Positions 1 through 64,000 of a stretch of DNA of 64,000 nt are shown here, one piece after another. A program made the position numbers and the translations under genes. Under the pieces are notes generated by a model. The model was not told the origin of the DNA. It searched no databases and saw only the letters and a list, made by a program, of their open reading frames with translations. The stretch comes from Leisingera aquaemixtae. Its GTDB lineage: Bacteria; Pseudomonadota; Alphaproteobacteria; Rhodobacterales; Rhodobacteraceae. The stretch covers positions 62,001 through 126,000 of the forward strand of contig NZ_JAHVJQ010000003.1 in NCBI RefSeq assembly GCF_019801145.1, given 5' to 3'. Position 1 is the stretch's first letter; each line of letters begins with the position of its first letter.

Positions 1-315
1 GCGGACCGCAAGGAAGAGCAGATTATTCTTGGCTCACTGGCCTTTGTGCCGAGTGACCGCAGCGCCCGGCTGAACGGCCGCCTGCTGGAACTGACCCGGC
101 GCGAGGCGGCGCTTCTGGATATGCTGATCCGCCATCAGGACCGCTACCTGTCAAAATCCCGGCTCTATGACTCGCTATATGGCTTTGACGATGCCGACGT
201 GGGCGAAAACGCGATCGAGCTGTATATCGCCCGCCTGCGAAAGAAAATCGCAGGCAGCGATGTGAGCATCGCAACCCAGCGGGGGGTCGGCTACCGGCTG
301 CACCTGAATGGCTGA
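1..315 (+). CDS. Response regulator, OmpR/PhoB type, C-terminal part (5' truncated by window edge)
   Basis: The reading frame is open from base 1, so only the last 104 residues are visible. They form a winged-helix DNA-binding domain: the LTRREAALLDML recognition-helix region, the ENAIELYIARLRKKI segment and the final RGVGYRL wing are typical of OmpR/PhoB output domains. The receiver domain would lie upstream of the window. The stop overlaps the start of the next gene (sensor kinase) by 8 bp, so the two form a cognate two-component pair. The target is unknown; the kinase belongs to the TctE-like class, which often controls uptake of organic acids. Confidence 0.9.
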   Translation, partial: ADRKEEQIILGSLAFVPSDRSARLNGRLLELTRREAALLDMLIRHQDRYLSKSRLYDSLYGFDDADVGENAIELYIARLRKKIAGSDVSIATQRGVGYRLHLNG

Positions 316-1699
316 GCCGCGCCCGCCGCTCACCCTGGCAACCCGGGTGCTGGGTGCGGTGCTGATGATCCTGCTTTTGGGCGGGCTGCTGGTTTCCGGA
401 TCGGCCTGGCGCAATGGCCAGCAGGCAGCCCGGCAAGCCTATGACCGGATCCTTCTGGGTGCGGCAAACGACATTGCGGAGTCGGTCCGCATTCAGGCCG
501 GCGTCCCCATCGCCGATCTGCCGGTCTCGGCCTTCCAGCTTCTGGCCCAGGCGCCTGAGGACCGCATCTATTATGCCGTTCATGGACCCGGGCAGATGTT
601 CATCACTGGCGTCGATCCTGGCACCGAAATCCACGCGCCTGAGCCTGGAACTGACGGGCCGGGGTATTTCGACGCGGCACTCAACGGTGAGCCTGCGCGG
701 TTTGTCCGGGTCACACGCCGCTTTGCGGAACGCGATTTCTCCGGCCCGGTTGAAGTTGTGGTCGGCCAGACCCTGCGGGCGCGCAAAGCGATGACGGCGG
801 ATCTGATGCTCGATGCGCTGTGGCCGATGGCGGCGGCGGGGCTGGCGCTGATGGTCATAGCCTGGGCGGTCATCCGCACCGCCCTGCGGCCGCTGGGTGC
901 AATCACCGAGGACCTGGCCCGCCGCGACCCTTATGATCTGACGCCGATTGCTACCGGCCGCCTTCCGCGGGAACTACAGGTGGTGCTTGGCGCCATGAAC
1001 CGTTTCATGGGGCGTCTGGACGGGCAGGTTGAGGTTATGCGCAACCTCATTTCCGACACCGCGCACCAGTTGCGCACCCCGGTGGCCGCAATCCGGGTGC
1101 AGGCGGAGACAGCCGTTGCCGAACCCGATGCTGCCGCCCGCCACCGTGCCTTGGACCGGCTGCTGGCGCGCACCCGCTCGCTGGGTAGCCTGCTGGATCA
1201 GCTTCTCAGCCGCGCGCTGGTGGTGCACCGCACCGACAGCGCACCGCGCCTTCCTGTCGACCTGCGCGAGGTGGCACTGGAAATCATGGAGCGCAACGAC
1301 CACGCGCTGCTGGCACCCGGCAGCGACCTGCGGCTGGAAATCGGCGAGGAGCCCGTGATGGTGCGCGCCGATGCCTTTTCCCTTGGCGAGGCGGCTGGCA
1401 ACCTTCTGGGCAACGCGCTGCGGCACGGCACCCCGCCGGTGGCCATCGGCGCAAAACGGCGCGGCGGCGATGCGATCCTTTGGGTGCGCGATGCCGGCCC
1501 CGGCCCGGCCCCTGCGGTTCTGGCACAGCTGGGCAGCCGGTTTAACCGCGACGCAGCTACCCAGGAAAGCAGCAGCGGCATCGGCTTGTCGATCGTCAAC
1601 TCGGTGGCCGCCGCCTTTGGCGGCAGGGTGGAAATGGCGCGCAAAGAGGGCGGCTTTTGCGCAGCGCTGGTCCTCCCGGCAGAAGGGGGCGCGCCATGA
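308..1699 (+). CDS. Sensor histidine kinase, TctE-like with 2CSK_N sensor region
   Basis: A 463-residue inner-membrane kinase. One membrane segment lies near residues 15-35 and a second near 170-190, with a periplasmic sensor region of about 135 residues between them, followed by a HAMP-like linker. The phospho-acceptor His253 sits in SDTAHQLRTP. The ATP-binding domain shows the N box (AAGNLLGNALRHG), a G1 box (DAGPGP) and a G2 box (GIGLSIV). It overlaps the regulator gene by 8 bp and the following binding-protein gene by 4 bp (ATGA), so all three should be translated together. The ligand cannot be read from the sequence. Confidence 0.93.
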   Translation: MAEPRPPLTLATRVLGAVLMILLLGGLLVSGSAWRNGQQAARQAYDRILLGAANDIAESVRIQAGVPIADLPVSAFQLLAQAPEDRIYYAVHGPGQMFITGVDPGTEIHAPEPGTDGPGYFDAALNGEPARFVRVTRRFAERDFSGPVEVVVGQTLRARKAMTADLMLDALWPMAAAGLALMVIAWAVIRTALRPLGAITEDLARRDPYDLTPIATGRLPRELQVVLGAMNRFMGRLDGQVEVMRNLISDTAHQLRTPVAAIRVQAETAVAEPDAAARHRALDRLLARTRSLGSLLDQLLSRALVVHRTDSAPRLPVDLREVALEIMERNDHALLAPGSDLRLEIGEEPVMVRADAFSLGEAAGNLLGNALRHGTPPVAIGAKRRGGDAILWVRDAGPGPAPAVLAQLGSRFNRDAATQESSSGIGLSIVNSVAAAFGGRVEMARKEGGFCAALVLPAEGGAP

Positions 1700-2736
1700 T
1701 GCTGGTGTGGCGGATGCTGATGTTCCTTGCGGCGCTTTTCCCAGCGGCGGCTGTCTCGCAGGAAGCGACCGTGCACTACGGAAACGGCCCGGTGCAATTC
1801 TTGCTGCGCTCCACCACCGACAACACCATCATCCGCCCGGTTATCGAACGTTTCGCAGAACTGAACCCTCAGCTGGCAATCACTTTCGAGCAATGGGGCT
1901 CCAACGCGCTCTTTGCCCAAAGCCGCGCCGATTGCCAGGAGGGCAGCGTGCCAGCCGACGCGATCCTGTCTTCGGCGGTGCAGCAGATGGTCTGGCTGGT
2001 GAATGCGGCCTGTGCCCATCCGCATCGCTCGCCCGCAGCGCTGGCGTTGCCACCGTCCCGCCGCTGGCGCGACGAACTGTGGGGGATAACCACCGAGCCT
2101 GCGGTCATCGTCTACAACAAGCAGCTGCTAGATGGCGCCGAAGTGCCGCGCAGCCGCTTTGCCTTGCTTGACGCGCTGCGGGCCAAGCCCGGTCTTTACC
2201 GCGGCAGGATCGCAACCTATGACATCGCCGCCTCCGGACTTGGCTATCTGTTTGCCTACAGCGACAGCCTGGAAGCAACAACCTTCGGTGCCCTTCTGGA
2301 AAGCTTTGCCCGGGTCAATGCCGTTGCCACCTGCTGTTCGGCTGAGATCATTGCCGGCGTGGCCGAGGGCCGCTTCCTGATCGCCTACAACGTGCTGGGA
2401 TCTTATGTTGCAAATGCGTCAGCGCCCCAGGTCGGCACCATTCTGCCCGAGGATTACACGCTTGTGCTGTCCCGCGCATACATGATCCCCAAAACGGCCC
2501 GGCAAAAAAACGTGGCGGCTGAGCTTCTTGACTTCCTTCTGAGTCCGGAAGCGCAGGAATTGCTGGCCAAGGCGGGCCTTGTCACCGAGATTGATGCCAT
2601 TGACTCCGGCCTTTCTCCCAGTGCCCGCAGGTCCATTCCCCTTGCGCCATCTTTGCTTGTTGCGCTTGACGGCAACAGGCGGGCACTGCTGCTCGAATTT
2701 TGGAGCGACGCTTTTGGCCGAAGTGATGGCCCGTAA
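1696..2736 (+). CDS. Periplasmic solute-binding protein associated with a two-component system
   Basis: The 346-residue product starts at the ATG that overlaps the kinase stop (ATGA); a longer upstream frame exists but would sit inside the kinase gene. It has an N-terminal signal peptide (hydrophobic MLMFLAALFPAAAVSQ) and a type-1/Fe(III)-class binding-protein fold, recognisable from the VIERFAELNPQLAITFEQWGS opening and the AELLDFLLSPEAQELLAKAGL near the C-terminus. No permease or ATPase genes follow. A binding protein co-translated with a regulator and kinase often presents ligand to the sensor, as in the PgtC/phosphoglycerate systems. That role is inference; the substrate is unknown. Confidence 0.8.
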   Translation: MMLVWRMLMFLAALFPAAAVSQEATVHYGNGPVQFLLRSTTDNTIIRPVIERFAELNPQLAITFEQWGSNALFAQSRADCQEGSVPADAILSSAVQQMVWLVNAACAHPHRSPAALALPPSRRWRDELWGITTEPAVIVYNKQLLDGAEVPRSRFALLDALRAKPGLYRGRIATYDIAASGLGYLFAYSDSLEATTFGALLESFARVNAVATCCSAEIIAGVAEGRFLIAYNVLGSYVANASAPQVGTILPEDYTLVLSRAYMIPKTARQKNVAAELLDFLLSPEAQELLAKAGLVTEIDAIDSGLSPSARRSIPLAPSLLVALDGNRRALLLEFWSDAFGRSDGP

Positions 2737-3790
2737 CCACCACCGGGACAACAGGATCCTTGTAAGCGTCCTGTGAAGGGGGGCACAAGACCTGTTGGCC
2801 CCAGTTCGAAATTCACATCCGCGTCTCACCATGTGCCGCGCTCCTTTGAACGCAGTTTCGCGCAAGTGCGCGATGACGAGCTTTTGAAGATTTCTCAGAA
2901 GGCGAAAATGCAGTATGCCAAGCTCCTGCAGCTTGCCCGCATTTGCATTGCACAGGTGAAGGCATGCTGGGCAATTGAAAAACGGCACAGAAAACTTATT
3001 GGGTTCTCAGCCTGAAGACACTGCATCAAGCCAAGGGTGAGCAGCCAGCACAATGTGCTTTTCTCAAGGGTAGAGCTTTAGGGAAACTAGCCAGGCGCAA
3101 TGTTTCTGATCTGCTCACTTCTTCTCCGCCCGATCAGGTTTGAACGCTTGATTGGCATTGGCACTAAATTTGTTCCCAAAATGCTGCGCTGTCACAGGTA
3201 GGGCCAAAACGGCAAACGAAACAAGGCTTTGTGACGTGTCTGTCTCAGCGCGCTGGATAGTGAGCGGGGTATCAGGCACGGTGACGCGCCATTCCTTTCA
3301 GCGATACGGCTATGCAATTCACTAGGAGCGAATTTGGATCCTTTTTTTAGCCGGTCCGCGCATGCGTAACGGCGATCGCCGCCAAGTCCTCGCGCTGCTT
3401 TTGCGTTACCCCTGTCACCGCTCAAGAGAACATGTCTCCGCCTTCAATTCTTGTGGGTGATGATGCGCCCGAACTTCTGCTGAGCACAAAATCAGGCCAA
3501 GTTGAAAGTGAATAGCCGCTTTGCCGTTCTGCGATGCGGCAAGGCGGCGGTTTGCTGAATGTTCACTAGTGTCCCGCGCGTTTTTTGGGGAGCAGCGGGC
3601 ATCTGGCCGGTACGGGCCGCTGTGGCAGAGCTGCAGCACAACCGTGGTAACCAATAATTACCGGACTATGTGATAAAAAATGAGGCAGCGTTAGCGGCGC
3701 GGGCAGGGGGTTAAGACCCGGGCCGCCAGCCCGGCAATGAACAGCCTGCTGGAATTGTTCCAAGGCTGCCGCAAGTCAGAAAGGTGCAGT
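2737..3790. other. About 1 kb with no convincing gene
   Basis: Short frames on both strands here (60-80 codons) have no recognisable protein and no good ribosome-binding site. No tRNA or rRNA signature was found. Just upstream of the branched-chain dehydrogenase operon is a short inverted repeat GGTAA-N7-TTACC at 3646-3662 in an AT-rich patch, which could be a regulator site. The stretch at roughly 3190-3425 (minus strand) may hold remnants of a decayed gene, but I could not identify it. Confidence 0.5.
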
Positions 3791-5026
3791 ATGACCAGCG
3801 ACATCAGCCCGCTCTCCCTGAATGTTCCTGAACCGGGCTGCCGCCCGGGAAATACCCCTGATTTTTCCGACTTTGAAATCCCCCGCGCTGGCGCCGTTCC
3901 GCGGCCGCCGGTGGACGTGGATCCGGATGCGATCCGCGATATGGCCTTCTCCATCGTGCGCGTGCTCAACAAGGACGGCGAGGCGGTTGGCGAATGGGCG
4001 GGTGCGCTGAGTACAGAAGAGCTGCATGAAGGGCTGCGCCACATGCTGCTGCTGCGGACCTTTGACGCGCGGATGCTCAACGCCCAGCGGCAGGGCAAGA
4101 CCAGCTTTTACATGCAGCACTTGGGAGAGGAGGCGGTCAGTTGCGCCTTCAGCCGCGCGATGGAGCCGGGCGACATGAATTTCCCGACCTACCGTCAGGC
4201 AGGGCTGCTGATCGCCCGCGGCTATCCGATGGTCACGATGATGAACCAGATTTACTCCAACGCCGAGGACCCGCTGCACGGCCGTCAGTTGCCGATCCTC
4301 TACTCCTCCAAAGAGCACGGGTTCTTTACGGTTTCCGGCAACCTCGGCACCCAGTTCATCCAGTCGGTCGGCTGGGCCATGGCATCGGCAATATCCGGCG
4401 ACACCCGGATCTCGGCTGGCTGGATCGGAGACGGTTCCACCGCGGAAAGCGATTTCCACGCGGCCATGGTGTTTGCCTCGACCTACAACGCGCCTGTGGT
4501 GCTGAACATCGTCAACAACCAATGGGCCATTTCCACCTTCCAGGGCATCGCCCGCGGCGGGGTCGGCACCTTTGCTGCCCGCGGTCACGGGTTTGGCATT
4601 GCCTCGGTCCGGGTAGACGGCAACGACTACCTAGCGGTCCATGCGGTGGCGAAATGGGCTTGCGAGCGGGCCAGGCGCGGCCACGGGCCGACGTTGATCG
4701 AACACGTGACATACCGCGCTGGCGGCCATTCCACCAGCGACGACCCCTCCGCATACCGGTCCCGGCGCGAGGCTGCAGCCTGGCCGCTTGGCGACCCGGT
4801 CGAGCGGCTCAAGAAGCACCTGATCGCCATAGGGGAATGGAGCGATGACCGCCATAAGCAGGCCGAGGCCGAGGTGCTAGCCACCGTGGTGGCCGCTCAG
4901 AAGGAAGCCGAAGCAATAGGCACACTGACGTCCGGTAAGACGCCCAGCCCGCGCGACATGTTCGAGGGCGTCTATGAAACCATGCCGCCGCATCTGATCC
5001 GGCAGCGGCAGGAGGCGGGGTTCTGA
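3791..5026 (+). CDS. bkdA1: Branched-chain 2-oxoacid dehydrogenase E1 component, alpha subunit
   Basis: A 411-residue thiamine-diphosphate decarboxylase subunit of the branched-chain keto-acid dehydrogenase complex, which oxidatively decarboxylates the keto acids of Val, Leu and Ile in the cytoplasm. The TPP/Mg motif runs from WIGDGST (G213-D214-G215) to VNNQWAIS. The length and N-terminal extension match bacterial BkdA1 rather than the shorter pyruvate E1 alpha. The start is the ATG with AAGG 6 bases upstream; a frame opening at 3737 lacks such a site. It is first in a four-gene operon with E1 beta, E2 and E3. Confidence 0.93.
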   Translation: MTSDISPLSLNVPEPGCRPGNTPDFSDFEIPRAGAVPRPPVDVDPDAIRDMAFSIVRVLNKDGEAVGEWAGALSTEELHEGLRHMLLLRTFDARMLNAQRQGKTSFYMQHLGEEAVSCAFSRAMEPGDMNFPTYRQAGLLIARGYPMVTMMNQIYSNAEDPLHGRQLPILYSSKEHGFFTVSGNLGTQFIQSVGWAMASAISGDTRISAGWIGDGSTAESDFHAAMVFASTYNAPVVLNIVNNQWAISTFQGIARGGVGTFAARGHGFGIASVRVDGNDYLAVHAVAKWACERARRGHGPTLIEHVTYRAGGHSTSDDPSAYRSRREAAAWPLGDPVERLKKHLIAIGEWSDDRHKQAEAEVLATVVAAQKEAEAIGTLTSGKTPSPRDMFEGVYETMPPHLIRQRQEAGF

Positions 5027-5027
5027 G

Positions 5028-6041
5028 ATGGCGCAGATGACCATGATCGAAGCCATCCGCGAGGCGCATGACGTGGCGATGGCTGCGGATGAGAGGGTGG
5101 TTGTCTTTGGCGAGGATGTCGGATTTTTCGGCGGCGTGTTCCGCTGCACCGCAGGCCTCCAGGAAAAATACGGCAAGTCCCGCTGCTTTGATGCGCCGAT
5201 CAATGAATCCGGCATCGTTGGCGCCGCCATAGGCATGGCGGCCTATGGGCTGAAGCCGGTGATCGAGATCCAGTTCGCGGATTATGTCTACCCAGCCTAT
5301 GACCAGATCGTCTCAGAGGCGGCGCGGTTGCGGCACCGCTCTAACGCCGATTTCACCTGCCCGCTGGTGATCCGCATGCCCACCGGCGGCGGCATTTTCG
5401 GCGGCCAGACCCACAGCCAGAGCCCGGAGGCGCTGTTTACCCATGTGTCAGGGTTGAAGGTGGTCATGCCCTCAAATCCGCGCGACGCCAAGGGGCTGCT
5501 GCTGGCGGCCATTGCCGATCCGGATCCGGTGATCTTTTTCGAACCCAAGCGGCTTTATAACGGCCCGTTCGACGGCCACCACGACAAACCGGTGGAAAGC
5601 TGGAAGAACCACCCGCTGGGGGATGTTCCCGACGGGGACGGTATCGTGCCCCTAGGCAAGGCGGCGATCCGCCGTGAAGGCGCGGATGTGACGGTTCTGG
5701 CTTATGGCACGATGGTTTACGTGGCCGAAGCCGCGGCGCAGGAAACCGGGGTGGACGCGGAGGTTATTGACCTGCGCAGCTTGCTTCCGCTGGATCTGGA
5801 TACGGTCACAGAGTCGGTGCAGAAAACCGGCCGCTGCGTGATCGTGCATGAGGCTACCCGCACCTCAGGCTTCGGTGCTGAACTTATGTCTCTGGTGCAG
5901 GAAACCTGTTTCTACTACCTCGAAGCGCCGATCATCCGGGTGACCGGCTGGGACACGCCGTACCCGCATGCGCAGGAATGGGAGTATTTTCCGGGGCCTG
6001 GCCGGGTCGGCGATGCGCTGAAGAAAGTCATGGAGGACTGA
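5028..6041 (+). CDS. bkdA2: Branched-chain 2-oxoacid dehydrogenase E1 component, beta subunit
   Basis: A 337-residue transketolase-like beta subunit. Family blocks are visible: VFGEDVGFFGGVFRCT near the N-terminus, the INESGIVGAAIGMA segment, RMPTGGGIFGGQTHSQSPE, and EATRTSGFGAEL followed by ITGWDTPYP-like VTGWDTPYP in the C-terminal domain. It pairs with the alpha subunit to form the alpha2beta2 E1 heterotetramer. The start is one base after the E1 alpha stop, so expression is coupled. The size is normal for the family. Confidence 0.94.
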   Translation: MAQMTMIEAIREAHDVAMAADERVVVFGEDVGFFGGVFRCTAGLQEKYGKSRCFDAPINESGIVGAAIGMAAYGLKPVIEIQFADYVYPAYDQIVSEAARLRHRSNADFTCPLVIRMPTGGGIFGGQTHSQSPEALFTHVSGLKVVMPSNPRDAKGLLLAAIADPDPVIFFEPKRLYNGPFDGHHDKPVESWKNHPLGDVPDGDGIVPLGKAAIRREGADVTVLAYGTMVYVAEAAAQETGVDAEVIDLRSLLPLDLDTVTESVQKTGRCVIVHEATRTSGFGAELMSLVQETCFYYLEAPIIRVTGWDTPYPHAQEWEYFPGPGRVGDALKKVMED

Positions 6042-6044
6042 TCC

Positions 6045-7319
6045 ATGGGGATTTTTGAAATCCGCTTGCCCGATGTAGGGGAAGGGGTTGCCGAGGCGGA
6101 GCTGATCGAATGGCATGTGAAGCCGGGCGACATCGTCAGGGAGGACGACATCCTGGCGGCGGTGATGACCGATAAGGCGGCTGTTGAGGTGCCGTCCTCT
6201 GCCGAAGGGAAGGTGCTGGAGCTGGGCGGCGAGATCGGGGCGATGATCCCGGTTGGCAGTGTTCTGGTGCGCCTGGAAGTGGCGGGCGAGGGCAATGCTG
6301 CCGCAGCCAATCCCGGCGAGCAGAAGACCGCGCCCGTGGCCAGTCCGAAAGCGGAGCCTGAGACCGAGCCGGAAGCTGAAACTAAGCCAGGCCTGGCTCC
6401 GGCGCCTTTGGCAAGGAAGGCGGGACGCCGACCGCCGCGGCCTGAGGGGGCCAAGCCGCTGGCCTCGCCGTCAGTGCGGGCGCGGGCTCGGGCAGAGGGT
6501 TTAAACCTGCGCCAGGTGCCCGGCACCGGGCCTGCCGGGCGTATCAGCCATGAGGATCTGGATAACTGGATAGCTTCGGGCGGCATAAAGCAAGGCGGTG
6601 TGACCCGCGGCCGTAACACCGGCGTCGAGGACGTCCGGATCGTCGGCATGCGCCGCAAGATCGCAGAGAAAATGGCTCTGGCGAAACGCCAGATCCCGCA
6701 TATCACCATCGTCGAAGAAGTGGAGATGGGCGCGCTGGAGGATCTGAGGGCGGCACTGAACAAGAAGCACGAAGGCCAGCGCCCCAAGCTGACGCTGCTG
6801 CCCTTCCTGATTCGCGCCATCGTCGAGGCAGTGCGCGAGCAGCCCGGCCTGAACGCGCGTTTCGATGACGAGGACGGGGTGATTCACCGCCACGGCGGCG
6901 TGCATGTGGGCATCGCCACCCAGACAGAGCAGGGGCTGAATGTGCCGGTTGTCCACCATGCCGAGGCGGGCAGCCTCTGGGACAATGCCGCAGAGATCCT
7001 GCGGCTTTCGGAGGCCGCCCGCGAAGGATCCATCAAGCGGGAGGAACTGACCGGCGGCACCATCACCATTACTTCTCTGGGACCGCTGGGCGCGATCGCT
7101 ACCACCCCGATCGTGAACTACCCGGAGGTGGCCATCGTCGGGGTCAACAAGATGCAGATCCGGCCAGTGTGGGACGGGCAGCAGTTCCGGCCCCGCAAGA
7201 TGATGAACCTCTCCTGTTCCTTCGATCACAGGGTGGTCGACGGCTGGGACGCCGCGGTCTTTGTGCAGAAACTGAAATCCCTGCTGGAAACTCCAGCGAT
7301 GCTGTTTGTCGAGGGCTGA
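6045..7319 (+). CDS. bkdB: Branched-chain 2-oxoacid dehydrogenase E2, dihydrolipoyl acyltransferase
   Basis: A 424-residue core enzyme that transfers the acyl group from lipoamide to CoA. Domains in order: a lipoyl domain (about 1-80; lipoylated Lys44 in VMTDKAAVE), a linker rich in Ala, Pro and Glu, a peripheral-subunit-binding domain around 140-180 (ASPSVRARARAEG ... GPAGRISHEDL), and a catalytic acyltransferase domain ending in SCSFDHRVVDGWDAA with the catalytic His395 and Asp399. Only one lipoyl domain is present, as is usual for BkdB. The gene lies 3 bp after E1 beta and directly abuts E3. Confidence 0.94.
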   Translation: MGIFEIRLPDVGEGVAEAELIEWHVKPGDIVREDDILAAVMTDKAAVEVPSSAEGKVLELGGEIGAMIPVGSVLVRLEVAGEGNAAAANPGEQKTAPVASPKAEPETEPEAETKPGLAPAPLARKAGRRPPRPEGAKPLASPSVRARARAEGLNLRQVPGTGPAGRISHEDLDNWIASGGIKQGGVTRGRNTGVEDVRIVGMRRKIAEKMALAKRQIPHITIVEEVEMGALEDLRAALNKKHEGQRPKLTLLPFLIRAIVEAVREQPGLNARFDDEDGVIHRHGGVHVGIATQTEQGLNVPVVHHAEAGSLWDNAAEILRLSEAAREGSIKREELTGGTITITSLGPLGAIATTPIVNYPEVAIVGVNKMQIRPVWDGQQFRPRKMMNLSCSFDHRVVDGWDAAVFVQKLKSLLETPAMLFVEG

Positions 7320-8678
7320 ATGTCTGATTTGAAATGCAAGCTTCTGATCATCGGCGCAGGCCCCGGCGGCTATGTCTGTGCCATCCGCGCGGGCCAGTTG
7401 GGCATCGACACCATTGTGGTGGATGAGGCCAAGCCCGGCGGCACCTGCCTGAACGTGGGCTGCATCCCTTCGAAGGCGCTGATACATGCGGCGGAGGAGT
7501 TCCACAGGATCGCTCAGGCTCCGCAGGGGCCGCTGGGGATCAGCTGTGGGGCGCCAGCGATTGACTTCGCCAAGACAGTCGCCTGGAAAGACGGCATCGT
7601 GCAGCGCTTGAACCGCGGCGTCTCGGTGCTGATGAAAAAGGCCGGGGTGCGCTTCGTGCAGGGCCGCGCCCGGTTTCTGGATGGCAAGACAGTGTCGGTG
7701 AACGGCAACGGAGACGGCCAGGTGATTCATGCGCAATACATCGTGATTGCCTCCGGCTCTGCCCCGGTTGAGCTGCCTGATCTGCCGTTCGGCGGCTCCA
7801 TCCTGTCCTCAACTGAGGCTATGGAATTGGCGCAGGTGCCGGAAAGCCTCGCGGTGGTTGGCGGCGGCTATATCGGGCTGGAGCTTGGCACCGCGTTTGC
7901 CAAACTCGGTGCCAGGGTTACGGTGGTTGAGGCCGAGGATCGGATCCTGCCGCTTTATGACGGAGAGTTGACGCGCCCGGTCGAGGCGCGGCTGAGCGCA
8001 TTGGGGGTGGCCGTGAAAACCGGAACCAGGGCGCTTGCCTACGAAAACGGCAGCTTGCAAACGGATCAGGGCGATGCGGCAGCGGAAAAAGTGCTCGTGA
8101 CAGTCGGACGCCGCCCCCGCACAGCCGGAATCGGCATCGAGGAGCTGGCGCTGACTCAAGACGGACCCTTTGTCAAAATCGACAGCCATTGTCAGTCGTC
8201 GATGCGCGGCATTTATGCGATCGGCGATGTGACCGGCGAGCCGATGCTTGCTCACCGCGCCATGGCGCAGGGTGAGATGGTTGCAGAGCATATCGCGGGC
8301 CACGTGGTTGAATGGGACAAGCGGGCAATCCCAGCGGTCTGCTTTACCGACCCCGAAGTGGTGGCCTGCGGCGCATTGCCGGGGGAAATCGAGGGCACCG
8401 CTGCCACAAATTTTCCGCTGCAGGCTAACGGGCGGGCTCTGACCGGCGAACGCGAGGACGGTTTCATCCGGGTTGTCTGGCGCGAGAGCGATCATGCGGT
8501 CGTCGGCCTCCAAGCGGTGGGGGCGGGGGTGTCGGAGCTGTCAGCGTCCTTTGCGCTGGCAATAGAAATGGGGGCGTGTCTGGAGGATATTGGCGCAACA
8601 ATTCACGCCCACCCGACACAGTCGGAAGCCCTTCAGGAAGCTTGCCTGCGGGCGTTGGGCCAGGCTCTGCACATCTGA
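7320..8678 (+). CDS. lpdA: Dihydrolipoyl dehydrogenase (E3) of the branched-chain complex
   Basis: A 452-residue FAD-dependent disulfide reductase that reoxidises dihydrolipoamide with NAD+. It has an N-terminal FAD fold (IIGAGPGGYVCAIRAG), redox cysteines Cys43 and Cys48 in GGTCLNVGCIPSK, an NAD-binding fold (VVGGGYIGLELGTAFAKLG) and the C-terminal active-site motif HAHPTQSE. The ATG follows the E2 stop without a gap (TGAATG), so this is a complex-dedicated E3 rather than a housekeeping copy. It is the last gene of the operon; the next gene is convergent. Confidence 0.94.
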   Translation: MSDLKCKLLIIGAGPGGYVCAIRAGQLGIDTIVVDEAKPGGTCLNVGCIPSKALIHAAEEFHRIAQAPQGPLGISCGAPAIDFAKTVAWKDGIVQRLNRGVSVLMKKAGVRFVQGRARFLDGKTVSVNGNGDGQVIHAQYIVIASGSAPVELPDLPFGGSILSSTEAMELAQVPESLAVVGGGYIGLELGTAFAKLGARVTVVEAEDRILPLYDGELTRPVEARLSALGVAVKTGTRALAYENGSLQTDQGDAAAEKVLVTVGRRPRTAGIGIEELALTQDGPFVKIDSHCQSSMRGIYAIGDVTGEPMLAHRAMAQGEMVAEHIAGHVVEWDKRAIPAVCFTDPEVVACGALPGEIEGTAATNFPLQANGRALTGEREDGFIRVVWRESDHAVVGLQAVGAGVSELSASFALAIEMGACLEDIGATIHAHPTQSEALQEACLRALGQALHI

Positions 8679-8780
8679 TACTCCGGATCCGGCACCTGGC
8701 TCGGGTCGGGCTGCGCGGTTACCCCCGCCTTTGTCCTGTGTCATGCAGCGGGTGTGTCCGGTTCTCTTGGCGCAGCGGGG

Positions 8781-9545
8781 TCAGTCCTCCGTTTTTTTCG
8801 GCATGGGCAACAGGTCGACCGGCAACGGGAAGACAACTGTGGTGGTCCGGCCTGTTGCGATATCGGTGAGCGCATTGAAGTAGCGCAGCTGCATGGAATT
8901 AGGCTGCGTGGCCAGAAGCTTGCCTGCCTCAACCAGTTTGGAGGCCGCCTGGAATTCACCCGCGGCATTGATGACCCGGGCGCGGCGGAGCCGCTCCGCC
9001 TCGGCCTGTTTGGCAATGGCGCGGACCATGCTTTCGTCGATATCCACGTGCTTGATCTCGACATTGGCCACCTTGATCCCCCAGGCATCAGTCTGACGGT
9101 CCAGAATTTCCTGGATATCGGCATTGAGCTTGTCGCGCTCGGCCAGCATCTCGTCCAGCTCGTGCTTGCCGAGGACGGACCGCAGAGTGGTCTGCGCCAG
9201 CTGGCTGACGGCTGCCCGGAAATCCGCAACATTGATGATCGCCCGCTGCGGGTCGACAATGCGGAAGTAGATTACAGCGTTCACCTTAACCGACACATTG
9301 TCGCGGCTGATCACATCCTGGCTGGGCACATCCTCGACGAACATGCGCAGGTCGGTCCGCACCAGCTGCTGCACCACCGGGATGATCAGCACAAATCCCG
9401 GGCCTGAAACCCGGGTGAACCGGCCCAGGGTGAACAGCACCCCGCGTTCGTACTCGCGAAAAATGTAGATCGCCGCCTGCAGAAACAGCACCAGCAGAAC
9501 AACTGCCAGCAGATAAGCGGCCCAATCGAAAGTGAGTGCTTCCAT
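8781..9545 (-). CDS. Slipin/stomatin-like SPFH membrane protein
   Basis: A 254-residue protein with one N-terminal membrane segment (YLLAVVLLVLFLQAAIYIF) followed by an SPFH/band-7 domain (EYERGVLFTLGRF ... GPGFVLIIPVVQQLVRTDLR ... DNVSVKVNAVIYFRIVDPQRAI) and a C-terminal helical part. The start was placed at the ATG preceded by AGGGGAG. It begins one base after the stop of the NfeD-protease gene. Slipin-NfeD pairs are widely conserved, and the NfeD protease cleaves the slipin C-terminus in archaeal examples. The function is membrane organisation, not well defined in bacteria. Confidence 0.92.
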   Translation of the reverse strand: MEALTFDWAAYLLAVVLLVLFLQAAIYIFREYERGVLFTLGRFTRVSGPGFVLIIPVVQQLVRTDLRMFVEDVPSQDVISRDNVSVKVNAVIYFRIVDPQRAIINVADFRAAVSQLAQTTLRSVLGKHELDEMLAERDKLNADIQEILDRQTDAWGIKVANVEIKHVDIDESMVRAIAKQAEAERLRRARVINAAGEFQAASKLVEAGKLLATQPNSMQLRYFNALTDIATGRTTTVVFPLPVDLLPMPKKTED

Positions 9546-9546
9546 G

Positions 9547-10977
9547 TTATTCTCCCCTGGTTGCCCCTGGTCCGAAACCGGCTTCCGCCGCAACATGCAG
9601 TGTGAGACCTTTGATCGCGCCGATGCGGACGTACTGACCGGGCTGCAGGTCTAATGCGCCTTTTGCCTGCCAGCGCTCTCCCTCAATCCAGACAAACCCG
9701 CTGCCGTCTTTCCAGTCGAGTACTCTGGCTCTGGCGCCAAGCAGCCGCGCGCGGCCCGACACCGGTTGCTGGCGGTAAGTGCGGATCGTGTAGCCCAGCA
9801 GCAGCACCAATACCGCGGCACTGGTCACGGCCATGCTGGCAATCAGCCACCAGGAAATCCGGAAGGCGGGTGCATCCGTGTCTACCAGCATCGCCGCCCC
9901 CAGCGAAAAGGCGATGAGCCCGCCAAGGCCCAAAACACCGAAGCTGGGCGAAAACGCCTCGGCAACCATAAAGGCCACCCCGATCCCCAGAAGCGCCAGG
10001 GCCGCATAGTTGAGCGGCAGCTGGTTCAGAGCAAACAGCCCCAGGGTGAGGCAGATCGCCCCTACCACGCCAGGCACTAAGGCACCGGGGTTCCAGAACT
10101 CGAAAATCAGCCCGTAGACGCCAAGCATCATCAGCACCAGGGCTACGTTGGGGTTCGACAAAACACTGAGAATGCGAATGACAATGTCCATTTCGACCCG
10201 CTCGACCGGCAGCCCAGCGGTGGAGATTTGCTGCCGGGCCTCGCCCATCACCACGCTGCGCCCGTCGGCATCCCGCAACAGCGCGCTAAGGTCTGCGGCA
10301 ACCAGATCAATGACATTAAGCTCCAATGCCCGGGTTGCGGACAGGCTTTCGGCTTGGCGTACCGCTCTTTCGGCCCAGTCGGCGTTGCGGCCATGCAGCT
10401 CTGCCAAGCTGCGGATCAGCGCGGCTGCGTCATTGGTGGCCTTGGCCTCCAAAGCGGTTTTTGGCGCCGTCGGGCTGCGGTCCGGACTGCCGCCACCCTC
10501 TTGATCCTTATCTTGCTCCTCTGCCGGCGGGCGGCCGGGCAGCCCGTCGGGAAGTCCGCCGATTGCGACCGGTGTCGCCGCGCCCAGGTTTGTACCCGGC
10601 GCCATCGCCGCGACATGGCTGGCATAGAGAATATAGGTCCCTGCGCTGGCTGCATGAGCCCCAGGCGGCGCCACATAGGTTATTACGGGCACCTGCGACT
10701 GCAAAATCTGAGAGATGATTTCGCGCATGGCATCGGCCAGCCCGCCAGGAGTGTTCAGTTGCAATACGACCGCCTCCGTGGGCGCAGCCCGGGCCTGCTG
10801 CAGCACCCGCGCAACATGATGAACGGTTGCCGGGCCTATCGGGCCGTCAACTACCGTGTACAGCACATGCCTTTCGGCTGTGTGTTCGCCATCGGCCTGG
10901 GCTGTCGGGGGCACAGCTGGAAACAAGCCGAGGACAAAGACGCAAAGCAGAAGAAGCAGTCGTTTCGCAATTCTCAT
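9547..10977 (-). CDS. NfeD-family membrane serine protease (ClpP-class plus NfeD domain)
   Basis: A 476-residue protein with a signal sequence, an N-terminal ClpP/SppA-class domain and a C-terminal multi-span plus OB-fold NfeD domain. The protease region shows LNTPGGLADAMREI, the catalytic Ser in AHAASAGTYILYAS, and APGTNLGAATPV; a Lys-rich stretch after about residue 190 would contain the dyad lysine. Four or five hydrophobic spans follow, then the soluble NfeD barrel (ARVLDWKDGSGFVWIEGERWQA). I chose the second ATG because GGAG lies 7 bases upstream; the ATG 18 bases earlier has no such site. It forms an operon with the slipin downstream. Confidence 0.9.
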   Translation of the reverse strand: MRIAKRLLLLLCVFVLGLFPAVPPTAQADGEHTAERHVLYTVVDGPIGPATVHHVARVLQQARAAPTEAVVLQLNTPGGLADAMREIISQILQSQVPVITYVAPPGAHAASAGTYILYASHVAAMAPGTNLGAATPVAIGGLPDGLPGRPPAEEQDKDQEGGGSPDRSPTAPKTALEAKATNDAAALIRSLAELHGRNADWAERAVRQAESLSATRALELNVIDLVAADLSALLRDADGRSVVMGEARQQISTAGLPVERVEMDIVIRILSVLSNPNVALVLMMLGVYGLIFEFWNPGALVPGVVGAICLTLGLFALNQLPLNYAALALLGIGVAFMVAEAFSPSFGVLGLGGLIAFSLGAAMLVDTDAPAFRISWWLIASMAVTSAAVLVLLLGYTIRTYRQQPVSGRARLLGARARVLDWKDGSGFVWIEGERWQAKGALDLQPGQYVRIGAIKGLTLHVAAEAGFGPGATRGE

Positions 10978-11280
10978 GCGGTTTCTCCACCGCATAATGT
11001 AGTGCGGGGAGTTTGCGCCTCAAATCCGGGCTATCCCGCCAGTGCAGACCAGTTCAGCTCCGGCGGGCCGCGTTCCAGGCCGATCCATACCGGATCCAGC
11101 CCTGCCAGCCCTGCCAGCCCTGGGCTATCGTTGTCTTCGGTGCTGCCGGATAGGTTCGCGTCTAATCCATCAGAGTGCAGCATCAATGCCGCAAAGCCGC
11201 GCTGGATCGCGTTGATCGGCCATATGCAGCAAGCTGCCGGCGGGCCAGGCGCCGGCAGCGGTAGTTGTGTCAGTCGCCGT
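10978..11280. other. Intergenic region, 303 bp
   Basis: It lies between two minus-strand genes and should carry the promoter of the NfeD-slipin operon. A GC-rich hairpin at 11233-11259 is listed separately. A short tandem repeat of the 9-mer CCTGCCAGC (about 2.5 copies) lies around 11100-11121. No coding potential was recognised. Confidence 0.5.
11233..11259 (-). terminator. Hairpin downstream of the 11281-12081 gene
   Basis: A perfect 10-bp GC-rich stem (GCTGCCGGCG pairing with CGCCGGCAGC) with a 7-base loop lies 21 bases after the stop of the minus-strand gene. No U-tract follows, so termination strength is uncertain. Confidence 0.55.
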
Positions 11281-12081
11281 TCAGCGGGTATTCAGAAGCA
11301 TCGGCTTGTCACCGGACATGCCGATCCATGCGTTGGTGCCGTTCAGGCGGGACCCGGCGATATTGTCCGCGTCAAAGTGGATCTCGAACTGCTCCGGCCC
11401 GTGCGCGTAGGCGACAACCAGGCCGTATTCCGGGTCCAGGAAGCCGCCGTGCGGGCGGATGCCCGGATAGCTGATGCGCCAGGCCTCGCCCTCAGGGCCG
11501 ACGTGCCCCAGCGTCAGCTTGCCGATGACATCGCCGGGCAATTCAAAGAACCAGACCCAGGGGCCGCCGGAGACAATGGTCATCACCTCGTCAATGCCGG
11601 TTCCGTCTTCGGCGTGGTTGATGTGCAGCGGGCCGAATTTCTTGTGGACCCAGACCCGGGTCGCCGCGTCCATCTTGTTCATGTCATAGACCTTGGGGTA
11701 GGGCGCAACACCCGGCTCTGAGGTGGTCAGGGAGCCGCCGTTTTCAACCGTCGGTTCACGCCCCGCGGCGGCGATTTCCGCCAGCAGGTCCTCGCGGCTG
11801 AGAGCGAAATCGGAGATCAGCTGCGCCTCCTCCTCTGCGGTGATCGCGCGGCTGCGGGAAGCCTCAAGGACCGGCAGCGCCTGTGCCGGGATCGCAATGG
11901 TGCTGACGCGAACCCCGACGCTGCGGAGCACCGTGTTCACGTCCTCCACACCTATCGTGGCCCGGCGGCCGTCGGTGTATTCCAGTTTCAGGAGGCCGGC
12001 GGTGTCCTCAGCGCCGGCAAGCCCTTGGGCGGGCAGCCACAACACGGCGGCGGCCACGGCAAGTCTAGAGAGCAGTTTCAT
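11281..12081 (-). CDS. Exported protein of unknown function
   Basis: A 266-residue product that I do not recognise. The start is the ATG with GGAG 9 bases upstream; an in-frame extension to 12282 reads through the promoter region and looks non-coding. Residues 1-24 (MKLLSRLAVAAAVLWLPAQG, then LAGA) form a signal peptide, so it is probably periplasmic. The C-terminal half is rich in aromatic residues and Gly (SGGPWVWFFELPGDVIGKLTLGH, then YPGIRPHGGFLDPEYG), suggesting a beta-rich fold. The divergent neighbour is a LysR regulator that may control it. No enzyme motif is visible. Confidence 0.75.
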   Translation of the reverse strand: MKLLSRLAVAAAVLWLPAQGLAGAEDTAGLLKLEYTDGRRATIGVEDVNTVLRSVGVRVSTIAIPAQALPVLEASRSRAITAEEEAQLISDFALSREDLLAEIAAAGREPTVENGGSLTTSEPGVAPYPKVYDMNKMDAATRVWVHKKFGPLHINHAEDGTGIDEVMTIVSGGPWVWFFELPGDVIGKLTLGHVGPEGEAWRISYPGIRPHGGFLDPEYGLVVAYAHGPEQFEIHFDADNIAGSRLNGTNAWIGMSGDKPMLLNTR

Positions 12082-12349
12082 TGCGGAATTCTCCATTTCA
12101 GTTTCCGGGGAAGCGGCCCCGGTCCGGTTGCGGATTGTTGGGCTTGGGCGTGCCGGACTGTGCCGATCAGTGGCCGCCTGCCCTGAAAGGTTCCGGACCG
12201 GCCAAACGGGGCAGGCTTTTCTGCCAGCATTTTGGCCATGGCACGTTTCCTTAATGACCCGGCAAAGGTAGCCCGTTTCCATTGGTGGTATAATCCGCCT
12301 ATGGTGAAACCTTGTGTTGAGAAAAGTTCACCCATTCGGGAGGGAGCCA

Positions 12350-13267
12350 ATGGAGGGAATGGGAGATATCCCGGTGGTTGTGGCAGTTGCCGAAACACAG
12401 GGGTTTGCCGCGGCGGCGCGGCGGCTGGGGGTTAGCAAATCCGCGGTCAGCAAGCGCATCACTCAGATTGAGAAACGGCTGGGCGCGCAGCTGTTCCACC
12501 GCTCCACCCGCAATGTCAGCCTGACCGAGGCTGGCGAGCATTTCTATGCCCACGCGGTGCGGGCGCAGGAGGCGGCGCAGGAGGCAGAGGACAGCGTGCT
12601 TGCGCTGCAGGAGGCGCCCAAGGGGCGCCTGAGCGTGAATGTGCCGATGGCCTTCGGGCGATTGCATGTGGCGCCGCTGATTTCCGGGTTTCTGGAGTGC
12701 TATCCCGGTGTGTCGGTGGACATGGTGATGGATGACCGGGTGGCCGATCTGTTTGCCGACGGGTTCGATCTGGCGCTGCGCGGCGGGACGCTGGCGGATT
12801 CCGCGCTGGTGGCCCGCAAGATCGCGCCCTTGCACAATGTGCTGGTTGCCGCCCCGGCGTATCTGGAGCGCCATGGCGCGCCGGAAACGGTCAGCGGTCT
12901 GAGCCGCCACAATTGCCTGCAGTATTCCTACAGCCGGGACTTTCAGGAGTGGGTTTTCGACTGCGGCGGCGAGGTGGAGACCTTCCGCCCCGGCGGCAGC
13001 TACAGCGTCAACAATGGCGAAGCGCTGCGAGAGGCGGTTCTGGGCGGGACGGGGATCGGCCGGCTGCCGACTTTCACCACCGGCCCGGACCTGGCAGCAG
13101 GGCGGCTGGTGCGGGTGCTGCCGCACTGCCACCTGCCGTCGCAGACGCTTTATGCCATCTATCCGGAGCGCCGCTACCTACCTGCCAAGGTGCGTGTTTT
13201 CATTGATTTTATCCTGGAGCACCTTGGCGGCGACGTACCGCCCTGGGACCGGGCCACCGGCGTGTGA
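12350..13267 (+). CDS. LysR-family transcriptional regulator
   Basis: About 305 residues. The N-terminal helix-turn-helix is clear (ETQGFAAAARRLGVSKSAVSKRITQIEKRLGAQLFHRSTR), followed by the two-lobed effector domain (GRLSVNVPMAFGRLHVAPL ... LFADGFDLALRGG). The first of two nearby ATGs was used; the second, 9 bases later, is equally possible. It belongs to the DsdC/CrgA-like LysR subgroup that often regulates an adjacent gene. The adjacent gene here is the divergently transcribed exported protein; the effector is unknown. Confidence 0.92.
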   Translation: MEGMGDIPVVVAVAETQGFAAAARRLGVSKSAVSKRITQIEKRLGAQLFHRSTRNVSLTEAGEHFYAHAVRAQEAAQEAEDSVLALQEAPKGRLSVNVPMAFGRLHVAPLISGFLECYPGVSVDMVMDDRVADLFADGFDLALRGGTLADSALVARKIAPLHNVLVAAPAYLERHGAPETVSGLSRHNCLQYSYSRDFQEWVFDCGGEVETFRPGGSYSVNNGEALREAVLGGTGIGRLPTFTTGPDLAAGRLVRVLPHCHLPSQTLYAIYPERRYLPAKVRVFIDFILEHLGGDVPPWDRATGV

Positions 13268-13348
13268 AGCCAGCTCTGCAAGACCAGGTGTGAAAGGTTC
13301 GGCGGGCAGCCAAGTGAGACTTCCCGCCGCAGTCTTCGGGAAATCAGC

Positions 13349-14932
13349 TCACAGCAGCCAGGTTTTCACCAGCGCACCGTCATACATCATGCCGCCGCCC
13401 GGATCGTTCTCCCAGCCGCCGATCTGCTCGCTGACGCCGTCGATGAAGTCGTTGAACATCGGGATGATGGCGCCGCCCTCGTCGCGCACCAGGATACCCA
13501 TTTCGCGATACAGTGCAGTGCGCTTGGCGGTGTCGAGCTCCCCTTTGGCCTGCAGCAGCAGTGCATCGAAATCCTCCCGCTTGAAACGGGTGTCGTTCCA
13601 GTCGGCATCGGATTTGTAGGCGGTTGAGAACATCTGGTCCTGCACCGGGCGCCCGCCCCAGTAGGAGGCGCAGAAGGGTTCCTTGTTCCAGACCTCGGAC
13701 CAGTAGCCGTCGCTGGGGACGCGTTCGATCTGCAGCGGGATGCCTGCCTTGGCTGCGCTCTGCTGGAACAGCGCCGCGGCATCCACCGCACCGGGGAAAG
13801 CGTTGTCGGACACTTTCAGAACAACCGGGCCATCGTGGCCGGACTTCTGGTAGTAGTGGCGGGCCTGATCCGGGTCATAGCTGCGCTGCTCGATATCGCC
13901 GGAGAACAGCGGGTAGGCGGCATTGATCGGCATGTCGTTGCCCACGCTGCCATAGCCGCGCAGCACCTTGTCGACCATCTCCTGCCGATCCACCGCCAGT
14001 TTCAGTGCCATCCGCAGATCGTTGCTGGCAAACGGCGCGCTGTCGCAATGCATGAGGAAGCAATAATGGCCGCGGCCCGAGATGCTCTCGATCCGCAGGC
14101 CCGGCGCGCGGCCCAGCAGGCCGGCGATTTTTGGCGACACCCGGTTGATGAAATGCACCTGTCCGCTTTGCAGTGCGGCGGTGCGGGCGGTGTCGTCGTT
14201 CAGCACCAGGATCTCGATCTCCTCCGCGTGGCCGCGGTCCGTATCCCAGTAGTTCGCGAATTTCTTGAAGGCATGGCGGGCGCCGGGCTCGTTGACCTCA
14301 ACCGTGTAGGGGCCTGTACCGATGCCGGCAGCGGGTGCATCCATGCCGCCCTCCGGCTGCACCACCAGGTGATAATCCGCCATCAGATAGGGCAGGTCAG
14401 CGTTCGGCGTTTCCAGGGTGACGCTTAAGTAATCGCCGTCCGCCTTCATCGACTCGATGCCGCGCATGATGCCCAGGGCGCCGGACTGGCTGTCCTCGTT
14501 GGAGTGGCGCTGCATGGTTTTCAGCACGTCTTCCGGTGTCAGCGTCTTGCCGTTGTGGAACTCCACCCCTTGGCGGATCTTGAAAGTCCAGGTCTTGGCG
14601 TCGGCGCTGGCCTCAACCGTTTCCGCCAGGCGCGGCACGATTTCGCCTTGCGGGCTGACTTCGACCAGCAGATCGCCATAGGCGGTCAGCACGTTGTTGG
14701 CGACCGAACTGGCTGCCAGTGCCGGGTCCAGGCTGTCGGTGCTGGCCCCGCCCTGCAGGCCGGACCGGATCAGCCCGCCCTTTTTCGGGCCTTCCGCCCT
14801 GGCGGCGGAGGCCAGCAGGCTGTTGGCGCTGGCGGCGGCAACCCCCAGTGCGCCGAGGCGGCCGATGAATTCGCGGCGGGTCATGAAGCCTTTGACCGCC
14901 TGTTCCACATAGTGGCTGATGATGTCGGACAT
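13349..14932 (-). CDS. ABC-type peptide/family-5 solute-binding protein, Tat-exported
   Basis: A 527-residue periplasmic binding protein of SBP family 5 (DppA/OppA type). The twin-arginine signal is clear: TRREFIGRLGALG at residues 18-30 followed by an Ala-rich hydrophobic stretch and a cleavage region (SAARA). Family blocks include LVEVSPQGEIVPRLAE, WTFKIRQGVEFHNG, and LKLAVDRQEMV. No permease or ATPase genes lie near it, so it is an orphan binding protein that must share a transporter or serve as a sensor. The divergent neighbour is a MocR-type regulator. The start has GGGAAAC upstream; a second in-frame ATG at residue 17 would still leave the Tat motif. Confidence 0.92.
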   Translation of the reverse strand: MSDIISHYVEQAVKGFMTRREFIGRLGALGVAAASANSLLASAARAEGPKKGGLIRSGLQGGASTDSLDPALAASSVANNVLTAYGDLLVEVSPQGEIVPRLAETVEASADAKTWTFKIRQGVEFHNGKTLTPEDVLKTMQRHSNEDSQSGALGIMRGIESMKADGDYLSVTLETPNADLPYLMADYHLVVQPEGGMDAPAAGIGTGPYTVEVNEPGARHAFKKFANYWDTDRGHAEEIEILVLNDDTARTAALQSGQVHFINRVSPKIAGLLGRAPGLRIESISGRGHYCFLMHCDSAPFASNDLRMALKLAVDRQEMVDKVLRGYGSVGNDMPINAAYPLFSGDIEQRSYDPDQARHYYQKSGHDGPVVLKVSDNAFPGAVDAAALFQQSAAKAGIPLQIERVPSDGYWSEVWNKEPFCASYWGGRPVQDQMFSTAYKSDADWNDTRFKREDFDALLLQAKGELDTAKRTALYREMGILVRDEGGAIIPMFNDFIDGVSEQIGGWENDPGGGMMYDGALVKTWLL

Positions 14933-15030
14933 ATTGTTTCCCTGCTGGCTGCACCACGGCCCGGACAGGGCAGTACAGCCTGTTTCTGTTCACCCCCCCC
15001 AGTCAGGGCGGGCCAGGATGTGGTGGCAGA

Positions 15031-15080
15031 AAATGGTTTTGCTCGCTACGTCCATTTTGGTTAAATGATGCAAACCATTT
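15031..15080. promoter_or_regulatory. Inverted repeat AAATGGTTT / AAACCATTT, probable operator of the divergent pair
   Basis: The 9-mer AAATGGTTT at 15031-15039 is repeated in exact inverted form (AAACCATTT) at 15072-15080, with centres 41 bp apart, close to four helical turns. A related CCATTTTGGTT lies between them at 15052. The downstream arm overlaps the first codons of the regulator if translation begins at 15065. MocR/GntR regulators bind such paired sites, so this is a reasonable autoregulatory operator; binding itself is inference. Confidence 0.5.
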
Positions 15081-16588
15081 GGGGGCCGCCAGTGCCGGAG
15101 CAGACCAAGCATTTTGCCCCGCTGCCGTTTTTGCAGCTGGACCGCGCATCGGCCACGCCGCTTTATCTGCAGCTGGTCCAGCAGCTGCGCCGGATGATTC
15201 AGGATGGCGGTATCAATCCTGGACAGAAGCTGCCGTCGACCCGCTGGCTGAAAGAGCATCAAGGGATTGCCCGCAGCACCCTGGTCGCCGCTTTCGAGCA
15301 GCTGGCAAGCGAAGGTTACCTGCAAAGCCGCACTGGGTCCGGCACCTTTGTGAACCCGGAGTTTCCCGGTCTGCATCCCGGCACCGGCAATGCCGCACAA
15401 GTGCCGCAGCCGCCCAGGCTGTCGCAGCGCGGCAAGGCGGCTGCGGAGGGGCTGGATCCGACCTATTTCGACCCGGTCCGGGTGCGCCCGTTCCTGGCCA
15501 ATGTGCCTGCCATCGACCTGTTTCCGCACAAGATCTGGGGCCGCATAGAAAACCGCATCCGCAACCGGCTGGACAGCAGCATGATGGCCTATGGCCAGCC
15601 CGGCGGTTATGCGCCGCTGCGCGAGGCCATCTGCGACCATGTGCTGAACCGGCGCGGCCTGAAATGCAGCCCCGGCCAGGTGATTGTCACCAACGGCTCG
15701 CAGCAGTCGCTGAACCTGATTGCCGCGCTGTTGCTCGACCCCGGCGGCAGGGTGCTGATGGAGGACCCCTCCAGCCCGGTGGTGCGGCTGAGCTTTCAGG
15801 CCCAGGGCGGAACCGTCGTGCCGGTCCGGGTAACAGAAACCGGCGCCGCGGTTCCCCAGGATGATCCGCAGACCGACGGCGCGCGGCTGGCCTATCTGAC
15901 CCCCTCCTGCCAGTACCCGCTGGGAGCGGTGATGCCGATTGCGCAGCGGCTGGAGTGGATGGACTGGGCCCGCCGCAAGGATGCCTGGCTGATCGAGGAC
16001 GATCTGGACAATGAGTTCATGTTCGGCGGGCGTCCCGATCCGGCGATCTATTGCGACGATCATCAGGGGCGCACGATCTATGTCTCCAGCTTCAACAACG
16101 CGCTGTTCCCGTCGCTGCGGCTGGGGTTCATCATTGCGCCCCCGGCCTTGGCCCGTCCGCTGATGGCGCTGAGCGCGATCACCGACCGCGGCCCCAATAC
16201 CTGGCTGCAGGCGGTGCTGGCGGAGTTCATAAGTCAGGGCCACCTGAGCACCCACATGCGCCGCATGCACAGCGCCTATGTGCGCCGCCGCAGGGCGATG
16301 ATCAGCAGCTTTGACCGCATCGCCAGCCCGCATGTGTCGCTGCGCCAGAACACCAGCGGCCTGCGGGTGATTGCCGATCTGCCGCCGGGAACGCGGGATA
16401 TGGACGTGCTGGACAGGCTGGACGGGCAGGGGCTGTCGGCCTATGCGCTGTCGTACTACTGCATGCAGCGGCAGGACTTAAACGGGCTGCTCTTGGGCTT
16501 TGGATGCACCCACGAAGATGACATCCCCACCGCAGTTAAAAAACTTTGCGCATGCCTGTCCGCTGGCTTGCCCGCTAAGGAAGGGTGA
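15065..16588 (+). CDS. MocR-type regulator (GntR winged helix plus aminotransferase-like domain) lacking the PLP lysine
   Basis: Up to 507 residues. The N-terminal GntR domain is normal (PLYLQLVQQLRRMIQDG ... ARSTLVAAFEQLASEGYL ... RTGSGTFV). The C-terminal domain has the fold-type-I aminotransferase layout (VTNGSQQSLNLIAALLLDPG, TPSCQYPLGAVMP, WLIEDDLDNEF). However, the SFSK segment that carries the PLP-binding lysine in MocR/GabR proteins reads SSFNNALFPSLRLG here. The lysine position is Asn (codon at 16097), and the EDPGYPG and EDDYD aromatic positions are Ser and Leu. The protein therefore probably does not form a PLP Schiff base. An alternative GTG start at 15092, after GGGGG, would leave the inverted repeat upstream. 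Confidence 0.9.
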   Translation: MMQTIWGPPVPEQTKHFAPLPFLQLDRASATPLYLQLVQQLRRMIQDGGINPGQKLPSTRWLKEHQGIARSTLVAAFEQLASEGYLQSRTGSGTFVNPEFPGLHPGTGNAAQVPQPPRLSQRGKAAAEGLDPTYFDPVRVRPFLANVPAIDLFPHKIWGRIENRIRNRLDSSMMAYGQPGGYAPLREAICDHVLNRRGLKCSPGQVIVTNGSQQSLNLIAALLLDPGGRVLMEDPSSPVVRLSFQAQGGTVVPVRVTETGAAVPQDDPQTDGARLAYLTPSCQYPLGAVMPIAQRLEWMDWARRKDAWLIEDDLDNEFMFGGRPDPAIYCDDHQGRTIYVSSFNNALFPSLRLGFIIAPPALARPLMALSAITDRGPNTWLQAVLAEFISQGHLSTHMRRMHSAYVRRRRAMISSFDRIASPHVSLRQNTSGLRVIADLPPGTRDMDVLDRLDGQGLSAYALSYYCMQRQDLNGLLLGFGCTHEDDIPTAVKKLCACLSAGLPAKEG

Positions 16589-16663
16589 AGGGCCGGAGCT
16601 GCAAGCCGATGCCGCTGACCTGTGCAACCAACTGCGTCTAGCCCGGGACCGTGACAGAAGCCC

Positions 16664-17686
16664 TTATGGCCTGACCGACGCAGTCCGGATGCTGGGATGC
16701 GTCCGAGTGGCTTTGCGCTCTTGCGCCGGGGTGACACCAAACTGTTTCCGGTAGTGCTGGGAGAGCGTGGAGGAGCTTGCATACCCAACTGCATTGGCAA
16801 TGCTGGAAATGGTGTCCCAGGAAAACAGAACCATCTGGCGTGCCGCCTTCAACCGCTGCCTGCGGTAGTACTCTCCCGGGCTCAACCCCGTTGCCGCGCG
16901 AAAACTGCGCTCCAGCTGGCGCGGCGACACGCCGGACATCTGCGCCACATCGCGAATGCAAACCGGCATCTCAATGTTTTTTGAGAATATCGACATCGCC
17001 GATTTGACTGCGGGGGGCATTTGGTCGACAGTCCGGTCGCTTTGCAGCACAGGAATTTTCTGACGGGCGCTGCCATTGCGGATCAGTGGGTGCTGGAACA
17101 GGCAGGCAACCTCGTTCATGGCGGCCTCGCCAAGCGCGGTGCAGATCAGCTCCAGTGATAGGTCGAACATTGCAGTGGCACCAGAGACCGTTTGGATATT
17201 ACCGTCGCGCACGATCAGCCGGTCCACGGCCGTGCAATCGGGAAAGGCCGCTTCAAAAGCGCTGCGGTAGCACCAATGAACGGCGCACCGCCGCCCAGAC
17301 AGAACGCCGCTGCGGGCCAGAGGAAAGACTCCGCCGGAGACCGCGCCCACAGCCACGCCATGCCGCGCCAGGTAGCGCAGGCGTCCCGGGCTCGATATCT
17401 GATCCTCAAACTCGGCATCTGGCCCAGACAGGAGGAACAGGCAGTCGAGCCCCTCGGCATTTGCCAGACTGGCCTCTGCGGGAAAAAGGACCCCGGCAGA
17501 AGCCGCTGCGTCCGCGCCGGTTTCGGTCACAAGATGCCAGGAAAATACCTGGTGTCCGGCGATCTCATTGGCGGCACGCAGCGGTTCCATTGCCGAGGTC
17601 AGACAGGCCATGGGAAAGCCTGGGAACAGCAGAAAGCCTATGCGTGTAAGCGGGGCAGGATCGAAGCTGTTTGCATGAATTGTCAT
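16664..17686 (-). CDS. GlxA/GbdR-like AraC-family regulator with DJ-1/PfpI domain
   Basis: A 340-residue regulator. Residues 15-190 form a class-I amidotransferase/DJ-1-like domain (IGFLLFPGFPMACLTSAMEPLRAAN), in which the usual nucleophile cysteine position is not cysteine (GAVSGGVFPLARSG), as in regulatory members. The C-terminal AraC domain shows two helix-turn-helix motifs (CIRDVAQMSGVSPRQLERSF and SSIANAVGYASSSTLSQHYRKQFG). It starts 4 bases after the permease stop, so it is the last gene of the betaine/TMAO-class transporter operon. GbdR and related proteins respond to glycine betaine or dimethylglycine, which fits the context. Confidence 0.9.
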   Translation of the reverse strand: MTIHANSFDPAPLTRIGFLLFPGFPMACLTSAMEPLRAANEIAGHQVFSWHLVTETGADAAASAGVLFPAEASLANAEGLDCLFLLSGPDAEFEDQISSPGRLRYLARHGVAVGAVSGGVFPLARSGVLSGRRCAVHWCYRSAFEAAFPDCTAVDRLIVRDGNIQTVSGATAMFDLSLELICTALGEAAMNEVACLFQHPLIRNGSARQKIPVLQSDRTVDQMPPAVKSAMSIFSKNIEMPVCIRDVAQMSGVSPRQLERSFRAATGLSPGEYYRRQRLKAARQMVLFSWDTISSIANAVGYASSSTLSQHYRKQFGVTPAQERKATRTHPSIRTASVRP

Positions 17687-17690
17687 GGTC

Positions 17691-19655
17691 TTACTCCAGC
17701 CCCAGCGCGTCTTTCTTGGACCGCGCCCAGGTGGTCACCAGGTGGTCCACCATCAGCCCCATGAAGGCGACAGCAAGCCCCAGCACCAGCCCTTTGCCGA
17801 CATCGGTGGAGGACAGGGCACGCTGCATCTCCTGGCCGAGGTCCTGGGTGCCGATGAAGGCAGCGATAATTACCATGAACAGCGAGAACATAACTGATTG
17901 GTTGACCCCGACCATGATGGTCGGCAGGGCCATTGGCAGCCGCACTTTCCACAGGGTCTGCATCCTTGTGGCGCCGGACATATCCGCGGCCTCGATCAGG
18001 GTTTCCGGAACCTGGCGCAGCCCTTCGATGGTGTAGCGCACCAGGGGCACAGCAGCGAACAGGACAACCGCACCGACCACCGCGACATCATTCACGCCGA
18101 ACAGCATTACGACGGGGATCAGGTAGATGAAGCTGGGGAAGGTCTGCAGGGTATCGCAAACGAGCAGCGCAATTGCGGCCCGTTTCTCATTGAAGGATCC
18201 CCAGATAGCGAGCGGGAAGCCAATCACTGCGGCAATGGAGACGGCGACCACGACGGTATAGACGGTGATCATGGCGCGGTCCCACCAGCCAGAGATAGCA
18301 ATGAGGCCGAAAAACGCGAGGCATACCAGCGCCGAACGCAGGCCGCCGATGGCCCAGCCAGCTGCGGCAAGCAGTGCCAGAACAGCAGCGTAAGGCATCC
18401 ACAGGAAGGCATCGCGGATCGGGATCAATACCCAAGTGATCAGGAACCAGCGCAGCCATTGGGTGACGGGATCGATGAGCACAATGAACCAATCTGCCAC
18501 AGCGTCTATGGGCTTGGAGATGGTGAAGGCGTCACGGCGGCCGATCTGATCCATCAGCGGGATGAACTGCGCCAGTACTAGGCAGGCCAGCGACAGGCCA
18601 AGGCCCAGCAGCAGGAACTTGTTGCGCACGGCGAAGGATGTGCCTTTTTCGAAATGCTCGGGCTGCTTTGTCGCCCAGGCCTTTGTGCAGCGGTCCAGCA
18701 TGACTGCCAACAGCACGATAGTGATGCCAATCTCGACCGAGCGGCCGATCTTCAACGCCTGCAGCAGCTGCAGCAGTTTCTGGCCCAGGCCAGGCATGCC
18801 GATGAAGCTGGCCAGAACCACCATGGCGAGGCATTGCATGATCACCTGGTTCACGCCAACCAGGATCTCGGTGCGGGCCGTTGGGATGCGGACATGGCGC
18901 AAGAGCTGCCAGCGGGTGGAGCCGCACATGTGGCCGCTTTCGATCACCTCATGCGGAACCTTGCGCAGGCCCAAGAGCGACATGCGGATCATCGGCGGCA
19001 CCGAAAAGATGATGGTGACGATGGCGCCTGCCTTGGGACCGACGCCGATGAAGACCACAACCGGGATCATGTAGGCGAAATGCGGCAGGCTTTGCGCGAT
19101 GTTGAGGATCGGGTTCAGGATCCGTTCGAAGGCCTTGGACCGCCAGGCGAGGATGCCCATCACGAGACCGAACAGGATCGAAAACGGTGCGGCGACGACG
19201 ATGACCGACAGCGTTTCCATCGCCCATTTCCACTGCCCCATGACGGCAATCCAGACAAAGGTTCCGCCGGTGAGCAGTGACAGCCGCCAGCCCTGGAGGG
19301 CATAGCCGATGACGAAGCCTATGCTGGCAATCACGGTCCACGGAATGGGGCCGACGCGGGGCCAGCGGTTCTTGCCGTAAAGCAGGTTGGCGGTCACATC
19401 GAGCAGCCATTCGACCGCGTCGGCAAAGGCACGGGTCAGATAGAGCAGACCCAAGTCGTCTCGCACAAACACAAAGATAGCGTTGATCCAGTCGGCGAAG
19501 GGCAAAATCAGCCATTCCGGAGGCCGCACCAGCCCGGCGGGCAACAGGGAGTTCCCCAGTGCAAGCACGCAGGCAGCGACAAAGAGCGTCCAGCCGGTCT
19601 TGGCTCGTGTCCAGCTCTGCGATTTGCTGGATAGTATCATGGTCTGGTCAGTCAT
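17691..19655 (-). CDS. Double-length permease of a betaine/choline/TMAO-class ABC transporter
   Basis: A 654-residue inner-membrane protein made of two consecutive ProW-like permease modules. Each contains a binding-protein-dependent permease signature: LRKVPHEVIESGHMCGSTRWQLL in the first half and LRQVPETLIEAADMSGATRMQTLW in the second, each followed by a VGVNQ segment. Most ProW/OpuAB proteins have one such module and dimerise; here both are in one chain. It overlaps the ATPase gene by 4 bp (ATGA) and has GGGAGG 7 bases before the ATG. The sequence class covers glycine betaine, proline betaine, choline and TMAO carriers, and the substrate is not resolved by sequence alone. Confidence 0.92.
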   Translation of the reverse strand: MTDQTMILSSKSQSWTRAKTGWTLFVAACVLALGNSLLPAGLVRPPEWLILPFADWINAIFVFVRDDLGLLYLTRAFADAVEWLLDVTANLLYGKNRWPRVGPIPWTVIASIGFVIGYALQGWRLSLLTGGTFVWIAVMGQWKWAMETLSVIVVAAPFSILFGLVMGILAWRSKAFERILNPILNIAQSLPHFAYMIPVVVFIGVGPKAGAIVTIIFSVPPMIRMSLLGLRKVPHEVIESGHMCGSTRWQLLRHVRIPTARTEILVGVNQVIMQCLAMVVLASFIGMPGLGQKLLQLLQALKIGRSVEIGITIVLLAVMLDRCTKAWATKQPEHFEKGTSFAVRNKFLLLGLGLSLACLVLAQFIPLMDQIGRRDAFTISKPIDAVADWFIVLIDPVTQWLRWFLITWVLIPIRDAFLWMPYAAVLALLAAAGWAIGGLRSALVCLAFFGLIAISGWWDRAMITVYTVVVAVSIAAVIGFPLAIWGSFNEKRAAIALLVCDTLQTFPSFIYLIPVVMLFGVNDVAVVGAVVLFAAVPLVRYTIEGLRQVPETLIEAADMSGATRMQTLWKVRLPMALPTIMVGVNQSVMFSLFMVIIAAFIGTQDLGQEMQRALSSTDVGKGLVLGLAVAFMGLMVDHLVTTWARSKKDALGLE

Positions 19656-20683
19656 GACGTGCCTCCCAGCAGCACATCAAGTGCTTCCTGGCGGTTCAAA
19701 GCGCCGATTAGGCTGCCAGAGCCGTCAGCGACGGGAAAGAAGTCGCGGCTGTCATTGACCAGCAGACGGGCCAGTTCGGAGATGGTCTGTTTCTCTCCAA
19801 CCGGTGCACCTGTCATGCTGTGGCCGTTCACGTCCCGCGCCAGAACCCCGGCATGGACCACTCGGGATTTCTCGATTTCCTCGGTGAACTTGGCGACGTA
19901 TTCGGTGGCCGGGTTCAGCACGATCTGATCGGGAGTAGCGCATTGCTCGACTACGCCGTCCTTCATAATGGCAATGCGGTCAGCGAGGCGCAAAGCTTCG
20001 TCGAAGTCATGGGTGATAAAAACGATGGTCTTGCCCAGCATTTCCTGCAAACGCAGAAACTCGTCCTGCATTTCGCGGCGGATCAGCGGGTCCAAGGCAG
20101 AGAAGGGTTCGTCCAGGAACCAGATGTCGGGTTCGATCGCCAGGCTGCGGGCGATGCCGACGCGCTGCTGCTGGCCGCCGGAAAGCTCGCGCGGGAAATA
20201 GTCCTCGCGCCCGGACAAGCCGACCAGCTCAATCACTTCCAGTGCGCGGGCACGGCGTGCATGCCGGTCCTGGCCGCGCATCTCCAGCGGAAAGGCGACA
20301 TTGTCCAGCACGGTGCGGTGCGGCAGCAGGCCGAAACTCTGGAACACCATGCCCATCTTGTTGCGGCGCAGATCAATCAGCTCTTTCTCGGACATTTCTC
20401 CGATGTTCTGGCCTTCGACACGGACCTCGCCGCCAGTAATGTCGATGAGCCGGGACAGGCAGCGCACAAAGGTTGACTTGCCGGAGCCGGACAACCCCAT
20501 GATCACCAGCATCTCACCCTTGGCGATGTCCAGCGATACATCCCGGACCGCGGCGATGTAGCCGGCTTGGCGGATTTCATCGAAACCCGGATTTCCGGTC
20601 AGAGACTTCAGGTACTCTTCCGGATGGGCCCCAAACAGCTTCCAAACGTTCTTGCACGAAATGACGGGAGAGGCGGCAGTCAT
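19652..20683 (-). CDS. ATP-binding subunit of the betaine/choline/TMAO-class transporter
   Basis: A 343-residue ProV/OpuAA-type ATPase: Walker A GLSGSGKST, Q-loop MVFQSFGLLPHRTV, signature LSGGQQQRVGIARSLA, Walker B IWFLDEPFSALDPL, switch His in FITHDFDEAL. A C-terminal CBS-like regulatory region (about 275-343) follows, shorter than the tandem CBS pair of ProV. The start is the ATG of MTAASPVISCKNVWKLFG; an in-frame extension to 20833 runs into the binding-protein gene. Its ribosome-binding site is weak, so expression may depend on read-through from the binding-protein gene 70 bases upstream. Confidence 0.93.
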   Translation of the reverse strand: MTAASPVISCKNVWKLFGAHPEEYLKSLTGNPGFDEIRQAGYIAAVRDVSLDIAKGEMLVIMGLSGSGKSTFVRCLSRLIDITGGEVRVEGQNIGEMSEKELIDLRRNKMGMVFQSFGLLPHRTVLDNVAFPLEMRGQDRHARRARALEVIELVGLSGREDYFPRELSGGQQQRVGIARSLAIEPDIWFLDEPFSALDPLIRREMQDEFLRLQEMLGKTIVFITHDFDEALRLADRIAIMKDGVVEQCATPDQIVLNPATEYVAKFTEEIEKSRVVHAGVLARDVNGHSMTGAPVGEKQTISELARLLVNDSRDFFPVADGSGSLIGALNRQEALDVLLGGTS

Positions 20684-20707
20684 GAGTCTACTTTCATTTG
20701 CATAGGC

Positions 20708-20731
20708 GCCGGGGCAGTGGACTGCCCCGGC
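20708..20731 (-). promoter_or_regulatory. Intercistronic hairpin between binding-protein and ATPase genes
   Basis: A perfect 10-bp stem (GCCGGGGCAG with CTGCCCCGGC) closed by a 4-base loop lies 22 bases after the binding-protein stop and 24 bases before the ATPase start. No U-tract follows. Such hairpins commonly stabilise the upstream message or attenuate read-through, giving excess binding protein over ATPase and permease. Confidence 0.65.
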
Positions 20732-20753
20732 ACACAGGAGGAAGGTGAGGGGC

Positions 20754-21830
<1,077 letters not shown>

Positions 21831-21887
21831 TCAGTATTGTTAAAATTTGTTAACCAGCAGGAAAATCACCCAAGGGGCACCGCATTC

Positions 21888-22580
21888 ATGGCACATATTC
21901 TGATCATTGAGGATGAGCCGGTCACCCGCGCGACACTCGCGAGCTATCTGGATGCGCAAGGGTATACCGTTTCGCAGGCGGAGACTGCGGAAGAGGCGGA
22001 GAAAATCCTGGACGAGCAAGATGTTGATCTGCTTCTGGTCGACATCAATCTGCCGGGTAAGGACGGGTTGCAGATAACCCGCGAACAGCGTGCCAAGTCA
22101 GAGATGGGGATCATTCTGGTGACGGGCCGGGATGATGAGATTGACCGGATCGTCGGGCTGGAACTAGGTGCGGATGACTATGTCTGCAAACCTTTCAACA
22201 GGCGTGAATTGCTCGCACGACTCAAGAACCTGCTGCGGCGGACACAGGATATCCGGCGGCTGTCCCGCCAGATCTACAAGTTCGGCAAGTTCCATTTCGA
22301 TGTGGCAGCGCGGCATCTTCAAACGGAGGAGGGGGACAGCATTTCACTGACCCGTGCAGAATTCGAGGTGCTGGATATGCTGGTCAGCCGGGCAGGTGAG
22401 ATCGCATCGCGGGATGCGCTGATGAGCCGCGTAACCCACAGGCAGTACGGTGTGAATCCGAGAACCGTGGATGTCCTAGTGCGGCGGCTGCGCGGCAAGC
22501 TGGAAGAAGATCCTGCGCACCCGCGCATCATAACGACGGTTCATGGTGAGGGGTATGTCTTTACCGCGCCTTTGCGCTGA
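21888..22580 (+). CDS. torR: TMAO-responsive response regulator TorR
   Basis: A 230-residue OmpR/PhoB-type regulator closely resembling E. coli Tor[19 protein letters not shown], phospho-acceptor Asp52 in [18 protein letters not shown], and [34 protein letters not shown]. The C-terminal winged helix ends [13 protein letters not shown]. The ATG of [10 protein letters not shown] was chosen, with AAGGGG upstream; a longer frame from 21822 runs through the intergenic region. It converges with torS (20-bp 3' overlap) and diverges from the ABC transporter. In E. coli TorR activates torCAD; no such genes are visible here. Confidence 0.9.
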
Positions 22581-25488
22581 CGCCTTCGAGTTCGCCCACA
22601 ACTTCCGATACCGCGCTCAAAACTCTCGGGGCCAAGTCTTTCAGGTCTTGAACCAGTTGCTCAGTACGCCCGTGCTTCTTCAAGGCAGCGCTGCTTTCCA
22701 GTTCCGAAAGCAACCCGGCAAGGTCATTCTGGCCAAACGTGCCTGCCGCTCCCTTCGCGCGGTGAGCGGTTTTGGCCAGGCCAGGCATATCCTGCGCCGC
22801 CATGGCAGCCTCGATGCCAGCAACACTCCGCGGCAGTTCCTTAAGAAACAGCTGCGCAATTTCCAACGCCGGAGCTTCCCCAAGTTCCTGAATGTTACTG
22901 CGGAACAAGCGGCGCAGTTCAGCAACACGCCCGGTGACATCTCCTGTGGCTTGGCGTGCTGACAGATATATCTCTCCGTGGCGCCCTTCGCTAACGCTGG
23001 CCAGTGCCTTGGCCAACCGCTCCGGTGATACCGGCTTGGCGACAAATCCGTTCATGCCGGCACGCAGATGCGCTTCGATCTGGTCTTCCTGCACATGCGC
23101 AGAAATGCCGATCACCGGCAGGTTGGCCAGTCTCGGATCGGCGTGCGCTCGAAGCCGGCGCGTTGTCTCAGTGCCGCTTATTCCCGGCAGGTTCACATCC
23201 ATCAGAACAAGATCGAACTGGTGTTGCGGAAGCAGTTCTAGCGCCTGTTCCCCGCCGGAGACGCAGACGCAGCTATGACCCATGCGCTCAAGATAGCCTT
23301 GGGCGACCATCTGATTGATTTCATTATCTTCCACCACCAGAATGGACAGGCTGACATCGGCTGGGTCAAGTGCTGTTTCGTCTTCCCGGGGAGCTAGGTC
23401 AACAGGATCGCCGGGTTTCAATTCGACCGAAAGCGAAAAGACCGAACCTACATTCTTGGTGCTTTCCAGCGACAGCCGTGCGCCGATTGCCTGCGCAAAC
23501 CGCTTGCTCACGGCGAGACCAAGCCCAGTGCCGCCGAACCGGCGCGCCGTTTCGTGGTCTTCCTGCTCGAAGGCTTCGAAAACCCTGGATTTGGCCTCTG
23601 CCGAAATCCCTTTTCCGGTATCGCTGACTTCAAATGACACCAAATGACGGCCCGCACCCGCATCAGATGCGCGAACCCGCAGGATAACTTCACCGTCATC
23701 AGTGAATTTCAGTGCATTGGACAAGAGGTTGAACAGGATCTGGCGCAGCTTGGCGATATCACCGATTACAGCGTCAGGCAGGTTTTCAGGCGCGTCCAGC
23801 CACAAGTGGATGCCTTTTTCATCTGCACTGGGGCGCATGAGAACAACAATGCCGGTGACCAGTTCGCGGAGCGAGAAGGTCACATTTTCGGGTGTCAGCC
23901 CGCCGCTCTCAATCTTGGAGTAGTCCAGGATGTCATTCAGAATTTTCAGCAGGTTCTGACCTGAGGCAAGGGCAGCCCGCAGCCGTTCCATCTGCCGGGG
24001 GGTAAGGTCGTCGTCGGAAAGGCTGCGCAGCATTCCAAGAACGCCATTCATCGGTGTCCGGATTTCATGGCTCATCATGGCCAGAAATTCGGATTTGGCG
24101 AGGTCCGCGGCTTCGGCTTTTTGCCGTGCCTTGTCGTGCGCTGCAACTTCGTGCCGCAGCCGTTCGGTCTGTTCCTCGACCATGTTCTGCAGGTTGTTAC
24201 GGTGTTCTCTCAGTTCCTGCTCATTGAGATCCCGCTGCCGCTCCAGTGCGTTCTTCTCGATGGCTTGCTTGCGGAATACCTCGACGGCCTCTTCCATGCG
24301 GGCGATTTCATCCCGGCCTTTGGGCCGCACTTCGCGGTCCAGCTGGCCGCGCATAAGGGCGGCCATGGTTCCCGCCAGCCGGTTCAGCCGTCTCGTCACA
24401 TGCCCGCGCACAAAGAACCAGACGACTGCGAGTGACAGAAGCAGGCCGGCGGCCGCTGCAACACCGTTCCTGAACTGTGCCTGTCGCATTTCAATTGCGG
24501 CCAGATTGCCTGACGCGATGGCCTTTGCCTGTGCCTGGTCGGCCACGGCTGCTGCTTCCCGGCCCAGGTGGAGGGCTGTATCCTGAAGTTCCTGTTTGAG
24601 AGCAGTGATCCGGGCCTCGGTTATCAGGATCTGGTTCCTGAGCGTGAACAAACCCGGTTCTCCGCGGGTAATGGACTGAAGCTGCGCGACATATGCTTCC
24701 GCTTGCTGGCGCCGCCCCGGATCCCTGATCGCCTTAACCCTGCGTGATACGATAGACAGGCGGCTTGCCAGAGAAGCTTCGTTTGCAGCCAATTCGTTTT
24801 CGCCCTGCGCTTCGTCAATCCGGTTGATCAGCAGACCGATTTCAGCGGTTTGCGAGCGCAGCTCGAACATAAGGCCAAGCTGGAACAGGTCGACTTCGAT
24901 CAGCTTGTCCAGCGTATCGGTGCGCGCATTTTCCTCTACGCGGGATACCGGCGTATCATACAGGCTGGAGATCACGGCTGTTGTGCCCATTTCTGCGTTT
25001 GCCACCAGCGTATCGGCCATCCCAAGAAGATCATTGGCGGCCGCAAGGTTGCGCTCGGCAAGAGCCTTGAAAGCGCCGTGAAGCGCGATGCGGGTTTCCA
25101 CCAGCCCGTTCAATTCATCCAGCGCTTTGGCAGCATCCGCCACCGTTGTGCGCAGCTGCTCAGTACCAGTGCCATCCTCAAGGTTCAGCGTGTCGATCCG
25201 CCGTGTCAGGGCGGCGATCTGATCCAGCAGGAAATCAGCACGGTTCTCCCGGTCAGCCTGTGTTTCGACCTCTGAAAGCTCTGGCGCGATAGCAATAATG
25301 CGGGTGCTTTCTTCTGCCATGCCGCGCACTTCTGCGATGGCCGGAATTGTTTGACTGATAACTTCGGCCTGGCGGCGGGCCAGCGCCCGCAGCTCAATTA
25401 CCCCCAGTATCCCTGCAAGAGTGGGCAGCCCGGCGATCACGATGAACGCCAGGCTCAGCTTTCCGCTTAATCCGAGTTTCCCAAACAT
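22561..25488 (-). CDS. torS: Hybrid sensor kinase TorS
   Basis: A 975-residue tripartite sensor. In order: an N-terminal membrane segment ([19 protein letters not shown]), a long periplasmic helical sensor (to about 335), a second membrane segment ([19 protein letters not shown]), HAMP, coiled coil, kinase core with His474 ([12 protein letters not shown]), ATPase domain ([24 protein letters not shown]), a receiver with Asp764 (LMDVNLPG), and an Hpt domain with His909 ([14 protein letters not shown]). This His-Asp-His relay is the TorS layout. The gene is convergent with torR and divergent from torT, an arrangement also seen in the E. coli tor regulatory locus. Confidence 0.92.
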
Positions 25489-25508
25489 TCTTAAACTTTC
25501 GCGCGGAG

Positions 25509-25523
25509 TTGCGAATTTCGCAA
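25509..25523. promoter_or_regulatory. Palindrome in the torS/torT divergent promoter region
   Basis: TTGCGAATTTCGCAA is a perfect palindrome with 7-bp arms and a 1-base centre. It lies 20 bp upstream of torS and 60 bp upstream of torT in an otherwise AT-rich spacer. It could be an operator for both genes; the binding protein is unknown. Confidence 0.45.
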
Positions 25524-25582
25524 TTTTGAATTTTCTTGTTATCCAGCCGCATGCCTAACTTGCGCGGCAGGAAAGGAAGAGC

Positions 25583-26635
25583 ATGCGCATTATTTGGTAT
25601 CTTTGGCTGGCGTTTTTTTACTCCGGCGCCGCTGCGGAAAGCTGGCGCCTGCAAGTTCCCCGGGTACCGTTTGATTACGACAGCGGATATGAAACCGTTG
25701 ATTACCAGCCGCTGGACAAAGCAGCGAAGCCCTGGCGGTTGTGCATTGCCTATCCGCATTTGAAGGATGCCTATTGGCTGAGCGTCAATTTTGGGATGGT
25801 GACGGAGGCGCGCAGGCTGGGTGTGTCGTTCAAGCTTGTTGAGGCGGGCGGCTACCCGAATTTGCAGCGCCAGATTCAGCAGGCTGAGAGCTGCGTAGCC
25901 GAAGGCGCGGATGCATTTGTGGTCGGAACCGTGTCCTATAACGGCCTTGGCAGCACGGTGGAGCGCATAGCAGCCTCAATCCCGGTCATCGCCGCAGTAA
26001 ACGACATCGCCGATACGGGGATCACTGCAAAAGTTGGTGTTTCCTGGACGGACATGGGTGCCGCAGCAGCCCGCATAATCGCTGAGCGGCATCCCAAAAG
26101 TTCTCCCCCGGTGAAGGTTGCCTGGTTCCCGGGACCGCAAGAGGCAGGCTGGGTGAAGTTTGTTGAACAAGGATTTCAAAACGCCCTGGCGGGCAGTTCT
26201 GCAAAGATCGTAGCGACGAAATACGGTGACACCGGCCGGGAAATCCAGGTCCGGCTGGTCGAGGAGGCTCTGGATGAGGTGGCAGACCTCGATTACATTG
26301 CCGGATCCGCGCCAACAGCGGAGGCCGCTGTTTCGGTGCTGCGCGCCCGCGGCTTGCAGGATCAGGTTCAAATCGTTTCGGATTATATGACACATGCCGT
26401 CTATCGCGGAGTTCTCAGAAACCGGATCATTGCGACGCCCACGGACCTGCCTGTGCTGCAGGGCCGCTTGGCCATAGAGGTGGCTGTGCGGGCGATCGAA
26501 AAGAAGCTGCGGTATTCACATCTGGGACCTCAGATTCAAATCTTCGACCAGCAGTCCAGCGATCCAAACATGCTTGATTTATCTCTGGCACCAGCAGCTT
26601 TTGCTCCGGTATTCGAGCTTCGGATGCCGCAGTAG
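25583..26635 (+). CDS. torT: Periplasmic TMAO-sensing protein TorT
   Basis: A 350-residue periplasmic protein with a short signal peptide (IIWYLWLAFFYSGAAA). It is related to the ribose-type binding-protein fold, and several segments closely match E. coli TorT: LCIAYPHLKDAYWLSVNFGM, EARRLGVSFKLVEAGGYPNL, and MTHAVYRGVLRNRIIATPTD. In E. coli TorT binds TMAO and docks on the TorS sensor domain to trigger the relay. It is divergent from torS. The frame opens close to the ATG preceded by AGGAAGAG, which fixes the start. Confidence 0.9.
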   Translation: MRIIWYLWLAFFYSGAAAESWRLQVPRVPFDYDSGYETVDYQPLDKAAKPWRLCIAYPHLKDAYWLSVNFGMVTEARRLGVSFKLVEAGGYPNLQRQIQQAESCVAEGADAFVVGTVSYNGLGSTVERIAASIPVIAAVNDIADTGITAKVGVSWTDMGAAAARIIAERHPKSSPPVKVAWFPGPQEAGWVKFVEQGFQNALAGSSAKIVATKYGDTGREIQVRLVEEALDEVADLDYIAGSAPTAEAAVSVLRARGLQDQVQIVSDYMTHAVYRGVLRNRIIATPTDLPVLQGRLAIEVAVRAIEKKLRYSHLGPQIQIFDQQSSDPNMLDLSLAPAAFAPVFELRMPQ

Positions 26636-26779
26636 GTCCTTTCTTCTTTGCTGCAATACCCGGCATCTATGGCGGCTGGCGCCCGCAACAGGGTGAGCAG
26701 CTATTGTCAGAAAGGGCCGCGCACTTCGGAACTGGCGGCAAATTTGATCAGAGCACCTGCGAGGCAACTAAAGGGCCTG

Positions 26780-27673
26780 CTACTGTGCCAGCGGTGCAGA
26801 CGCCAGTTTCTCGTCCCGCGGCGGAAGCCCGAACTTGCGGGCATATTCCCGGCTGAACTGAGTCGGGCTTTCATAGCCGACATCATAGGCCGCGGAAGCC
26901 ACTGATTTACCGCCGCTGATCAGCAGGCGGCGCGCCTCCATCAGGCGCAGCTCCTTCTGGTACTGCAGTGGTGTGGTGGAAGTAAGCGCCTTGAAATGCT
27001 CGTGAAAGGTCGATTGGCTCATCCCCGCTTCTGCGGCCAGGTCAGCCACCGGCAAGGTGGCCTTGTACCGATCGCGGATCAGGGCAATCGCCTTGGAAAT
27101 CCGGCTTGCCGGACTTTCGTGCAGCAGCAGCTGGCGCAGCATTCCGCCATGGCTGGCGCGCAGCAAGCGGAAGTGGATCTCCTTCAGCACCAAGGGCGCC
27201 AGAGCCTGCACCTCCACCGGATCCCGCGCGAGCCGGAACAGCCGCCCTACAGCATCGAACAAAGCCGGGTCGCCTTCGGCCACGCTCATTGAGTGGGAGG
27301 CTCGCTCAGGTTCCTGCAACGGGCCGATCTCGTCGTAAAGACTGCGTACGGTCGCCAGGTCCAGCTGCAGAGCCAGCGAGACGTAGGGTTTGTCCGGCGA
27401 CGCATCGATTACACCTGCCGTTACCGGTAATGCGTGGCTGACGATCAGCGACTTGCCGGCGCCATAGCGGACGGTCCGGTCGTCCAGATGAGCCTCCTTG
27501 GCCCCCTGCAGGACCAGGCACATGACCGGCTCATAAATCATCGCCTGAAATTCGGTCCGTTTTTCGCTGCAAAAGGCAAAGAGCCCATCAATTCCGGTTT
27601 CGCAGCCAGTCTCAAGCGCAGCTCTCTCCCGCACGAATGCGGCGACATCGGAAATCAGGTCTTGCGGTACCAT
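26780..27673 (-). CDS. AraC-family regulator (AraC_N type)
   Basis: A 297-residue regulator with an N-terminal AraC_N-type domain (EPVMCLVLQGAKEAHLDDRTVRYGAGKSL) and two C-terminal helix-turn-helix motifs (LPVADLAAEAGMSQSTFHEHFKALT and SVASAAYDVGYESPTQFSREYARKFG). I placed the start at the ATG with AAGGAGGAG 6-7 bases upstream rather than at 27742. It is divergent from the SDR/molybdenum-hydroxylase operon, which it probably activates; AraC_N regulators commonly sit next to alcohol/aldehyde oxidoreductase genes. The inducer is unknown. Confidence 0.92.
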   Translation of the reverse strand: MVPQDLISDVAAFVRERAALETGCETGIDGLFAFCSEKRTEFQAMIYEPVMCLVLQGAKEAHLDDRTVRYGAGKSLIVSHALPVTAGVIDASPDKPYVSLALQLDLATVRSLYDEIGPLQEPERASHSMSVAEGDPALFDAVGRLFRLARDPVEVQALAPLVLKEIHFRLLRASHGGMLRQLLLHESPASRISKAIALIRDRYKATLPVADLAAEAGMSQSTFHEHFKALTSTTPLQYQKELRLMEARRLLISGGKSVASAAYDVGYESPTQFSREYARKFGLPPRDEKLASAPLAQ

Positions 27674-27691
27674 CAGCGCTCCTCCTTCTGA

Positions 27692-27779
27692 TGTCCGACT
27701 ATAAGTCTGCGAAGTCAGACAAAGAACCGTAAATCCCGGCATCCCGGAGGATCAGGCAGATGATCCGGAGGATCGGGCA
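27692..27779. promoter_or_regulatory. Repeat-rich divergent promoter region between AraC gene and SDR operon
   Basis: Two patterns occur in this spacer. An imperfect inverted repeat TGTCCGACT (27692) / AGTCAGACA (27713) has 8 of 9 matching positions. A direct repeat of CCGGAGGATCAGGCA (27744-27758) and CCGGAGGATCGGGCA (27765-27779) is identical at 14 of 15 positions and offset by exactly 21 bp, two helical turns. That spacing is typical of AraC-family half-sites upstream of the regulated promoter. Assignment to the neighbouring AraC protein is inference. Confidence 0.5.
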
Positions 27780-27837
27780 CGGAGTACACTCCGGCGCGCT
27801 CTACCTTAGGAACAGATAAACTCAGGGAGGAAGCATC

Positions 27838-28677
27838 ATGTACAAGCAAGCAATTGCAGCGGGCGGCCTGGCGGTGGTGACCGGTGGTGCCAGCGGTGTC
27901 GGCTTTGCGGCAGCCGAACGGTTCGCCCAAGCCGGTTTGGGAGTGGTGCTGGCGGACTTGCCGGGCGAGGCGCTGGACCAAGCGGCAGAGAAGCTGCGCG
28001 GTCAGGTGAAGCAGGGCGCGCCGGTGCTGGCGGTTCCTGTGGACGTCAGCAAGGCCGAGGACCTTGCGGCCCTGGCCGATGCTGCTTTCGGCGCCGGCGA
28101 GGTGGCCGTGCTGATGAACAATGCAGGCATATCCCGGCCCTCCGGCAGCTGGGACGGCGCAGATGCTTGGCGCGCAATGATTGAGGTGAACCTGTTTGGC
28201 GTTCTGAACGGCGTGCAGGCCTGTCTGCCCCGGATGATCGCCGCCGCGCGCCCCGCGGTGGTGGTCAATACCGGCTCCAAACAGGGCATCACCACGCCGC
28301 CGGGCAACCCGGGCTACAACGTCTCCAAGGCCGGCGTGAAGGTGCTGACCGAAATGCTGGCCCACGACCTGCGGCAGGCGGAAGCCCCGATCAGCGCGCA
28401 TCTGTTCGTGCCAGGCTTCACCTATACGGGCATGATCGCCCGCCACATTCCGGAAAAACCCGCCGCGGCCTGGACCCCGGAGCAGACCGTGGACCACCTG
28501 CTTACCCGTATGGAAGCGGATGATTTCTATATCCTGTGCCCGGACAACGACGTGACACCCGAACGCGACCGCCGCCGGGTCACCTGGGCCCTGGGCGACA
28601 TCCTGGAAAACCGCCCGGCGCTGTCGCGCTGGCATCCCGATTACGCCGATGCCTTTGAAGACTTCGAACAATCCTGA
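27838..28677 (+). CDS. Short-chain dehydrogenase/reductase
   Basis: A 279-residue classical SDR. The NAD(P) motif is TGGASGVGFAAAERF, the NNAG motif is MNNAGISRP, and the catalytic Ser-Tyr-Lys set is in NTGSKQGITTPPG followed by YNVSK. The product is cytoplasmic and would oxidise or reduce an alcohol/carbonyl group. It begins the operon that continues with the two molybdenum-hydroxylase genes, so a pathway from an alcohol through an aldehyde or N-heterocycle is possible. The substrate is not recognisable. Confidence 0.9.
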   Translation: MYKQAIAAGGLAVVTGGASGVGFAAAERFAQAGLGVVLADLPGEALDQAAEKLRGQVKQGAPVLAVPVDVSKAEDLAALADAAFGAGEVAVLMNNAGISRPSGSWDGADAWRAMIEVNLFGVLNGVQACLPRMIAAARPAVVVNTGSKQGITTPPGNPGYNVSKAGVKVLTEMLAHDLRQAEAPISAHLFVPGFTYTGMIARHIPEKPAAAWTPEQTVDHLLTRMEADDFYILCPDNDVTPERDRRRVTWALGDILENRPALSRWHPDYADAFEDFEQS

Positions 28678-28713
28678 ACAGCAACGATCCAGCCAACGGG
28701 AGGCCCCATAGCC

Positions 28714-29175
28714 ATGGCAATATCATTGAAACTCAACGGCCAGACGCATCAGGTCGAGGCCGAGCCCGGAACTCCGCTATTGTGGGTGATCCGGGATGAA
28801 CTGAAGCTGACCGGCACCAAGTTCGGCTGCGGCGTCGCCGCTTGCGGCGCCTGCACCGTGCATCTGGACGGGGAGCCGGTGCGCTCCTGCCAGACCTTTG
28901 TCGAGGACGCCGAGGGCGCCGAGATCACCACCATAGAAGGGCTGAACTCCAAGGTTTCCAAGGCCGTGCAGGACGCCTGGGTGGAGCTGGACGTGGTGCA
29001 ATGCGGCTATTGCCAGTCGGGGCAGATCATGTCTGCCGTCGGGCTGCTGAGCGAAAATCCCAAACCGACGGTGGAAGAAATCGACAGCTTCATGAACGGC
29101 AACGCCTGCCGCTGCGCCACCTACCAGCGCATACGCGCCGCGATCCAGCGCGCATCCGAAATGATGGAGGCCTGA
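28714..29175 (+). CDS. [2Fe-2S] subunit of a molybdenum hydroxylase (IorA/CoxS type)
   Basis: A 153-residue electron-transfer subunit with two [2Fe-2S] clusters. The N-terminal plant-ferredoxin-like cluster is bound by KFGCGVAACGACTV and the later Cys in VRSC. The C-terminal cluster is bound by QCGYCQSGQ and NACRCATYQRI. The closest named relatives are isoquinoline 1-oxidoreductase alpha subunit and similar aldehyde dehydrogenase subunits. It lies one base before the large-subunit gene. Neither a FAD subunit nor a MoCo-insertion chaperone is seen beside it, consistent with the two-subunit type that passes electrons to a cytochrome. Confidence 0.92.
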   Translation: MAISLKLNGQTHQVEAEPGTPLLWVIRDELKLTGTKFGCGVAACGACTVHLDGEPVRSCQTFVEDAEGAEITTIEGLNSKVSKAVQDAWVELDVVQCGYCQSGQIMSAVGLLSENPKPTVEEIDSFMNGNACRCATYQRIRAAIQRASEMMEA

Positions 29176-29176
29176 T

Positions 29177-31354
29177 ATGACCCTGAACACCTCCCGCCGC
29201 GGCTTCCTCAAATCCGCTGCCGCCGCCGCTGCCGTCCTGTATGTCGGCGTCCGTCCGAACGGCGCTCTGGCGGCCGGTTCCGCACCGGCACAGCTGAACC
29301 CGTTTGTGAAGATCAGTGCAGACGGCACCGTCACCGCCATCGTCAAACACTTCGAGAAGGGCCAGGGCCCGGCCACTGGCCTCACTACCCTGATCGCCGA
29401 GGAACTGGGCGTTTCGATGGAGGACATCCAGTACGAATTCGCCCCCTCCGATCCCTCGCGCTATGCCAACCTGGCGTTCGGGCAGATGCAGGGCACCGGC
29501 GGTTCCACCGCGATGGCCAATTCCTTCCTGCAGTACCGCCAGGCCGGGGCGGCTGCGCGCGAGATGCTGATCCAGGCCGCGGCCGAGGCCTGGGGCGCAG
29601 ACACCGCGGAGCTGACGTTGGAGGACGGCATCCTCAAGGGCGCGGGCCAGGAGGCGCCGCTGGCGGAGTTCGTCGCCGCCGCCGCGCAGATGGAGGCCCC
29701 GGCAGAGCCGCGGCTGAAGGATCCCAGCGAGTTCCGTTTGATCGGCAACGCCTCGGTCAAGCGCAAGGACTCCTTGCCCAAGACCAATGGCACCGCGATG
29801 TATGCTATGGACCTGCATCTGCCGAACCAGATGGTTGCCGTCATCATCCGCAGCCCGCGGATGGGCGGGCTGGCCAGCGGGTTTGACGATGCCAACGCCA
29901 AGGAGATCAAAGGCTACATCCGCGCTGCCGTGCTGCCCAATCAGGCGGGTGTTGCGGTCTATGCCGAGGACACCTGGGGCGCGTTCCAGGCCCGCGATGC
30001 AATCACCGTGGACTGGGATTTCTCGAACGCCGAAAGCCGCAGCTCTGACCAGATCCGCGAGGAGCTGCTGGCCGCGGTCAACACGGACCCGGAGTACAAT
30101 GTGACCGGTGCGGACCAGGCCGCCACCGCGGCGCAGATCGACGGCGCGGCGAAGGTGGTGGAGCAGACCTTCTACTTCCCGCTGCTGGCGCATGCGCCGA
30201 TGGAGCCGCTCACCTGCACCATCGAGGCAGACGAGGACGGCGGCGTCACCCTGCATGACGGCTGCCAATTCCCCACCGGGCCGCATATAGCGATGGCGCA
30301 GATATTCCAGCTGCCGATGGAAAAAATTCGCATCAACACGATGTTTGCCGGAGGCTCCTTCGGCCGCCGCGCTACTCCGACGGCTGACTACCAGGTGGAG
30401 GCGGCGCTGGCCTTTGCCCTGACCGACCGCTCGCGCCCGGTGAAACTGGTCTGGTCGCGCGAGGATGACATCACCGGCGGCTATTACCGGCCCGCCGTTG
30501 CGCACCGGGTGCGGGTTGGTCTGGACGCGGATGGCAACATCGCCGGATGGGACCACCGCATTGCCGCGCAACCGATCCTGAAAGGCACTGCCTTCGAAAG
30601 CATGCTCGTGCATGACGGCGTCGACCACAGCTCGGTCGAAGGCGTGGCCGGCAGTCCCTACCAGATCCCTGGCCAGCATGTCGGCCTTACCGATGTGGCC
30701 AAGGCAACCACGGTTCTGTGGTGGCGCTCGGTCGGACACACCCACACCGCCTATGTGATGGAAACGATGCTGGACCAGGCCGCCCATGCTGCAGGCCGTG
30801 ACCCGGTCGAATTCCGCCTTGCTCTTCTGGAGGGCGGCGGCGCCGATCAGCAGCGTCTGGCTGGCGTTCTGAAACTGGCTGCGGAAAAGGGCGGCTGGGG
30901 CAGCGCGCCGGAAGGCCGCAGCCAGGGTATCGCTGTTCACAAGAGCTTTGGCAGCTATGTGGCCGAGGTCGTGGAGATCTCCGGCAACGCCAATGACGGG
31001 GTGAAGATCGAGAAGGTCACCTGCGCGGTGGATTGCGGCATCGCCGTCAACCCGGATGTGATCAAGGCACAAATGGAGGGCGGCATCGGCTATGGCCTCG
31101 GCCATGTGATGCGCAACGAAATCACCCTGACCGAAGGCGAAGTGGACCAGTCCAACTTCCCGGATTACGAGCCGCTGCGGATCGGTGACATCGGCGCCAT
31201 AGAGGTGCACATCGTACCCTCCGCCGAGATGCCTACCGGCGTGGGTGAGCCTGGAACCCCGCCCTCAGCTCCAGCACTGGCCAATGCCATCGCAGTCAAC
31301 GGCCCGCTGGTGACGGAACTGCCGATGAACCTGAACGGGGTCAGCTTCGCCTGA
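29177..31354 (+). CDS. Molybdopterin-binding subunit of a two-subunit aldehyde/N-heterocycle oxidoreductase, Tat-exported
   Basis: A 725-residue xanthine-oxidase-family large subunit. An N-terminal twin-arginine signal (TSRRGFLKSAAAAAAVL) points to periplasmic export with its small partner, which has no signal of its own. Cofactor regions include MQGTGGSTAM, FAGGSFGRRATPTADYQVEAAL and the C-terminal VGEPGTPPSAPALANAI, whose Glu is the conserved catalytic base. It resembles IorB and membrane-associated aldehyde dehydrogenase chains, but the substrate cannot be assigned. It is the last gene of the SDR operon. Confidence 0.92.
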   Translation: MTLNTSRRGFLKSAAAAAAVLYVGVRPNGALAAGSAPAQLNPFVKISADGTVTAIVKHFEKGQGPATGLTTLIAEELGVSMEDIQYEFAPSDPSRYANLAFGQMQGTGGSTAMANSFLQYRQAGAAAREMLIQAAAEAWGADTAELTLEDGILKGAGQEAPLAEFVAAAAQMEAPAEPRLKDPSEFRLIGNASVKRKDSLPKTNGTAMYAMDLHLPNQMVAVIIRSPRMGGLASGFDDANAKEIKGYIRAAVLPNQAGVAVYAEDTWGAFQARDAITVDWDFSNAESRSSDQIREELLAAVNTDPEYNVTGADQAATAAQIDGAAKVVEQTFYFPLLAHAPMEPLTCTIEADEDGGVTLHDGCQFPTGPHIAMAQIFQLPMEKIRINTMFAGGSFGRRATPTADYQVEAALAFALTDRSRPVKLVWSREDDITGGYYRPAVAHRVRVGLDADGNIAGWDHRIAAQPILKGTAFESMLVHDGVDHSSVEGVAGSPYQIPGQHVGLTDVAKATTVLWWRSVGHTHTAYVMETMLDQAAHAAGRDPVEFRLALLEGGGADQQRLAGVLKLAAEKGGWGSAPEGRSQGIAVHKSFGSYVAEVVEISGNANDGVKIEKVTCAVDCGIAVNPDVIKAQMEGGIGYGLGHVMRNEITLTEGEVDQSNFPDYEPLRIGDIGAIEVHIVPSAEMPTGVGEPGTPPSAPALANAIAVNGPLVTELPMNLNGVSFA

Positions 31355-31444
31355 GAGCAGACCAGCACCGGGCGGAAGATTTCGGTGCAGGCAGCTCTGA
31401 CCCGGACCAGCTTTCATCTGCTCAGATAAAAACTGATGAATCAG

Positions 31445-31475
31445 CGCCCGGGCCGCTGCAGCGGCGGCCCGGGCG
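31445..31475 (-). terminator. GC-rich hairpin terminator of the qhp-aldehyde dehydrogenase operon
   Basis: A perfect 10-bp stem (CGCCCGGGCC pairing with GGCCCGGGCG) with an 11-base loop containing GCTGCAGC. It lies 8 bases past the aldehyde dehydrogenase stop between convergent genes. On the minus strand a TTTTT tract follows about a dozen bases later, which supports termination of that strand; it may also stop the plus-strand operon. Confidence 0.65.
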
Positions 31476-31483
31476 AGAGTTGC

Positions 31484-32887
31484 TCACCCGCAGGCGACGT
31501 TGATTACCTGCATCTGGGTGTATTCCGCCAGTCCCTCGACCGATTGCTCCACACCCAGGCCAGAGCCCTTGAAGCCGGCCATCGGGATATGCGGGCCGAT
31601 GTTCAGCTGCTGATTGACCCAGATGGTGCCGGACTCGATGCGTCCGGCGACCTCCGTGGCCCGGACCGTGTCTCGCGAATGCACCGAGCCGCCCAGCCCG
31701 TAATCGGAGGCATTGGCGCGGGCGATCACATCGTCGATATCGTCAAAGCGGATCACCGGCAGGATCGGGCCGAATTGCTCCTCGTCGACGATCTTCTGCC
31801 CGTCCGTCACATCCCGGACAATGGTGGGCGGCACGAAATAACCCGGGCCGTCCTTGGCTGCACCGCCGGCGATGATCCGGCCGCAGGCACGGGCGTCCTC
31901 CAGGAAACCCTTGATCTTGTCAAACTGCGCCTTGTTCTGGATCGGGCCGATAGTTGTGCCCTGCTTCATGCCATCATCGACAACCGCCTGTTCGGCAAGG
32001 GCGGCCAGTTCGGCGCAGAAGTCCTCGTAGATGTCACTGTGCACATAGGCGCGCTTTACTGCCAGGCAGACCTGACCGGCGTTGAGGAAGGCGCCGCCGT
32101 AGACCTTTTCCGCAGCGGCCTTCACGTCCACATCCGGCAGCACGATGGCGGGGTCGTTGCCGCCCATTTCCAGCGTCACCCGTTTCATCGTATCGGCGGC
32201 ACTGGCCATGATCCGCTTGCCAGTCTCCGATGAACCGGTAAACCCGATCTTGGCCACATCCGGATGGGCCGTCAGTTTGGGGCCAAGGTCATTGGCGTCG
32301 GTGATGATGTTCACAAGGCCGGCCGGGAAGATACGGGCGCAGATCTCGCCCAGTTTCAGTGCCGCAACCGGAGTGGTCGGCGCAGGTTTCAGAACAATGG
32401 CATTGCCTGCCATCAAGGCGGGCCCGATCTTCCAGCAGCACAAGAGCAGTGGAAAGTTCCAGGCGATGATGCCTGCCACCACTCCCAACGGCTTGTGGCG
32501 GGTCTCGATGCGAAATTCCGCGTCGTCCTGAATGACGCGGTCCGGCAGTTCCAGTGTGGCGGTATGGGCCAGGTAACCCTGCGACCAGGCCACCTCTCCC
32601 TGCGCCTCGGGCAGCGGCTTGCCTTGTTCCAGGGTGATCAGCCGCGCCAGTTCATCCGCCTCTTCGCCGATCGCAGCGGCCAGCGCTTCCACTTTCGCGC
32701 GACGCTCGGCCATCGGGGTGTCTGCCCAGGCCCTTTGTGCGGCCTTGGCGGCAGCCACGGCCTGGTTCATCTGCGCCTCGGAGGCATGCGGCACGCGGGC
32801 AAACACCTCCTCTGTTGCCGGGTTGATCACCTCGATCATGCGCTCCGCCGAAACCTGCTCGCCGTTGATGAGCATGCTGTAGTTCAT
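31484..32887 (-). CDS. NAD(P)-dependent aldehyde dehydrogenase linked to amine oxidation
   Basis: A 467-residue aldehyde dehydrogenase. The catalytic Cys274 is in FLNAGQVCLAVK and the general base Glu240 in RVTLEMGGNDP; the cofactor region IAWNFPLLL ... KPAPTTPVAALKL and FTGSSETGKRI are present. It begins 15 bases after the QhpR stop and is the last gene of the qhp operon. The natural role is therefore oxidation of the aldehyde released from primary amines by the amine dehydrogenase. That enzyme is periplasmic, so the aldehyde must diffuse inward. The family is broad (succinate-semialdehyde to medium-chain aldehydes) and the substrate range is inferred. Confidence 0.92.
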   Translation of the reverse strand: MNYSMLINGEQVSAERMIEVINPATEEVFARVPHASEAQMNQAVAAAKAAQRAWADTPMAERRAKVEALAAAIGEEADELARLITLEQGKPLPEAQGEVAWSQGYLAHTATLELPDRVIQDDAEFRIETRHKPLGVVAGIIAWNFPLLLCCWKIGPALMAGNAIVLKPAPTTPVAALKLGEICARIFPAGLVNIITDANDLGPKLTAHPDVAKIGFTGSSETGKRIMASAADTMKRVTLEMGGNDPAIVLPDVDVKAAAEKVYGGAFLNAGQVCLAVKRAYVHSDIYEDFCAELAALAEQAVVDDGMKQGTTIGPIQNKAQFDKIKGFLEDARACGRIIAGGAAKDGPGYFVPPTIVRDVTDGQKIVDEEQFGPILPVIRFDDIDDVIARANASDYGLGGSVHSRDTVRATEVAGRIESGTIWVNQQLNIGPHIPMAGFKGSGLGVEQSVEGLAEYTQMQVINVACG

Positions 32888-32902
32888 GGTTGTTCTCCCT
32901 GT

Positions 32903-33895
32903 TTATCCGTCAGCCGGGTTTGATTGAGAAAGACAACCACGGCCCTCGGGCGCGGTCTTGGGCAGTGGTGCCAAAGAGTTTGCGTCCTGCGCCAAATTTC
33001 CGCTGTAATCCTGGGCGCTGAGGAAACCACGCGGCGAGCAGCCGAAGTGCCGTCGGAAGATGCGGTTGAAATGGGAAATGTCACCAAACCCGGCGCTATA
33101 GGCGACCTGGGCAATCGGCACTCGGCGGCCCTGCCGCGCCGCATGGCCCAACTTGCCTGCCACCGCGGCCAGACGTGTGCGAGCCAGGCAATCGGTGAAG
33201 CTGGTGCCGTTCTCCTGAAATTCACGCTGCAACTGGCGGCGCGACAACCCGGTGCGGGCGGCGAGCGTGTCCACCGTCAACTGCGGATCGGTGCTGAGCA
33301 GCTCCAGTGACTCGCGAACCAGCCGGAACCGGTGTCTTCGGCTGCTGAGGCTGCCGCCTCCCGGGTACGCCCCGGCCGCAAAGGCCAGAGGCACCAGTTC
33401 GAAGATGTAGCCAGCACCGTCCTGAGCGCCTTCCGCATCCAGCAGCCCGCAAAGGCTTGCGTGCAACGGATGCTGTCTGGCTATCTTGCAGCCCGCCTGC
33501 GGCATCTCCCGGCGCCTCTCCAGCACCAGCGCCCGCGGCAGATGCGCGGACAGGAAGGCAGCGGGCCGGCCGGTGATGTTGAGCTCCGCTGTGCGGGTTG
33601 AATCGAGCAGGAGGAACTCCCCGGGCCTCAGCAAGGTCTCACGGCCCGCGTGCCGGATGCCGGTTTCGCCATCCAGCTGGTGCAGCAGAAAGAAATGCTC
33701 CTGCTCGTCGCGCAGGATGCCCTGGCGGGTGCGTTCAATGCGGGCGGGAAGGCAGCGGATTTCGGCAACGTCGACGCCGCTGCGCTGGTGCAGCAGAAAA
33801 GATCCCGTCCAGCCCGGCGCCGACCGGTCCGGAGTAGCATAGTAGTGGCCGCAGTTGGCGCGCAGGGTGCTGTTCCAGTTGTCAAAGCAGATCAT
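32903..33895 (-). CDS. qhpR: AraC-family regulator QhpR
   Basis: A 330-residue regulator. The C-terminal AraC domain is clear (LTVDTLAARTGLSRRQLQREFQENG and VPIAQVAYSAGFGDISHFNRIFRRHFGCSPRGF); the N-terminal part is an AraC-binding-like domain (FLLHQLDGETGIRHAGRETLLRPGEF). The ATG overlaps the QhpE stop as ATGA, so the start is well fixed and the long upstream frame can be ignored. In Paracoccus denitrificans QhpR activates the qhp operon in response to amines such as n-butylamine. Encoding it inside the operon would give positive feedback. A second, unrelated AraC protein sits at the other end of the locus. Confidence 0.88.
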   Translation of the reverse strand: MICFDNWNSTLRANCGHYYATPDRSAPGWTGSFLLHQRSGVDVAEIRCLPARIERTRQGILRDEQEHFFLLHQLDGETGIRHAGRETLLRPGEFLLLDSTRTAELNITGRPAAFLSAHLPRALVLERRREMPQAGCKIARQHPLHASLCGLLDAEGAQDGAGYIFELVPLAFAAGAYPGGGSLSSRRHRFRLVRESLELLSTDPQLTVDTLAARTGLSRRQLQREFQENGTSFTDCLARTRLAAVAGKLGHAARQGRRVPIAQVAYSAGFGDISHFNRIFRRHFGCSPRGFLSAQDYSGNLAQDANSLAPLPKTAPEGRGCLSQSNPADG

Positions 33896-34548
33896 GCGGC
33901 GTTCGGGCCTCCCGCCCCAATGCGTTCCCGTCCGGTGAAGGCGGGTGTTTGCAGCATCTTCTCTATCCCTCCTTTTGCGCAGGCCCGGGCCAGCAGTCCG
34001 GTAAAATGCGCGGCCGCCAGACTGGCCCCCCGAACCGGCACGCCGGCCCCTCCCGGACAGGCGCCGAAACGTGCGCCGGGCAGGTTCAGCAGCGACCACT
34101 GGCCAGGGGCGCAGCGTGCATCGCCTTGCACCGAAAGAACCCCCGTGCACCCAGCCGGATAGACCGGCGTTCCCCGGGCCGGAGCCGAGGCAACGAGCAG
34201 CTTGCCCGCCTCCAGCACCGCGGTTACGGCTTCAGCCAGCATCGGGCTGGCACCGGCGTGTCCAAAAGAGCAGTGGACAATCTCCGCCTCTGACTCGGCA
34301 GCGCGGAGCAGTGCTTCCGCCACGGTTGTGAGCTGGGTGGACAGACGGCCCGGAAAAATGCTGAACCCCAGGATCTGCGCTTCCGGCGCGTTGACGCGGA
34401 TGGCGGCGGCAATGTGGCTGGCGTGCAGTGCAGCCGGGCTTTCGGCAGCCCTGGGATGTATCCTGCACAAATCATTGCGGGCGGTGAGGCCGGGGGTGTC
34501 GGTTGCCAGCGGCCCGTCGATCAGCGCAATCAGCGCGGCGCGGCTCAT
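33892..34548 (-). CDS. qhpE: QhpE, subtilisin-like protease removing the leader of the QhpC subunit
   Basis: A 218-residue compact S8-type protease without a signal peptide, so cytoplasmic. The triad can be read as Asp11 (ALIDGPL), His42 (LHASHIAAAI, the HGTHVA position) and Ser176 (RGASLAAAHFTG, the GTSMA position). The oxyanion Asn of ordinary subtilisins (AAGN) is not obvious; the segment reads VASAPARG. In the known system QhpE cleaves the N-terminal leader from cross-linked QhpC before export. It overlaps qhpF and qhpR by 4 bp at both ends. Confidence 0.85.
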   Translation of the reverse strand: MSRAALIALIDGPLATDTPGLTARNDLCRIHPRAAESPAALHASHIAAAIRVNAPEAQILGFSIFPGRLSTQLTTVAEALLRAAESEAEIVHCSFGHAGASPMLAEAVTAVLEAGKLLVASAPARGTPVYPAGCTGVLSVQGDARCAPGQWSLLNLPGARFGACPGGAGVPVRGASLAAAHFTGLLARACAKGGIEKMLQTPAFTGRERIGAGGPNAA

Positions 34549-36284
34549 GTGCTGGCCTCCGACACGTCAATCTCCAGGTCGAATCCCCTGCCAGCCGCAG
34601 CGCCGCCGTGGGCAGTCAAGATGCGGGTGGCATGGGGAAACGCCGTGTCGATATGGGTCAGGATCCGGGTTGCGGTGGCCGGATCCACTTCCGACAGCGC
34701 TTCATCCAGGATCAGGATGTCGAACGGCGGCAGCAGAACACGCAAGAGGCACAGCCGCTGGCGCTCGCCGCCCGACAATGTCAGCCCGCTTTCGCCCAGC
34801 AACGTGTCAAGGCCCTCAGGCCCGCAGAACCTGTCCGCCAGGCCAAAAAGTTCCAGCATCTGCCACACCCGCGCTTCATTCTCAGGCTTGGCCCAGAAGG
34901 CACGGCTTTGGAACAGGTTGCCGCGAAGGCTGGCCCGCAGGGTATAGGGGCGCTGACCTGCATAGGCTACCCGCTCTGGCAGGGTAGCACCGCTCAGAAG
35001 GCTCAGATCCGCACCGCCCATGGTGACACGGCCGGTCAAGGGCTGAACCCGCCCGCAGAGCACCGAGAGCAGCGAGGTCTTGCCCGCACCGCTGGCTCCC
35101 TTGAGGGCCACCCGGGTGCCTTCGGGAATGTTCAGGGTGAGCGGGCCCAGAGGTGCGGCGTCACCGCGGGCCACGGTTGCGTTGTCCAGCTGCAGCACAT
35201 AGCCGGAAGGAGAGAAACGGTCAGAAAGGGAAGGGGGAGATTGCATAACCGCATCCAGCCGGGCCACCGCAACCTTGACCCGCGCCTGCGCGTGCCAGAG
35301 GCCAAGCAGCGATTGCATCGGCCCGGTCATGAATCCCATATAAGCGATGAAGGCAATGAGCGAACCCAGTGGCCACTCGCCGCGTATCACCATCAGTCCG
35401 CCGACCAGAAAGATTGCGGAGCGGATCAGCGCCGACAGCAGCACCGGCACCGCGCGGGTAAACTCTCCCCACAGGTTCTGCGCGATCAGGCGGCGGCTCA
35501 GCCCGGCATGATCGCGCAGGCTGCGCCGCTCTGCCCAGCGAATGCCGCGGGCGGCTTGCAGGGCGGGCAGGCCGAACAAGGTCTCCGACAGCCCCGCCGA
35601 ATACCGTCCTTGCATCTCGCGCACTGCTGCGGCGTGGCGTTCGGTCCGGGGCCGTGCCCAGACCAGAAACAGCAGCTCTGCCGGGGCCAGGAGTGCCGTC
35701 AGCAGCCCCAGCCGCCAATCCAGCACCATTAGCATCGCAGAGCCGCCCGCCAGCCGGATCAGCGCCGAAGAACCGCCCAGCACCGCGTTGAAGGCAAACT
35801 TTTGCACTTCCGCCGCGTCGCCATCAACCCGCGCCAGCAGCTCGCCTGCGCGCTGGGCGGCAAACCAGCCGGAAGGCTTTGCAGCCAGCCGTGACAGAAG
35901 CCGCTGCCGCATCCGCGCCAGCATCTGCACTGACGCGCGCATATGCAGGATGTTGCTGAGCGCGCCGGTTCCGGTGGCCAAGAGGCCAATTGCGAACAGT
36001 GCCGCGGACCAGACCACCAGCTGCGACGCATCCCCCGCCATCAGCCCGCGATCGATCACCAGCTTGCTGATGTAGGGCGGCAGCAAGCCAAGCCCGGCGG
36101 CGGCAAAACTGATCAGCAAGAGCACCGCCAGCCGCCACCGGTGCGGGCGCAGCAAGGGCAGCAGCCAGTCCGCGGTGGCGGCGGTAAACAGCGCCGCACC
36201 CGCGCGTGAGGGCAGGCGCGGCCAGGCCCGGGCGGCAGCAGTGCCGCCCGGCTGGGAGGAGAGTTTGGCAGCAGGCCCGCTCAT
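34545..36284 (-). CDS. qhpF: QhpF, ABC exporter (fused membrane and ATPase domains)
   Basis: A 579-residue half-transporter with about six membrane helices (20-320) and a C-terminal ATPase: Walker A GASGAGKTSLLSVL, signature LSGGERQRLCLLRVLL, Walker B FDILILDEALSEVD and the switch His in LTAHGG. It belongs to the CydDC/lipid-exporter-like group. In Paracoccus QhpF is needed to deliver the matured small subunit across the inner membrane. The gene overlaps qhpB and qhpE by 4 bp each (ATGA). The context gives the name; sequence alone would only say exporter. Confidence 0.9.
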   Translation of the reverse strand: MSGPAAKLSSQPGGTAAARAWPRLPSRAGAALFTAATADWLLPLLRPHRWRLAVLLLISFAAAGLGLLPPYISKLVIDRGLMAGDASQLVVWSAALFAIGLLATGTGALSNILHMRASVQMLARMRQRLLSRLAAKPSGWFAAQRAGELLARVDGDAAEVQKFAFNAVLGGSSALIRLAGGSAMLMVLDWRLGLLTALLAPAELLFLVWARPRTERHAAAVREMQGRYSAGLSETLFGLPALQAARGIRWAERRSLRDHAGLSRRLIAQNLWGEFTRAVPVLLSALIRSAIFLVGGLMVIRGEWPLGSLIAFIAYMGFMTGPMQSLLGLWHAQARVKVAVARLDAVMQSPPSLSDRFSPSGYVLQLDNATVARGDAAPLGPLTLNIPEGTRVALKGASGAGKTSLLSVLCGRVQPLTGRVTMGGADLSLLSGATLPERVAYAGQRPYTLRASLRGNLFQSRAFWAKPENEARVWQMLELFGLADRFCGPEGLDTLLGESGLTLSGGERQRLCLLRVLLPPFDILILDEALSEVDPATATRILTHIDTAFPHATRILTAHGGAAAGRGFDLEIDVSEAST

Positions 36285-37360
36285 CCCTGCGGCACGACAT
36301 GCAGGGTGGAAACCGACATATCCCCGCCGGAAGGCATCCGGATCTCGCCCACCCGCTCCAGCGTCTCGCTGTCGTAGATGCCGATGTCATCATTCGTGCC
36401 TGCGACATAGATCTCACGCCCGTCGGTGGAGACGTTGATGACGTAATAGGTGTGCGGCAGGTCTACCCGCTTGACCAGTTCCTGGGTTTCCAGGTTGTGC
36501 TTGGACAGCTGAGTATAGACGCCATAGAGGTGCTTGGGGTCTGTCGCGCTGCGCACTGCGGAGAACATCAGCACCTCGAAGGAAGCGAAATCTGCAATCT
36601 CGGTCTCCCCGGTGGTCAGATCGACCGACTGGTAGCCCCAAACGAAATCCGCCAGTTCCTGCTGGGTTTCATCGGTGAACACCGCCGCCGTATACATCAG
36701 CAGCATCTCGTCGTTCTGGCTACCGGTCGGCCAGAACGCCAGCACGTCCGGTGGGCTGTAGGTGGGACGGTCCCAGCTGGCATTTGCAATCGCCACCTCG
36801 GTCTCGCCGTTGCTGGGGTCAACCCGATAGATTTCATGCCCGGCGACGTACACTTGGCCGTTGCGGTCGCTCGCCATCAGCGTCGAGCGGCGCGGTGCCT
36901 CATAGATCGCAGCAGGTTTTGCCTCCAGCCCGGCGCTCGCGTTATAAACCGCAAATTCCGGCTGCATCACCTCATAGCGGTCGGTTTTCTTATGCACCGG
37001 ATTGCGCACCGTGAAGATCTGGCTGCCATCCTTGGAGACGGCAAGCGAGGCCAGCGAGCGGCGGGTCACATCGCCCTCGGACTGGGCGGCGTGAAAGACC
37101 TTTTCACAGGTCTCGATATCGACACCGACCACATCCTGCCAATGGTTCAGCAGCACATATGCGATGCGGTTGTCCGGCGACATGGCGATCACGCCGGGTG
37201 TCACATTCGCCCCCAGATCGCAGTCGGCCTTGACCGAGCGGTCCCCGGCATCAAAGACATAGAGGTTGGAGGGCCGGGCCACCGTCACCAGAAGGTCGCC
37301 AGCGGCCAGCGGCAGGGCTGAAGCGCAAAACGCAGCAGCAGCAAAAAGCGCGGATTTCAT
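36281..37360 (-). CDS. qhpB: QhpB, beta subunit of quinohemoprotein amine dehydrogenase
   Basis: A 359-residue exported subunit with a signal peptide (SALFAAAAFCASALPLAA) and a seven-bladed beta-propeller of the YVTN/amine-dehydrogenase type, seen in repeats such as VIAMSPDNRIAYVLLNHWQDVVGVDIET and INVSTDGREIYVAGTNDDIGIYDSETLE. It forms the scaffold on which the CTQ-bearing small subunit sits in the periplasmic heterotrimer. The start has GAGGAG upstream and lies 13 bases after the qhpC stop; longer frames overlap qhpC. Confidence 0.92.
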   Translation of the reverse strand: MKSALFAAAAFCASALPLAAGDLLVTVARPSNLYVFDAGDRSVKADCDLGANVTPGVIAMSPDNRIAYVLLNHWQDVVGVDIETCEKVFHAAQSEGDVTRRSLASLAVSKDGSQIFTVRNPVHKKTDRYEVMQPEFAVYNASAGLEAKPAAIYEAPRRSTLMASDRNGQVYVAGHEIYRVDPSNGETEVAIANASWDRPTYSPPDVLAFWPTGSQNDEMLLMYTAAVFTDETQQELADFVWGYQSVDLTTGETEIADFASFEVLMFSAVRSATDPKHLYGVYTQLSKHNLETQELVKRVDLPHTYYVINVSTDGREIYVAGTNDDIGIYDSETLERVGEIRMPSGGDMSVSTLHVVPQG

Positions 37361-37373
37361 GATGCGGGTCTCC

Positions 37374-37697
37374 TCAGGTTTCGGCGTCGGTGGGATAGGT
37401 GGTGCCAAGCGCGCGCCAGTCCTTGGCGGCGTTGGGGGCGCCTTCGTCCCAGTTCTGGTGGTTGACCATGATGTCGGGCACCTGCGCAGGCCACCAGCAT
37501 GGGTCGGAGCAGCCGTAAAGATCCGCCTCCATCGGCTGGCATAGCGCGGCAAGGCCGCCAAAGGGGTCGACCTCCCAGCCCGGGTCGAATGTGGTGGCGC
37601 ATCCGGCGGTCACGGTCTGCATCGCGCGGACCTCTTCCATCTGGCCATCGGCAGCGGCTTGCTGAACGCGTTCGGCTTTCTGATTGAGCGGTTTCAT
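37374..37697 (-). CDS. qhpC: QhpC, CTQ-bearing cross-linked small subunit of amine dehydrogenase
   Basis: A 107-residue precursor whose first ~26 residues are a non-Sec leader. The body has four cysteines (33, 53, 63, 67) and acidic partners that line up with the mature Pseudomonas putida/Paracoccus chain at a constant offset of 26: Cys7-Glu16, Cys27-Asp33 and Cys41-Asp49 thioethers correspond to 33-42, 53-59 and 67-75. The CTQ pair Cys37-Trp43 corresponds to Cys63 and Trp69 in GCSDPCWWP. All positions are conserved, so the subunit should be functional. The gene overlaps qhpD by 4 bp. A longer frame to 37898 overlaps qhpD and is not real. Confidence 0.94.
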
Positions 37698-39118
37698 TTT
37701 CCAAACGCCCTCCTCGGCGCAACATGGTGGTGAAAGAACTGCGGTGCCTGGGCGATCAGCCGTGCATAGGCGGCGACGCCAAAGTCGATCCAGTCGCGCA
37801 TCAGGTCGCAGTAGTGATAGGTCGGCATCAAAGGATCGCTGAAATGGGCGTAGCTCTCGTGGTAGCAGCCGCCCGCGCACAGGTTGCGTATCCGGCAAGT
37901 GGCGCAGCCCTTCTCGGTGCGGTCAGACCGCGCCTTGATGAAGCCCGACAACTCCTTGCGCTTGATGCCTTCGTCGACGGTGCCGAACTGGTCCATTTCC
38001 GAGCCGGCGAACCGGTGGCAAAGGTTCAGCGCGCCATCGTGGTTGACTGCCAGAATCCCAACTCCGGCCCCGCAGGGCAGCGCCTTGGAGCGCCCCTCGT
38101 AGAGGTCGTTCATCATTTGATGCATGTTGGAAAAGCCGATGTTACGGCCTTGCAGCGCCTCTTCGACATAGCGGCGGCCCAGGGATTTCATCCCCTCGAA
38201 TACCTCCAGCAGCTCGGCGCCGTTCAGGTTGAAGGCATCCATCTCGCCCGAGGTGACCGGCGAGAAGCCCACCTCGGCGAAACCGATATCGTTCTTCAGA
38301 TGGTCCCAGATCTCGACGATATTTGTGATGCCTGCGGTCAGGGTGACGCGGGCGCCCACCGGTTTCGATGTGTACCGCGACAACAGCAGCCGCGCCTTGG
38401 CGGCCACGGTGTCGTAGGTGCCCTTGCCGCCCACCGTCTTGCGGTTCAGGTCGTGCTGCGCCTTGGGCCCGTCGATGGAGACAGTCAGACCAAAGCGGTG
38501 TGCGTCCAGCCAGTCGATCAGCGGCTCAGTCAGCAGCGTTGCATTGGTGGTGAGGCTGAAGTTCACCTCTTTGCCAAGTGCTGCGAAATGCGGCTCGGCC
38601 CAGTCCACCACCTGCCGGATCAAGGGCAGGTTCGACAGCGGCTCGCCGCCGAAGAACACGATGTTATAGCTGTCCCGGTCCGGGTTTTCAGCCAGCAGCA
38701 TCTCTGCTGATTTCCGCGCGGTGTCAAAGGCCATCTTCTGGCCCTTCGACGGCACTGCCAGATCCTCCTTGTAGCAGTAGGAGCAGGCCAGGTTGCAGCC
38801 GGTGTTGACGTTCAGAACGATGGTCGTGAGCGGGAAGGTCTCGATCTCGATCGGCGTCCGTTCCGGCTGCAGCGGGCGGCCGTCGTTGACGATATCCAGC
38901 CGCACCAGCCCATCCAGCCGCGCCGCCGCATCCTCTGCCGCAAACCGCGCCTCGAACTCGTCCATCGAAAACGCCTGTTCTTGCGCAGCATAATCGAGGA
39001 TGTCGCGGTCCACTCCGTCCATCTCAAAGATCGAGGTGGTGGGGACGTGGAACAGCACCTCCCGCCCCTCGACTTCAACCCGGTGTGCATTGGCCGACTG
39101 ATAGTGAAAGTCTTTCAT
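37694..39118 (-). CDS. qhpD: QhpD, radical-SAM/SPASM enzyme forming thioether cross-links in QhpC
   Basis: A 474-residue radical-SAM protein. The [4Fe-4S] motif CNLACSYC is at Cys108, Cys112, Cys115 (CxxxCxxC). A C-terminal SPASM region contains [19 protein letters not shown] and [14 protein letters not shown], then YHYC, providing ligands for auxiliary clusters. In the studied system QhpD makes the three Cys-to-Asp/Glu thioether bonds in QhpC with no extra carrier domain. It lies directly before its substrate gene (ATGA overlap) and 16 bases after qhpA. The start has GGGGGAGA upstream. Confidence 0.94.
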
Positions 39119-39134
39119 GATCTCTCCCCCTGTT

Positions 39135-40655
39135 TCAGCGGATTGGCGGGTCGATGAAGCGCTGCACGGTGACGATCAGCATGGCTTCTGCCTGCTGGCC
39201 CATCGCCTCGGCCTGCACTGTCAGCTCACCCGCGTTGTTGGCGCTGAAGGGGCGGTCGGGATTTGGACCTGCAATGGCGGGCAGGAAGATGCCGTTGGCC
39301 TGCATAACGCCGGAAAATTCGGTGTCCTTCATATGCGCCGCATGCTCATGCGCGTTGGCCACGGTCCATTGCGCCTCGACCCGGCCGATGCGCACGTCAT
39401 CCTCGGTCCCAGCCTCGCCGTCGGAGCCGTTCCACATGCCGACCGCGTTGAAATAGGCAGGCACCGCTGCCGGGCCTTCATCGCTGCCGCCGCCCACGCG
39501 AGCGATGGTGAACTCAGGCTCCACCCGCAGGCTGTCGACAGAAGTGTAATGGGCGATCTGCCCTTCAGCCCCTCCCGCGCTGAAGGTGACAACGCCGTTG
39601 CCCTCCGCCGCCAGCGATAGCGCTGCGCCAAAGGTGTTCGCCGTGGCCTCACCAGCAGAGGCGTCCAGCCCGTCCAACCCGGTGCCAACCACCTGTACCT
39701 GCGCTTCCCCTGCCGGAACGGCAGAAGGAACTGTGCCCAGGATGACACTGCCGGCCCCCTCCCGGACACCGCTCAATGGCGCGCCCAGGGCATCGTTGCC
39801 GCGGTCGAACTGGCGGCCCTGCAGGCTGTTTCCATCCTCCGACAGCGCCAGCACCTGGCGATAGGGGGTGCCGCCAATGTCCAGATTGGCACGCCATTCA
39901 TAGCCGGTGTAGAGGTTCATCTGGCCGGATGCGGGATGCACGGTGCCGTCCGCCGTCACGAACTCGCCGCTGACCTGATAGGGCGAGGCATCGCCCGTGA
40001 CCGTCAGCTTCCCATAGGCTTCGCCGATGCCGGGCAGGTCGGTCATCACCACCCAATTGCCCGCCACCGGCTGCTTCTCCGCAGCCTGCCAATCTGTCCA
40101 GGCAGCAGTCTCCAGCGGATTCTGCTCCGCCAGGAAGCCTGCGATCTCGGTCCGGGCGATCTTGTACCATTCCCGGTCGCGGCCAAGCGCCTGGTATTCG
40201 ATGGTTGGGAAATGGCCGACATGGAAATCCATGTGCAGCTCCCACTCCTCCGCGGTGCGGTTCTGCAGCAGCCCCCGCGCGCCTGTATGGCAACGGGAGC
40301 ACATTGAGGCGAAGGGCTCGTCGAAGCTCTCCTGCGCGTTCGGGTCCTTCTCCAGGGCATAGCGGAAAGGTGCTGCTTCGGAGGGGGCGAGGCCCTGGGT
40401 GTCCGCCAGATGCTGCACGATGGCGCGGCGGTCCTCGGCGCTGATCTCCAGCCCGTGCGACTGCTGCATCCGAACGATGGTCATCATCCAGCCTTCAGGC
40501 GACTTGCGCTGGCCGCTGATCCGGCTCAGCCCGTTTTCCTCTGCCGTGTGGCAGCTGGAGCAGATATTCTGCAGCTCCTCGCTGGCCAGCGCCGGCGCGG
40601 CGCCCGCCACTGATACCAGAAGTGCAGCCGTCAGACCGCGGGGTCGTAGTTGCAT
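39135..40655 (-). CDS. qhpA: QhpA, diheme alpha subunit of quinohemoprotein amine dehydrogenase
   Basis: A 506-residue exported subunit with a signal peptide (GLTAALLVSVAGAAPALA). The N-terminal domain has two CxxCH heme-c motifs: CSSCH at 32-36 and CSRCH at 119-123. The rest is three beta-barrel domains rich in Gly, as in the Paracoccus and Pseudomonas alpha subunits. Electrons from the CTQ site pass through the hemes to an external cytochrome c or azurin-like acceptor. The ATG has GGGAG upstream and overlaps the end of qhpG by 25 bp. Confidence 0.93.
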   Translation of the reverse strand: MQLRPRGLTAALLVSVAGAAPALASEELQNICSSCHTAEENGLSRISGQRKSPEGWMMTIVRMQQSHGLEISAEDRRAIVQHLADTQGLAPSEAAPFRYALEKDPNAQESFDEPFASMCSRCHTGARGLLQNRTAEEWELHMDFHVGHFPTIEYQALGRDREWYKIARTEIAGFLAEQNPLETAAWTDWQAAEKQPVAGNWVVMTDLPGIGEAYGKLTVTGDASPYQVSGEFVTADGTVHPASGQMNLYTGYEWRANLDIGGTPYRQVLALSEDGNSLQGRQFDRGNDALGAPLSGVREGAGSVILGTVPSAVPAGEAQVQVVGTGLDGLDASAGEATANTFGAALSLAAEGNGVVTFSAGGAEGQIAHYTSVDSLRVEPEFTIARVGGGSDEGPAAVPAYFNAVGMWNGSDGEAGTEDDVRIGRVEAQWTVANAHEHAAHMKDTEFSGVMQANGIFLPAIAGPNPDRPFSANNAGELTVQAEAMGQQAEAMLIVTVQRFIDPPIR

Positions 40656-41995
40656 GAATCAGTCTCCCTGTTTGTGGTGTCCCAGGGGATCTGCGCCCCC
40701 TCGGTGAAGCCTTGTGACAAAAGCCATTGATGGATCGCCCGTGCCGCCTGCGGCGGCGCCTCGGGCAGAACCGTGCTGTGAAAGCGGGCGGCATCCGGCA
40801 GCGGCTGGCCGTTCAGGCGGCGCAGCAGAGGCACGATCTCCTGTCCGGCGGTAAAGGCCGCACCGCCGGGGGCGTCCCGGGTGATCAGCACCTCGCGCCG
40901 AGCCAGATGGCCGTCCTGCACGACAACACGCTTGCCGATGTGCGGGCGTATGTCCGTGCCATGGGCAGGGGCGTCATCCGGCCAGGCCGCGCGCTCTTGC
41001 CAGAATGGTGTCAGAAAACCTGCCTCGCGGTAAAAATCGCGGCCCACCCGCGCTTGCCGCCAGAAAGTCTCCGCCACCCGGTTGCGGTAGAAGTCTCGGG
41101 CAATGTCCGTCTTCCCGGCCAGCAGCGCCCGCGCGATGGGCACAGCCATCAATGCCGAGGACACTGCCCAAAACATGCCGTGCCCTGACAAAGGGTCCAG
41201 TGCCACGGCCGCGTCGCCCAGCCGGGGGCAGCGCGGGTCCAGTTCCGGTGCCGCCAGCCGCGGGGCAATTGCGTTGACACTGGGGCGGCGGGGCAGCTGG
41301 CGGGCGGCTTCGCCCAGCACTCTGTTCCACAACGTCTCTACAGCTGCCTTGCCTTGCGCACGGCTCAGCGAGTCCGCGCTGCCCACCGCCTGCAGCCAAA
41401 GCTGATCCTGGCCCGCTGGGACCGACCAGATCCACCCGCCCTGCCGCGCTTCTATACGCGGCGTTTCCATGTCTCCGTCCAGGAGCGGCACCAGACCGGC
41501 CACGGAAATCGTGTTCGGCCCTGCAAGCTCAGCCCGGCTCAAACCCGAGCATTGGCGGGGCGCCCGGCGGCCGCGGGCCTCAAACAGCAGCCGCGCCGGC
41601 AGGCTCCGGCCATCGGACAGGCGGATTTCGCCGTTGCCCGGCCGGACGCTGGCCACGGCTGCCAAAACAACGCTCACGCCCTCGGCCCGAGCCGCGTCCA
41701 GAAGCCCAGCGTCAAAGGCGCCGCGGTCTGCAAGATGCTCGCTGTTCTGGATGCTCTGGAAGGGGCCCCAGCTAACATGGCGCTGCGCTGGGGGGCCGAT
41801 CCCCGCGAGCGGCAGCCCGTGCCTTGCCAAGATCGCGGCCACGCGGGCGGACATACCTTCAATTCGCGGCGCGCGCGGCGGCAGGGTTGCCAGCGCCACT
41901 CTGAAGCCCGCCCGGGTCAGCAGCACAGCTGCCACCGACCCGGCCGGGCCGCCGCCTGCGATTGCAATATCAAAGGTGCCAATTTGAGGTGCCAT
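40631..41995 (-). CDS. qhpG: QhpG, FAD-dependent monooxygenase for CTQ formation
   Basis: A 454-residue flavoprotein with an N-terminal dinucleotide fold (FDIAIAGGGPAGSVAAVLLTRAGF) and a second FAD-binding region (RCPRLGDAAVALDPLSGHGMFWAVSSA) typical of tryptophan-halogenase/hydroxylase-like monooxygenases. In Paracoccus QhpG dihydroxylates the CTQ-precursor tryptophan in QhpC after thioether formation. Here it is the first gene of the operon, ahead of qhpA. The start at MAPQIGTFDIAIAGG was chosen; the frame extends to 42166 through the operator region, but that part is not protein-like. Confidence 0.87.
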   Translation of the reverse strand: MAPQIGTFDIAIAGGGPAGSVAAVLLTRAGFRVALATLPPRAPRIEGMSARVAAILARHGLPLAGIGPPAQRHVSWGPFQSIQNSEHLADRGAFDAGLLDAARAEGVSVVLAAVASVRPGNGEIRLSDGRSLPARLLFEARGRRAPRQCSGLSRAELAGPNTISVAGLVPLLDGDMETPRIEARQGGWIWSVPAGQDQLWLQAVGSADSLSRAQGKAAVETLWNRVLGEAARQLPRRPSVNAIAPRLAAPELDPRCPRLGDAAVALDPLSGHGMFWAVSSALMAVPIARALLAGKTDIARDFYRNRVAETFWRQARVGRDFYREAGFLTPFWQERAAWPDDAPAHGTDIRPHIGKRVVVQDGHLARREVLITRDAPGGAAFTAGQEIVPLLRRLNGQPLPDAARFHSTVLPEAPPQAARAIHQWLLSQGFTEGAQIPWDTTNRETDSCNYDPAV

Positions 41996-42030
41996 TTGCC
42001 TAGGCTGCCCCGGCAGGCTGCCCCTTGTGG

Positions 42031-42067
42031 CGGACACATCCGGACAACAAGACGACATTTCCGGACA
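42031..42067. promoter_or_regulatory. Three CGGACA repeats in the divergent qhpG/AraC promoter region
   Basis: The hexamer CGGACA occurs in the same orientation at 42031, 42041 and 42062, so the spacings are 10 and 21 bp, one and two helical turns. The second and third copies extend to TCCGGACA. The set lies 36 bp upstream of qhpG and 89 bp upstream of the divergent AraC gene. It has the form expected for AraC-family operators controlling either or both genes. Confidence 0.55.
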
Positions 42068-42155
42068 GAATCGGCTGCTGCGGCCAAAGGTGCGGCAATT
42101 TTTCTGGAATGGCGGATTTTTACGGTATTCTGGCGCAATCCTGAGGAACTGCGCG

Positions 42156-43175
42156 ATGCCACACACTTACCAGCCCCGGATTTCCGCCTCTACTTTGAGC
42201 GACCCGCTGCGGGCCGTTGAATTCATGAATGGTGATGCGGACAGGTTATTTCAGGTTTCCGGTATCGGGCCGGATGACCTGATCGGAGAAATCGGCCTGA
42301 AGAAGTTCGTGGACTTCTGCGAGCACGCGTCCGGAAACTTGGATCTGCCCGACTTCGGCTGGCGGGTCGGCTCAGTCTTCGATCTGCAAAACCTTGGCGC
42401 GCTTGGGGAATTCATCAATCAGGCGCCAACTCTTGGTGCGGCCCTTTCACTGTTCCGCAATGGCTTTTCAATCGTGCAAAGCGACTCTGAATTGCAGCTG
42501 ACGATTGAGGCGGACAGGGCAATGCTGGCTTACAAAATACTGGACCCCGGCATCTGGCCGCGGCAACAGGATGCGGAGCTGACACTGGCCGTTTTCCACA
42601 ATCTGATCAGGTCCGCGGCGGGGCCGGACTGGCGCCCTGAACTGGTGACTCTGGAGCACGAATCAAGCGCGTTGCCAGACGCCCGCAATGCCGGTCCGCG
42701 ATGCCCTATTAATTTTGCGGCCAACGCGAACACGCTGGTCTTCCCGGCGAGCTTGCTGGGGCTGCCTTTGCCCGGCCGGGTGAACCCGGCCTTCAAGGAG
42801 GTTTCGCAAACGATTGCCTCCACTGCCAGGCAAAGCGAACGCGCTGCGCCCGTTACGGTTCGGGTACGCCGAGAGCTTTTGAAACGTATTGGCCAGGAGA
42901 GTTTCGAGCAAACAGTTGTTGCAGCTGCGCTGGGCATGTCCCGCCGGACTTTACGGCGCAAGCTGGAGGAGGAAGGGCAGAAGTTTTCCCGGCTGCTGGC
43001 AGGGTGCCGGATGGAAATTGCCAAACGCATGCTGCTGACCCCTGGGACGCAGCTCCATGAAATTTCGGAACGGCTGGGCTATTCGGAAGTGTCCGCCTTC
43101 GAACGGGCGTTCCGGCAGCAGGAGGGAGCAACGCCCAGCCAGTTCAGGAAACAGTTTTCTGCCGGCACTTCCTAG
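42156..43175 (+). CDS. AraC-family regulator with arabinose-binding-like N-terminal domain
   Basis: A 339-residue regulator of the PF12625 (OruR/ArgR-like) class: N-terminal domain with IGLKKFVDFCEHASGNLDLPDFGWRVG ... IVQSDSELQLTIE, and a C-terminal AraC domain (VAAALGMSRRTLRRKLEEEGQKFSRLL, LHEISERLGYSEVSAFERAFRQQEGATP). The ATG has GAGGA upstream; the frame from 42027 would run through the promoter. It is transcribed away from qhpG and is not related to QhpR. It could activate qhp in response to an amine or product, or regulate another amine gene set. Confidence 0.9.
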   Translation: MPHTYQPRISASTLSDPLRAVEFMNGDADRLFQVSGIGPDDLIGEIGLKKFVDFCEHASGNLDLPDFGWRVGSVFDLQNLGALGEFINQAPTLGAALSLFRNGFSIVQSDSELQLTIEADRAMLAYKILDPGIWPRQQDAELTLAVFHNLIRSAAGPDWRPELVTLEHESSALPDARNAGPRCPINFAANANTLVFPASLLGLPLPGRVNPAFKEVSQTIASTARQSERAAPVTVRVRRELLKRIGQESFEQTVVAAALGMSRRTLRRKLEEEGQKFSRLLAGCRMEIAKRMLLTPGTQLHEISERLGYSEVSAFERAFRQQEGATPSQFRKQFSAGTS

Positions 43176-43260
43176 GAAGCGGTCGAACACCGGCCAAGCA
43201 TCACGGCGGGGCTGAGATCAGGTTGGAGAAACCCGGGAGCAGCCCCGCGTCGGACGGTTC

Positions 43261-43310
43261 GCCCCCGCGGCACAGTCGGGGGCAATTGCGGGCTGCCGGA
43301 CGGGCAGCCC
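43261..43310. terminator. Two adjacent hairpins between convergent AraC and dabA genes
   Basis: The first hairpin has 7-bp arms (GCCCCCG / CGGGGGC, 43261-43283, 9-base loop). The second has 8-bp arms (GGGCTGCC / GGCAGCCC, 43290-43310, 5-base loop). They lie in the 165-bp spacer between convergent genes, the position expected of a bidirectional terminator. No long U-tract follows either one. Confidence 0.5.
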
Positions 43311-43340
43311 TGCGCACATCGCCGCTGAGGCAATCGAGGG

Positions 43341-45755
43341 CTACTCGGCTGCGATGGCGCGTTCCGCATCGGGTTCCTGCCCGAACGGCTCCCACCTCAG
43401 GCCGCCGCAGTAGCGCCAGGCAAGCCTGCCTTCGGTGTCCATGGCGATCAGGTGAAGCCAGCGGTTGTCGAACAGTTCCCGAACCCCGGCATGGCGCTCC
43501 AGCACGGCAGTCATTGCTTCGCGCGGGGCTTCAATCACCACAGAGAGCCGCAGCGGGTCGTGCTGCAAGGCTTCGCCATCGTGCACGGACTGCCACGGCA
43601 GGCCCGGGCGGAGGCTTCCGCCGTTTCCCTCCAGCACACCGATACCGCCAGCCACATTATGCAGCAGCTTATTGCCGCCGCCGAACAGGGCCGGCGCGAC
43701 GGAGGAGCCATAGTACTGCAGGATGATCCAGCTGGCGACCACTACGGGCGCCGTCATGATCAGCTCCAGAACGCCGAAGCCGTCGTCGCTGCGCCAGTCG
43801 TAGCTGTGCAGGAAGGCCTGGCCTGACAATCCGCTGGCCTTGGTGCGGTGGCGGGGGGCTGCGATGAAGGCACGGCAGCCGGCCAGGCCCCATTCGGGGC
43901 GCAGTTCCGCCCAGTCCCTGGCCCGGCGCATCAGGTCGCCGCCGCTGTCAGCCCGCGGCAGGCGGGCCGCGCGTTCCGCCCTGGCCAGAAGGCCAGCGGC
44001 GTCCAGCCAGCCTCTGAGCCGGGTGAGATCTTCCGCATGGGCGCCCTTCGGCACGTCACCATCGTAAAGAGTGACTGCATCCGTAGTGGTATTGTGCAGA
44101 GCCGGAACAAAGATCGTATCGTCCGGAATGCTGATGCCCTTGGCCGCAAGGCCTGCCCGCACCTCAGTGTCGTTCAGGAGGCCGGCAAGCAGGCGTGCGT
44201 TCACGTCACCGGCATGGCCGCCGCAGGCGCCGCAATGCAGCGCGCTTTCATGCGGGTTGTTGGTAACACCGGCACCATGCCCGGCCAGCATGACCACCGG
44301 GGCAAAGTTGTCCGTCAGGGACATTGCGCCAAGGACTGAATGCGCCATTCCAATCCGGTCTTCCAGCCTGATAGCCGGATCAAGCCGGGGGGCGGGGCCG
44401 GCAGCTTGCTTGCTGCCCGCAGCCAGGGAGTCACGCAGCAGCTTGCCTGCATAGACCGGGCCTGCCGCCTCGACAAAGGCGAAGGAGGAGACCGCAGCCA
44501 GTTTGAAACGGCCCCAGGCGCGTTTCGCCCGCGCCGCATAGCGCTGGTCCAGGTCGCGGGGCTCGGATTCCTTGGCATTGGAGGCGATGGCAGCAGGCAG
44601 CAGAACGGGGCCGCGTGCCTCGATCACGTCGGAGGCTTCGGCCTGGTGGGCGCTGGCGAGGCCGAAGAAACCTGCAAAACCAAAGGTGGCGATACCCTGG
44701 TCCTGAGCTTCCAGTGCGCGGCGGAATACTTCGGACCGCACGTCGATGCAGAAGGCAGCCTGCAGCTTGGGCCGGTCTTGGGCTTGCGGCGCAGGGCCAG
44801 CCGAAACCGCAAGGGTCTGTGCCAGCCTCCGCTGCTCAGCCCGCTCCACCGCATCCTGCAGCACCGCATCGATGATCATCTCGCGGTCCGGGGTCAGCGC
44901 GGTTTCGTGCCGGGTCACGGTATCTGCCCATTTGGCTGCGATTTGCTCCTCATAGAGGCCGAAAAGTGCCTCGTCATAAACCATGCGGATGGCAAGCAGC
45001 TCGGTCACGGTGTTGTCGCCTTTGCCGTCCAGTTCAGCCTGCCACAGCAAGCCGCGGGCGTACTGCGCCCAGCCTCCCAGGGTGATCAGCCAGCGGTGGA
45101 ATGCGGTTTCAGCCGCTGCGGTGCTCAGCCCCAGCGTTTCGCAGGCGCGGCCGATGGCACGCCAATGCGACCGGCTGGAGGCTGCCACGAAAGCGCCAAA
45201 GCCGGTCAGCCCGTGGATTTCGGGTGTCAGATCGCGCGAGGCAAACTCGCGCCAAGCGGCAAACGCACCGCCGGAGCGGTTCGGCTGCCACAGGGCCTGA
45301 CCCTGGTCGAAATGGCTGGCTGCCCAGACACCGATGCGGTCCTCGATCAGGCCCGGCCAGTCAACACCTGACACATCGGCAGCCAACTCGGCGACGGTGG
45401 GCAGCGCCTTTGGCACAGGTGCCGGATTGCTGAGGGCAGCTTTGACGTCAGCCAAGCCGGGGCGGCCGAACTGGCCGTCAAAGGCGGCAAGCGCAGCCCG
45501 CAGGTCATCCTCTAGGATCTTTCCGGTCTCGAATTGATGTGCCCATTGGGCACGTTCCGGGGTGATCCGGGTTCCGGCCACCCGCGCCATGCGGGCGGCG
45601 GTAACAGCCAGCGGTTCGGATGCCTGGCCCAGGAAGGGGTTCACCGCGACACTTGCCGACAGCGGGAACAGCGGCGGGACAGCCTTGGCTGACCTGGTTG
45701 CCTCTGCAACGAGTTCAAGCAACGGGGCGGGGAAGGTTTCGAGTTTTGCAAACAT
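43341..45755 (-). CDS. dabA: DabA, catalytic subunit of the DIC (bicarbonate/CO2) uptake complex (DUF2309)
   Basis: An 804-residue cytoplasmic-face protein related to beta-carbonic anhydrase. The zinc/active-site residues of Halothiobacillus DabA (Cys351, Asp353, His524, Cys539) map to Cys336 and Asp338 in AFCIDVRSE, His493 in [12 protein letters not shown], and Cys508 in [11 protein letters not shown]. The 2-residue and 15-residue spacings are identical. DabA hydrates CO2 vectorially, driven by the cation gradient through DabB. It follows dabB by 11 bases. Confidence 0.93.
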
Positions 45756-45766
45756 TCCGGGTTCCT

Positions 45767-47317
45767 TCAGGCAGGGGATTTCTTGGACCAGCCGTTCAGC
45801 AGCCTGTCAAAGACCGCATTGGCGTAAAGCCCGTTGGAGAGGTGAACTCGCAGCCCGGCAGCGGCGGGGTGTTGTGCCCAGAGCGGGAAGGTGGACTGGG
45901 CCACTGCAACGGCACCGAAACTTGCCAGCGCGAGGAGGATCAGCGCCCATTCCAGCGGACCGGGCTGAGGTGCGGGCGGCAGCGTCCCGGCGGTCAACTG
46001 CGCGGCGGCCATCTGCAGCAGGAAGTAGCTGACAGAGGCAGCACCGGCATAGATCACTGTGCGGCGGGTGAGCGCACCGGGTGCGGCATCGGCCAGGCCC
46101 TGGGCCAGCAAGTATGCAACACCGAAGATCAGGATCACGCCGAGCGCAATGGCCTGAACCGATTTGCCGTCAAAGCCGAACACTGTGCCGGTCAGAGCAT
46201 AGATCGCGATAGCGGTGGCAAAGGCCAGCATCACGTTGCGGGCGCTGGGCACAGCGACCGGCCCGGGGCGGCGCAGCGCCGCGACGTAGCGCACTGCACT
46301 GCCGGCGCTCAGGAAGGCATGTGCCTTGTAGAGCGAATGGGCCACGATATGCAGCAGTGCCAGCGGAAACAGGGCCAGGCCGCACTGCATGATCATAAAG
46401 GCCATTTGGGCGATGGTGGACCAGGCCAGGGAGGTTTTCACGGCAGGCTGGGTCAGCATGACAAGGCTGGCAAACAGCGCGGTGAACCCGCCCAGCATCA
46501 CCAGCAGCGCCATCACGCCCGGGGCGGCCAGCATCAGATCGGCAAGCCGGATCAGCAGGAAGCCGCCCGCGTTGATCACGCCTGCATGCAGCAGGGCGGA
46601 AACGGGCGTCGGGGCTTCCATCACCTCGGTCAGCCATCCGTGCATCGGGAATTGCGCGCAGGCCAGAACTGCTGCCAGTGCAATCAGCACAGCCGCTGCA
46701 CTGGTCAGCGCGCCTGGATCAATACTGGTCAGGACAGAGGCAATGTCGGTGGTGCCATGACCGGCAATCAGCAGAACCACAGCGCCGGCCAGGGCGATCT
46801 CGCTCAGCCGGGCGGCCAGAGCTTTCTTGCGGGCTGCTCGCCGGGCGCCGTTGCGTGACGGGTAGAAAAGCAGCAGGCGGTTCAGCGTCAGGCTGGCGGC
46901 GATCCAGGCCGCGGCAAGCTGGATAAGATTGCCCGCCGTCACCAGCAGTAGAACCGCAGCCAGGGTTGCGGCCATCCATCCGGTGAAGGCGCCTTGGCGC
47001 TCTTCGCCGTCCATACTGGTGGCGGTGTAGCGCAGGACGATCCAGCCGATAAAGCTGACCAGCGCCAGCATCACTGCGCTGACGGCGTCCAGCCGCACTG
47101 AAAGCCCAGCACCCCAGAGACCGATCAGCGGCGAGGTTCCAGGGCCGTGCAGGACCAGCAGCAGCGCCGACCCTGCCGCGCCGGCGAGGGCAGCCAGAGC
47201 AGCCCATTCGGCCAGCCGAGGCACGAGGCGGGGGCGGCGGCCTGGATTGCGGAAGGCGTAGTAAGCGGCAGCCAGCAGCACAAGCGGGCTGAGCAGAGGC
47301 AGAAAAAGGTAACTCAT
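45767..47317 (-). CDS. dabB: DabB, membrane subunit of the DIC uptake complex (NuoL/MrpA-like)
   Basis: A 516-residue, many-spanning membrane protein of the proton-antiporter (complex I NuoL/ND5) family. Typical segments are visible: [50 protein letters not shown], and [20 protein letters not shown]. It supplies the cation path that powers DabA. It is first in a two-gene operon and divergent from a LysR regulator. It is shorter than NuoL, as is usual for stand-alone DabB. Confidence 0.92.
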
Positions 47318-47413
47318 GGTGCTATTTCCTGATTTCAGCGGCCAAGGGCGGTCTGGAAGCGGAAACTAGGGGAGTGTGAGGGTTAATAAAAATTCATTGT
47401 TCATTAGATTTCG

Positions 47414-47428
47414 TTCTATTAATTAGAA
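47414..47428. promoter_or_regulatory. LysR-type box TTCTATTAATTAGAA next to the regulator start
   Basis: The arms TTCTA/TAGAA flank a 5-base centre and fit the T-N11-A pattern of LysR-type sites. The element ends 3 bases before the ATG of the LysR gene, where bound protein would block its own expression. The surrounding spacer (47318-47431) is AT-rich, unlike its neighbours, and should hold both divergent promoters. Confidence 0.5.
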
Positions 47429-47431
47429 TGA

Positions 47432-48322
47432 ATGCCGTTGAACTATCACCATCTCCGCTACTTCTGGGCAGTTGCCCATGATGGCAATCTGACCCGTACT
47501 GCGCAGCGTCTGAACCTGTCGCAATCGGCTCTGTCCGTGCAGATCAAGCAGTTGGAGGAACGGCTGGGCCATGACCTGTTTGAACGGCGCGGACGGCAGC
47601 TTCACCTGACCGAGGCGGGCCGCATCACGCTGGATCATGCGGATGCGATTTTCTCGGCAGGGCAAGAGCTTGTGGCAACATTGCAGGAAACCGGGCGGAG
47701 TCGGCAGGCGCTGCGCATCGGGGCTCTGGCAACACTGTCGCGCAACTTTCAGATCAGCTTTCTGCGGCCAATTCTTCAACGCCCCGATGTGGAAGTGATC
47801 CTGCGTTCAGGCAGTCCAGCCGAACTCCTGGAGGGGCTGCAGACCCTGAACCTGGATGTGGTGCTGATGAACCGCGAGCCGGCCAGCGACTCGCTCACAC
47901 CTTATGAAACCCATCACATCGCCGAGCAGGCAGTAGGCATCGTCGGCACGCCTGGCAGACTGCAGCCGGATCGCCCTTTCGTTGAATTGCTGGAGACCCA
48001 GCCCTTCATCCTTCCGACTGCGGAAAATTCTATGCGAACTGCCTTTGACGCATTGGCGAGCCGTCTGGGAGTGCGCCCGCAAGTGGTGGCAGAGGTGGAC
48101 GACATGGCGATGATGCGCCTTCTGGCGCGGGAGGATATCGGCCTTGCGCTGGTGCCCCCGATTGTTGTGCAGGATGAACTGAAATCCGGGCGTTTGGTGG
48201 AGGCTTCGGAGCATCCGCGCATCCGGGAGACATTCTATGCGATCACCTTGCGCCGGCGCTTTCCAAACCCGCTAGTGCAGGAGCTTCTGGCCAGCACGCC
48301 GGATCCGGCTTTGGCGGGCTGA
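47432..48322 (+). CDS. LysR-family regulator, NhaR-like, divergent from dabBA
   Basis: A 296-residue LysR protein whose opening (NYHHLRYFWAVAHDGNLTRTAQRLNLSQSALSVQIKQLEERLGHDLFERRG) matches the NhaR-type subgroup. The effector domain follows (LRIGALATLSRNFQISFLRP). No clear ribosome-binding site precedes the ATG, but homology begins immediately after it. Its divergence from dabB makes control of inorganic-carbon uptake the obvious hypothesis, with CO2/bicarbonate or Na+/pH as possible cues. Confidence 0.9.
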   Translation: MPLNYHHLRYFWAVAHDGNLTRTAQRLNLSQSALSVQIKQLEERLGHDLFERRGRQLHLTEAGRITLDHADAIFSAGQELVATLQETGRSRQALRIGALATLSRNFQISFLRPILQRPDVEVILRSGSPAELLEGLQTLNLDVVLMNREPASDSLTPYETHHIAEQAVGIVGTPGRLQPDRPFVELLETQPFILPTAENSMRTAFDALASRLGVRPQVVAEVDDMAMMRLLAREDIGLALVPPIVVQDELKSGRLVEASEHPRIRETFYAITLRRRFPNPLVQELLASTPDPALAG

Positions 48323-48349
48323 CGCCTGAAAGGAGACTAGAAAAGAAAA

Positions 48350-48378
48350 AGATCCATATACCCATCAGTGCCGTATCC
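48350..48378 (+). promoter_or_regulatory. ECF (RpoE/ECF11-type) promoter upstream of rpoE
   Basis: AGATCC at 48350-48355, then 16 bases, then CGTATCC at 48372-48378. The ECF11/Rhodobacter RpoE pattern is TGATCC-N16-CGTA, so this is a close match. It implies autoregulation of rpoE-chrR. Transcription would begin around 48384, the first A of an in-frame ATG. Confidence 0.6.
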
Positions 48379-48464
48379 GGTTTATGCTGATCGAAACCGC
48401 AGATATCCAGCCTTTGCGTTCCCCGCTCCACGCGTCGAAGGCACGCCGCGAGGAAAGCAGATAC

Positions 48465-49025
48465 GTGACGCAGAAAGATCCCGGTTTTTCGCAGCAGACC
48501 GTCTGGATGATCGCAGTGCGCGATGGGCGAGACCGCGCCGCGTTCGCAGCGCTGTTTGATTACTTTGCACCGCGGCTCAAGGGGTTTGTAATCCGCGCAG
48601 GCGCGCCGCCGCCGCAGGCGGAAGAGATCGTGCAGGACGTCATGCTGACGGTTTGGCGTAAGGCCGCAACCTTTGATCCGCACCGGGCGCAGGTGTCGGC
48701 CTGGATTTATCAGATCGCGCGCAACCGGCAGATCGACGTGGCGCGCAAGGAAAACCGCCCGGTGCCCGAGGAGTTGCGCGAAGAGCCGGGCCTAGAACCC
48801 GATGCTAGCCAGATTCTGGGTCTGGAGCAGGAGGCGGGGCAGCTGAAACAGGCGCTTGCCCAGCTCAAGCCGGAGCAGCGCGACATACTGGAGAAAGCCT
48901 ATCTGGGCGAACTGACCCATCAGGAGATCAGCCGCCAGACCGGGCTTCCCTTGGGCACCATCAAGTCGCGGATCCGGCTTGGCCTGCAGCGCCTGAGGCA
49001 CGAATTGAAGGACCTCATGTCATGA
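48465..49025 (+). CDS. rpoE: ECF sigma factor RpoE (singlet-oxygen/photo-oxidative stress type)
   Basis: A 186-residue sigma factor if begun at GTG 48465, which has GAGGAAAG upstream and gives 15 residues before AVRDGRDRAAF, as in Rhodobacter RpoE. An ATG at 48384 would add 27 residues. Region 2 (AFAALFDYFAPRLKGFVIRAG ... AEEIVQDVMLTVWRKAATFDP ... ARNRQIDVAR) and region 4 (LKPEQRDILEKAYLGELTHQEISRQTGLPLGTIKSRIRLGLQRLRHEL) are intact. It overlaps chrR by 4 bp. It directs transcription when ChrR is inactivated by singlet oxygen. Confidence 0.92.
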   Translation: MTQKDPGFSQQTVWMIAVRDGRDRAAFAALFDYFAPRLKGFVIRAGAPPPQAEEIVQDVMLTVWRKAATFDPHRAQVSAWIYQIARNRQIDVARKENRPVPEELREEPGLEPDASQILGLEQEAGQLKQALAQLKPEQRDILEKAYLGELTHQEISRQTGLPLGTIKSRIRLGLQRLRHELKDLMS

Positions 49026-49657
49026 GCGTCATCCGTCATCATATCCCGGACGCCATGCTGGCGTCTTATGCGGCAGGAACCTTGCCGCAATCGTTCTCCG
49101 TTGTGGTGGCCGCCCATGTGTCGATGTGTGCACAATGCCGGGCGGCGCTGGAGGCGCATCAGGCTGTTGGCGGGCTGCTGCTAGAGAGCTGCGCGGCGGA
49201 GCCGGTGTCCGGCAGATTGCGCCAGGATGTGCTGGCGCAGTTGGATGCGCCTTTCACCCCGGAGCCCTGCTATGACCGGTCAGGCATCTTCCCCGGGCCT
49301 GTGGTCGCGGCGATGAAGGGGCGGCAGCCAAAGTGGAAGACGCTGGGCATGGGAGTGCGGCAGGACATACTGATGGCGGATAACTCAGGCTCGGTCCGGC
49401 TGCTGTATATTCCTGCAGGGCAGGCGGTTCCGGATCATGGCCACAACGGCCTGGAACTGACCCTGGTTCTGCAGGGCAGCTTTAGCGACGAAACCGGGCA
49501 ATTCGGGGCCGGCGACTTGGAAGTTGCTGACGAGGAGGTGGATCATACACCTGTGGCGGGCGCAAGCGGACCTTGCATTTGCCTGGCGGCAACCGATGCG
49601 CCGCTGCGCTTTCGGGCATTCATGCCGCGGCTGCTGCAACCCTTGTTCCGGATCTGA
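49022..49657 (+). CDS. chrR: ChrR, zinc-binding anti-sigma factor with cupin domain
   Basis: A 211-residue anti-sigma factor. The N-terminal zinc site has His6 or His7, His32, Cys36 and Cys39 (AAHVSMCAQC). The C-terminal cupin carries His139, His141, Glu145 and His175, the same set and spacing as His141, His143, Glu147 and His177 of Rhodobacter sphaeroides ChrR. The N-terminal domain holds RpoE; the cupin is needed for the response to singlet oxygen. The gene is co-translated with rpoE. The next gene converges on it. Confidence 0.93.
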   Translation: MSVIRHHIPDAMLASYAAGTLPQSFSVVVAAHVSMCAQCRAALEAHQAVGGLLLESCAAEPVSGRLRQDVLAQLDAPFTPEPCYDRSGIFPGPVVAAMKGRQPKWKTLGMGVRQDILMADNSGSVRLLYIPAGQAVPDHGHNGLELTLVLQGSFSDETGQFGAGDLEVADEEVDHTPVAGASGPCICLAATDAPLRFRAFMPRLLQPLFRI

Positions 49658-49675
49658 GAAGGCGGGGAACGCCCG

Positions 49676-50401
49676 TCACCTGCCACGGTAAAGCAGCCAG
49701 TCGGGAATGAAGGACAGGCTCCGGACGGCCCAGGAAAAAAGTGCGGGGAAGTTGGTCCGGAAGCGGTTTTTGTGCATTGCGGCCAGCACCCGGCTGGCCG
49801 CGTCCTCCGGATCCATAAGCATCGGCATTCTGAAACTGTTTTTCTCCGTCAGCCGCGTTTTGATGAAACCAGGGTTGACCAGCCGGACAGTCACACCGGT
49901 GTTCCGCAAGTCAAAGCGCATGGTTTCGGCAAGGCTGACCAGCGCCGACTTGCTGGCGCCATAGCCCACGGATGCGGGCAGCCCGTGGTAGCCCGCCAGA
50001 GAGCCGATCAGGGTTATATCTCCCCGGTTATCTCTAACGAAACGCGGCACTACTTCGCCCAGAACGCGCAGGGCTCCGGTAAAGTTCACCTCAAGCATCT
50101 GCCGCGCCTTCGCGCTGTCCCAATCCTGTGTGCGCATGGGATCATAGGCTCCGGCGCAGTAGATCAGCCCGTCCAGCTGCGTAATGCCCGCTGCGGCCTG
50201 CGCCACGGCGTCATCGTCGGTCACGTCCAACGGCAGTATGCGCGAACCGGGCAGGCTGCGGGCCAGGCTTTGCAGGCGGTCAGTGTTGCGCGCCGAAAGG
50301 ATCAGATGCGCTCCCTCCGCGTTCATCCCGCTGGCCAGCGCTCTGCCGAGCCCTTCGCTGGCACCGATGAGCCAATAGGTTTTGCCTTCAAAGACGGTCA
50401 T
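49676..50401 (-). CDS. Short-chain dehydrogenase of the rpoE-chrR neighbourhood
   Basis: A 241-residue SDR: cofactor motif LIGASEGLGRALASGM, CAG motif IYCAGAYDP, catalytic Ser in LIGSLAGYHG with YGASKSAL. The C-terminus is hydrophobic (FSWAVRSLSFIPDWLLYRG) and may associate with the membrane. It overlaps the DUF1365 gene by 4 bp, and the pair is divergent from the flavin oxidoreductase operon. This SDR is part of the conserved gene set around ChrR/RpoE in many proteobacteria; a role in lipid modification is likely but not proven. Confidence 0.9.
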   Translation of the reverse strand: MTVFEGKTYWLIGASEGLGRALASGMNAEGAHLILSARNTDRLQSLARSLPGSRILPLDVTDDDAVAQAAAGITQLDGLIYCAGAYDPMRTQDWDSAKARQMLEVNFTGALRVLGEVVPRFVRDNRGDITLIGSLAGYHGLPASVGYGASKSALVSLAETMRFDLRNTGVTVRLVNPGFIKTRLTEKNSFRMPMLMDPEDAASRVLAAMHKNRFRTNFPALFSWAVRSLSFIPDWLLYRGR

Positions 50402-51171
50402 TGGCGGGCCTTGGCAATGTTGCTGCTGTCGGAGACCAAGACTTTTGGCGCGGGCTGTTTTCTAAGGAATGGCGCCCGCTTCACGGCGAGGATTGCCGCC
50501 TGCCAGTGGATCAGTGCCAGCACCCGTGCCGCGCCCAGAGGGCGCCGCAGAGCGGCGTGCAGCAGGCTGGCACTGGTGGCCGGGCTGCGGCGCCCTTTCA
50601 GAGTTGCCAGCACGCCTTGGCTGCCGTTTTCATAGGCGATGCGGATGCTGACATCGCTTTCGCTGAGGTGAAAGTTGAACCGGTAAAGCCCCTCGACCTT
50701 CTGAAACGGTGATACATGCATCAGTTTATTCGCTGTCAGCTGGTCGGATTTACGGATCGGACGGAAATCTTCATGCGCGCAGAAATAACAATGGCGGCCG
50801 CCAAAGGTATTGTTGACCTCGGCGACAATCGCGCAGGGCTGGCCATCGCGCAGGGCAATCCAAAAGCTGACCGGATTGAAGTGAAACCACAGGAAGCTGG
50901 GCTGCGTAAGCAGCAGAAGCTGAGTGCCACGTAAGGGCATGCCCCGGGCAGCCAGCACCCCGCGGAACCAGGCAAGACCATGTCCCTGTCCGCGGCGGCC
51001 GCCGTGGTGACGGTCCCAGAGCGACCAGAGATTGAAGCGGTTCCGGGAAATCAGCCGCGGATGGGCATCGCTGAAATCGGTCAGCACGAAATCGACGCCG
51101 TAGGTGAACGCGTTCTTCAGCGCGCCGCGGCGGGCATGGAAGGTTTCAGCTTGGACGTGATCCAGTGTCAT
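50398..51171 (-). CDS. DUF1365 protein
   Basis: A 257-residue member of DUF1365 with typical segments: HARRGALKNAFTYGVDFVLTDF, FWFHFNPVSFWIALRDGQPCAIVAEVNNTFGGRHCY and MHVSPFQKVEGLYRFNF. The function is unknown. It is almost always beside the flavin amine-oxidase-like protein and the CFA-like methyltransferase, as here. The ATG is 5 bases after a candidate ECF -10 element on this strand, so the message may be nearly or fully leaderless. Confidence 0.9.
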   Translation of the reverse strand: MTLDHVQAETFHARRGALKNAFTYGVDFVLTDFSDAHPRLISRNRFNLWSLWDRHHGGRRGQGHGLAWFRGVLAARGMPLRGTQLLLLTQPSFLWFHFNPVSFWIALRDGQPCAIVAEVNNTFGGRHCYFCAHEDFRPIRKSDQLTANKLMHVSPFQKVEGLYRFNFHLSESDVSIRIAYENGSQGVLATLKGRRSPATSASLLHAALRRPLGAARVLALIHWQAAILAVKRAPFLRKQPAPKVLVSDSSNIAKARQ

Positions 51172-51176
51172 GCGGT

Positions 51177-51205
51177 GAATACGGGCAAACTCTGCCGATG
51201 GTTCA
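51177..51205 (-). promoter_or_regulatory. ECF-type promoter for the DUF1365-SDR operon
   Basis: On the minus strand: TGAACC (51205-51200), 16 bases, CGTATTC (51183-51177). It differs from the TGATCC-N16-CGTATCC elements nearby at one position in each hexamer/heptamer. The predicted start of transcription coincides with the A of the DUF1365 ATG at 51171. Confidence 0.5.
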
Positions 51206-51258
51206 CTTGGACCTTAAGCAAAAGCGCGAAACGCGGAAAATATTTCTGCAACTGAATG

Positions 51259-51287
51259 TGATCCGGCTGCCTGGGAGGGCCGTATCC
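51259..51287 (+). promoter_or_regulatory. ECF-type promoter for the flavin oxidoreductase-CFA operon
   Basis: TGATCC at 51259-51264, 16 bases, CGTATCC at 51281-51287; both elements match the RpoE/ECF11 pattern. Transcription would begin near 51293, giving a leader of about 25 bases before the ATG at 51318. Confidence 0.65.
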
Positions 51288-51317
51288 CTTGAACATTGCA
51301 CCAAAAACGGGATCATC

Positions 51318-52661
51318 ATGTTCGATCAATCCAGTATTGCGCGCAAGAAGATTGCCATCGCCGGCGGCGGCATTTCCGGTCTGGCGGCAGCTTATTATCT
51401 ATCGCCCTTCCACGATGTGACCCTTTACGAGGCCGCGCCGCGGCTGGGCGGCCACGCCCGCACCGTAATGGCAGGCCGGAACGGTGATCAGCCGGTCGAT
51501 ACCGGTTTCATCGTATTCAATTATGCGACGTATCCTTATCTGACCCGGCTTTTCCGTGATCTGGATGTGCCGGTGATCAAGAGCGAAATGAGCTTTGGGG
51601 CCAGCATCGACGACGGCTGGCTGGAATACGGCCTGAACACGCTGGGTGCGCTGACGGCTCAGAAAAGCAACCTGATCCGGCCTCAGTTCTACAAGATGAT
51701 CATGGATATCCTGCGGTTCGGAAACCAAGCGGAAGCCGTGGCCCGCGATGACGTCAAGACAATCGGCGCGCTGGTGGAGGAGCTGCGCCTGGGCCGCTGG
51801 TTTCGAGATCACTACCTGATGCCGATGTGCGGCGCGATCTGGTCGACACCGGTCGCGGAAGTGGATCAGTTTCCGGCAAAATCCTTGGTGCGCTTCTTCC
51901 GCAACCATGCGCTGCTGGCCGGGACTGGCAAGCACCAGTGGTGGACCGTGAAGGGCGGTAGCATTGAATATGTCCGGCGGCTGGAAGCCGCGCTGACGGC
52001 CCGCGGTGTCCGCATCCGCACCGGCGCGCCGGTCCGGCAGGTATGGCGCGGCCGTCAGACGGTGTCCGTCGCGGCGGCGGGTGTTCTTCCCGCGGAGTAT
52101 GATGAGCTGATCCTGGCGTGCCACTCGGATCAGGCACTGGCGCTGCTGGGAGAAGATGCCACCCCGGCGGAGGCTGAGGCGCTGGGCAGCATCCGCTACC
52201 AGGCAAATCGTGCCGTGCTGCATTGCGATCCGCGCCAGATGCCGAACCGGCGGGATTGCTGGTCCAGTTGGGCCTACCGGTCGCAGGACGGTGCGATTGG
52301 AGTCACCTACTGGATGAACCGGCTGCAAAGCATCCCCGAGAATGATCCGCTGTTTGTGACCCTGAACCCGTCGAGCGAAATTCCGGCAGAGGCCATTTAC
52401 GACCAGACTGAGTTCACTCATCCGGTTTTTGACCGGGCGGCCCTGCGGGCGCAGGAACGGATCCGCGCGATGCAGGGGCAGAACCGCACTTGGTTCGCCG
52501 GAGCCTGGAACCGGCACGGCTTTCACGAAGACGGCATTGCCAGCGCCATGCGTATCGTGCGCTGCCTGGCCAGCCCGCCCCGAGCAGAAGGATTGGAACA
52601 TGCGTTTTACCAGCAAAGCCCTGAAGACGAAATTTCTGTCCAGCTGCGAGCGTCTCCGTGA
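51318..52661 (+). CDS. Flavin amine-oxidase-like oxidoreductase (desaturase-like)
   Basis: A 447-residue FAD protein of the amine-oxidase/desaturase superfamily (KIAIAGGGISGLAAAYYLSP, PRLGGHARTV). The start follows an ECF promoter, and an in-frame extension to 51165 crosses that promoter. It is the first gene of an operon and overlaps the CFA-like methyltransferase by 62 bp. In Rhodobacter sphaeroides a similar protein next to a CFA-like enzyme takes part in furan fatty acid synthesis (UfaD with UfaM); sameness of function is inferred from order and family. Confidence 0.9.
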   Translation: MFDQSSIARKKIAIAGGGISGLAAAYYLSPFHDVTLYEAAPRLGGHARTVMAGRNGDQPVDTGFIVFNYATYPYLTRLFRDLDVPVIKSEMSFGASIDDGWLEYGLNTLGALTAQKSNLIRPQFYKMIMDILRFGNQAEAVARDDVKTIGALVEELRLGRWFRDHYLMPMCGAIWSTPVAEVDQFPAKSLVRFFRNHALLAGTGKHQWWTVKGGSIEYVRRLEAALTARGVRIRTGAPVRQVWRGRQTVSVAAAGVLPAEYDELILACHSDQALALLGEDATPAEAEALGSIRYQANRAVLHCDPRQMPNRRDCWSSWAYRSQDGAIGVTYWMNRLQSIPENDPLFVTLNPSSEIPAEAIYDQTEFTHPVFDRAALRAQERIRAMQGQNRTWFAGAWNRHGFHEDGIASAMRIVRCLASPPRAEGLEHAFYQQSPEDEISVQLRASP

Positions 52662-53769
52662 AGGCCGGCTGATCCTGCGCACACCGGAAGGCGAGCGCTA
52701 CAATTTCGGCACTTCCGGCCCTGAGGCGGAGATGGTGATCCGGGACTGGTCAGCGGTGCCGGCGATGGCCGCACATGGCCAGGTCGGTCTCGGCGAAACC
52801 TATGTGGAGGGGCTGTGGGATACGCCTTCGATCGAGACGTTGATGTTAGTTGCGATGCGCAACCGCGATCACCTGGCGGCCTACGACCAGGCCAGCCCGC
52901 TGAACCGTGCCCGGTTCCGGCTGGCCGACACCCTTTTGCGCGCCAATTCCCGGCGCGGCGCCCGCCGCAACATCCGCGCGCATTATGATGTCGGGAATGA
53001 GTTCTATGCGCTGTGGCTTGACGAGGGGATGACCTACTCTTCAGCCCTGTTTGACGAGCCAGACAGCGATCTGGCCCGCGCCCAAATTCGAAAGAACGCC
53101 CGCATCCTGTCCCGGCTGGGCAGCGGCAGGCAGGTTCTGGAGATCGGATGCGGCTGGGGCGGATTCGCGGAACAGGCGGCGCAGGAAGGGCGCGACGTGA
53201 CCGGCATCACCATATCGCGCAACCAGCACAGCTATGCTGATGCCCGGCTTGACGGGCGCGCCGATATCAGGCTGTGCGACTACCGGGATATTGAAGGCAC
53301 CTACGACAATATCGTCTCAATCGAAATGATTGAGGCGGTTGGGGCCCGGTACTGGCCCAGTTATTTCTCCGTGCTCAAGCATAAGCTGGCCGGTGACGGG
53401 CGGGCCGTGCTTCAGGCCATCACGGTAAAGGACAGTTTCTTCCCTACCTACCGGACCTCTTCTGACTATATCCGGCAGTACGTGTTTCCTGGCGGGATGC
53501 TGCTGTCGGACCGCGTGATCCGCACCCAGGCACAACAGGCCGGGCTGCAGGTGCGCAACAGTTTCGCATTCGGCCAGGATTACGCCCGCACCTGCCGGAT
53601 CTGGGCCGAACGCCTCGCGGCGCTGAGGCCGCGGGTCCTGAAGATGGGTTACGGTGAGGCCTTCTGCCGCAATTGGCAGTACTACCTGGAGATTTGCGCA
53701 GCGTCCTTTGCTGTCGGGCACACCAATGTCGTGCAGGTGGAGCTGGAACATGCCCCGCTTCATGCATAA
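52600..53769 (+). CDS. CFA-synthase-like SAM-dependent fatty-acyl methyltransferase
   Basis: A 389-residue member of the cyclopropane-fatty-acid synthase family: N-terminal helical domain, then the SAM motif VLEIGCGWGGFAEQAA, YDVGNEFYALWLDEGMTYSSA, and SIEMIEAVGARYWPSYF. It would methylate the double bond of membrane phospholipid acyl chains. The start is the ATG with AAGGA upstream; its first 62 bases lie within the flavin gene. In the RpoE-ChrR set this enzyme is a known target class, and either cyclopropane or methylated (furan precursor) acyl chains are possible products. Confidence 0.92.
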   Translation: MRFTSKALKTKFLSSCERLREGRLILRTPEGERYNFGTSGPEAEMVIRDWSAVPAMAAHGQVGLGETYVEGLWDTPSIETLMLVAMRNRDHLAAYDQASPLNRARFRLADTLLRANSRRGARRNIRAHYDVGNEFYALWLDEGMTYSSALFDEPDSDLARAQIRKNARILSRLGSGRQVLEIGCGWGGFAEQAAQEGRDVTGITISRNQHSYADARLDGRADIRLCDYRDIEGTYDNIVSIEMIEAVGARYWPSYFSVLKHKLAGDGRAVLQAITVKDSFFPTYRTSSDYIRQYVFPGGMLLSDRVIRTQAQQAGLQVRNSFAFGQDYARTCRIWAERLAALRPRVLKMGYGEAFCRNWQYYLEICAASFAVGHTNVVQVELEHAPLHA

Positions 53770-54259
53770 TTGCCTGCCCGCACTGGCGCTGGCTGTAGCA
53801 CTTGCGGGGGCCGTGCAGGCCTCAGTCATCGAGCGCGCGCTGCCAGGGGCCGAACTGCGCGGCGAGTCCACCTTCCGCTTTGTCGGAGTGCCGCTCTACA
53901 AGGCTCGGCTATTCACCCATGGCGGCGCACCGCTGGACTGGAGCCGGGATTTCGCCCTGGAGCTGACCTACCTGCGCTATCTGAGCGGTGCTGACTTGGT
54001 GGAGAGCACCCTGCGCGAGCTGGAGCGCCTTGGCGGCGCACCGCCGGTGCGCGGGCAGCTGGAACGCTGCTTCCGGGATGTGAGGAGGGGCGACAGCTAT
54101 GCCGCCGTGTCCAAGGGGCCAGACAGGATTGGCTTCTGGAACAACGGTCAGCGGGTCTGCACGCTGAGCCATCCCGGCATCAAGGGCCGTTTCATGGCGA
54201 TTTTCCTGGGGCCGGACACCCGTTCAGCCTCCTTTACCCGGCGCTTAAAGGGGGAGTGA
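53750..54259 (+). CDS. Chalcone isomerase-like exported protein
   Basis: A 169-residue protein with a signal peptide (LPALALAVALAGAVQA) and the chalcone_3-type fold: ELRGESTFRFVGVPLYKARLF, LELTYLRYLSGADLVESTLRE and the FMAIFLGPDTRSASF end. Bacterial members are not flavonoid enzymes and may bind fatty acids. It overlaps the methyltransferase by 20 bp and the MFS gene by one base. I used the first ATG (53750); a second at 53762 would shorten the N-terminus by four residues. Confidence 0.85.
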   Translation: MPRFMHNCLPALALAVALAGAVQASVIERALPGAELRGESTFRFVGVPLYKARLFTHGGAPLDWSRDFALELTYLRYLSGADLVESTLRELERLGGAPPVRGQLERCFRDVRRGDSYAAVSKGPDRIGFWNNGQRVCTLSHPGIKGRFMAIFLGPDTRSASFTRRLKGE

Positions 54260-55485
54260 TGGTCTATCCGCGCGTCAGCCTATATGCGCTGATGCTGGCG
54301 GCGGCCGGCATCCCTCTGTACATCCATTTGCCGCGGTTTGCCTCGGTCAATCTGGGAATTGACCTGGCCACCGCCGGGGGTCTTCTGCTGGCTGTCCGGA
54401 TCGTGGATCTTGTGCAGGATCCAGCCTTTGGCTGGGCCATCGACCGCTGGCCGGGGGCGCAGACGGTCTTTGCGCTGGCCGCAGCGGCCGGGCTGGCTGC
54501 GGGGTTTCCGCTGCTGTTCATGATGGCGCCCGGGCCGCACGCCGCGTTGCGGCTGGGCGGCGTGCTGGTGCTGCTGTTTTCAGCCTACAGCCTTGGCATG
54601 ATCCTGCTTTACGGACGCTCCGCCGCACTGGCCAGCCAGCCGGACGCTTCCGCGCTGACGGATCTGGCCGCCTGGCGCGAGGCCGGAATGCTTGCAGGCG
54701 TGATCCTTGCTGCCGCGGCCCCGGCAGCATTGGCCGCGCTGGGCGCAGGCGGTCAGGGGTATCCGGCCTTTGGCCTGTTCTTGGGAGCGATTGCCCTGGC
54801 AGCAGGCCTCTTGTCGCTGCCGCTTTGGCGGCGTCCGGCTCCGGCGGCGCGGCAGCTGTCGCTGGCCGGGCTGCGGCAGGCAGGCGCCCTGCGGCTGCTG
54901 GTGCTGGCACTGGTGAACGCGCTGCCAGTGGCTGTCACTTCAACCCTGTTCCTGTTTTTCACCGAGGACAGGCTGCAATTGGCTGGTATGGCCGGGCCGC
55001 TGCTGATCCTGTTCTTCCTGAGCGCTGGTCTCAGCGTGCCTGCCTGGGCTGCTCTCAGCCACCGGATCGGGGCCAGGGCCGCTCTGCTGATGGCGATGCC
55101 TTTAGCCATCCTCAGCTTCGCCGGGGCGGCGCAGCTTGCCCCGGGCAATCTTGCAGGTTTTGCCGTGATCTGCCTCGCCTCCGGCGCGGCACTGGGGGCG
55201 GATATGGTTCTGCTGCCGACCATGTTTTCCATCGCTTTGGCCCGGGCGGAGCTCAAGGCGTCGCTGGCATTCGGCATCTGGTCCTTTGCCGGCAAGCTTG
55301 CGCTTGCACTGGCGGCCTTTGCGACCTTGCCGATGCTGGAGCGCAGCGGCTTTACGCCCGGTTCCGCAAACAGCGCTTCCGCCCTTGCAACACTCAATAT
55401 CTTCTATGCCGTTGTGCCTTGCGTCCTGAAGCTGGGCGCCTTTGCGCTGGTTCTGGCACTTCCCACGGAGGAAAAAACCGCATGA
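54259..55485 (+). CDS. MFS transporter of the rpoE-chrR lipid cluster
   Basis: A 408-residue membrane protein with about 12 spans, of the GPH/melibiose-like MFS group (VRIVDLVQDPAFGWAIDRW, the D-x-x-x-G-x-x-x-D loop after helix 2). GGGGGAG is just upstream of the ATG, which overlaps the previous stop (TGATG). Its substrate is unknown; its constant partners suggest lipid or lipid-breakdown products. Confidence 0.88.
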   Translation: MVYPRVSLYALMLAAAGIPLYIHLPRFASVNLGIDLATAGGLLLAVRIVDLVQDPAFGWAIDRWPGAQTVFALAAAAGLAAGFPLLFMMAPGPHAALRLGGVLVLLFSAYSLGMILLYGRSAALASQPDASALTDLAAWREAGMLAGVILAAAAPAALAALGAGGQGYPAFGLFLGAIALAAGLLSLPLWRRPAPAARQLSLAGLRQAGALRLLVLALVNALPVAVTSTLFLFFTEDRLQLAGMAGPLLILFFLSAGLSVPAWAALSHRIGARAALLMAMPLAILSFAGAAQLAPGNLAGFAVICLASGAALGADMVLLPTMFSIALARAELKASLAFGIWSFAGKLALALAAFATLPMLERSGFTPGSANSASALATLNIFYAVVPCVLKLGAFALVLALPTEEKTA

Positions 55486-56033
55486 AACTACTTGCTGCAA
55501 TCCTGCTGATCGCCCTGGCTGCGATTCTTGCCAAATCCCTGTTCTTCAGCTTTCGCGCGCAAACCCCTGCGGACTATGCGGCTTCAGGACCAGAGTTCTC
55601 GCTTAAGACCCATTTGTCGGGGGAGATTTTGTCGGAAGGGCTGATCTTCGGCCCGGACGGCCGGATGACAAACAGCTTCACCGCCCGGATGCACGGCGAA
55701 TGGGAGGGAAACACCGGCACGTTGAGCGAAGAGTTCACCTATTCCAATGGCCGTAACCAAAGCCGCAAATGGTTCCTGACACTGGGGGAGGGCAACAGTT
55801 TCACCGCCACAGCAGAGGACATCGTGGGCGAAGCGCAGGGGGTGGTGTCCGGCTCCACTGTGCGGATGGAGTATGAAATCATCCTGCCGGAGGAATCCGG
55901 CGGACACAGGCTGAAGGCGACGGACTGGCTGTATCTGACGCAAAGCGGGGTTATCCTGAACAAGTCGGAAATGCGAAAGTTCGGTGTCAAGGCAGCGGAG
56001 CTCATTGCCACCATGCGTCCGGCTGACAGGTAG
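55482..56033 (+). CDS. DUF3833 protein
   Basis: A 183-residue protein with an N-terminal membrane anchor (LLAAILLIALAAILAKSLFF) and the DUF3833 body (FSLKTHLSGEILSEGLIFGPDGRMTNSFTARMHGEW, ATDWLYLTQSGVILNKSEMRKFGV). Length and layout fit the family, which has no known activity. It overlaps the MFS gene by 4 bp (ATGA) with GGAGG upstream and ends the operon. Confidence 0.9.
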   Translation: MKLLAAILLIALAAILAKSLFFSFRAQTPADYAASGPEFSLKTHLSGEILSEGLIFGPDGRMTNSFTARMHGEWEGNTGTLSEEFTYSNGRNQSRKWFLTLGEGNSFTATAEDIVGEAQGVVSGSTVRMEYEIILPEESGGHRLKATDWLYLTQSGVILNKSEMRKFGVKAAELIATMRPADR

Positions 56034-56223
56034 CGTTAAAACTGCTTGCACTTACGCCCTTTGCGGCAAGCCGGGAATTGAAGGGCCTTTCTCAACTGGC
56101 GGGAAACGGATCTGGTTGCCGAAACCCGCGTGCGGGAACGCCATGATTTGCACTTGCAGCAGCATAGCCCACTGCTGCGCTGGTGGGATCAGGAACCTGC
56201 GGCAGTTGCACTTATGAACGGGG

Positions 56224-56273
56224 CCGGTTGCGGAGGGGAAGGGGAGGTACTAGCCGGCCAAAGGCGCAACCGG
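56224..56273. other. Inverted repeat with long loop downstream of the DUF3833 operon
   Basis: CCGGTTGCG (56224-56232) is exactly complementary to CGCAACCGG (56265-56273), with a 32-base purine-rich loop between. It lies between convergent genes, 190 bp after DUF3833 and 18 bp past the end of the CoA transferase gene, so it may act as a terminator for the minus strand. The long loop makes this uncertain. Confidence 0.3.
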
Positions 56274-56291
56274 TATGTTCCAGACTTTCCG

Positions 56292-57401
56292 TCAGATTTC
56301 CTTCGGTAGAACCGGCGCTGTTTTTTCCAGTGACAGCTCTGCGTCAGAGAATTTCCAAGGTCCGCGCACGCCTTTCACGCCCTCCGGTTCAATCACCATG
56401 CCGCGGAATTGGACCTGCGGGTCGTTGAAGGCTTCCCCGATCGAGTTTATCGGCCCTGCCGGGACCGTGGCGGCTTCGAGCGCGGCCAAAAGGTCCCCCG
56501 AAGCCCAGCATTCGAGAGACTTTTCCAGCTCGGCTGTCAACGCTTGGCGGTTTGCGACTCGCAATCCGTTGCTGGCGTAGTCCGGTACTTGCAGCAGATC
56601 AGGCCGCTCAATCACTTTGCAGAAACGCTGGAACTGCCCGTCATTCCCAACTGCCAGAATGATGTGGCCGTCAGCGGTTGGTAGAACCTGATAGGGGGAA
56701 ATGTTGGGGTGGTCATTGCCCTTACGCACGGGGCTTTCGCCGGTGGCCAGGTAGTTCATCGCTTGGTTTGCCAGCATCGCGGTGGCGCAATCCAGCAAGG
56801 ACATGTCCAGATGCTGCCCCTTACCCGTGCGGTGCCGCTGCTCAACGGCTGCAAGAATGCCGATGGTGCCATAAAGGCCCGTGACCACGTCCGTTACCGC
56901 AACACCGACCTTTTGCGGCTGCTGGCCGGGTTCACCGGTGATGGACATCAGGCCGGACAGGCCCTGGATCAGAAAGTCGTAGCCTGCACGCTCGGCATAG
57001 GGGCCATCCTGGCCAAACCCGGTAATCGAGCAGTAGATCAGGCGCGGGTTCACTTCCTTGAGGCTGTCGTAGTCGAGGCCGAATTTCGCAAGCCCGCCAA
57101 CCTTGAAATTTTCGATCAGAATATCCGCGCAGCGGATCAGTTCCAGCACCTTGCTGCGGCCTTCCTCGGTGCGGAAGTCTGCGGTGACACAGGTTTTCCC
57201 GCGGTTTGCAGCGTAGTAGTAGGCGGCTGTTTTGTCTCCGTCCCGTTCGATAAAGGGCGGGCCCCAGCTGCGGGTGTCGTCGCCGCTTTCCGCTTCCACC
57301 TTGATGACCTCGGCGCCGAGATCGGCAAGCGACTGACCAATCCAGGGACCGGCAAGAATACGGGCAAGTTCAACAACTTTCAGGCCTTCGAGAGGAGACA
57401 T
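56292..57401 (-). CDS. CaiB/BaiF-type (class III) CoA transferase
   Basis: A 369-residue family-III CoA transferase. Signatures: LARILAGPWIGQSLADLGAEVIKVE at the N-terminus, FKVGGLAKFGLDYDSLKEVNPRLIYCSITGFGQDGPYAERAGYDFLIQG, and the nucleophile Asp in SLLDCATAMLANQAMNYL. The HPNISPYQVLPTADGHIILAVGNDGQF stretch is shared with dicarboxylate (succinate/glutarate) CoA transferases. It would move CoA between an acyl-CoA and a free acid. The gene follows an XRE-cupin regulator by 42 bases and is probably controlled by it; no hydratase or dehydrogenase partner is nearby. Confidence 0.9.
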   Translation of the reverse strand: MSPLEGLKVVELARILAGPWIGQSLADLGAEVIKVEAESGDDTRSWGPPFIERDGDKTAAYYYAANRGKTCVTADFRTEEGRSKVLELIRCADILIENFKVGGLAKFGLDYDSLKEVNPRLIYCSITGFGQDGPYAERAGYDFLIQGLSGLMSITGEPGQQPQKVGVAVTDVVTGLYGTIGILAAVEQRHRTGKGQHLDMSLLDCATAMLANQAMNYLATGESPVRKGNDHPNISPYQVLPTADGHIILAVGNDGQFQRFCKVIERPDLLQVPDYASNGLRVANRQALTAELEKSLECWASGDLLAALEAATVPAGPINSIGEAFNDPQVQFRGMVIEPEGVKGVRGPWKFSDAELSLEKTAPVLPKEI

Positions 57402-57443
57402 GCGGATGTCCTTTTGAGTGCGGTCCTAATTGGCCGAAGCAGG

Positions 57444-58025
57444 TTACAGGTAGGGCGGTGTGCAAGCCGAGATGACTTCGGCGGGGCGGTCGGAGATATT
57501 GCGGAACCGGTGCGGTTCCCGGCTGTTGAACAGGTAGGCATCGCCTGCTTTCAGCACCCGGATCTCGCTGCCGACAGTGACTTCAAGCTCTCCCAGGATT
57601 ACGATGCCGCCCTCGTGGGCCTCGTGCTCAATCATTGAATTACCGGTGTCGGCCCCGGCTTCATACCGTTCGTGCAGGATTTGCAGGCCATGTGCCTTGG
57701 CGTCGCCAACCTGCCTGATGGCAATCCTGCGGCGCGACGGGTCGCTGTCCTGATAAAGCAGGCTCGTCAGGTCGCGCAATTCGGACGGGGTGAAAAACGG
57801 CTGATGGTTTGCCGCGGCTTCCGGCTCGAAAAACTCTGACATGCTGATCCCGAAGCCGCCCAGGATTTTGCGCAATGATGCCACCGATGGGCTGCTTTTG
57901 TTGGTTTCTATCATTGAGATCTGACCGTGCGGCACGCCCGCCGCATCTGCCAGCTGTCTTTGCGATAAGCCGAATTGCGTTCTGAGCTCTCTAAGGCGGG
58001 CGCCTACGTCAAATTCCTGCGTCAT
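57444..58025 (-). CDS. XRE-family regulator with C-terminal cupin (PuuR-like)
   Basis: A 193-residue regulator: helix-turn-helix near residues 10-65 (RLRELRTQFGLSQRQLADAAGVPHGQISMIE) and a cupin domain in the C-terminal half (GIVILGELEVTVGSEIRVLKAGDAYLFNSREPHRFRN). Members such as PuuR sense polyamine-type ligands through the cupin. The ATG with GGAG 8 bases upstream was chosen over two earlier ATGs. The CoA transferase gene lies immediately downstream. Confidence 0.88.
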   Translation of the reverse strand: MTQEFDVGARLRELRTQFGLSQRQLADAAGVPHGQISMIETNKSSPSVASLRKILGGFGISMSEFFEPEAAANHQPFFTPSELRDLTSLLYQDSDPSRRRIAIRQVGDAKAHGLQILHERYEAGADTGNSMIEHEAHEGGIVILGELEVTVGSEIRVLKAGDAYLFNSREPHRFRNISDRPAEVISACTPPYL

Positions 58026-58367
58026 TTTTTGCATCTCCATAACTGCCAGGATGCTGAGTGGGCGAATCCTGCGATGCTTGGTATCCGTCACTATCAGCGA
58101 TCAATATCTTGAGCAAGGTGAGCGCGTTCTTTCAATGCCTTTCAACAGATCTCGGCCCAAGGTGGCCTGGACCCATAGGTAAATACTCTTCGCTTATCAA
58201 TTGGCCCGGGACGGATGTCAGCAATCACCGCCGAGCCCGAACGAATGGCTTCAAAACCGCCTCGCCGGAATTCCTGCAAACACAGCACGCTACCGTGTTC
58301 CCTGATGTGCAGGCCGCGCCTGGAGCTGTTGGCGCAGGGCGCTTCCAGCGATCCACAGAGCCAGATT
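58026..58367. other. Intergenic region, 342 bp
   Basis: It separates the XRE-cupin gene from the end of nnrS; both are on the minus strand. It should hold the promoter of the XRE-CoA transferase unit. I see no protein gene and no clear hairpin or operator in it. Confidence 0.45.
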
Positions 58368-59606
58368 TCACTTTGTATTCGTGCTTGAGGTGTTTGCTAG
58401 AATGGCTTCGCTTCGCTTCCCGCTCAGAACCGGTCTGGGGACAGGGCCGCAGAGCGCGTGACGGAAGCCGACAATGAAGGCAATCCAGCCGCAGCACCAG
58501 AACACAGCTGCAGCGGCGATCAGGCCATCAGCAAATGCCGAAAAGAGCGGAACCGACAGCCGGATCCAGACCGTGAGCCAGATCAGAACTGCTCCGGCGG
58601 TAAACCCAGTGCGGGCGCGCATGACGCCGTCGCTGGAATGGGCGCCGGCCCGTCCGGCGATGGCCATGATCAGCCCGGACATCGCTCCGATGGTGATGGA
58701 ATGAAGGGCAGCAGACGACGGGTAGTCAACCAGGCCGAGGCCGGCGGCGCCCGCGGCCAGCGCGCCAAAGGGCAGCCAAAGCCAGGCCAGGTGCAGTGCT
58801 GCCAGCAGCGGGTTGGAAAGGGCAACCGCCGTGCGCCAGCCCAGCGTGGACCAGAACATGGCTATGGCGGCTGCAGTCAATACGGTATCTGCGGCCGCGG
58901 TGGCTCCGGCCAGCTGCAACGCCAGCACCAGCGCCAGCAGGCCCTGGGAAACAGCCCGCATCTGCGGGCGTTCCCGGACCTGCACCGCTGTGCGGTCTGA
59001 CAGCGCCAGCCAATTGCGGGTGAAGGCGGGGATCGCCCGCGAGCCGACGCTGAACAGAAGGAGGGTCAGGCCGGTCAGAGTATATTGCGCAAGGGCCAGG
59101 CTGCTCCAGACATTTCCGGTGGCGGCATTTGCCAGGTAAACAGCCTCCGCCAGGCCCAGGGCCAGAACGGCGGCAGCAAACCCCAGTTTGCGAAATGCCC
59201 GGACCGTGATCAGCTCGTGCAGGATGTACCCGGCAAGGCAAAGGAAAAATGCGGCGTTCAAGAACAGAAGGACAGCAAGCGGCGCCGCCGCGGATATTGC
59301 TGTCGCGGCGCGGGCCAGCAGCCAGAGCGAAACCAAAACCTTCAGGCCGGTGCCGCGCAACGGTGGCCGCCCTGTCCAGCCCGGCAGCGCCGTCAGGAGG
59401 TAGCCGCCGATGGCGGCCGGCGCAAAGCCGAAGAGCAGCTCATGAACATGCCATAGCACGGCAGGCTCCAGACCAGGCTCTGGCAGCCCCAGTTGCACGC
59501 CCAGCGGCCACCAGGCGACAGCTAAAAGCGCGCATAGGAACGCCGAGAGGAACAGCGGCCGGTACGGGGCCTGCCAGAATGCGCTGAGGTCCCGGCCTCG
59601 GATCAC
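58368..59606 (-). CDS. nnrS: NnrS family heme-copper membrane protein
   Basis: A 412-residue, roughly 12-span protein. NnrS features include HELLFGFAPAAIGGYLLTALPGWTGRP near the N-terminus and ALHSITIGAMSGLIMAIAGRAG later, with conserved His that bind heme. NnrS protects against nitric oxide/nitrosative stress in denitrifiers. The start is a GTG that overlaps the ubiV stop (GTGA); a longer frame to 59756 lies inside ubiV. Coupling to ubiV suggests expression under low oxygen with the anaerobic quinone genes. Confidence 0.9.
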   Translation of the reverse strand: MIRGRDLSAFWQAPYRPLFLSAFLCALLAVAWWPLGVQLGLPEPGLEPAVLWHVHELLFGFAPAAIGGYLLTALPGWTGRPPLRGTGLKVLVSLWLLARAATAISAAAPLAVLLFLNAAFFLCLAGYILHELITVRAFRKLGFAAAVLALGLAEAVYLANAATGNVWSSLALAQYTLTGLTLLLFSVGSRAIPAFTRNWLALSDRTAVQVRERPQMRAVSQGLLALVLALQLAGATAAADTVLTAAAIAMFWSTLGWRTAVALSNPLLAALHLAWLWLPFGALAAGAAGLGLVDYPSSAALHSITIGAMSGLIMAIAGRAGAHSSDGVMRARTGFTAGAVLIWLTVWIRLSVPLFSAFADGLIAAAAVFWCCGWIAFIVGFRHALCGPVPRPVLSGKRSEAILANTSSTNTK

Positions 59607-60508
59607 GATGGTGCTGGATCGGCGGACCAGGACACACCGCTTGGCCCGGTCAGAAACCCGTCGCTCAGGCGGGTTTGCGGGGAAGTCTCTTGCACATTCG
59701 CGGCAATGCCACCTGGGGGCAAAGCGCCATTCACCCGGTCGCGGTAGGCTTGGCAAAGCCGGATGAACCCCTGAGACTGCGGCGAGAGGCGCAGGGCGGA
59801 TACTCCGGCTTCGGCCAGAGCCTCAATCTGGTAGTCGGCGCAGGCATAGCTGTGCGACAGGGTCTGAACCCCATTCATCGCCATGAAGGGCTGATCTTCC
59901 AGCGTCCGCACCTCAAGCCCGTCCGGGTCATCCTCGCAGGCGAATTGGCAATTGTCCTTGGTCCGTTTGTGAAGCCGGGCATGGTAGCAGCGCCCTGAGA
60001 TCGCCAGCGGCAGCCGCCCGTGGCCCCAGACCTCAATGGCAACGCCCATCTCGCTTCCTGCGCGGGTGAGTGTCTCAACCGACGCAAGCGGCAGCTCTGG
60101 CGGCAGGCAGACACGTGTGGCCCCCAGCGATGCCAGCCACGCCAAGGTGCCCTCGTTGTAGACATTGACCAGCGGCCCGACGTGAAAGCCCATGCCGTTG
60201 GGCATGTGCGCCAGCGCCGTCAGGTCGTTGATTTCAATCGTCACCCCCATCGCTGCAAGGTCCGCCGTCAGCTTGCGCTCGCGTTTGAGCGTGACAAGGG
60301 CAAGGCTCGTCAGCACTGCCTCCTTGCCCGCTTCCGCCAGCAGGGAGAGTGCCTCAGGGATGCGGTCCTGGTAGAAGGGCAGGCGTTTGGAGCAGACCAG
60401 CTCGCCCAGAACAACACGGTCAACAGGGGCCTCGGCCAAAGCGCCGTAAAACGCGCTCCAGCTTTCGGCCGGCCAGAAGAATTGGTTCGGCCCGACAGTC
60501 AGTTCCAT
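59603..60508 (-). CDS. ubiV: UbiV, [4Fe-4S] U32-family protein for oxygen-independent ubiquinone synthesis
   Basis: A 301-residue member of peptidase family U32. The cluster ligands Cys39, Cys174, Cys187 and Cys191 reproduce the spacing of E. coli UbiV (39, 180, 193, 197). With UbiU it hydroxylates ubiquinone precursors without O2, using prephenate as oxygen donor in the characterised system. It starts 4 bases after ubiU and is coupled to nnrS downstream. Confidence 0.94.
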   Translation of the reverse strand: MELTVGPNQFFWPAESWSAFYGALAEAPVDRVVLGELVCSKRLPFYQDRIPEALSLLAEAGKEAVLTSLALVTLKRERKLTADLAAMGVTIEINDLTALAHMPNGMGFHVGPLVNVYNEGTLAWLASLGATRVCLPPELPLASVETLTRAGSEMGVAIEVWGHGRLPLAISGRCYHARLHKRTKDNCQFACEDDPDGLEVRTLEDQPFMAMNGVQTLSHSYACADYQIEALAEAGVSALRLSPQSQGFIRLCQAYRDRVNGALPPGGIAANVQETSPQTRLSDGFLTGPSGVSWSADPAPS

Positions 60509-60512
60509 TCTG

Positions 60513-61496
60513 TTATCTCCAGGTTTTCTTGTAGGCGCCTGTGGTCATCGACTGGCCTTCGGACAGCCTCGCCAGCATGCCCTGCGGCAGCGGCTGGCCT
60601 GCTTCCAGCGCATCAACGGCAGCGCGGAAGTTGCGCACCACCTGCGCCACATAGGACTTCGAGCGCTGTCGCCCTTCGATCTTCAGTGCGGTGACACCGG
60701 CCTTCTGAAGCTGAGGGATCAGCTGTTCCGCGTTGAGGCTGACCGGGTCTTCAAACAGGTGGCCGGTCTGGCTGCCTGCTGAGAAGCAGCCCTTGCATAG
60801 GGTTGGATAGGGTGCCGGCTCGTCTTTGGCCACGCGGTGGATGGTAAACCCGCCCAGCTTGGCGTCCAGGGCGCCGTCGTCGTCGCGGTATTCCACATGG
60901 CTGGCGGGGGAGCAGACCCCGTTCATGTTCGGAGACAGCCCGGTTGCGTAAGACGAGAGCGAACAGCGCCCCTCGGCCATAACGCACAATCCGCCAAAGA
61001 CAAAGACTTCGGTTTCCACTTCTGTTTCGGCGTTGATCGCCGCGATTTCCGGTACAGAAAGAACGCGCGGCAGCACCACCCGTTTCACACCGAATGTGCC
61101 GGCATAGAAATTGATGATGTCGGCATTGGCGGCGGCGGCCTGAACCGAAAGATGCAACCGCAGGCCAGGGTTGCTGCGCGCGGCGTAATCCAGCAAGCCG
61201 GGGTCCGCCAGGATCACCGCATCCGCACCGGATTGCGCGGCATCGTCAATGGCTCTGTGCCAGAGCGCCTGATCGCCTGCGCGGGGGAATGTGTTGATCG
61301 CCACCAGCACCTTGGCGCCGTGATCATGTGCAAAAGCCACCCCTTCGCGCATTTCGGCGCGGTCAAAGTTGAGGCCCGGGAAATTGCGGGCGTTGGTCTC
61401 GTCGTTGAAGCCGCAATAGACCGTGTGCGCCCCGGCCTTGACGGCGGCGCGCAGTGCCGCGGGGGTGCCTGCCGGGCAGACGATTTCCATCACCAT
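60513..61496 (-). CDS. ubiU: UbiU, [4Fe-4S] U32-family protein, partner of UbiV
   Basis: A 327-residue U32 protein. Cys171, Cys178, Cys195 and Cys234 correspond to the four cluster cysteines of E. coli UbiU at an offset of two (169, 176, 193, 232). Typical N-terminal blocks are YCGFNDETNARNF and LVAINTF. It forms the UbiU-UbiV complex. Its ATG overlaps the end of ubiT by 7 bp. Confidence 0.94.
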   Translation of the reverse strand: MVMEIVCPAGTPAALRAAVKAGAHTVYCGFNDETNARNFPGLNFDRAEMREGVAFAHDHGAKVLVAINTFPRAGDQALWHRAIDDAAQSGADAVILADPGLLDYAARSNPGLRLHLSVQAAAANADIINFYAGTFGVKRVVLPRVLSVPEIAAINAETEVETEVFVFGGLCVMAEGRCSLSSYATGLSPNMNGVCSPASHVEYRDDDGALDAKLGGFTIHRVAKDEPAPYPTLCKGCFSAGSQTGHLFEDPVSLNAEQLIPQLQKAGVTALKIEGRQRSKSYVAQVVRNFRAAVDALEAGQPLPQGMLARLSEGQSMTTGAYKKTWR

Positions 61497-62032
61497 GCTG
61501 CTTCCTCCTCTGGCCGGGCCAAAGGAACGCCCGTGCGCCGCTCGGCAAAGGCAACCGCTCGCAGCAGGAACCGTGCAAACGGCCCGGACAGGGCGGCGAT
61601 TTCCTGCGAGATATCCAGTTCGGCGTCGTCCACCGCATTGCGCAGTGCCAGCGCCGCGGCGGTATCGCCCTCGATCACCAGGTCCCGCGAAAAGAACAGC
61701 GCGTCCCCGTCATAGACCCCATGCACTAGCCCCAGAAGCGCTGCCAGAGGGCCGGAAATCCGGGCATCGCCGTCGCAATGTCCGCGCACCGCGCGGACTT
61801 TCGGCTGGCCCTCGTTGGGATCAAGGCAAAGAAGAACGGGCAGATCAGTTGGGGCCAGGACAAACCTCTTGCGGCTGTGCTCGCCCAGGCGGCGGAACAG
61901 GCCCGGGTGGCGCTTGGCGATGCGCCGGGAACAGGCCGTGAGCGAAAGCGACAAAGGAGCAAGGGGTGCGACGCGCAGCAAACGCGCAAGGGCTGCCGGG
62001 CAATTCGGGATCTGTGGCTGGGCGTGTGGCAA
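61490..62032 (-). CDS. ubiT: UbiT, SCP2-domain accessory protein for anaerobic ubiquinone synthesis
   Basis: About 180 residues with an SCP2-like lipid-binding domain (GDARISGPLAALLGLVHGVYDGDALFFSRDLVIEGDTAAALALRNAVDDAEL), in which FSRDLVIEGDT matches the E. coli UbiT FQRRLVIEGDT segment. UbiT binds the hydrophobic precursors for UbiU-UbiV. No ATG is available: I chose TTG 62032 because AAAGGA lies 6 bases before it; a GTG at 62086 without such a site is the alternative. It is first in the ubiTUV-nnrS operon. Confidence 0.88.
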   Translation of the reverse strand: MPHAQPQIPNCPAALARLLRVAPLAPLSLSLTACSRRIAKRHPGLFRRLGEHSRKRFVLAPTDLPVLLCLDPNEGQPKVRAVRGHCDGDARISGPLAALLGLVHGVYDGDALFFSRDLVIEGDTAAALALRNAVDDAELDISQEIAALSGPFARFLLRAVAFAERRTGVPLARPEEEAAW

Positions 62033-62097
62033 AATAAATCCTTTCCCGCCGGTGGCTTCGACTGCAGCGGGTGTATGGCCCCGCACGCGGCCAGAGT

Positions 62098-62111
62098 TTG
62101 ACGGCGGACAA
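62098..62111. promoter_or_regulatory. Weak FNR-like site in the ubiT/ubiD divergent region
   Basis: TTGAC-GGCG-GACAA resembles the FnrL/FNR pattern TTGAT-N4-ATCAA at 7 of 10 positions. It lies in the spacer between the divergent ubiT and ubiD genes, where oxygen-dependent control would be expected. The match is partial and may be accidental. Confidence 0.25.
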
Positions 62112-62128
62112 ATTCGCAGCCGGAAACT

Positions 62129-63676
62129 TTGCTAGGGATCGGCGGAAATCAGTACTGGAGCGGTCCAATTCGTACTTTTCCGCCATATCCCAGCCTCCGC
62201 CATTTCCTCGATTGGTGCGCTTCAACCGGGCAGTTTCAGAAAGTCGGCGATGCGGTCTCCGTCCGCCATCAGATGACGGCGGTGCACCGGGCAGTGCTGG
62301 AAGCCGGCGGCCCGGTGCTGCAATTCGACCACCCGGTGCTGGACAGCGGCCAGGTGTCGGGCATTCCGGTTTTGGTGAACCTGTTCGGGACGGCTGAGCG
62401 CGTGGCGGCCGGCCTTGGGGTGCCGCAGGACGGCCTGGATGATCTGGGGAGTTTTCTGGCGGCCCTCAGGTCGCCTGCTCCGCCGGACGGCCTGCGCGAT
62501 GCCTTGTCCCGCTGGCCCATGCTCAAGGCAGCGCTGGCGACCAGGCCGAAGATGGTGAAAACCGCTCCGGTTCAGGCCATCACCCGCGAGGGGCCTGATG
62601 CCAGCCTTGATGGCCTTCCGGTGCAGACCCACTGGCCGGGGGATGCCGGGCCGCTGATTACCTGGCCGGTTGTGATAACCCGCCCGCACGGCAGCGCCGC
62701 AGAAAACGTCAACAGTTACAATGCCGGGGTCTACCGGACCCAGGTTCTGGACCGCTCGCGGCTGATCATGCGATGGCTGCCTCACCGCGGCGGCGCTGCG
62801 CATCACCGCAGCTGGGCCGGGCAGGGGGAGCCGATGCCGGTTGCCGTGGTTCTGGGGGCGGATCCCGCCACGCTGCTGTCTGCCGCGCTGCCCTTGCCGG
62901 AAACCGTGTCAGAGCTGACCTTTGCCGGCGCCCTCAGCGGCGCCCGCCCGCGTCTGGTGCCCTGCAAGACCATCCCGCTGATGGTGCCCGCCGATGCAGA
63001 GATCGTTCTGGAGGGCTGGGTGTCCGCATCAGAGACCGCACCCGAAGGCCCCTTTGGCGACCATACGGGCTATTACAACCCGGCAGAGCCCTTTCCCGTC
63101 ATGCAGATAAGCGCGGTGACGCACCGCGAGGATCCGCTGTATCTCTCCACCTATACCGGCCGGCCGCCGGATGAGCCTGCCATCATCGGCGAGGTGTTCA
63201 ACCGGCTGGCCCTGCCAACGGTGCGGGCGCAGATCCCGGAGATCCGCGACCTGTGGCTGCCGCCCGCCGCATGCTCCTACCGCATTGCCATCGTCAGCAT
63301 TGACAAACGCTACCCTGGCCAGGCGCGCCGGGTGATGATGGCGCTGTGGGGGATGCTGCCGCAATTCAGCTACACCAAGATGATGATCGCTGTGGATGCC
63401 GATGTTGACCCGCGGAGCTGGGATGACATCGCTTGGGTATTGGCCACCCGCATGGACCCGTCCCGCGATATTATGATGCTCGAGAATACGCCGATGGACT
63501 ACCTTGATTTCGCGTCGCCGCAGCCGGGATTGGCAGGCAAGATCGGTGTCGATGCCACCACGAAAATTGGCAGCGAAACGGCCAGGGAATGGGGGCAGGT
63601 CATGCAGGGCGATGCCAAGGATCAGGCCTTTGCCGCCGACCTGGTGGCCCGGCTGATGCCGGAGCTGACCGCATGA
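62129..63676 (+). CDS. ubiD: UbiD-family decarboxylase (prenylated-FMN dependent)
   Basis: A 515-residue UbiD-like (de)carboxylase. Family blocks include LRHFLDWCASTGQFQKV near the N-terminus, the active-site region EIVLEGWVSASETAPEGPFGDHTGYY and NPAEPFPVMQISAVTHREDPLY. It would decarboxylate the prenylated 4-hydroxybenzoate ring in ubiquinone synthesis. The only start codon before the homology is a TTG at 62129 with a poor ribosome-binding site, so the true N-terminus is uncertain. It overlaps ubiX by 4 bp and is divergent from ubiT. Confidence 0.9.
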   Translation: MLGIGGNQYWSGPIRTFPPYPSLRHFLDWCASTGQFQKVGDAVSVRHQMTAVHRAVLEAGGPVLQFDHPVLDSGQVSGIPVLVNLFGTAERVAAGLGVPQDGLDDLGSFLAALRSPAPPDGLRDALSRWPMLKAALATRPKMVKTAPVQAITREGPDASLDGLPVQTHWPGDAGPLITWPVVITRPHGSAAENVNSYNAGVYRTQVLDRSRLIMRWLPHRGGAAHHRSWAGQGEPMPVAVVLGADPATLLSAALPLPETVSELTFAGALSGARPRLVPCKTIPLMVPADAEIVLEGWVSASETAPEGPFGDHTGYYNPAEPFPVMQISAVTHREDPLYLSTYTGRPPDEPAIIGEVFNRLALPTVRAQIPEIRDLWLPPAACSYRIAIVSIDKRYPGQARRVMMALWGMLPQFSYTKMMIAVDADVDPRSWDDIAWVLATRMDPSRDIMMLENTPMDYLDFASPQPGLAGKIGVDATTKIGSETAREWGQVMQGDAKDQAFAADLVARLMPELTA

Positions 63677-64000
63677 GTGCGCAGCGGGTTGTGCTGGGGG
63701 TTTCAGGCGCTTCCGGTGCCATGCTCAGCCTGGCAGTTGCCCGGCACCTGCAGAAGCTTGGCGTGGAGATTGACCTGGTGGCCAGTGCCGCGGCAGAGAG
63801 GACCCTGGCTCAGGAATGCGGACCGGACGCCGTGGAAATCCTCAGGGGCCTGGCTGCGCGCTGGCACCCGGTGCAGGACATCGGGGCGGCCATCGCATCC
63901 GGGTCAGTGCCGGCGGCAGGGATGATCGTTGCGCCGTGTTCGATGCGGTCACTGGCCGCAATCGCGCACGGGTTTGATGATAATCTGCTGACGCGGGCGG
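63673..64000 (+). CDS. ubiX: UbiX flavin prenyltransferase (3' end beyond window)
   Basis: The first 109 residues are visible. They show the UbiX N-terminal nucleotide-binding start VVLGVSGASGAMLSLAVARHLQ and the VAPCSMRSLAAIAHGFDDNLLTRA motif that binds FMN and the prenyl donor. The ATG overlaps the ubiD stop (ATGA). UbiX makes the prenylated-FMN cofactor used by UbiD. The gene is cut by the window end. Confidence 0.95.
   Translation, partial: MSAQRVVLGVSGASGAMLSLAVARHLQKLGVEIDLVASAAAERTLAQECGPDAVEILRGLAARWHPVQDIGAAIASGSVPAAGMIVAPCSMRSLAAIAHGFDDNLLTRA

Follow-up and report, generated by a model that had tools for sequence, protein, structure and literature searches.

Two questions are raised by the gene cluster at positions 31484-41995 of the window (the whole stretch of DNA analysed, 64,000 nucleotides): whether it encodes a complete quinohemoprotein amine dehydrogenase (QHNDH) system, and which of its features set it apart from other qhp loci. 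We find that the locus is a complete, ordinary qhp copy of known type to which an accessory module specific to the genus has been added.

Organisation and conservation of the locus

The locus consists of nine open and intact reading frames, all on the minus strand, as the sequence-only reading had described, in the order qhpG-A-D-C-B-F-E (seven qhp genes), an AraC-family gene and an aldehyde dehydrogenase (ALDH) gene. Overlaps of 4 bp join qhpD to qhpC, qhpB to qhpF, qhpF to qhpE and qhpE to the AraC-family gene; qhpG and qhpA overlap by 25 bp (40631-40655), and gaps of 16 bp, 13 bp and 15 bp separate qhpA from qhpD, qhpC from qhpB and the AraC-family gene from the ALDH gene, respectively. These coordinates agree with the earlier description of 4-bp overlaps from qhpD onward, interrupted by the 13-bp qhpC-qhpB gap. 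The arrangement is not due to chance, because matches to the locus occur in 14 Leisingera plasmid records (it is split by the record start in two of them) and qhpD exceeds its model cut-off in 16/21 Leisingera genomes. QhpD is 93-98% identical to that of Leisingera strains, which places the host in a marine genus of the Rhodobacteraceae.

Structural subunits and maturation genes

The presence of a complete QHNDH biogenesis operon with an ALDH gene, as first proposed from the sequence, is upheld by family models over cut-off for G, A, D, C, B and E and by conserved residues. The alpha subunit is encoded by qhpA (39135-40655), which scored 505.5 bits against TIGR03908 (cut-off 274) and in which Pfam recognises three QHNDH alpha domains. 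Its translation has two haem c motifs of the form CxxCH (CSSCH and CSRCH) and, by eye, a Sec-type signal peptide. A signal peptide of the same type was recognised by eye in the beta-propeller beta subunit encoded by qhpB (36281-37360; TIGR03907, 368.5 bits, cut-off 223). The 107 aa gamma subunit precursor, which becomes the CTQ protein, is the product of qhpC (37374-37697; NF037958, 152.9 bits, cut-off 50; PF08992, 134 bits, cut-off 25) and aligns without gaps to both solved gamma subunits (PDB 1jmx_G and 1jju_C), with every Cys, Trp and Asp/Glu cross-link position kept; the pairing of these residues is presumably that of the solved structures.

Among the maturation genes, qhpD (37694-39118) encodes a radical SAM/SPASM thioether maturase with a CNLACSYC motif (TIGR03906, 706 bits, cut-off 453), and qhpG (40631-41995) a 454 aa FAD peptidyl-tryptophan dihydroxylase (NF049967, 366.9 bits, cut-off 240) that carries an FAD motif, GGGPAG, identified by eye and matches PDB 7ctq, 'Peptidyl tryptophan dihydroxylase', with 162 bits. 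The subtilisin-like leader protease gene qhpE (33892-34548) only just exceeded its cut-off (NF049966, 167.2 bits, cut-off 165), and D11, H42 and S176, which at least 18 of 19 aligned QhpE proteins share, would form the catalytic triad according to the subtilase pattern. The product of qhpF (34545-36284) is the probable exporter of the gamma subunit, judged by its ABC exporter domains in Pfam (PF00664 and PF00005) and by its conserved position; of the 25 families listed out of 159, none was QhpF-specific.

Regulators and aldehyde dehydrogenase

The sequence-only reading had found every known qhp function within one nine-gene unit by naming the in-operon AraC-family gene (32903-33895, minus strand) qhpR. 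The true qhpR is a tenth gene outside that span: an AraC-family activator gene at about 42156-43175 on the plus strand, divergent from qhpG, whose product scored 335.3 bits against the QhpR model NF049968 (cut-off 250; the start codon at 42156 is inferred, with the reading frame opening at 42027). The in-operon protein reached 56.5 bits against the same model, by which it is not a QhpR, and 145.7 bits against FeaR (NF007243, cut-off 199); on these scores it resembles FeaR but is not a member of the FeaR equivalog, and we refer to it as FeaR-like. That the in-operon gene is nevertheless the real QhpR and the divergent gene an unrelated neighbour might be argued from its place within the operon, its overlap with qhpE and the fact that both products are AraC-family proteins, but we regard this as extremely improbable: besides the model scores, the divergent gene is found here, at 15 other Leisingera loci and at three other loci with the same order (R|GADCBFE), whereas the in-operon gene occurs at only 13 of the 16 Leisingera loci, and QhpR homologues of 34-38% identity are also present at five further loci (L018, L108, L112, L113 and L142). 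The feaR-like gene is present in 13/21 Leisingera genomes, 13/16 of those with qhp and 0/5 of those without, always in single copy (E<=1e-20). Three Leisingera genomes (L125, L130 and L135) lack it with the rest of the locus intact, and it is therefore not required. In a tree of 15/16 Leisingera loci (L122, on a short contig, was left out) they group as a single clade (support 99) inside the feaR-bearing loci, with support of 94 for the node with L134 and 74 at the deeper node that leaves out L116 and L124, and their junction retains a stretch like the feaR 3' end. Ancestral absence is less likely in view of this nesting and resemblance, and feaR was probably lost once in Leisingera, although the deeper node is weak. 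Such a loss, by a clade that keeps its qhp genes and ALDH, would also fit a feaR-like gene that is a decaying passenger from the ALDH cassette with no role at the qhp operon, as would its lower identity between strains (76-83%, against 91-97% for ALDH). We consider this a minority possibility, since QhpR (75-80%) and QhpE (75-83%) vary about as much, the gene is open and without internal stops in all 13 carriers, and its 4-bp overlap with qhpE recurs in NZ_CP041161.

The ALDH gene (31484-32887, minus strand; PF00171, 506 bits) encodes a protein with no signal peptide discernible by eye. Neither of two StyD phenylacetaldehyde dehydrogenase models was reached (391 bits, cut-off 850; 345 bits, cut-off 800), and no ALDH-type model was over cut-off among the 25 of 43 listed, the best being PRK13473 with 421 of 615 bits. 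In the PDB, only 8yen, an unnamed ALDH, and 4o5h, a phenylacetaldehyde dehydrogenase, matched at E<=1e-100; the genome also encodes a phenylacetate-CoA oxygenase of the paaA type. As the amine oxidised, the sequence favours neither n-butylamine nor phenethylamine, the two examples first put forward. The enzyme could serve another pathway, such as fatty or aromatic aldehyde oxidation, and lie next to qhp by accident, given that relatives elsewhere (62-82% identity) have other neighbours: an AMP-binding CoA ligase in Paracoccus sp. SMMA_5_TC, G407, G463 and G458, an oxidoreductase of the FAD-dependent (DAO) kind in G463 and G479, and a PQQ alcohol dehydrogenase rather than an amine enzyme in G638. 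This is improbable, because all 16 Leisingera genomes with qhp, and none of the 5 without, hold a copy at least 91% identical, the spacing to the feaR-like gene is only 15 bp, and an ALDH of 57-59% identity adjoins qhp at L018, L108 and L142. At nine other non-Leisingera qhp loci the ALDHs are only 36-39% identical to the one described here.

The qhpR-qhpG intergenic region

A direct repeat of TGTCCGG at 42034-42067 (minus strand; TGTCCGGAAATGT / TGTCCGGATGTGT), whose copies start 21 bp apart and which ends 38 bp upstream of the qhpG ATG, is proposed as a putative QhpR operator on the basis of its conservation between qhpR and qhpG in Leisingera and three other genomes. Within the repeat 21/34 columns are identical in 19/19 loci, compared with 5/126 over the remainder of the interval between the two genes. 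In the 4.88-Mb genome the only site with 0-1 mismatches was this repeat itself, the operator model having been defined from the same intergenic region. When 24 loci were scanned for TGTCCGG pairs 20-22 bp apart, no site with 0 mismatches was found beyond L011/L115, L012, L116 and L117; the other loci gave a single 1-mismatch site (L109, inside qhpC) and scattered 2-mismatch sites, of which that in L112 lies between qhpA and qhpG. The qhpR-qhpG interval contained no sigma-70-like promoter (0.1 expected) and one terminator-like match (0.4 expected).

Comparison with other qhp loci and related systems

Placing qhpG first and building in an ALDH gene had been singled out as special features, and neither is. 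The order R|GADCBFE is shared by three genomes outside Leisingera (Ruegeria marina, a Marinibacterium MAG and G638), which rules out a unique arrangement, and in those three stretches neither feaR nor ALDH is present. An ALDH gene lies near 11/17 non-Leisingera qhp loci (19-21-kb stretches). The 17 were drawn from 48 loci. L114 and L121 were excluded as short contigs, L118-L120 as radical SAM relatives that lack qhpA-C, and L011 because it is the same place as L115; repeated Leisingera loci were counted once. None of the papers searched contained both 'Leisingera' and 'amine dehydrogenase', and none of the matches listed for 'qhpR' concerned this gene by title.

The same eight gene functions are described in PMC7876137 for the qhp genes of Paracoccus denitrificans and Pseudomonas putida, and that source also gives the order and strands of qhpABCDEFGR as differing across more than 1300 species. 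Relative to those two systems, the present locus has G first, R divergent, and a FeaR-like gene and an ALDH gene added in the row; on pPAN2 of P. pantotrophus the genes A-D-C-B-E-F form a row, with G divergent and ALDH beside R. Arias and colleagues reportedly described in 2008 the pea genes of Pseudomonas putida U, said to encode a QHNDH and the phenylacetaldehyde dehydrogenase PeaE for conversion of phenylethylamine to phenylacetate, in which case QHNDH is likewise coupled to ALDH. A table of pea genes in strains other than P. putida U appears in PMC3644233.

Pairs of feaR-like and ALDH genes also occur without qhp beside them. On a Paracoccus sp. SMMA_5_TC plasmid the two are adjacent (47%/82% identity) with no qhp alongside, and in G638 they are adjacent (44%/78%) at least 1.6 Mb from that genome's own qhp genes. 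Because the pair stands away from qhp in these two cases, it looks like an accessory cassette; among the qhp-bearing Leisingera genomes its linkage to qhp was seen in 15/16, the pair in G691 being on a different short contig from qhp. In G407 a FeaR-like gene (47%) shares a contig with an ALDH gene of the same type (82%), some 7 kb away, and the two flank a tryptophylquinone amine dehydrogenase, whose heavy chain scored 158 bits to aromatic amine dehydrogenase and 68 bits to methylamine dehydrogenase. That enzyme is of the TTQ type, whereas the one described here is of the CTQ type, and the G407 ALDH gene is followed by a CoA ligase gene. The amine enzyme of the E. coli feaR-feaB-tynA system is a copper amine oxidase, and a search of the present genome for this family (PF01179) found none. 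E. coli likewise combines an AraC-family regulator, an ALDH and an amine-oxidising enzyme, FeaR being described in PMC4640556 as the activator of tynA, which codes for the amine oxidase, and of feaB, which codes for phenylacetaldehyde dehydrogenase.

A model for amine oxidation in Leisingera

We consider it very probable (about 0.86), from gene content and conserved residues, that the locus is a functional qhp operon for periplasmic primary-amine oxidation whose 3' end carries an accessory regulator-ALDH cassette. Divergently encoded QhpR, bound at the TGTCCGG repeat, would turn on qhpG-A-D-C-B-F-E-feaR-ALDH as a single transcript. Judging from the conserved residues, QhpD would form three Cys-Asp/Glu thioethers in QhpC, QhpG would dihydroxylate the CTQ tryptophan, QhpE would cut off the 28-residue leader, and QhpF would export QhpC for assembly with the haem c alpha subunit and the beta subunit, both exported by Sec. 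The maturation and export steps of QhpD, QhpG, QhpE and QhpF are known from the qhp family, as set out in PMC7876137. The periplasmic enzyme would then convert amine to aldehyde and ammonia, a cytoplasmic ALDH would convert aldehyde to acid, and the FeaR-like protein may be a second, dispensable amine/aldehyde sensor travelling with ALDH. It is possible, though we hold it only tentatively, that this is a composite locus controlled at two tiers, in which QhpR senses amine via the TGTCCGG operator and the captured feaR-like and ALDH genes together make up a portable cassette for 'aldehyde sensing and disposal', one that was paired independently with a CTQ amine dehydrogenase (Leisingera), a TTQ aromatic amine dehydrogenase (G407) and a PQQ alcohol dehydrogenase (G638). 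If so, the shared signal would be aldehyde and not amine.

The locus leaves knowledge of CTQ biogenesis unchanged. It corrects the regulator assignment at the Leisingera qhp locus, supplies a candidate QhpR operator that is open to test, brings to hand a naturally feaR-less Leisingera clade for comparison, and places a regulator-ALDH pair alongside different amine-oxidising systems. For ecology, it indicates that the ability to use amines is often carried on plasmids in the marine genus Leisingera.

Integrity and gene content of the qhp operon

The window lies on a contig of 591,403 bp (C3) in a 4.88 Mb genome of 50 contigs. The nine minus-strand open reading frames that the sequence-only reading had placed at 31484-41995 are all intact as read from the sequence: qhpG-A-D-C-B-F-E, encoding a quinohemoprotein amine dehydrogenase (QHNDH) and its maturation, then a gene of the AraC family and an aldehyde dehydrogenase (ALDH) gene. 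Their junctions were also confirmed, with overlaps of 25 bp at G/A and 4 bp each at D/C, B/F, F/E and E/AraC, and gaps of 16 bp (A-D), 13 bp (C-B) and 15 bp (AraC-ALDH). At 93-98% identity to its counterparts in Leisingera strains, QhpD places the organism in Leisingera or very near it. QhpG, QhpA, QhpD, QhpB and QhpC each scored above their NCBIfam equivalog cut-offs and QhpE barely so (167.2 bits versus 165), while QhpF was recognised as an ABC exporter from its Pfam domains and gene position. A gap-free alignment of QhpC with two gamma subunits, 1jmx_G and 1jju_C, shows that it retains all Cys residues, the CTQ Trp and the Asp/Glu residues to which Cys is cross-linked in those structures. 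QhpA carries two CxxCH motifs, QhpE residues D11, H42 and S176 are conserved in at least 18 of 19 aligned sequences, and the top PDB match of QhpG is 7ctq, a peptidyl tryptophan dihydroxylase. Together, these scores, residues and the QhpG match suggest that the amine dehydrogenase should be able to form. Its maturation in Leisingera would follow the steps given in PMC7876137, with thioether formation by QhpD, Trp dihydroxylation by QhpG, cleavage of a leader (28 residues in that account) by QhpE and export by QhpF; the same source describes qhp control by an n-butylamine-inducible regulator.

Two AraC-family regulators and a putative operator

The AraC-family gene within the operon (32903-33895, minus strand) had been taken for qhpR, an assignment overturned by its score of 56.5 bits against the QhpR model (cut-off 250), versus 335.3 bits for a divergent open reading frame at 42027-43175 (plus strand). 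The span originally proposed therefore omits the true qhpR and includes a second AraC-family regulator, which at 145.7 bits against the FeaR model (cut-off 199) is classed by score as FeaR-like and not as a FeaR equivalog (feaR hereafter). The likely start of qhpR is the ATG at 42156, which would give a protein of 339 aa; on two Leisingera plasmids the genes annotated next to qhpG are 1026 and 1056 bp long.

The 160-bp qhpG-qhpR intergenic region contains a putative operator at 42067-42034 (minus strand), TGTCCGGAAATGT-N8-TGTCCGGATGTGT, composed of two half-sites of the form TGTCCGGnnnTGT spaced 21 bp. A direct repeat with 21-bp spacing, placed ahead of the promoter to be activated, suits AraC-type activators. 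Across 19 aligned loci, 16 of them from Leisingera and one each from Ruegeria marina, a Marinibacterium MAG and genome G638, 21 of the 34 operator columns were invariant, compared with 5 of the 126 columns elsewhere in the intergenic region. A 28-base pattern from the site matched once in the window with 0 expected, and a looser pattern found one exact site in the whole genome, this one, plus four with two mismatches, the backwards pattern giving 2 as a control. Because the pattern was derived from the same region, the evidence for the operator is its conservation outside Leisingera and not its rarity. The other qhp loci scanned contained no such half-site pair, just scattered matches with one or two mismatches, and a scan of the intergenic region found no sigma-70-like promoter.

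Neighbouring genes

Beside qhpR, a DabA gene (PF10070, 813 bits) and an adjacent gene for a NuoL/Mrp-like protein (43341-47317, minus strand) constitute a DAB-type inorganic carbon transporter pair, near a LysR gene at 47432-48322; a dabA 72% identical also adjoins qhp in Leisingera sp. SS27. Convergent with the operon on the plus strand (27838-31354) are genes for an SDR, a [2Fe-2S] subunit and a Tat-signal molybdopterin subunit, xanthine dehydrogenase-like and under the cut-off of the enzyme models among the matches listed, probably encoding a periplasmic molybdenum hydroxylase or aldehyde oxidase. A TorS-type hybrid sensor kinase (22561-25488, minus strand, PF21689) is accompanied by a periplasmic binding protein gene (25583-26635), and the two possibly form a TMAO-type sensing pair.

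Distribution and gene order of qhp loci

Counting the window's genome each time, qhpD exceeded its cut-off in 16 of 21 genus, 8 of 295 family and 7 of 398 phylum genomes. Fourteen Leisingera records in the plasmid collection match the locus, 12 of them covering at least 80% in one place, and qhpD was found at E<=1e-100 in 26 records from four genera; since the locus of genome G682 lies on a 4.14-Mb contig, qhp has occupied different replicons. The linear 14.3 kb record NZ_CP041161, mostly the qhp operon and a ParB-family gene, may be a fragment. Record JAHVJD010000006.1 is titled Nocardioides marinus yet contains a Leisingera qhp locus (QhpD 96%), and a same-sized contig belongs to genome G624, classed in the window's genus; the former is a mislabelled or mixed record.

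The qhpG-first order emphasised by the sequence-only reading is present but not peculiar to the window, since a divergent qhpR with the order GADCBFE recurs in Ruegeria marina (L012), the Marinibacterium MAG (L115) and G638 (L117), in stretches lacking both feaR and a Leisingera-type ALDH. By raw count, an ALDH occurs within the fetched stretch at 11 of 17 full-size non-Leisingera qhp loci; at two of these, L018 (Paracoccus onchidii) and L108, as well as in P. pantotrophus pPAN2, it adjoins qhpR at 57-59% identity, and it is just 36-39% identical at the other nine of the 11. Downstream of qhpE in G638, in the place after the core operon where Leisingera has feaR-ALDH, the translated start of an open reading frame resembles by eye the acyl-CoA ligases adjoining ALDH elsewhere.

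A feaR-ALDH module in Leisingera

The ALDH (31484-32887, minus strand) was present at >=91% identity in all 16 qhp-bearing Leisingera genomes and none of the five others, one of which has a relative at 47%; feaR, single-copy at E<=1e-20, was found in 13 of the 16 and none of the five. The pair and qhp lie on different short contigs in G691; in the other qhp-bearing genomes feaR and/or ALDH, where present, are within the qhp operon. Across 295 family genomes, counting the window's own, the ALDH was found in 8 (E<=1e-175) and a FeaR-like protein in 11 (E<=1e-22).

Outside Leisingera, both genes also occur without adjoining qhp. In Paracoccus sp. SMMA_5_TC, feaR (47%) and ALDH (82%) are adjacent beside an AMP-binding ligase gene, with no qhp gene in the surrounding 19-kb stretch and no qhpD match to the plasmid record in the plasmid-collection search (E<=1e-100). 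In G638 the adjacent pair (44% and 78%) has a PQQ alcohol dehydrogenase gene as its neighbour; this genome also carries a qhp operon, at least 1.6 Mb away from the pair. In G407 a CoA ligase follows the ALDH (82%), and feaR (47%) lies about 7 kb from the ALDH, adjoining genes for both chains, heavy and light, of a TTQ enzyme that most resembles aromatic amine dehydrogenase (158 bits for the heavy chain, versus 68 for methylamine dehydrogenase); the G407 stretch (L163 11920-16367) also encodes a thioredoxin-like protein and a cytochrome c-domain open reading frame. More distant ALDHs (62-63%) occur in three further genomes with no feaR seen beside them; CoA ligases adjoin those of G463 and G458, and DAO-type oxidoreductases those of G463 and G479. 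As feaR and ALDH thus occur without adjoining qhp, we interpret the last two genes of the Leisingera operon as a putative captured feaR-ALDH cassette.

Three Leisingera loci (L125, L130 and L135) lack feaR and form one clade (support 99) nested among feaR-bearing loci in a six-protein tree, and DNA similar to the final bases of feaR precedes their ALDH. Loss of feaR in this clade is likely, deeper node support being just 74.

Phenethylamine is a possible substrate, given a paaA-type phenylacetate-CoA oxygenase gene in the window's genome (511 bits, cut-off 280), which had no copper amine oxidase match. Against fixing the substrate, a CoA ligase adjoining an ALDH relative, the single one tested with NCBIfam, scored closest to a model for fatty-acid CoA ligases (823.9 bits, slightly below the cut-off of 832). 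E. coli FeaR activates genes for an amine oxidase and an ALDH, according to PMC4640556.

The qhp system is known in more than 1300 species with variable arrangement (PMC7876137), and QHNDH together with phenylacetaldehyde dehydrogenase in Pseudomonas (PMC3644233). Among the open-access papers listed by title and opening of the abstract, and in selected passages, there was no account of qhp in Leisingera, nor of any qhp operon that includes a FeaR-like gene. The Leisingera qhp locus is a known system with a genus-specific accessory module.
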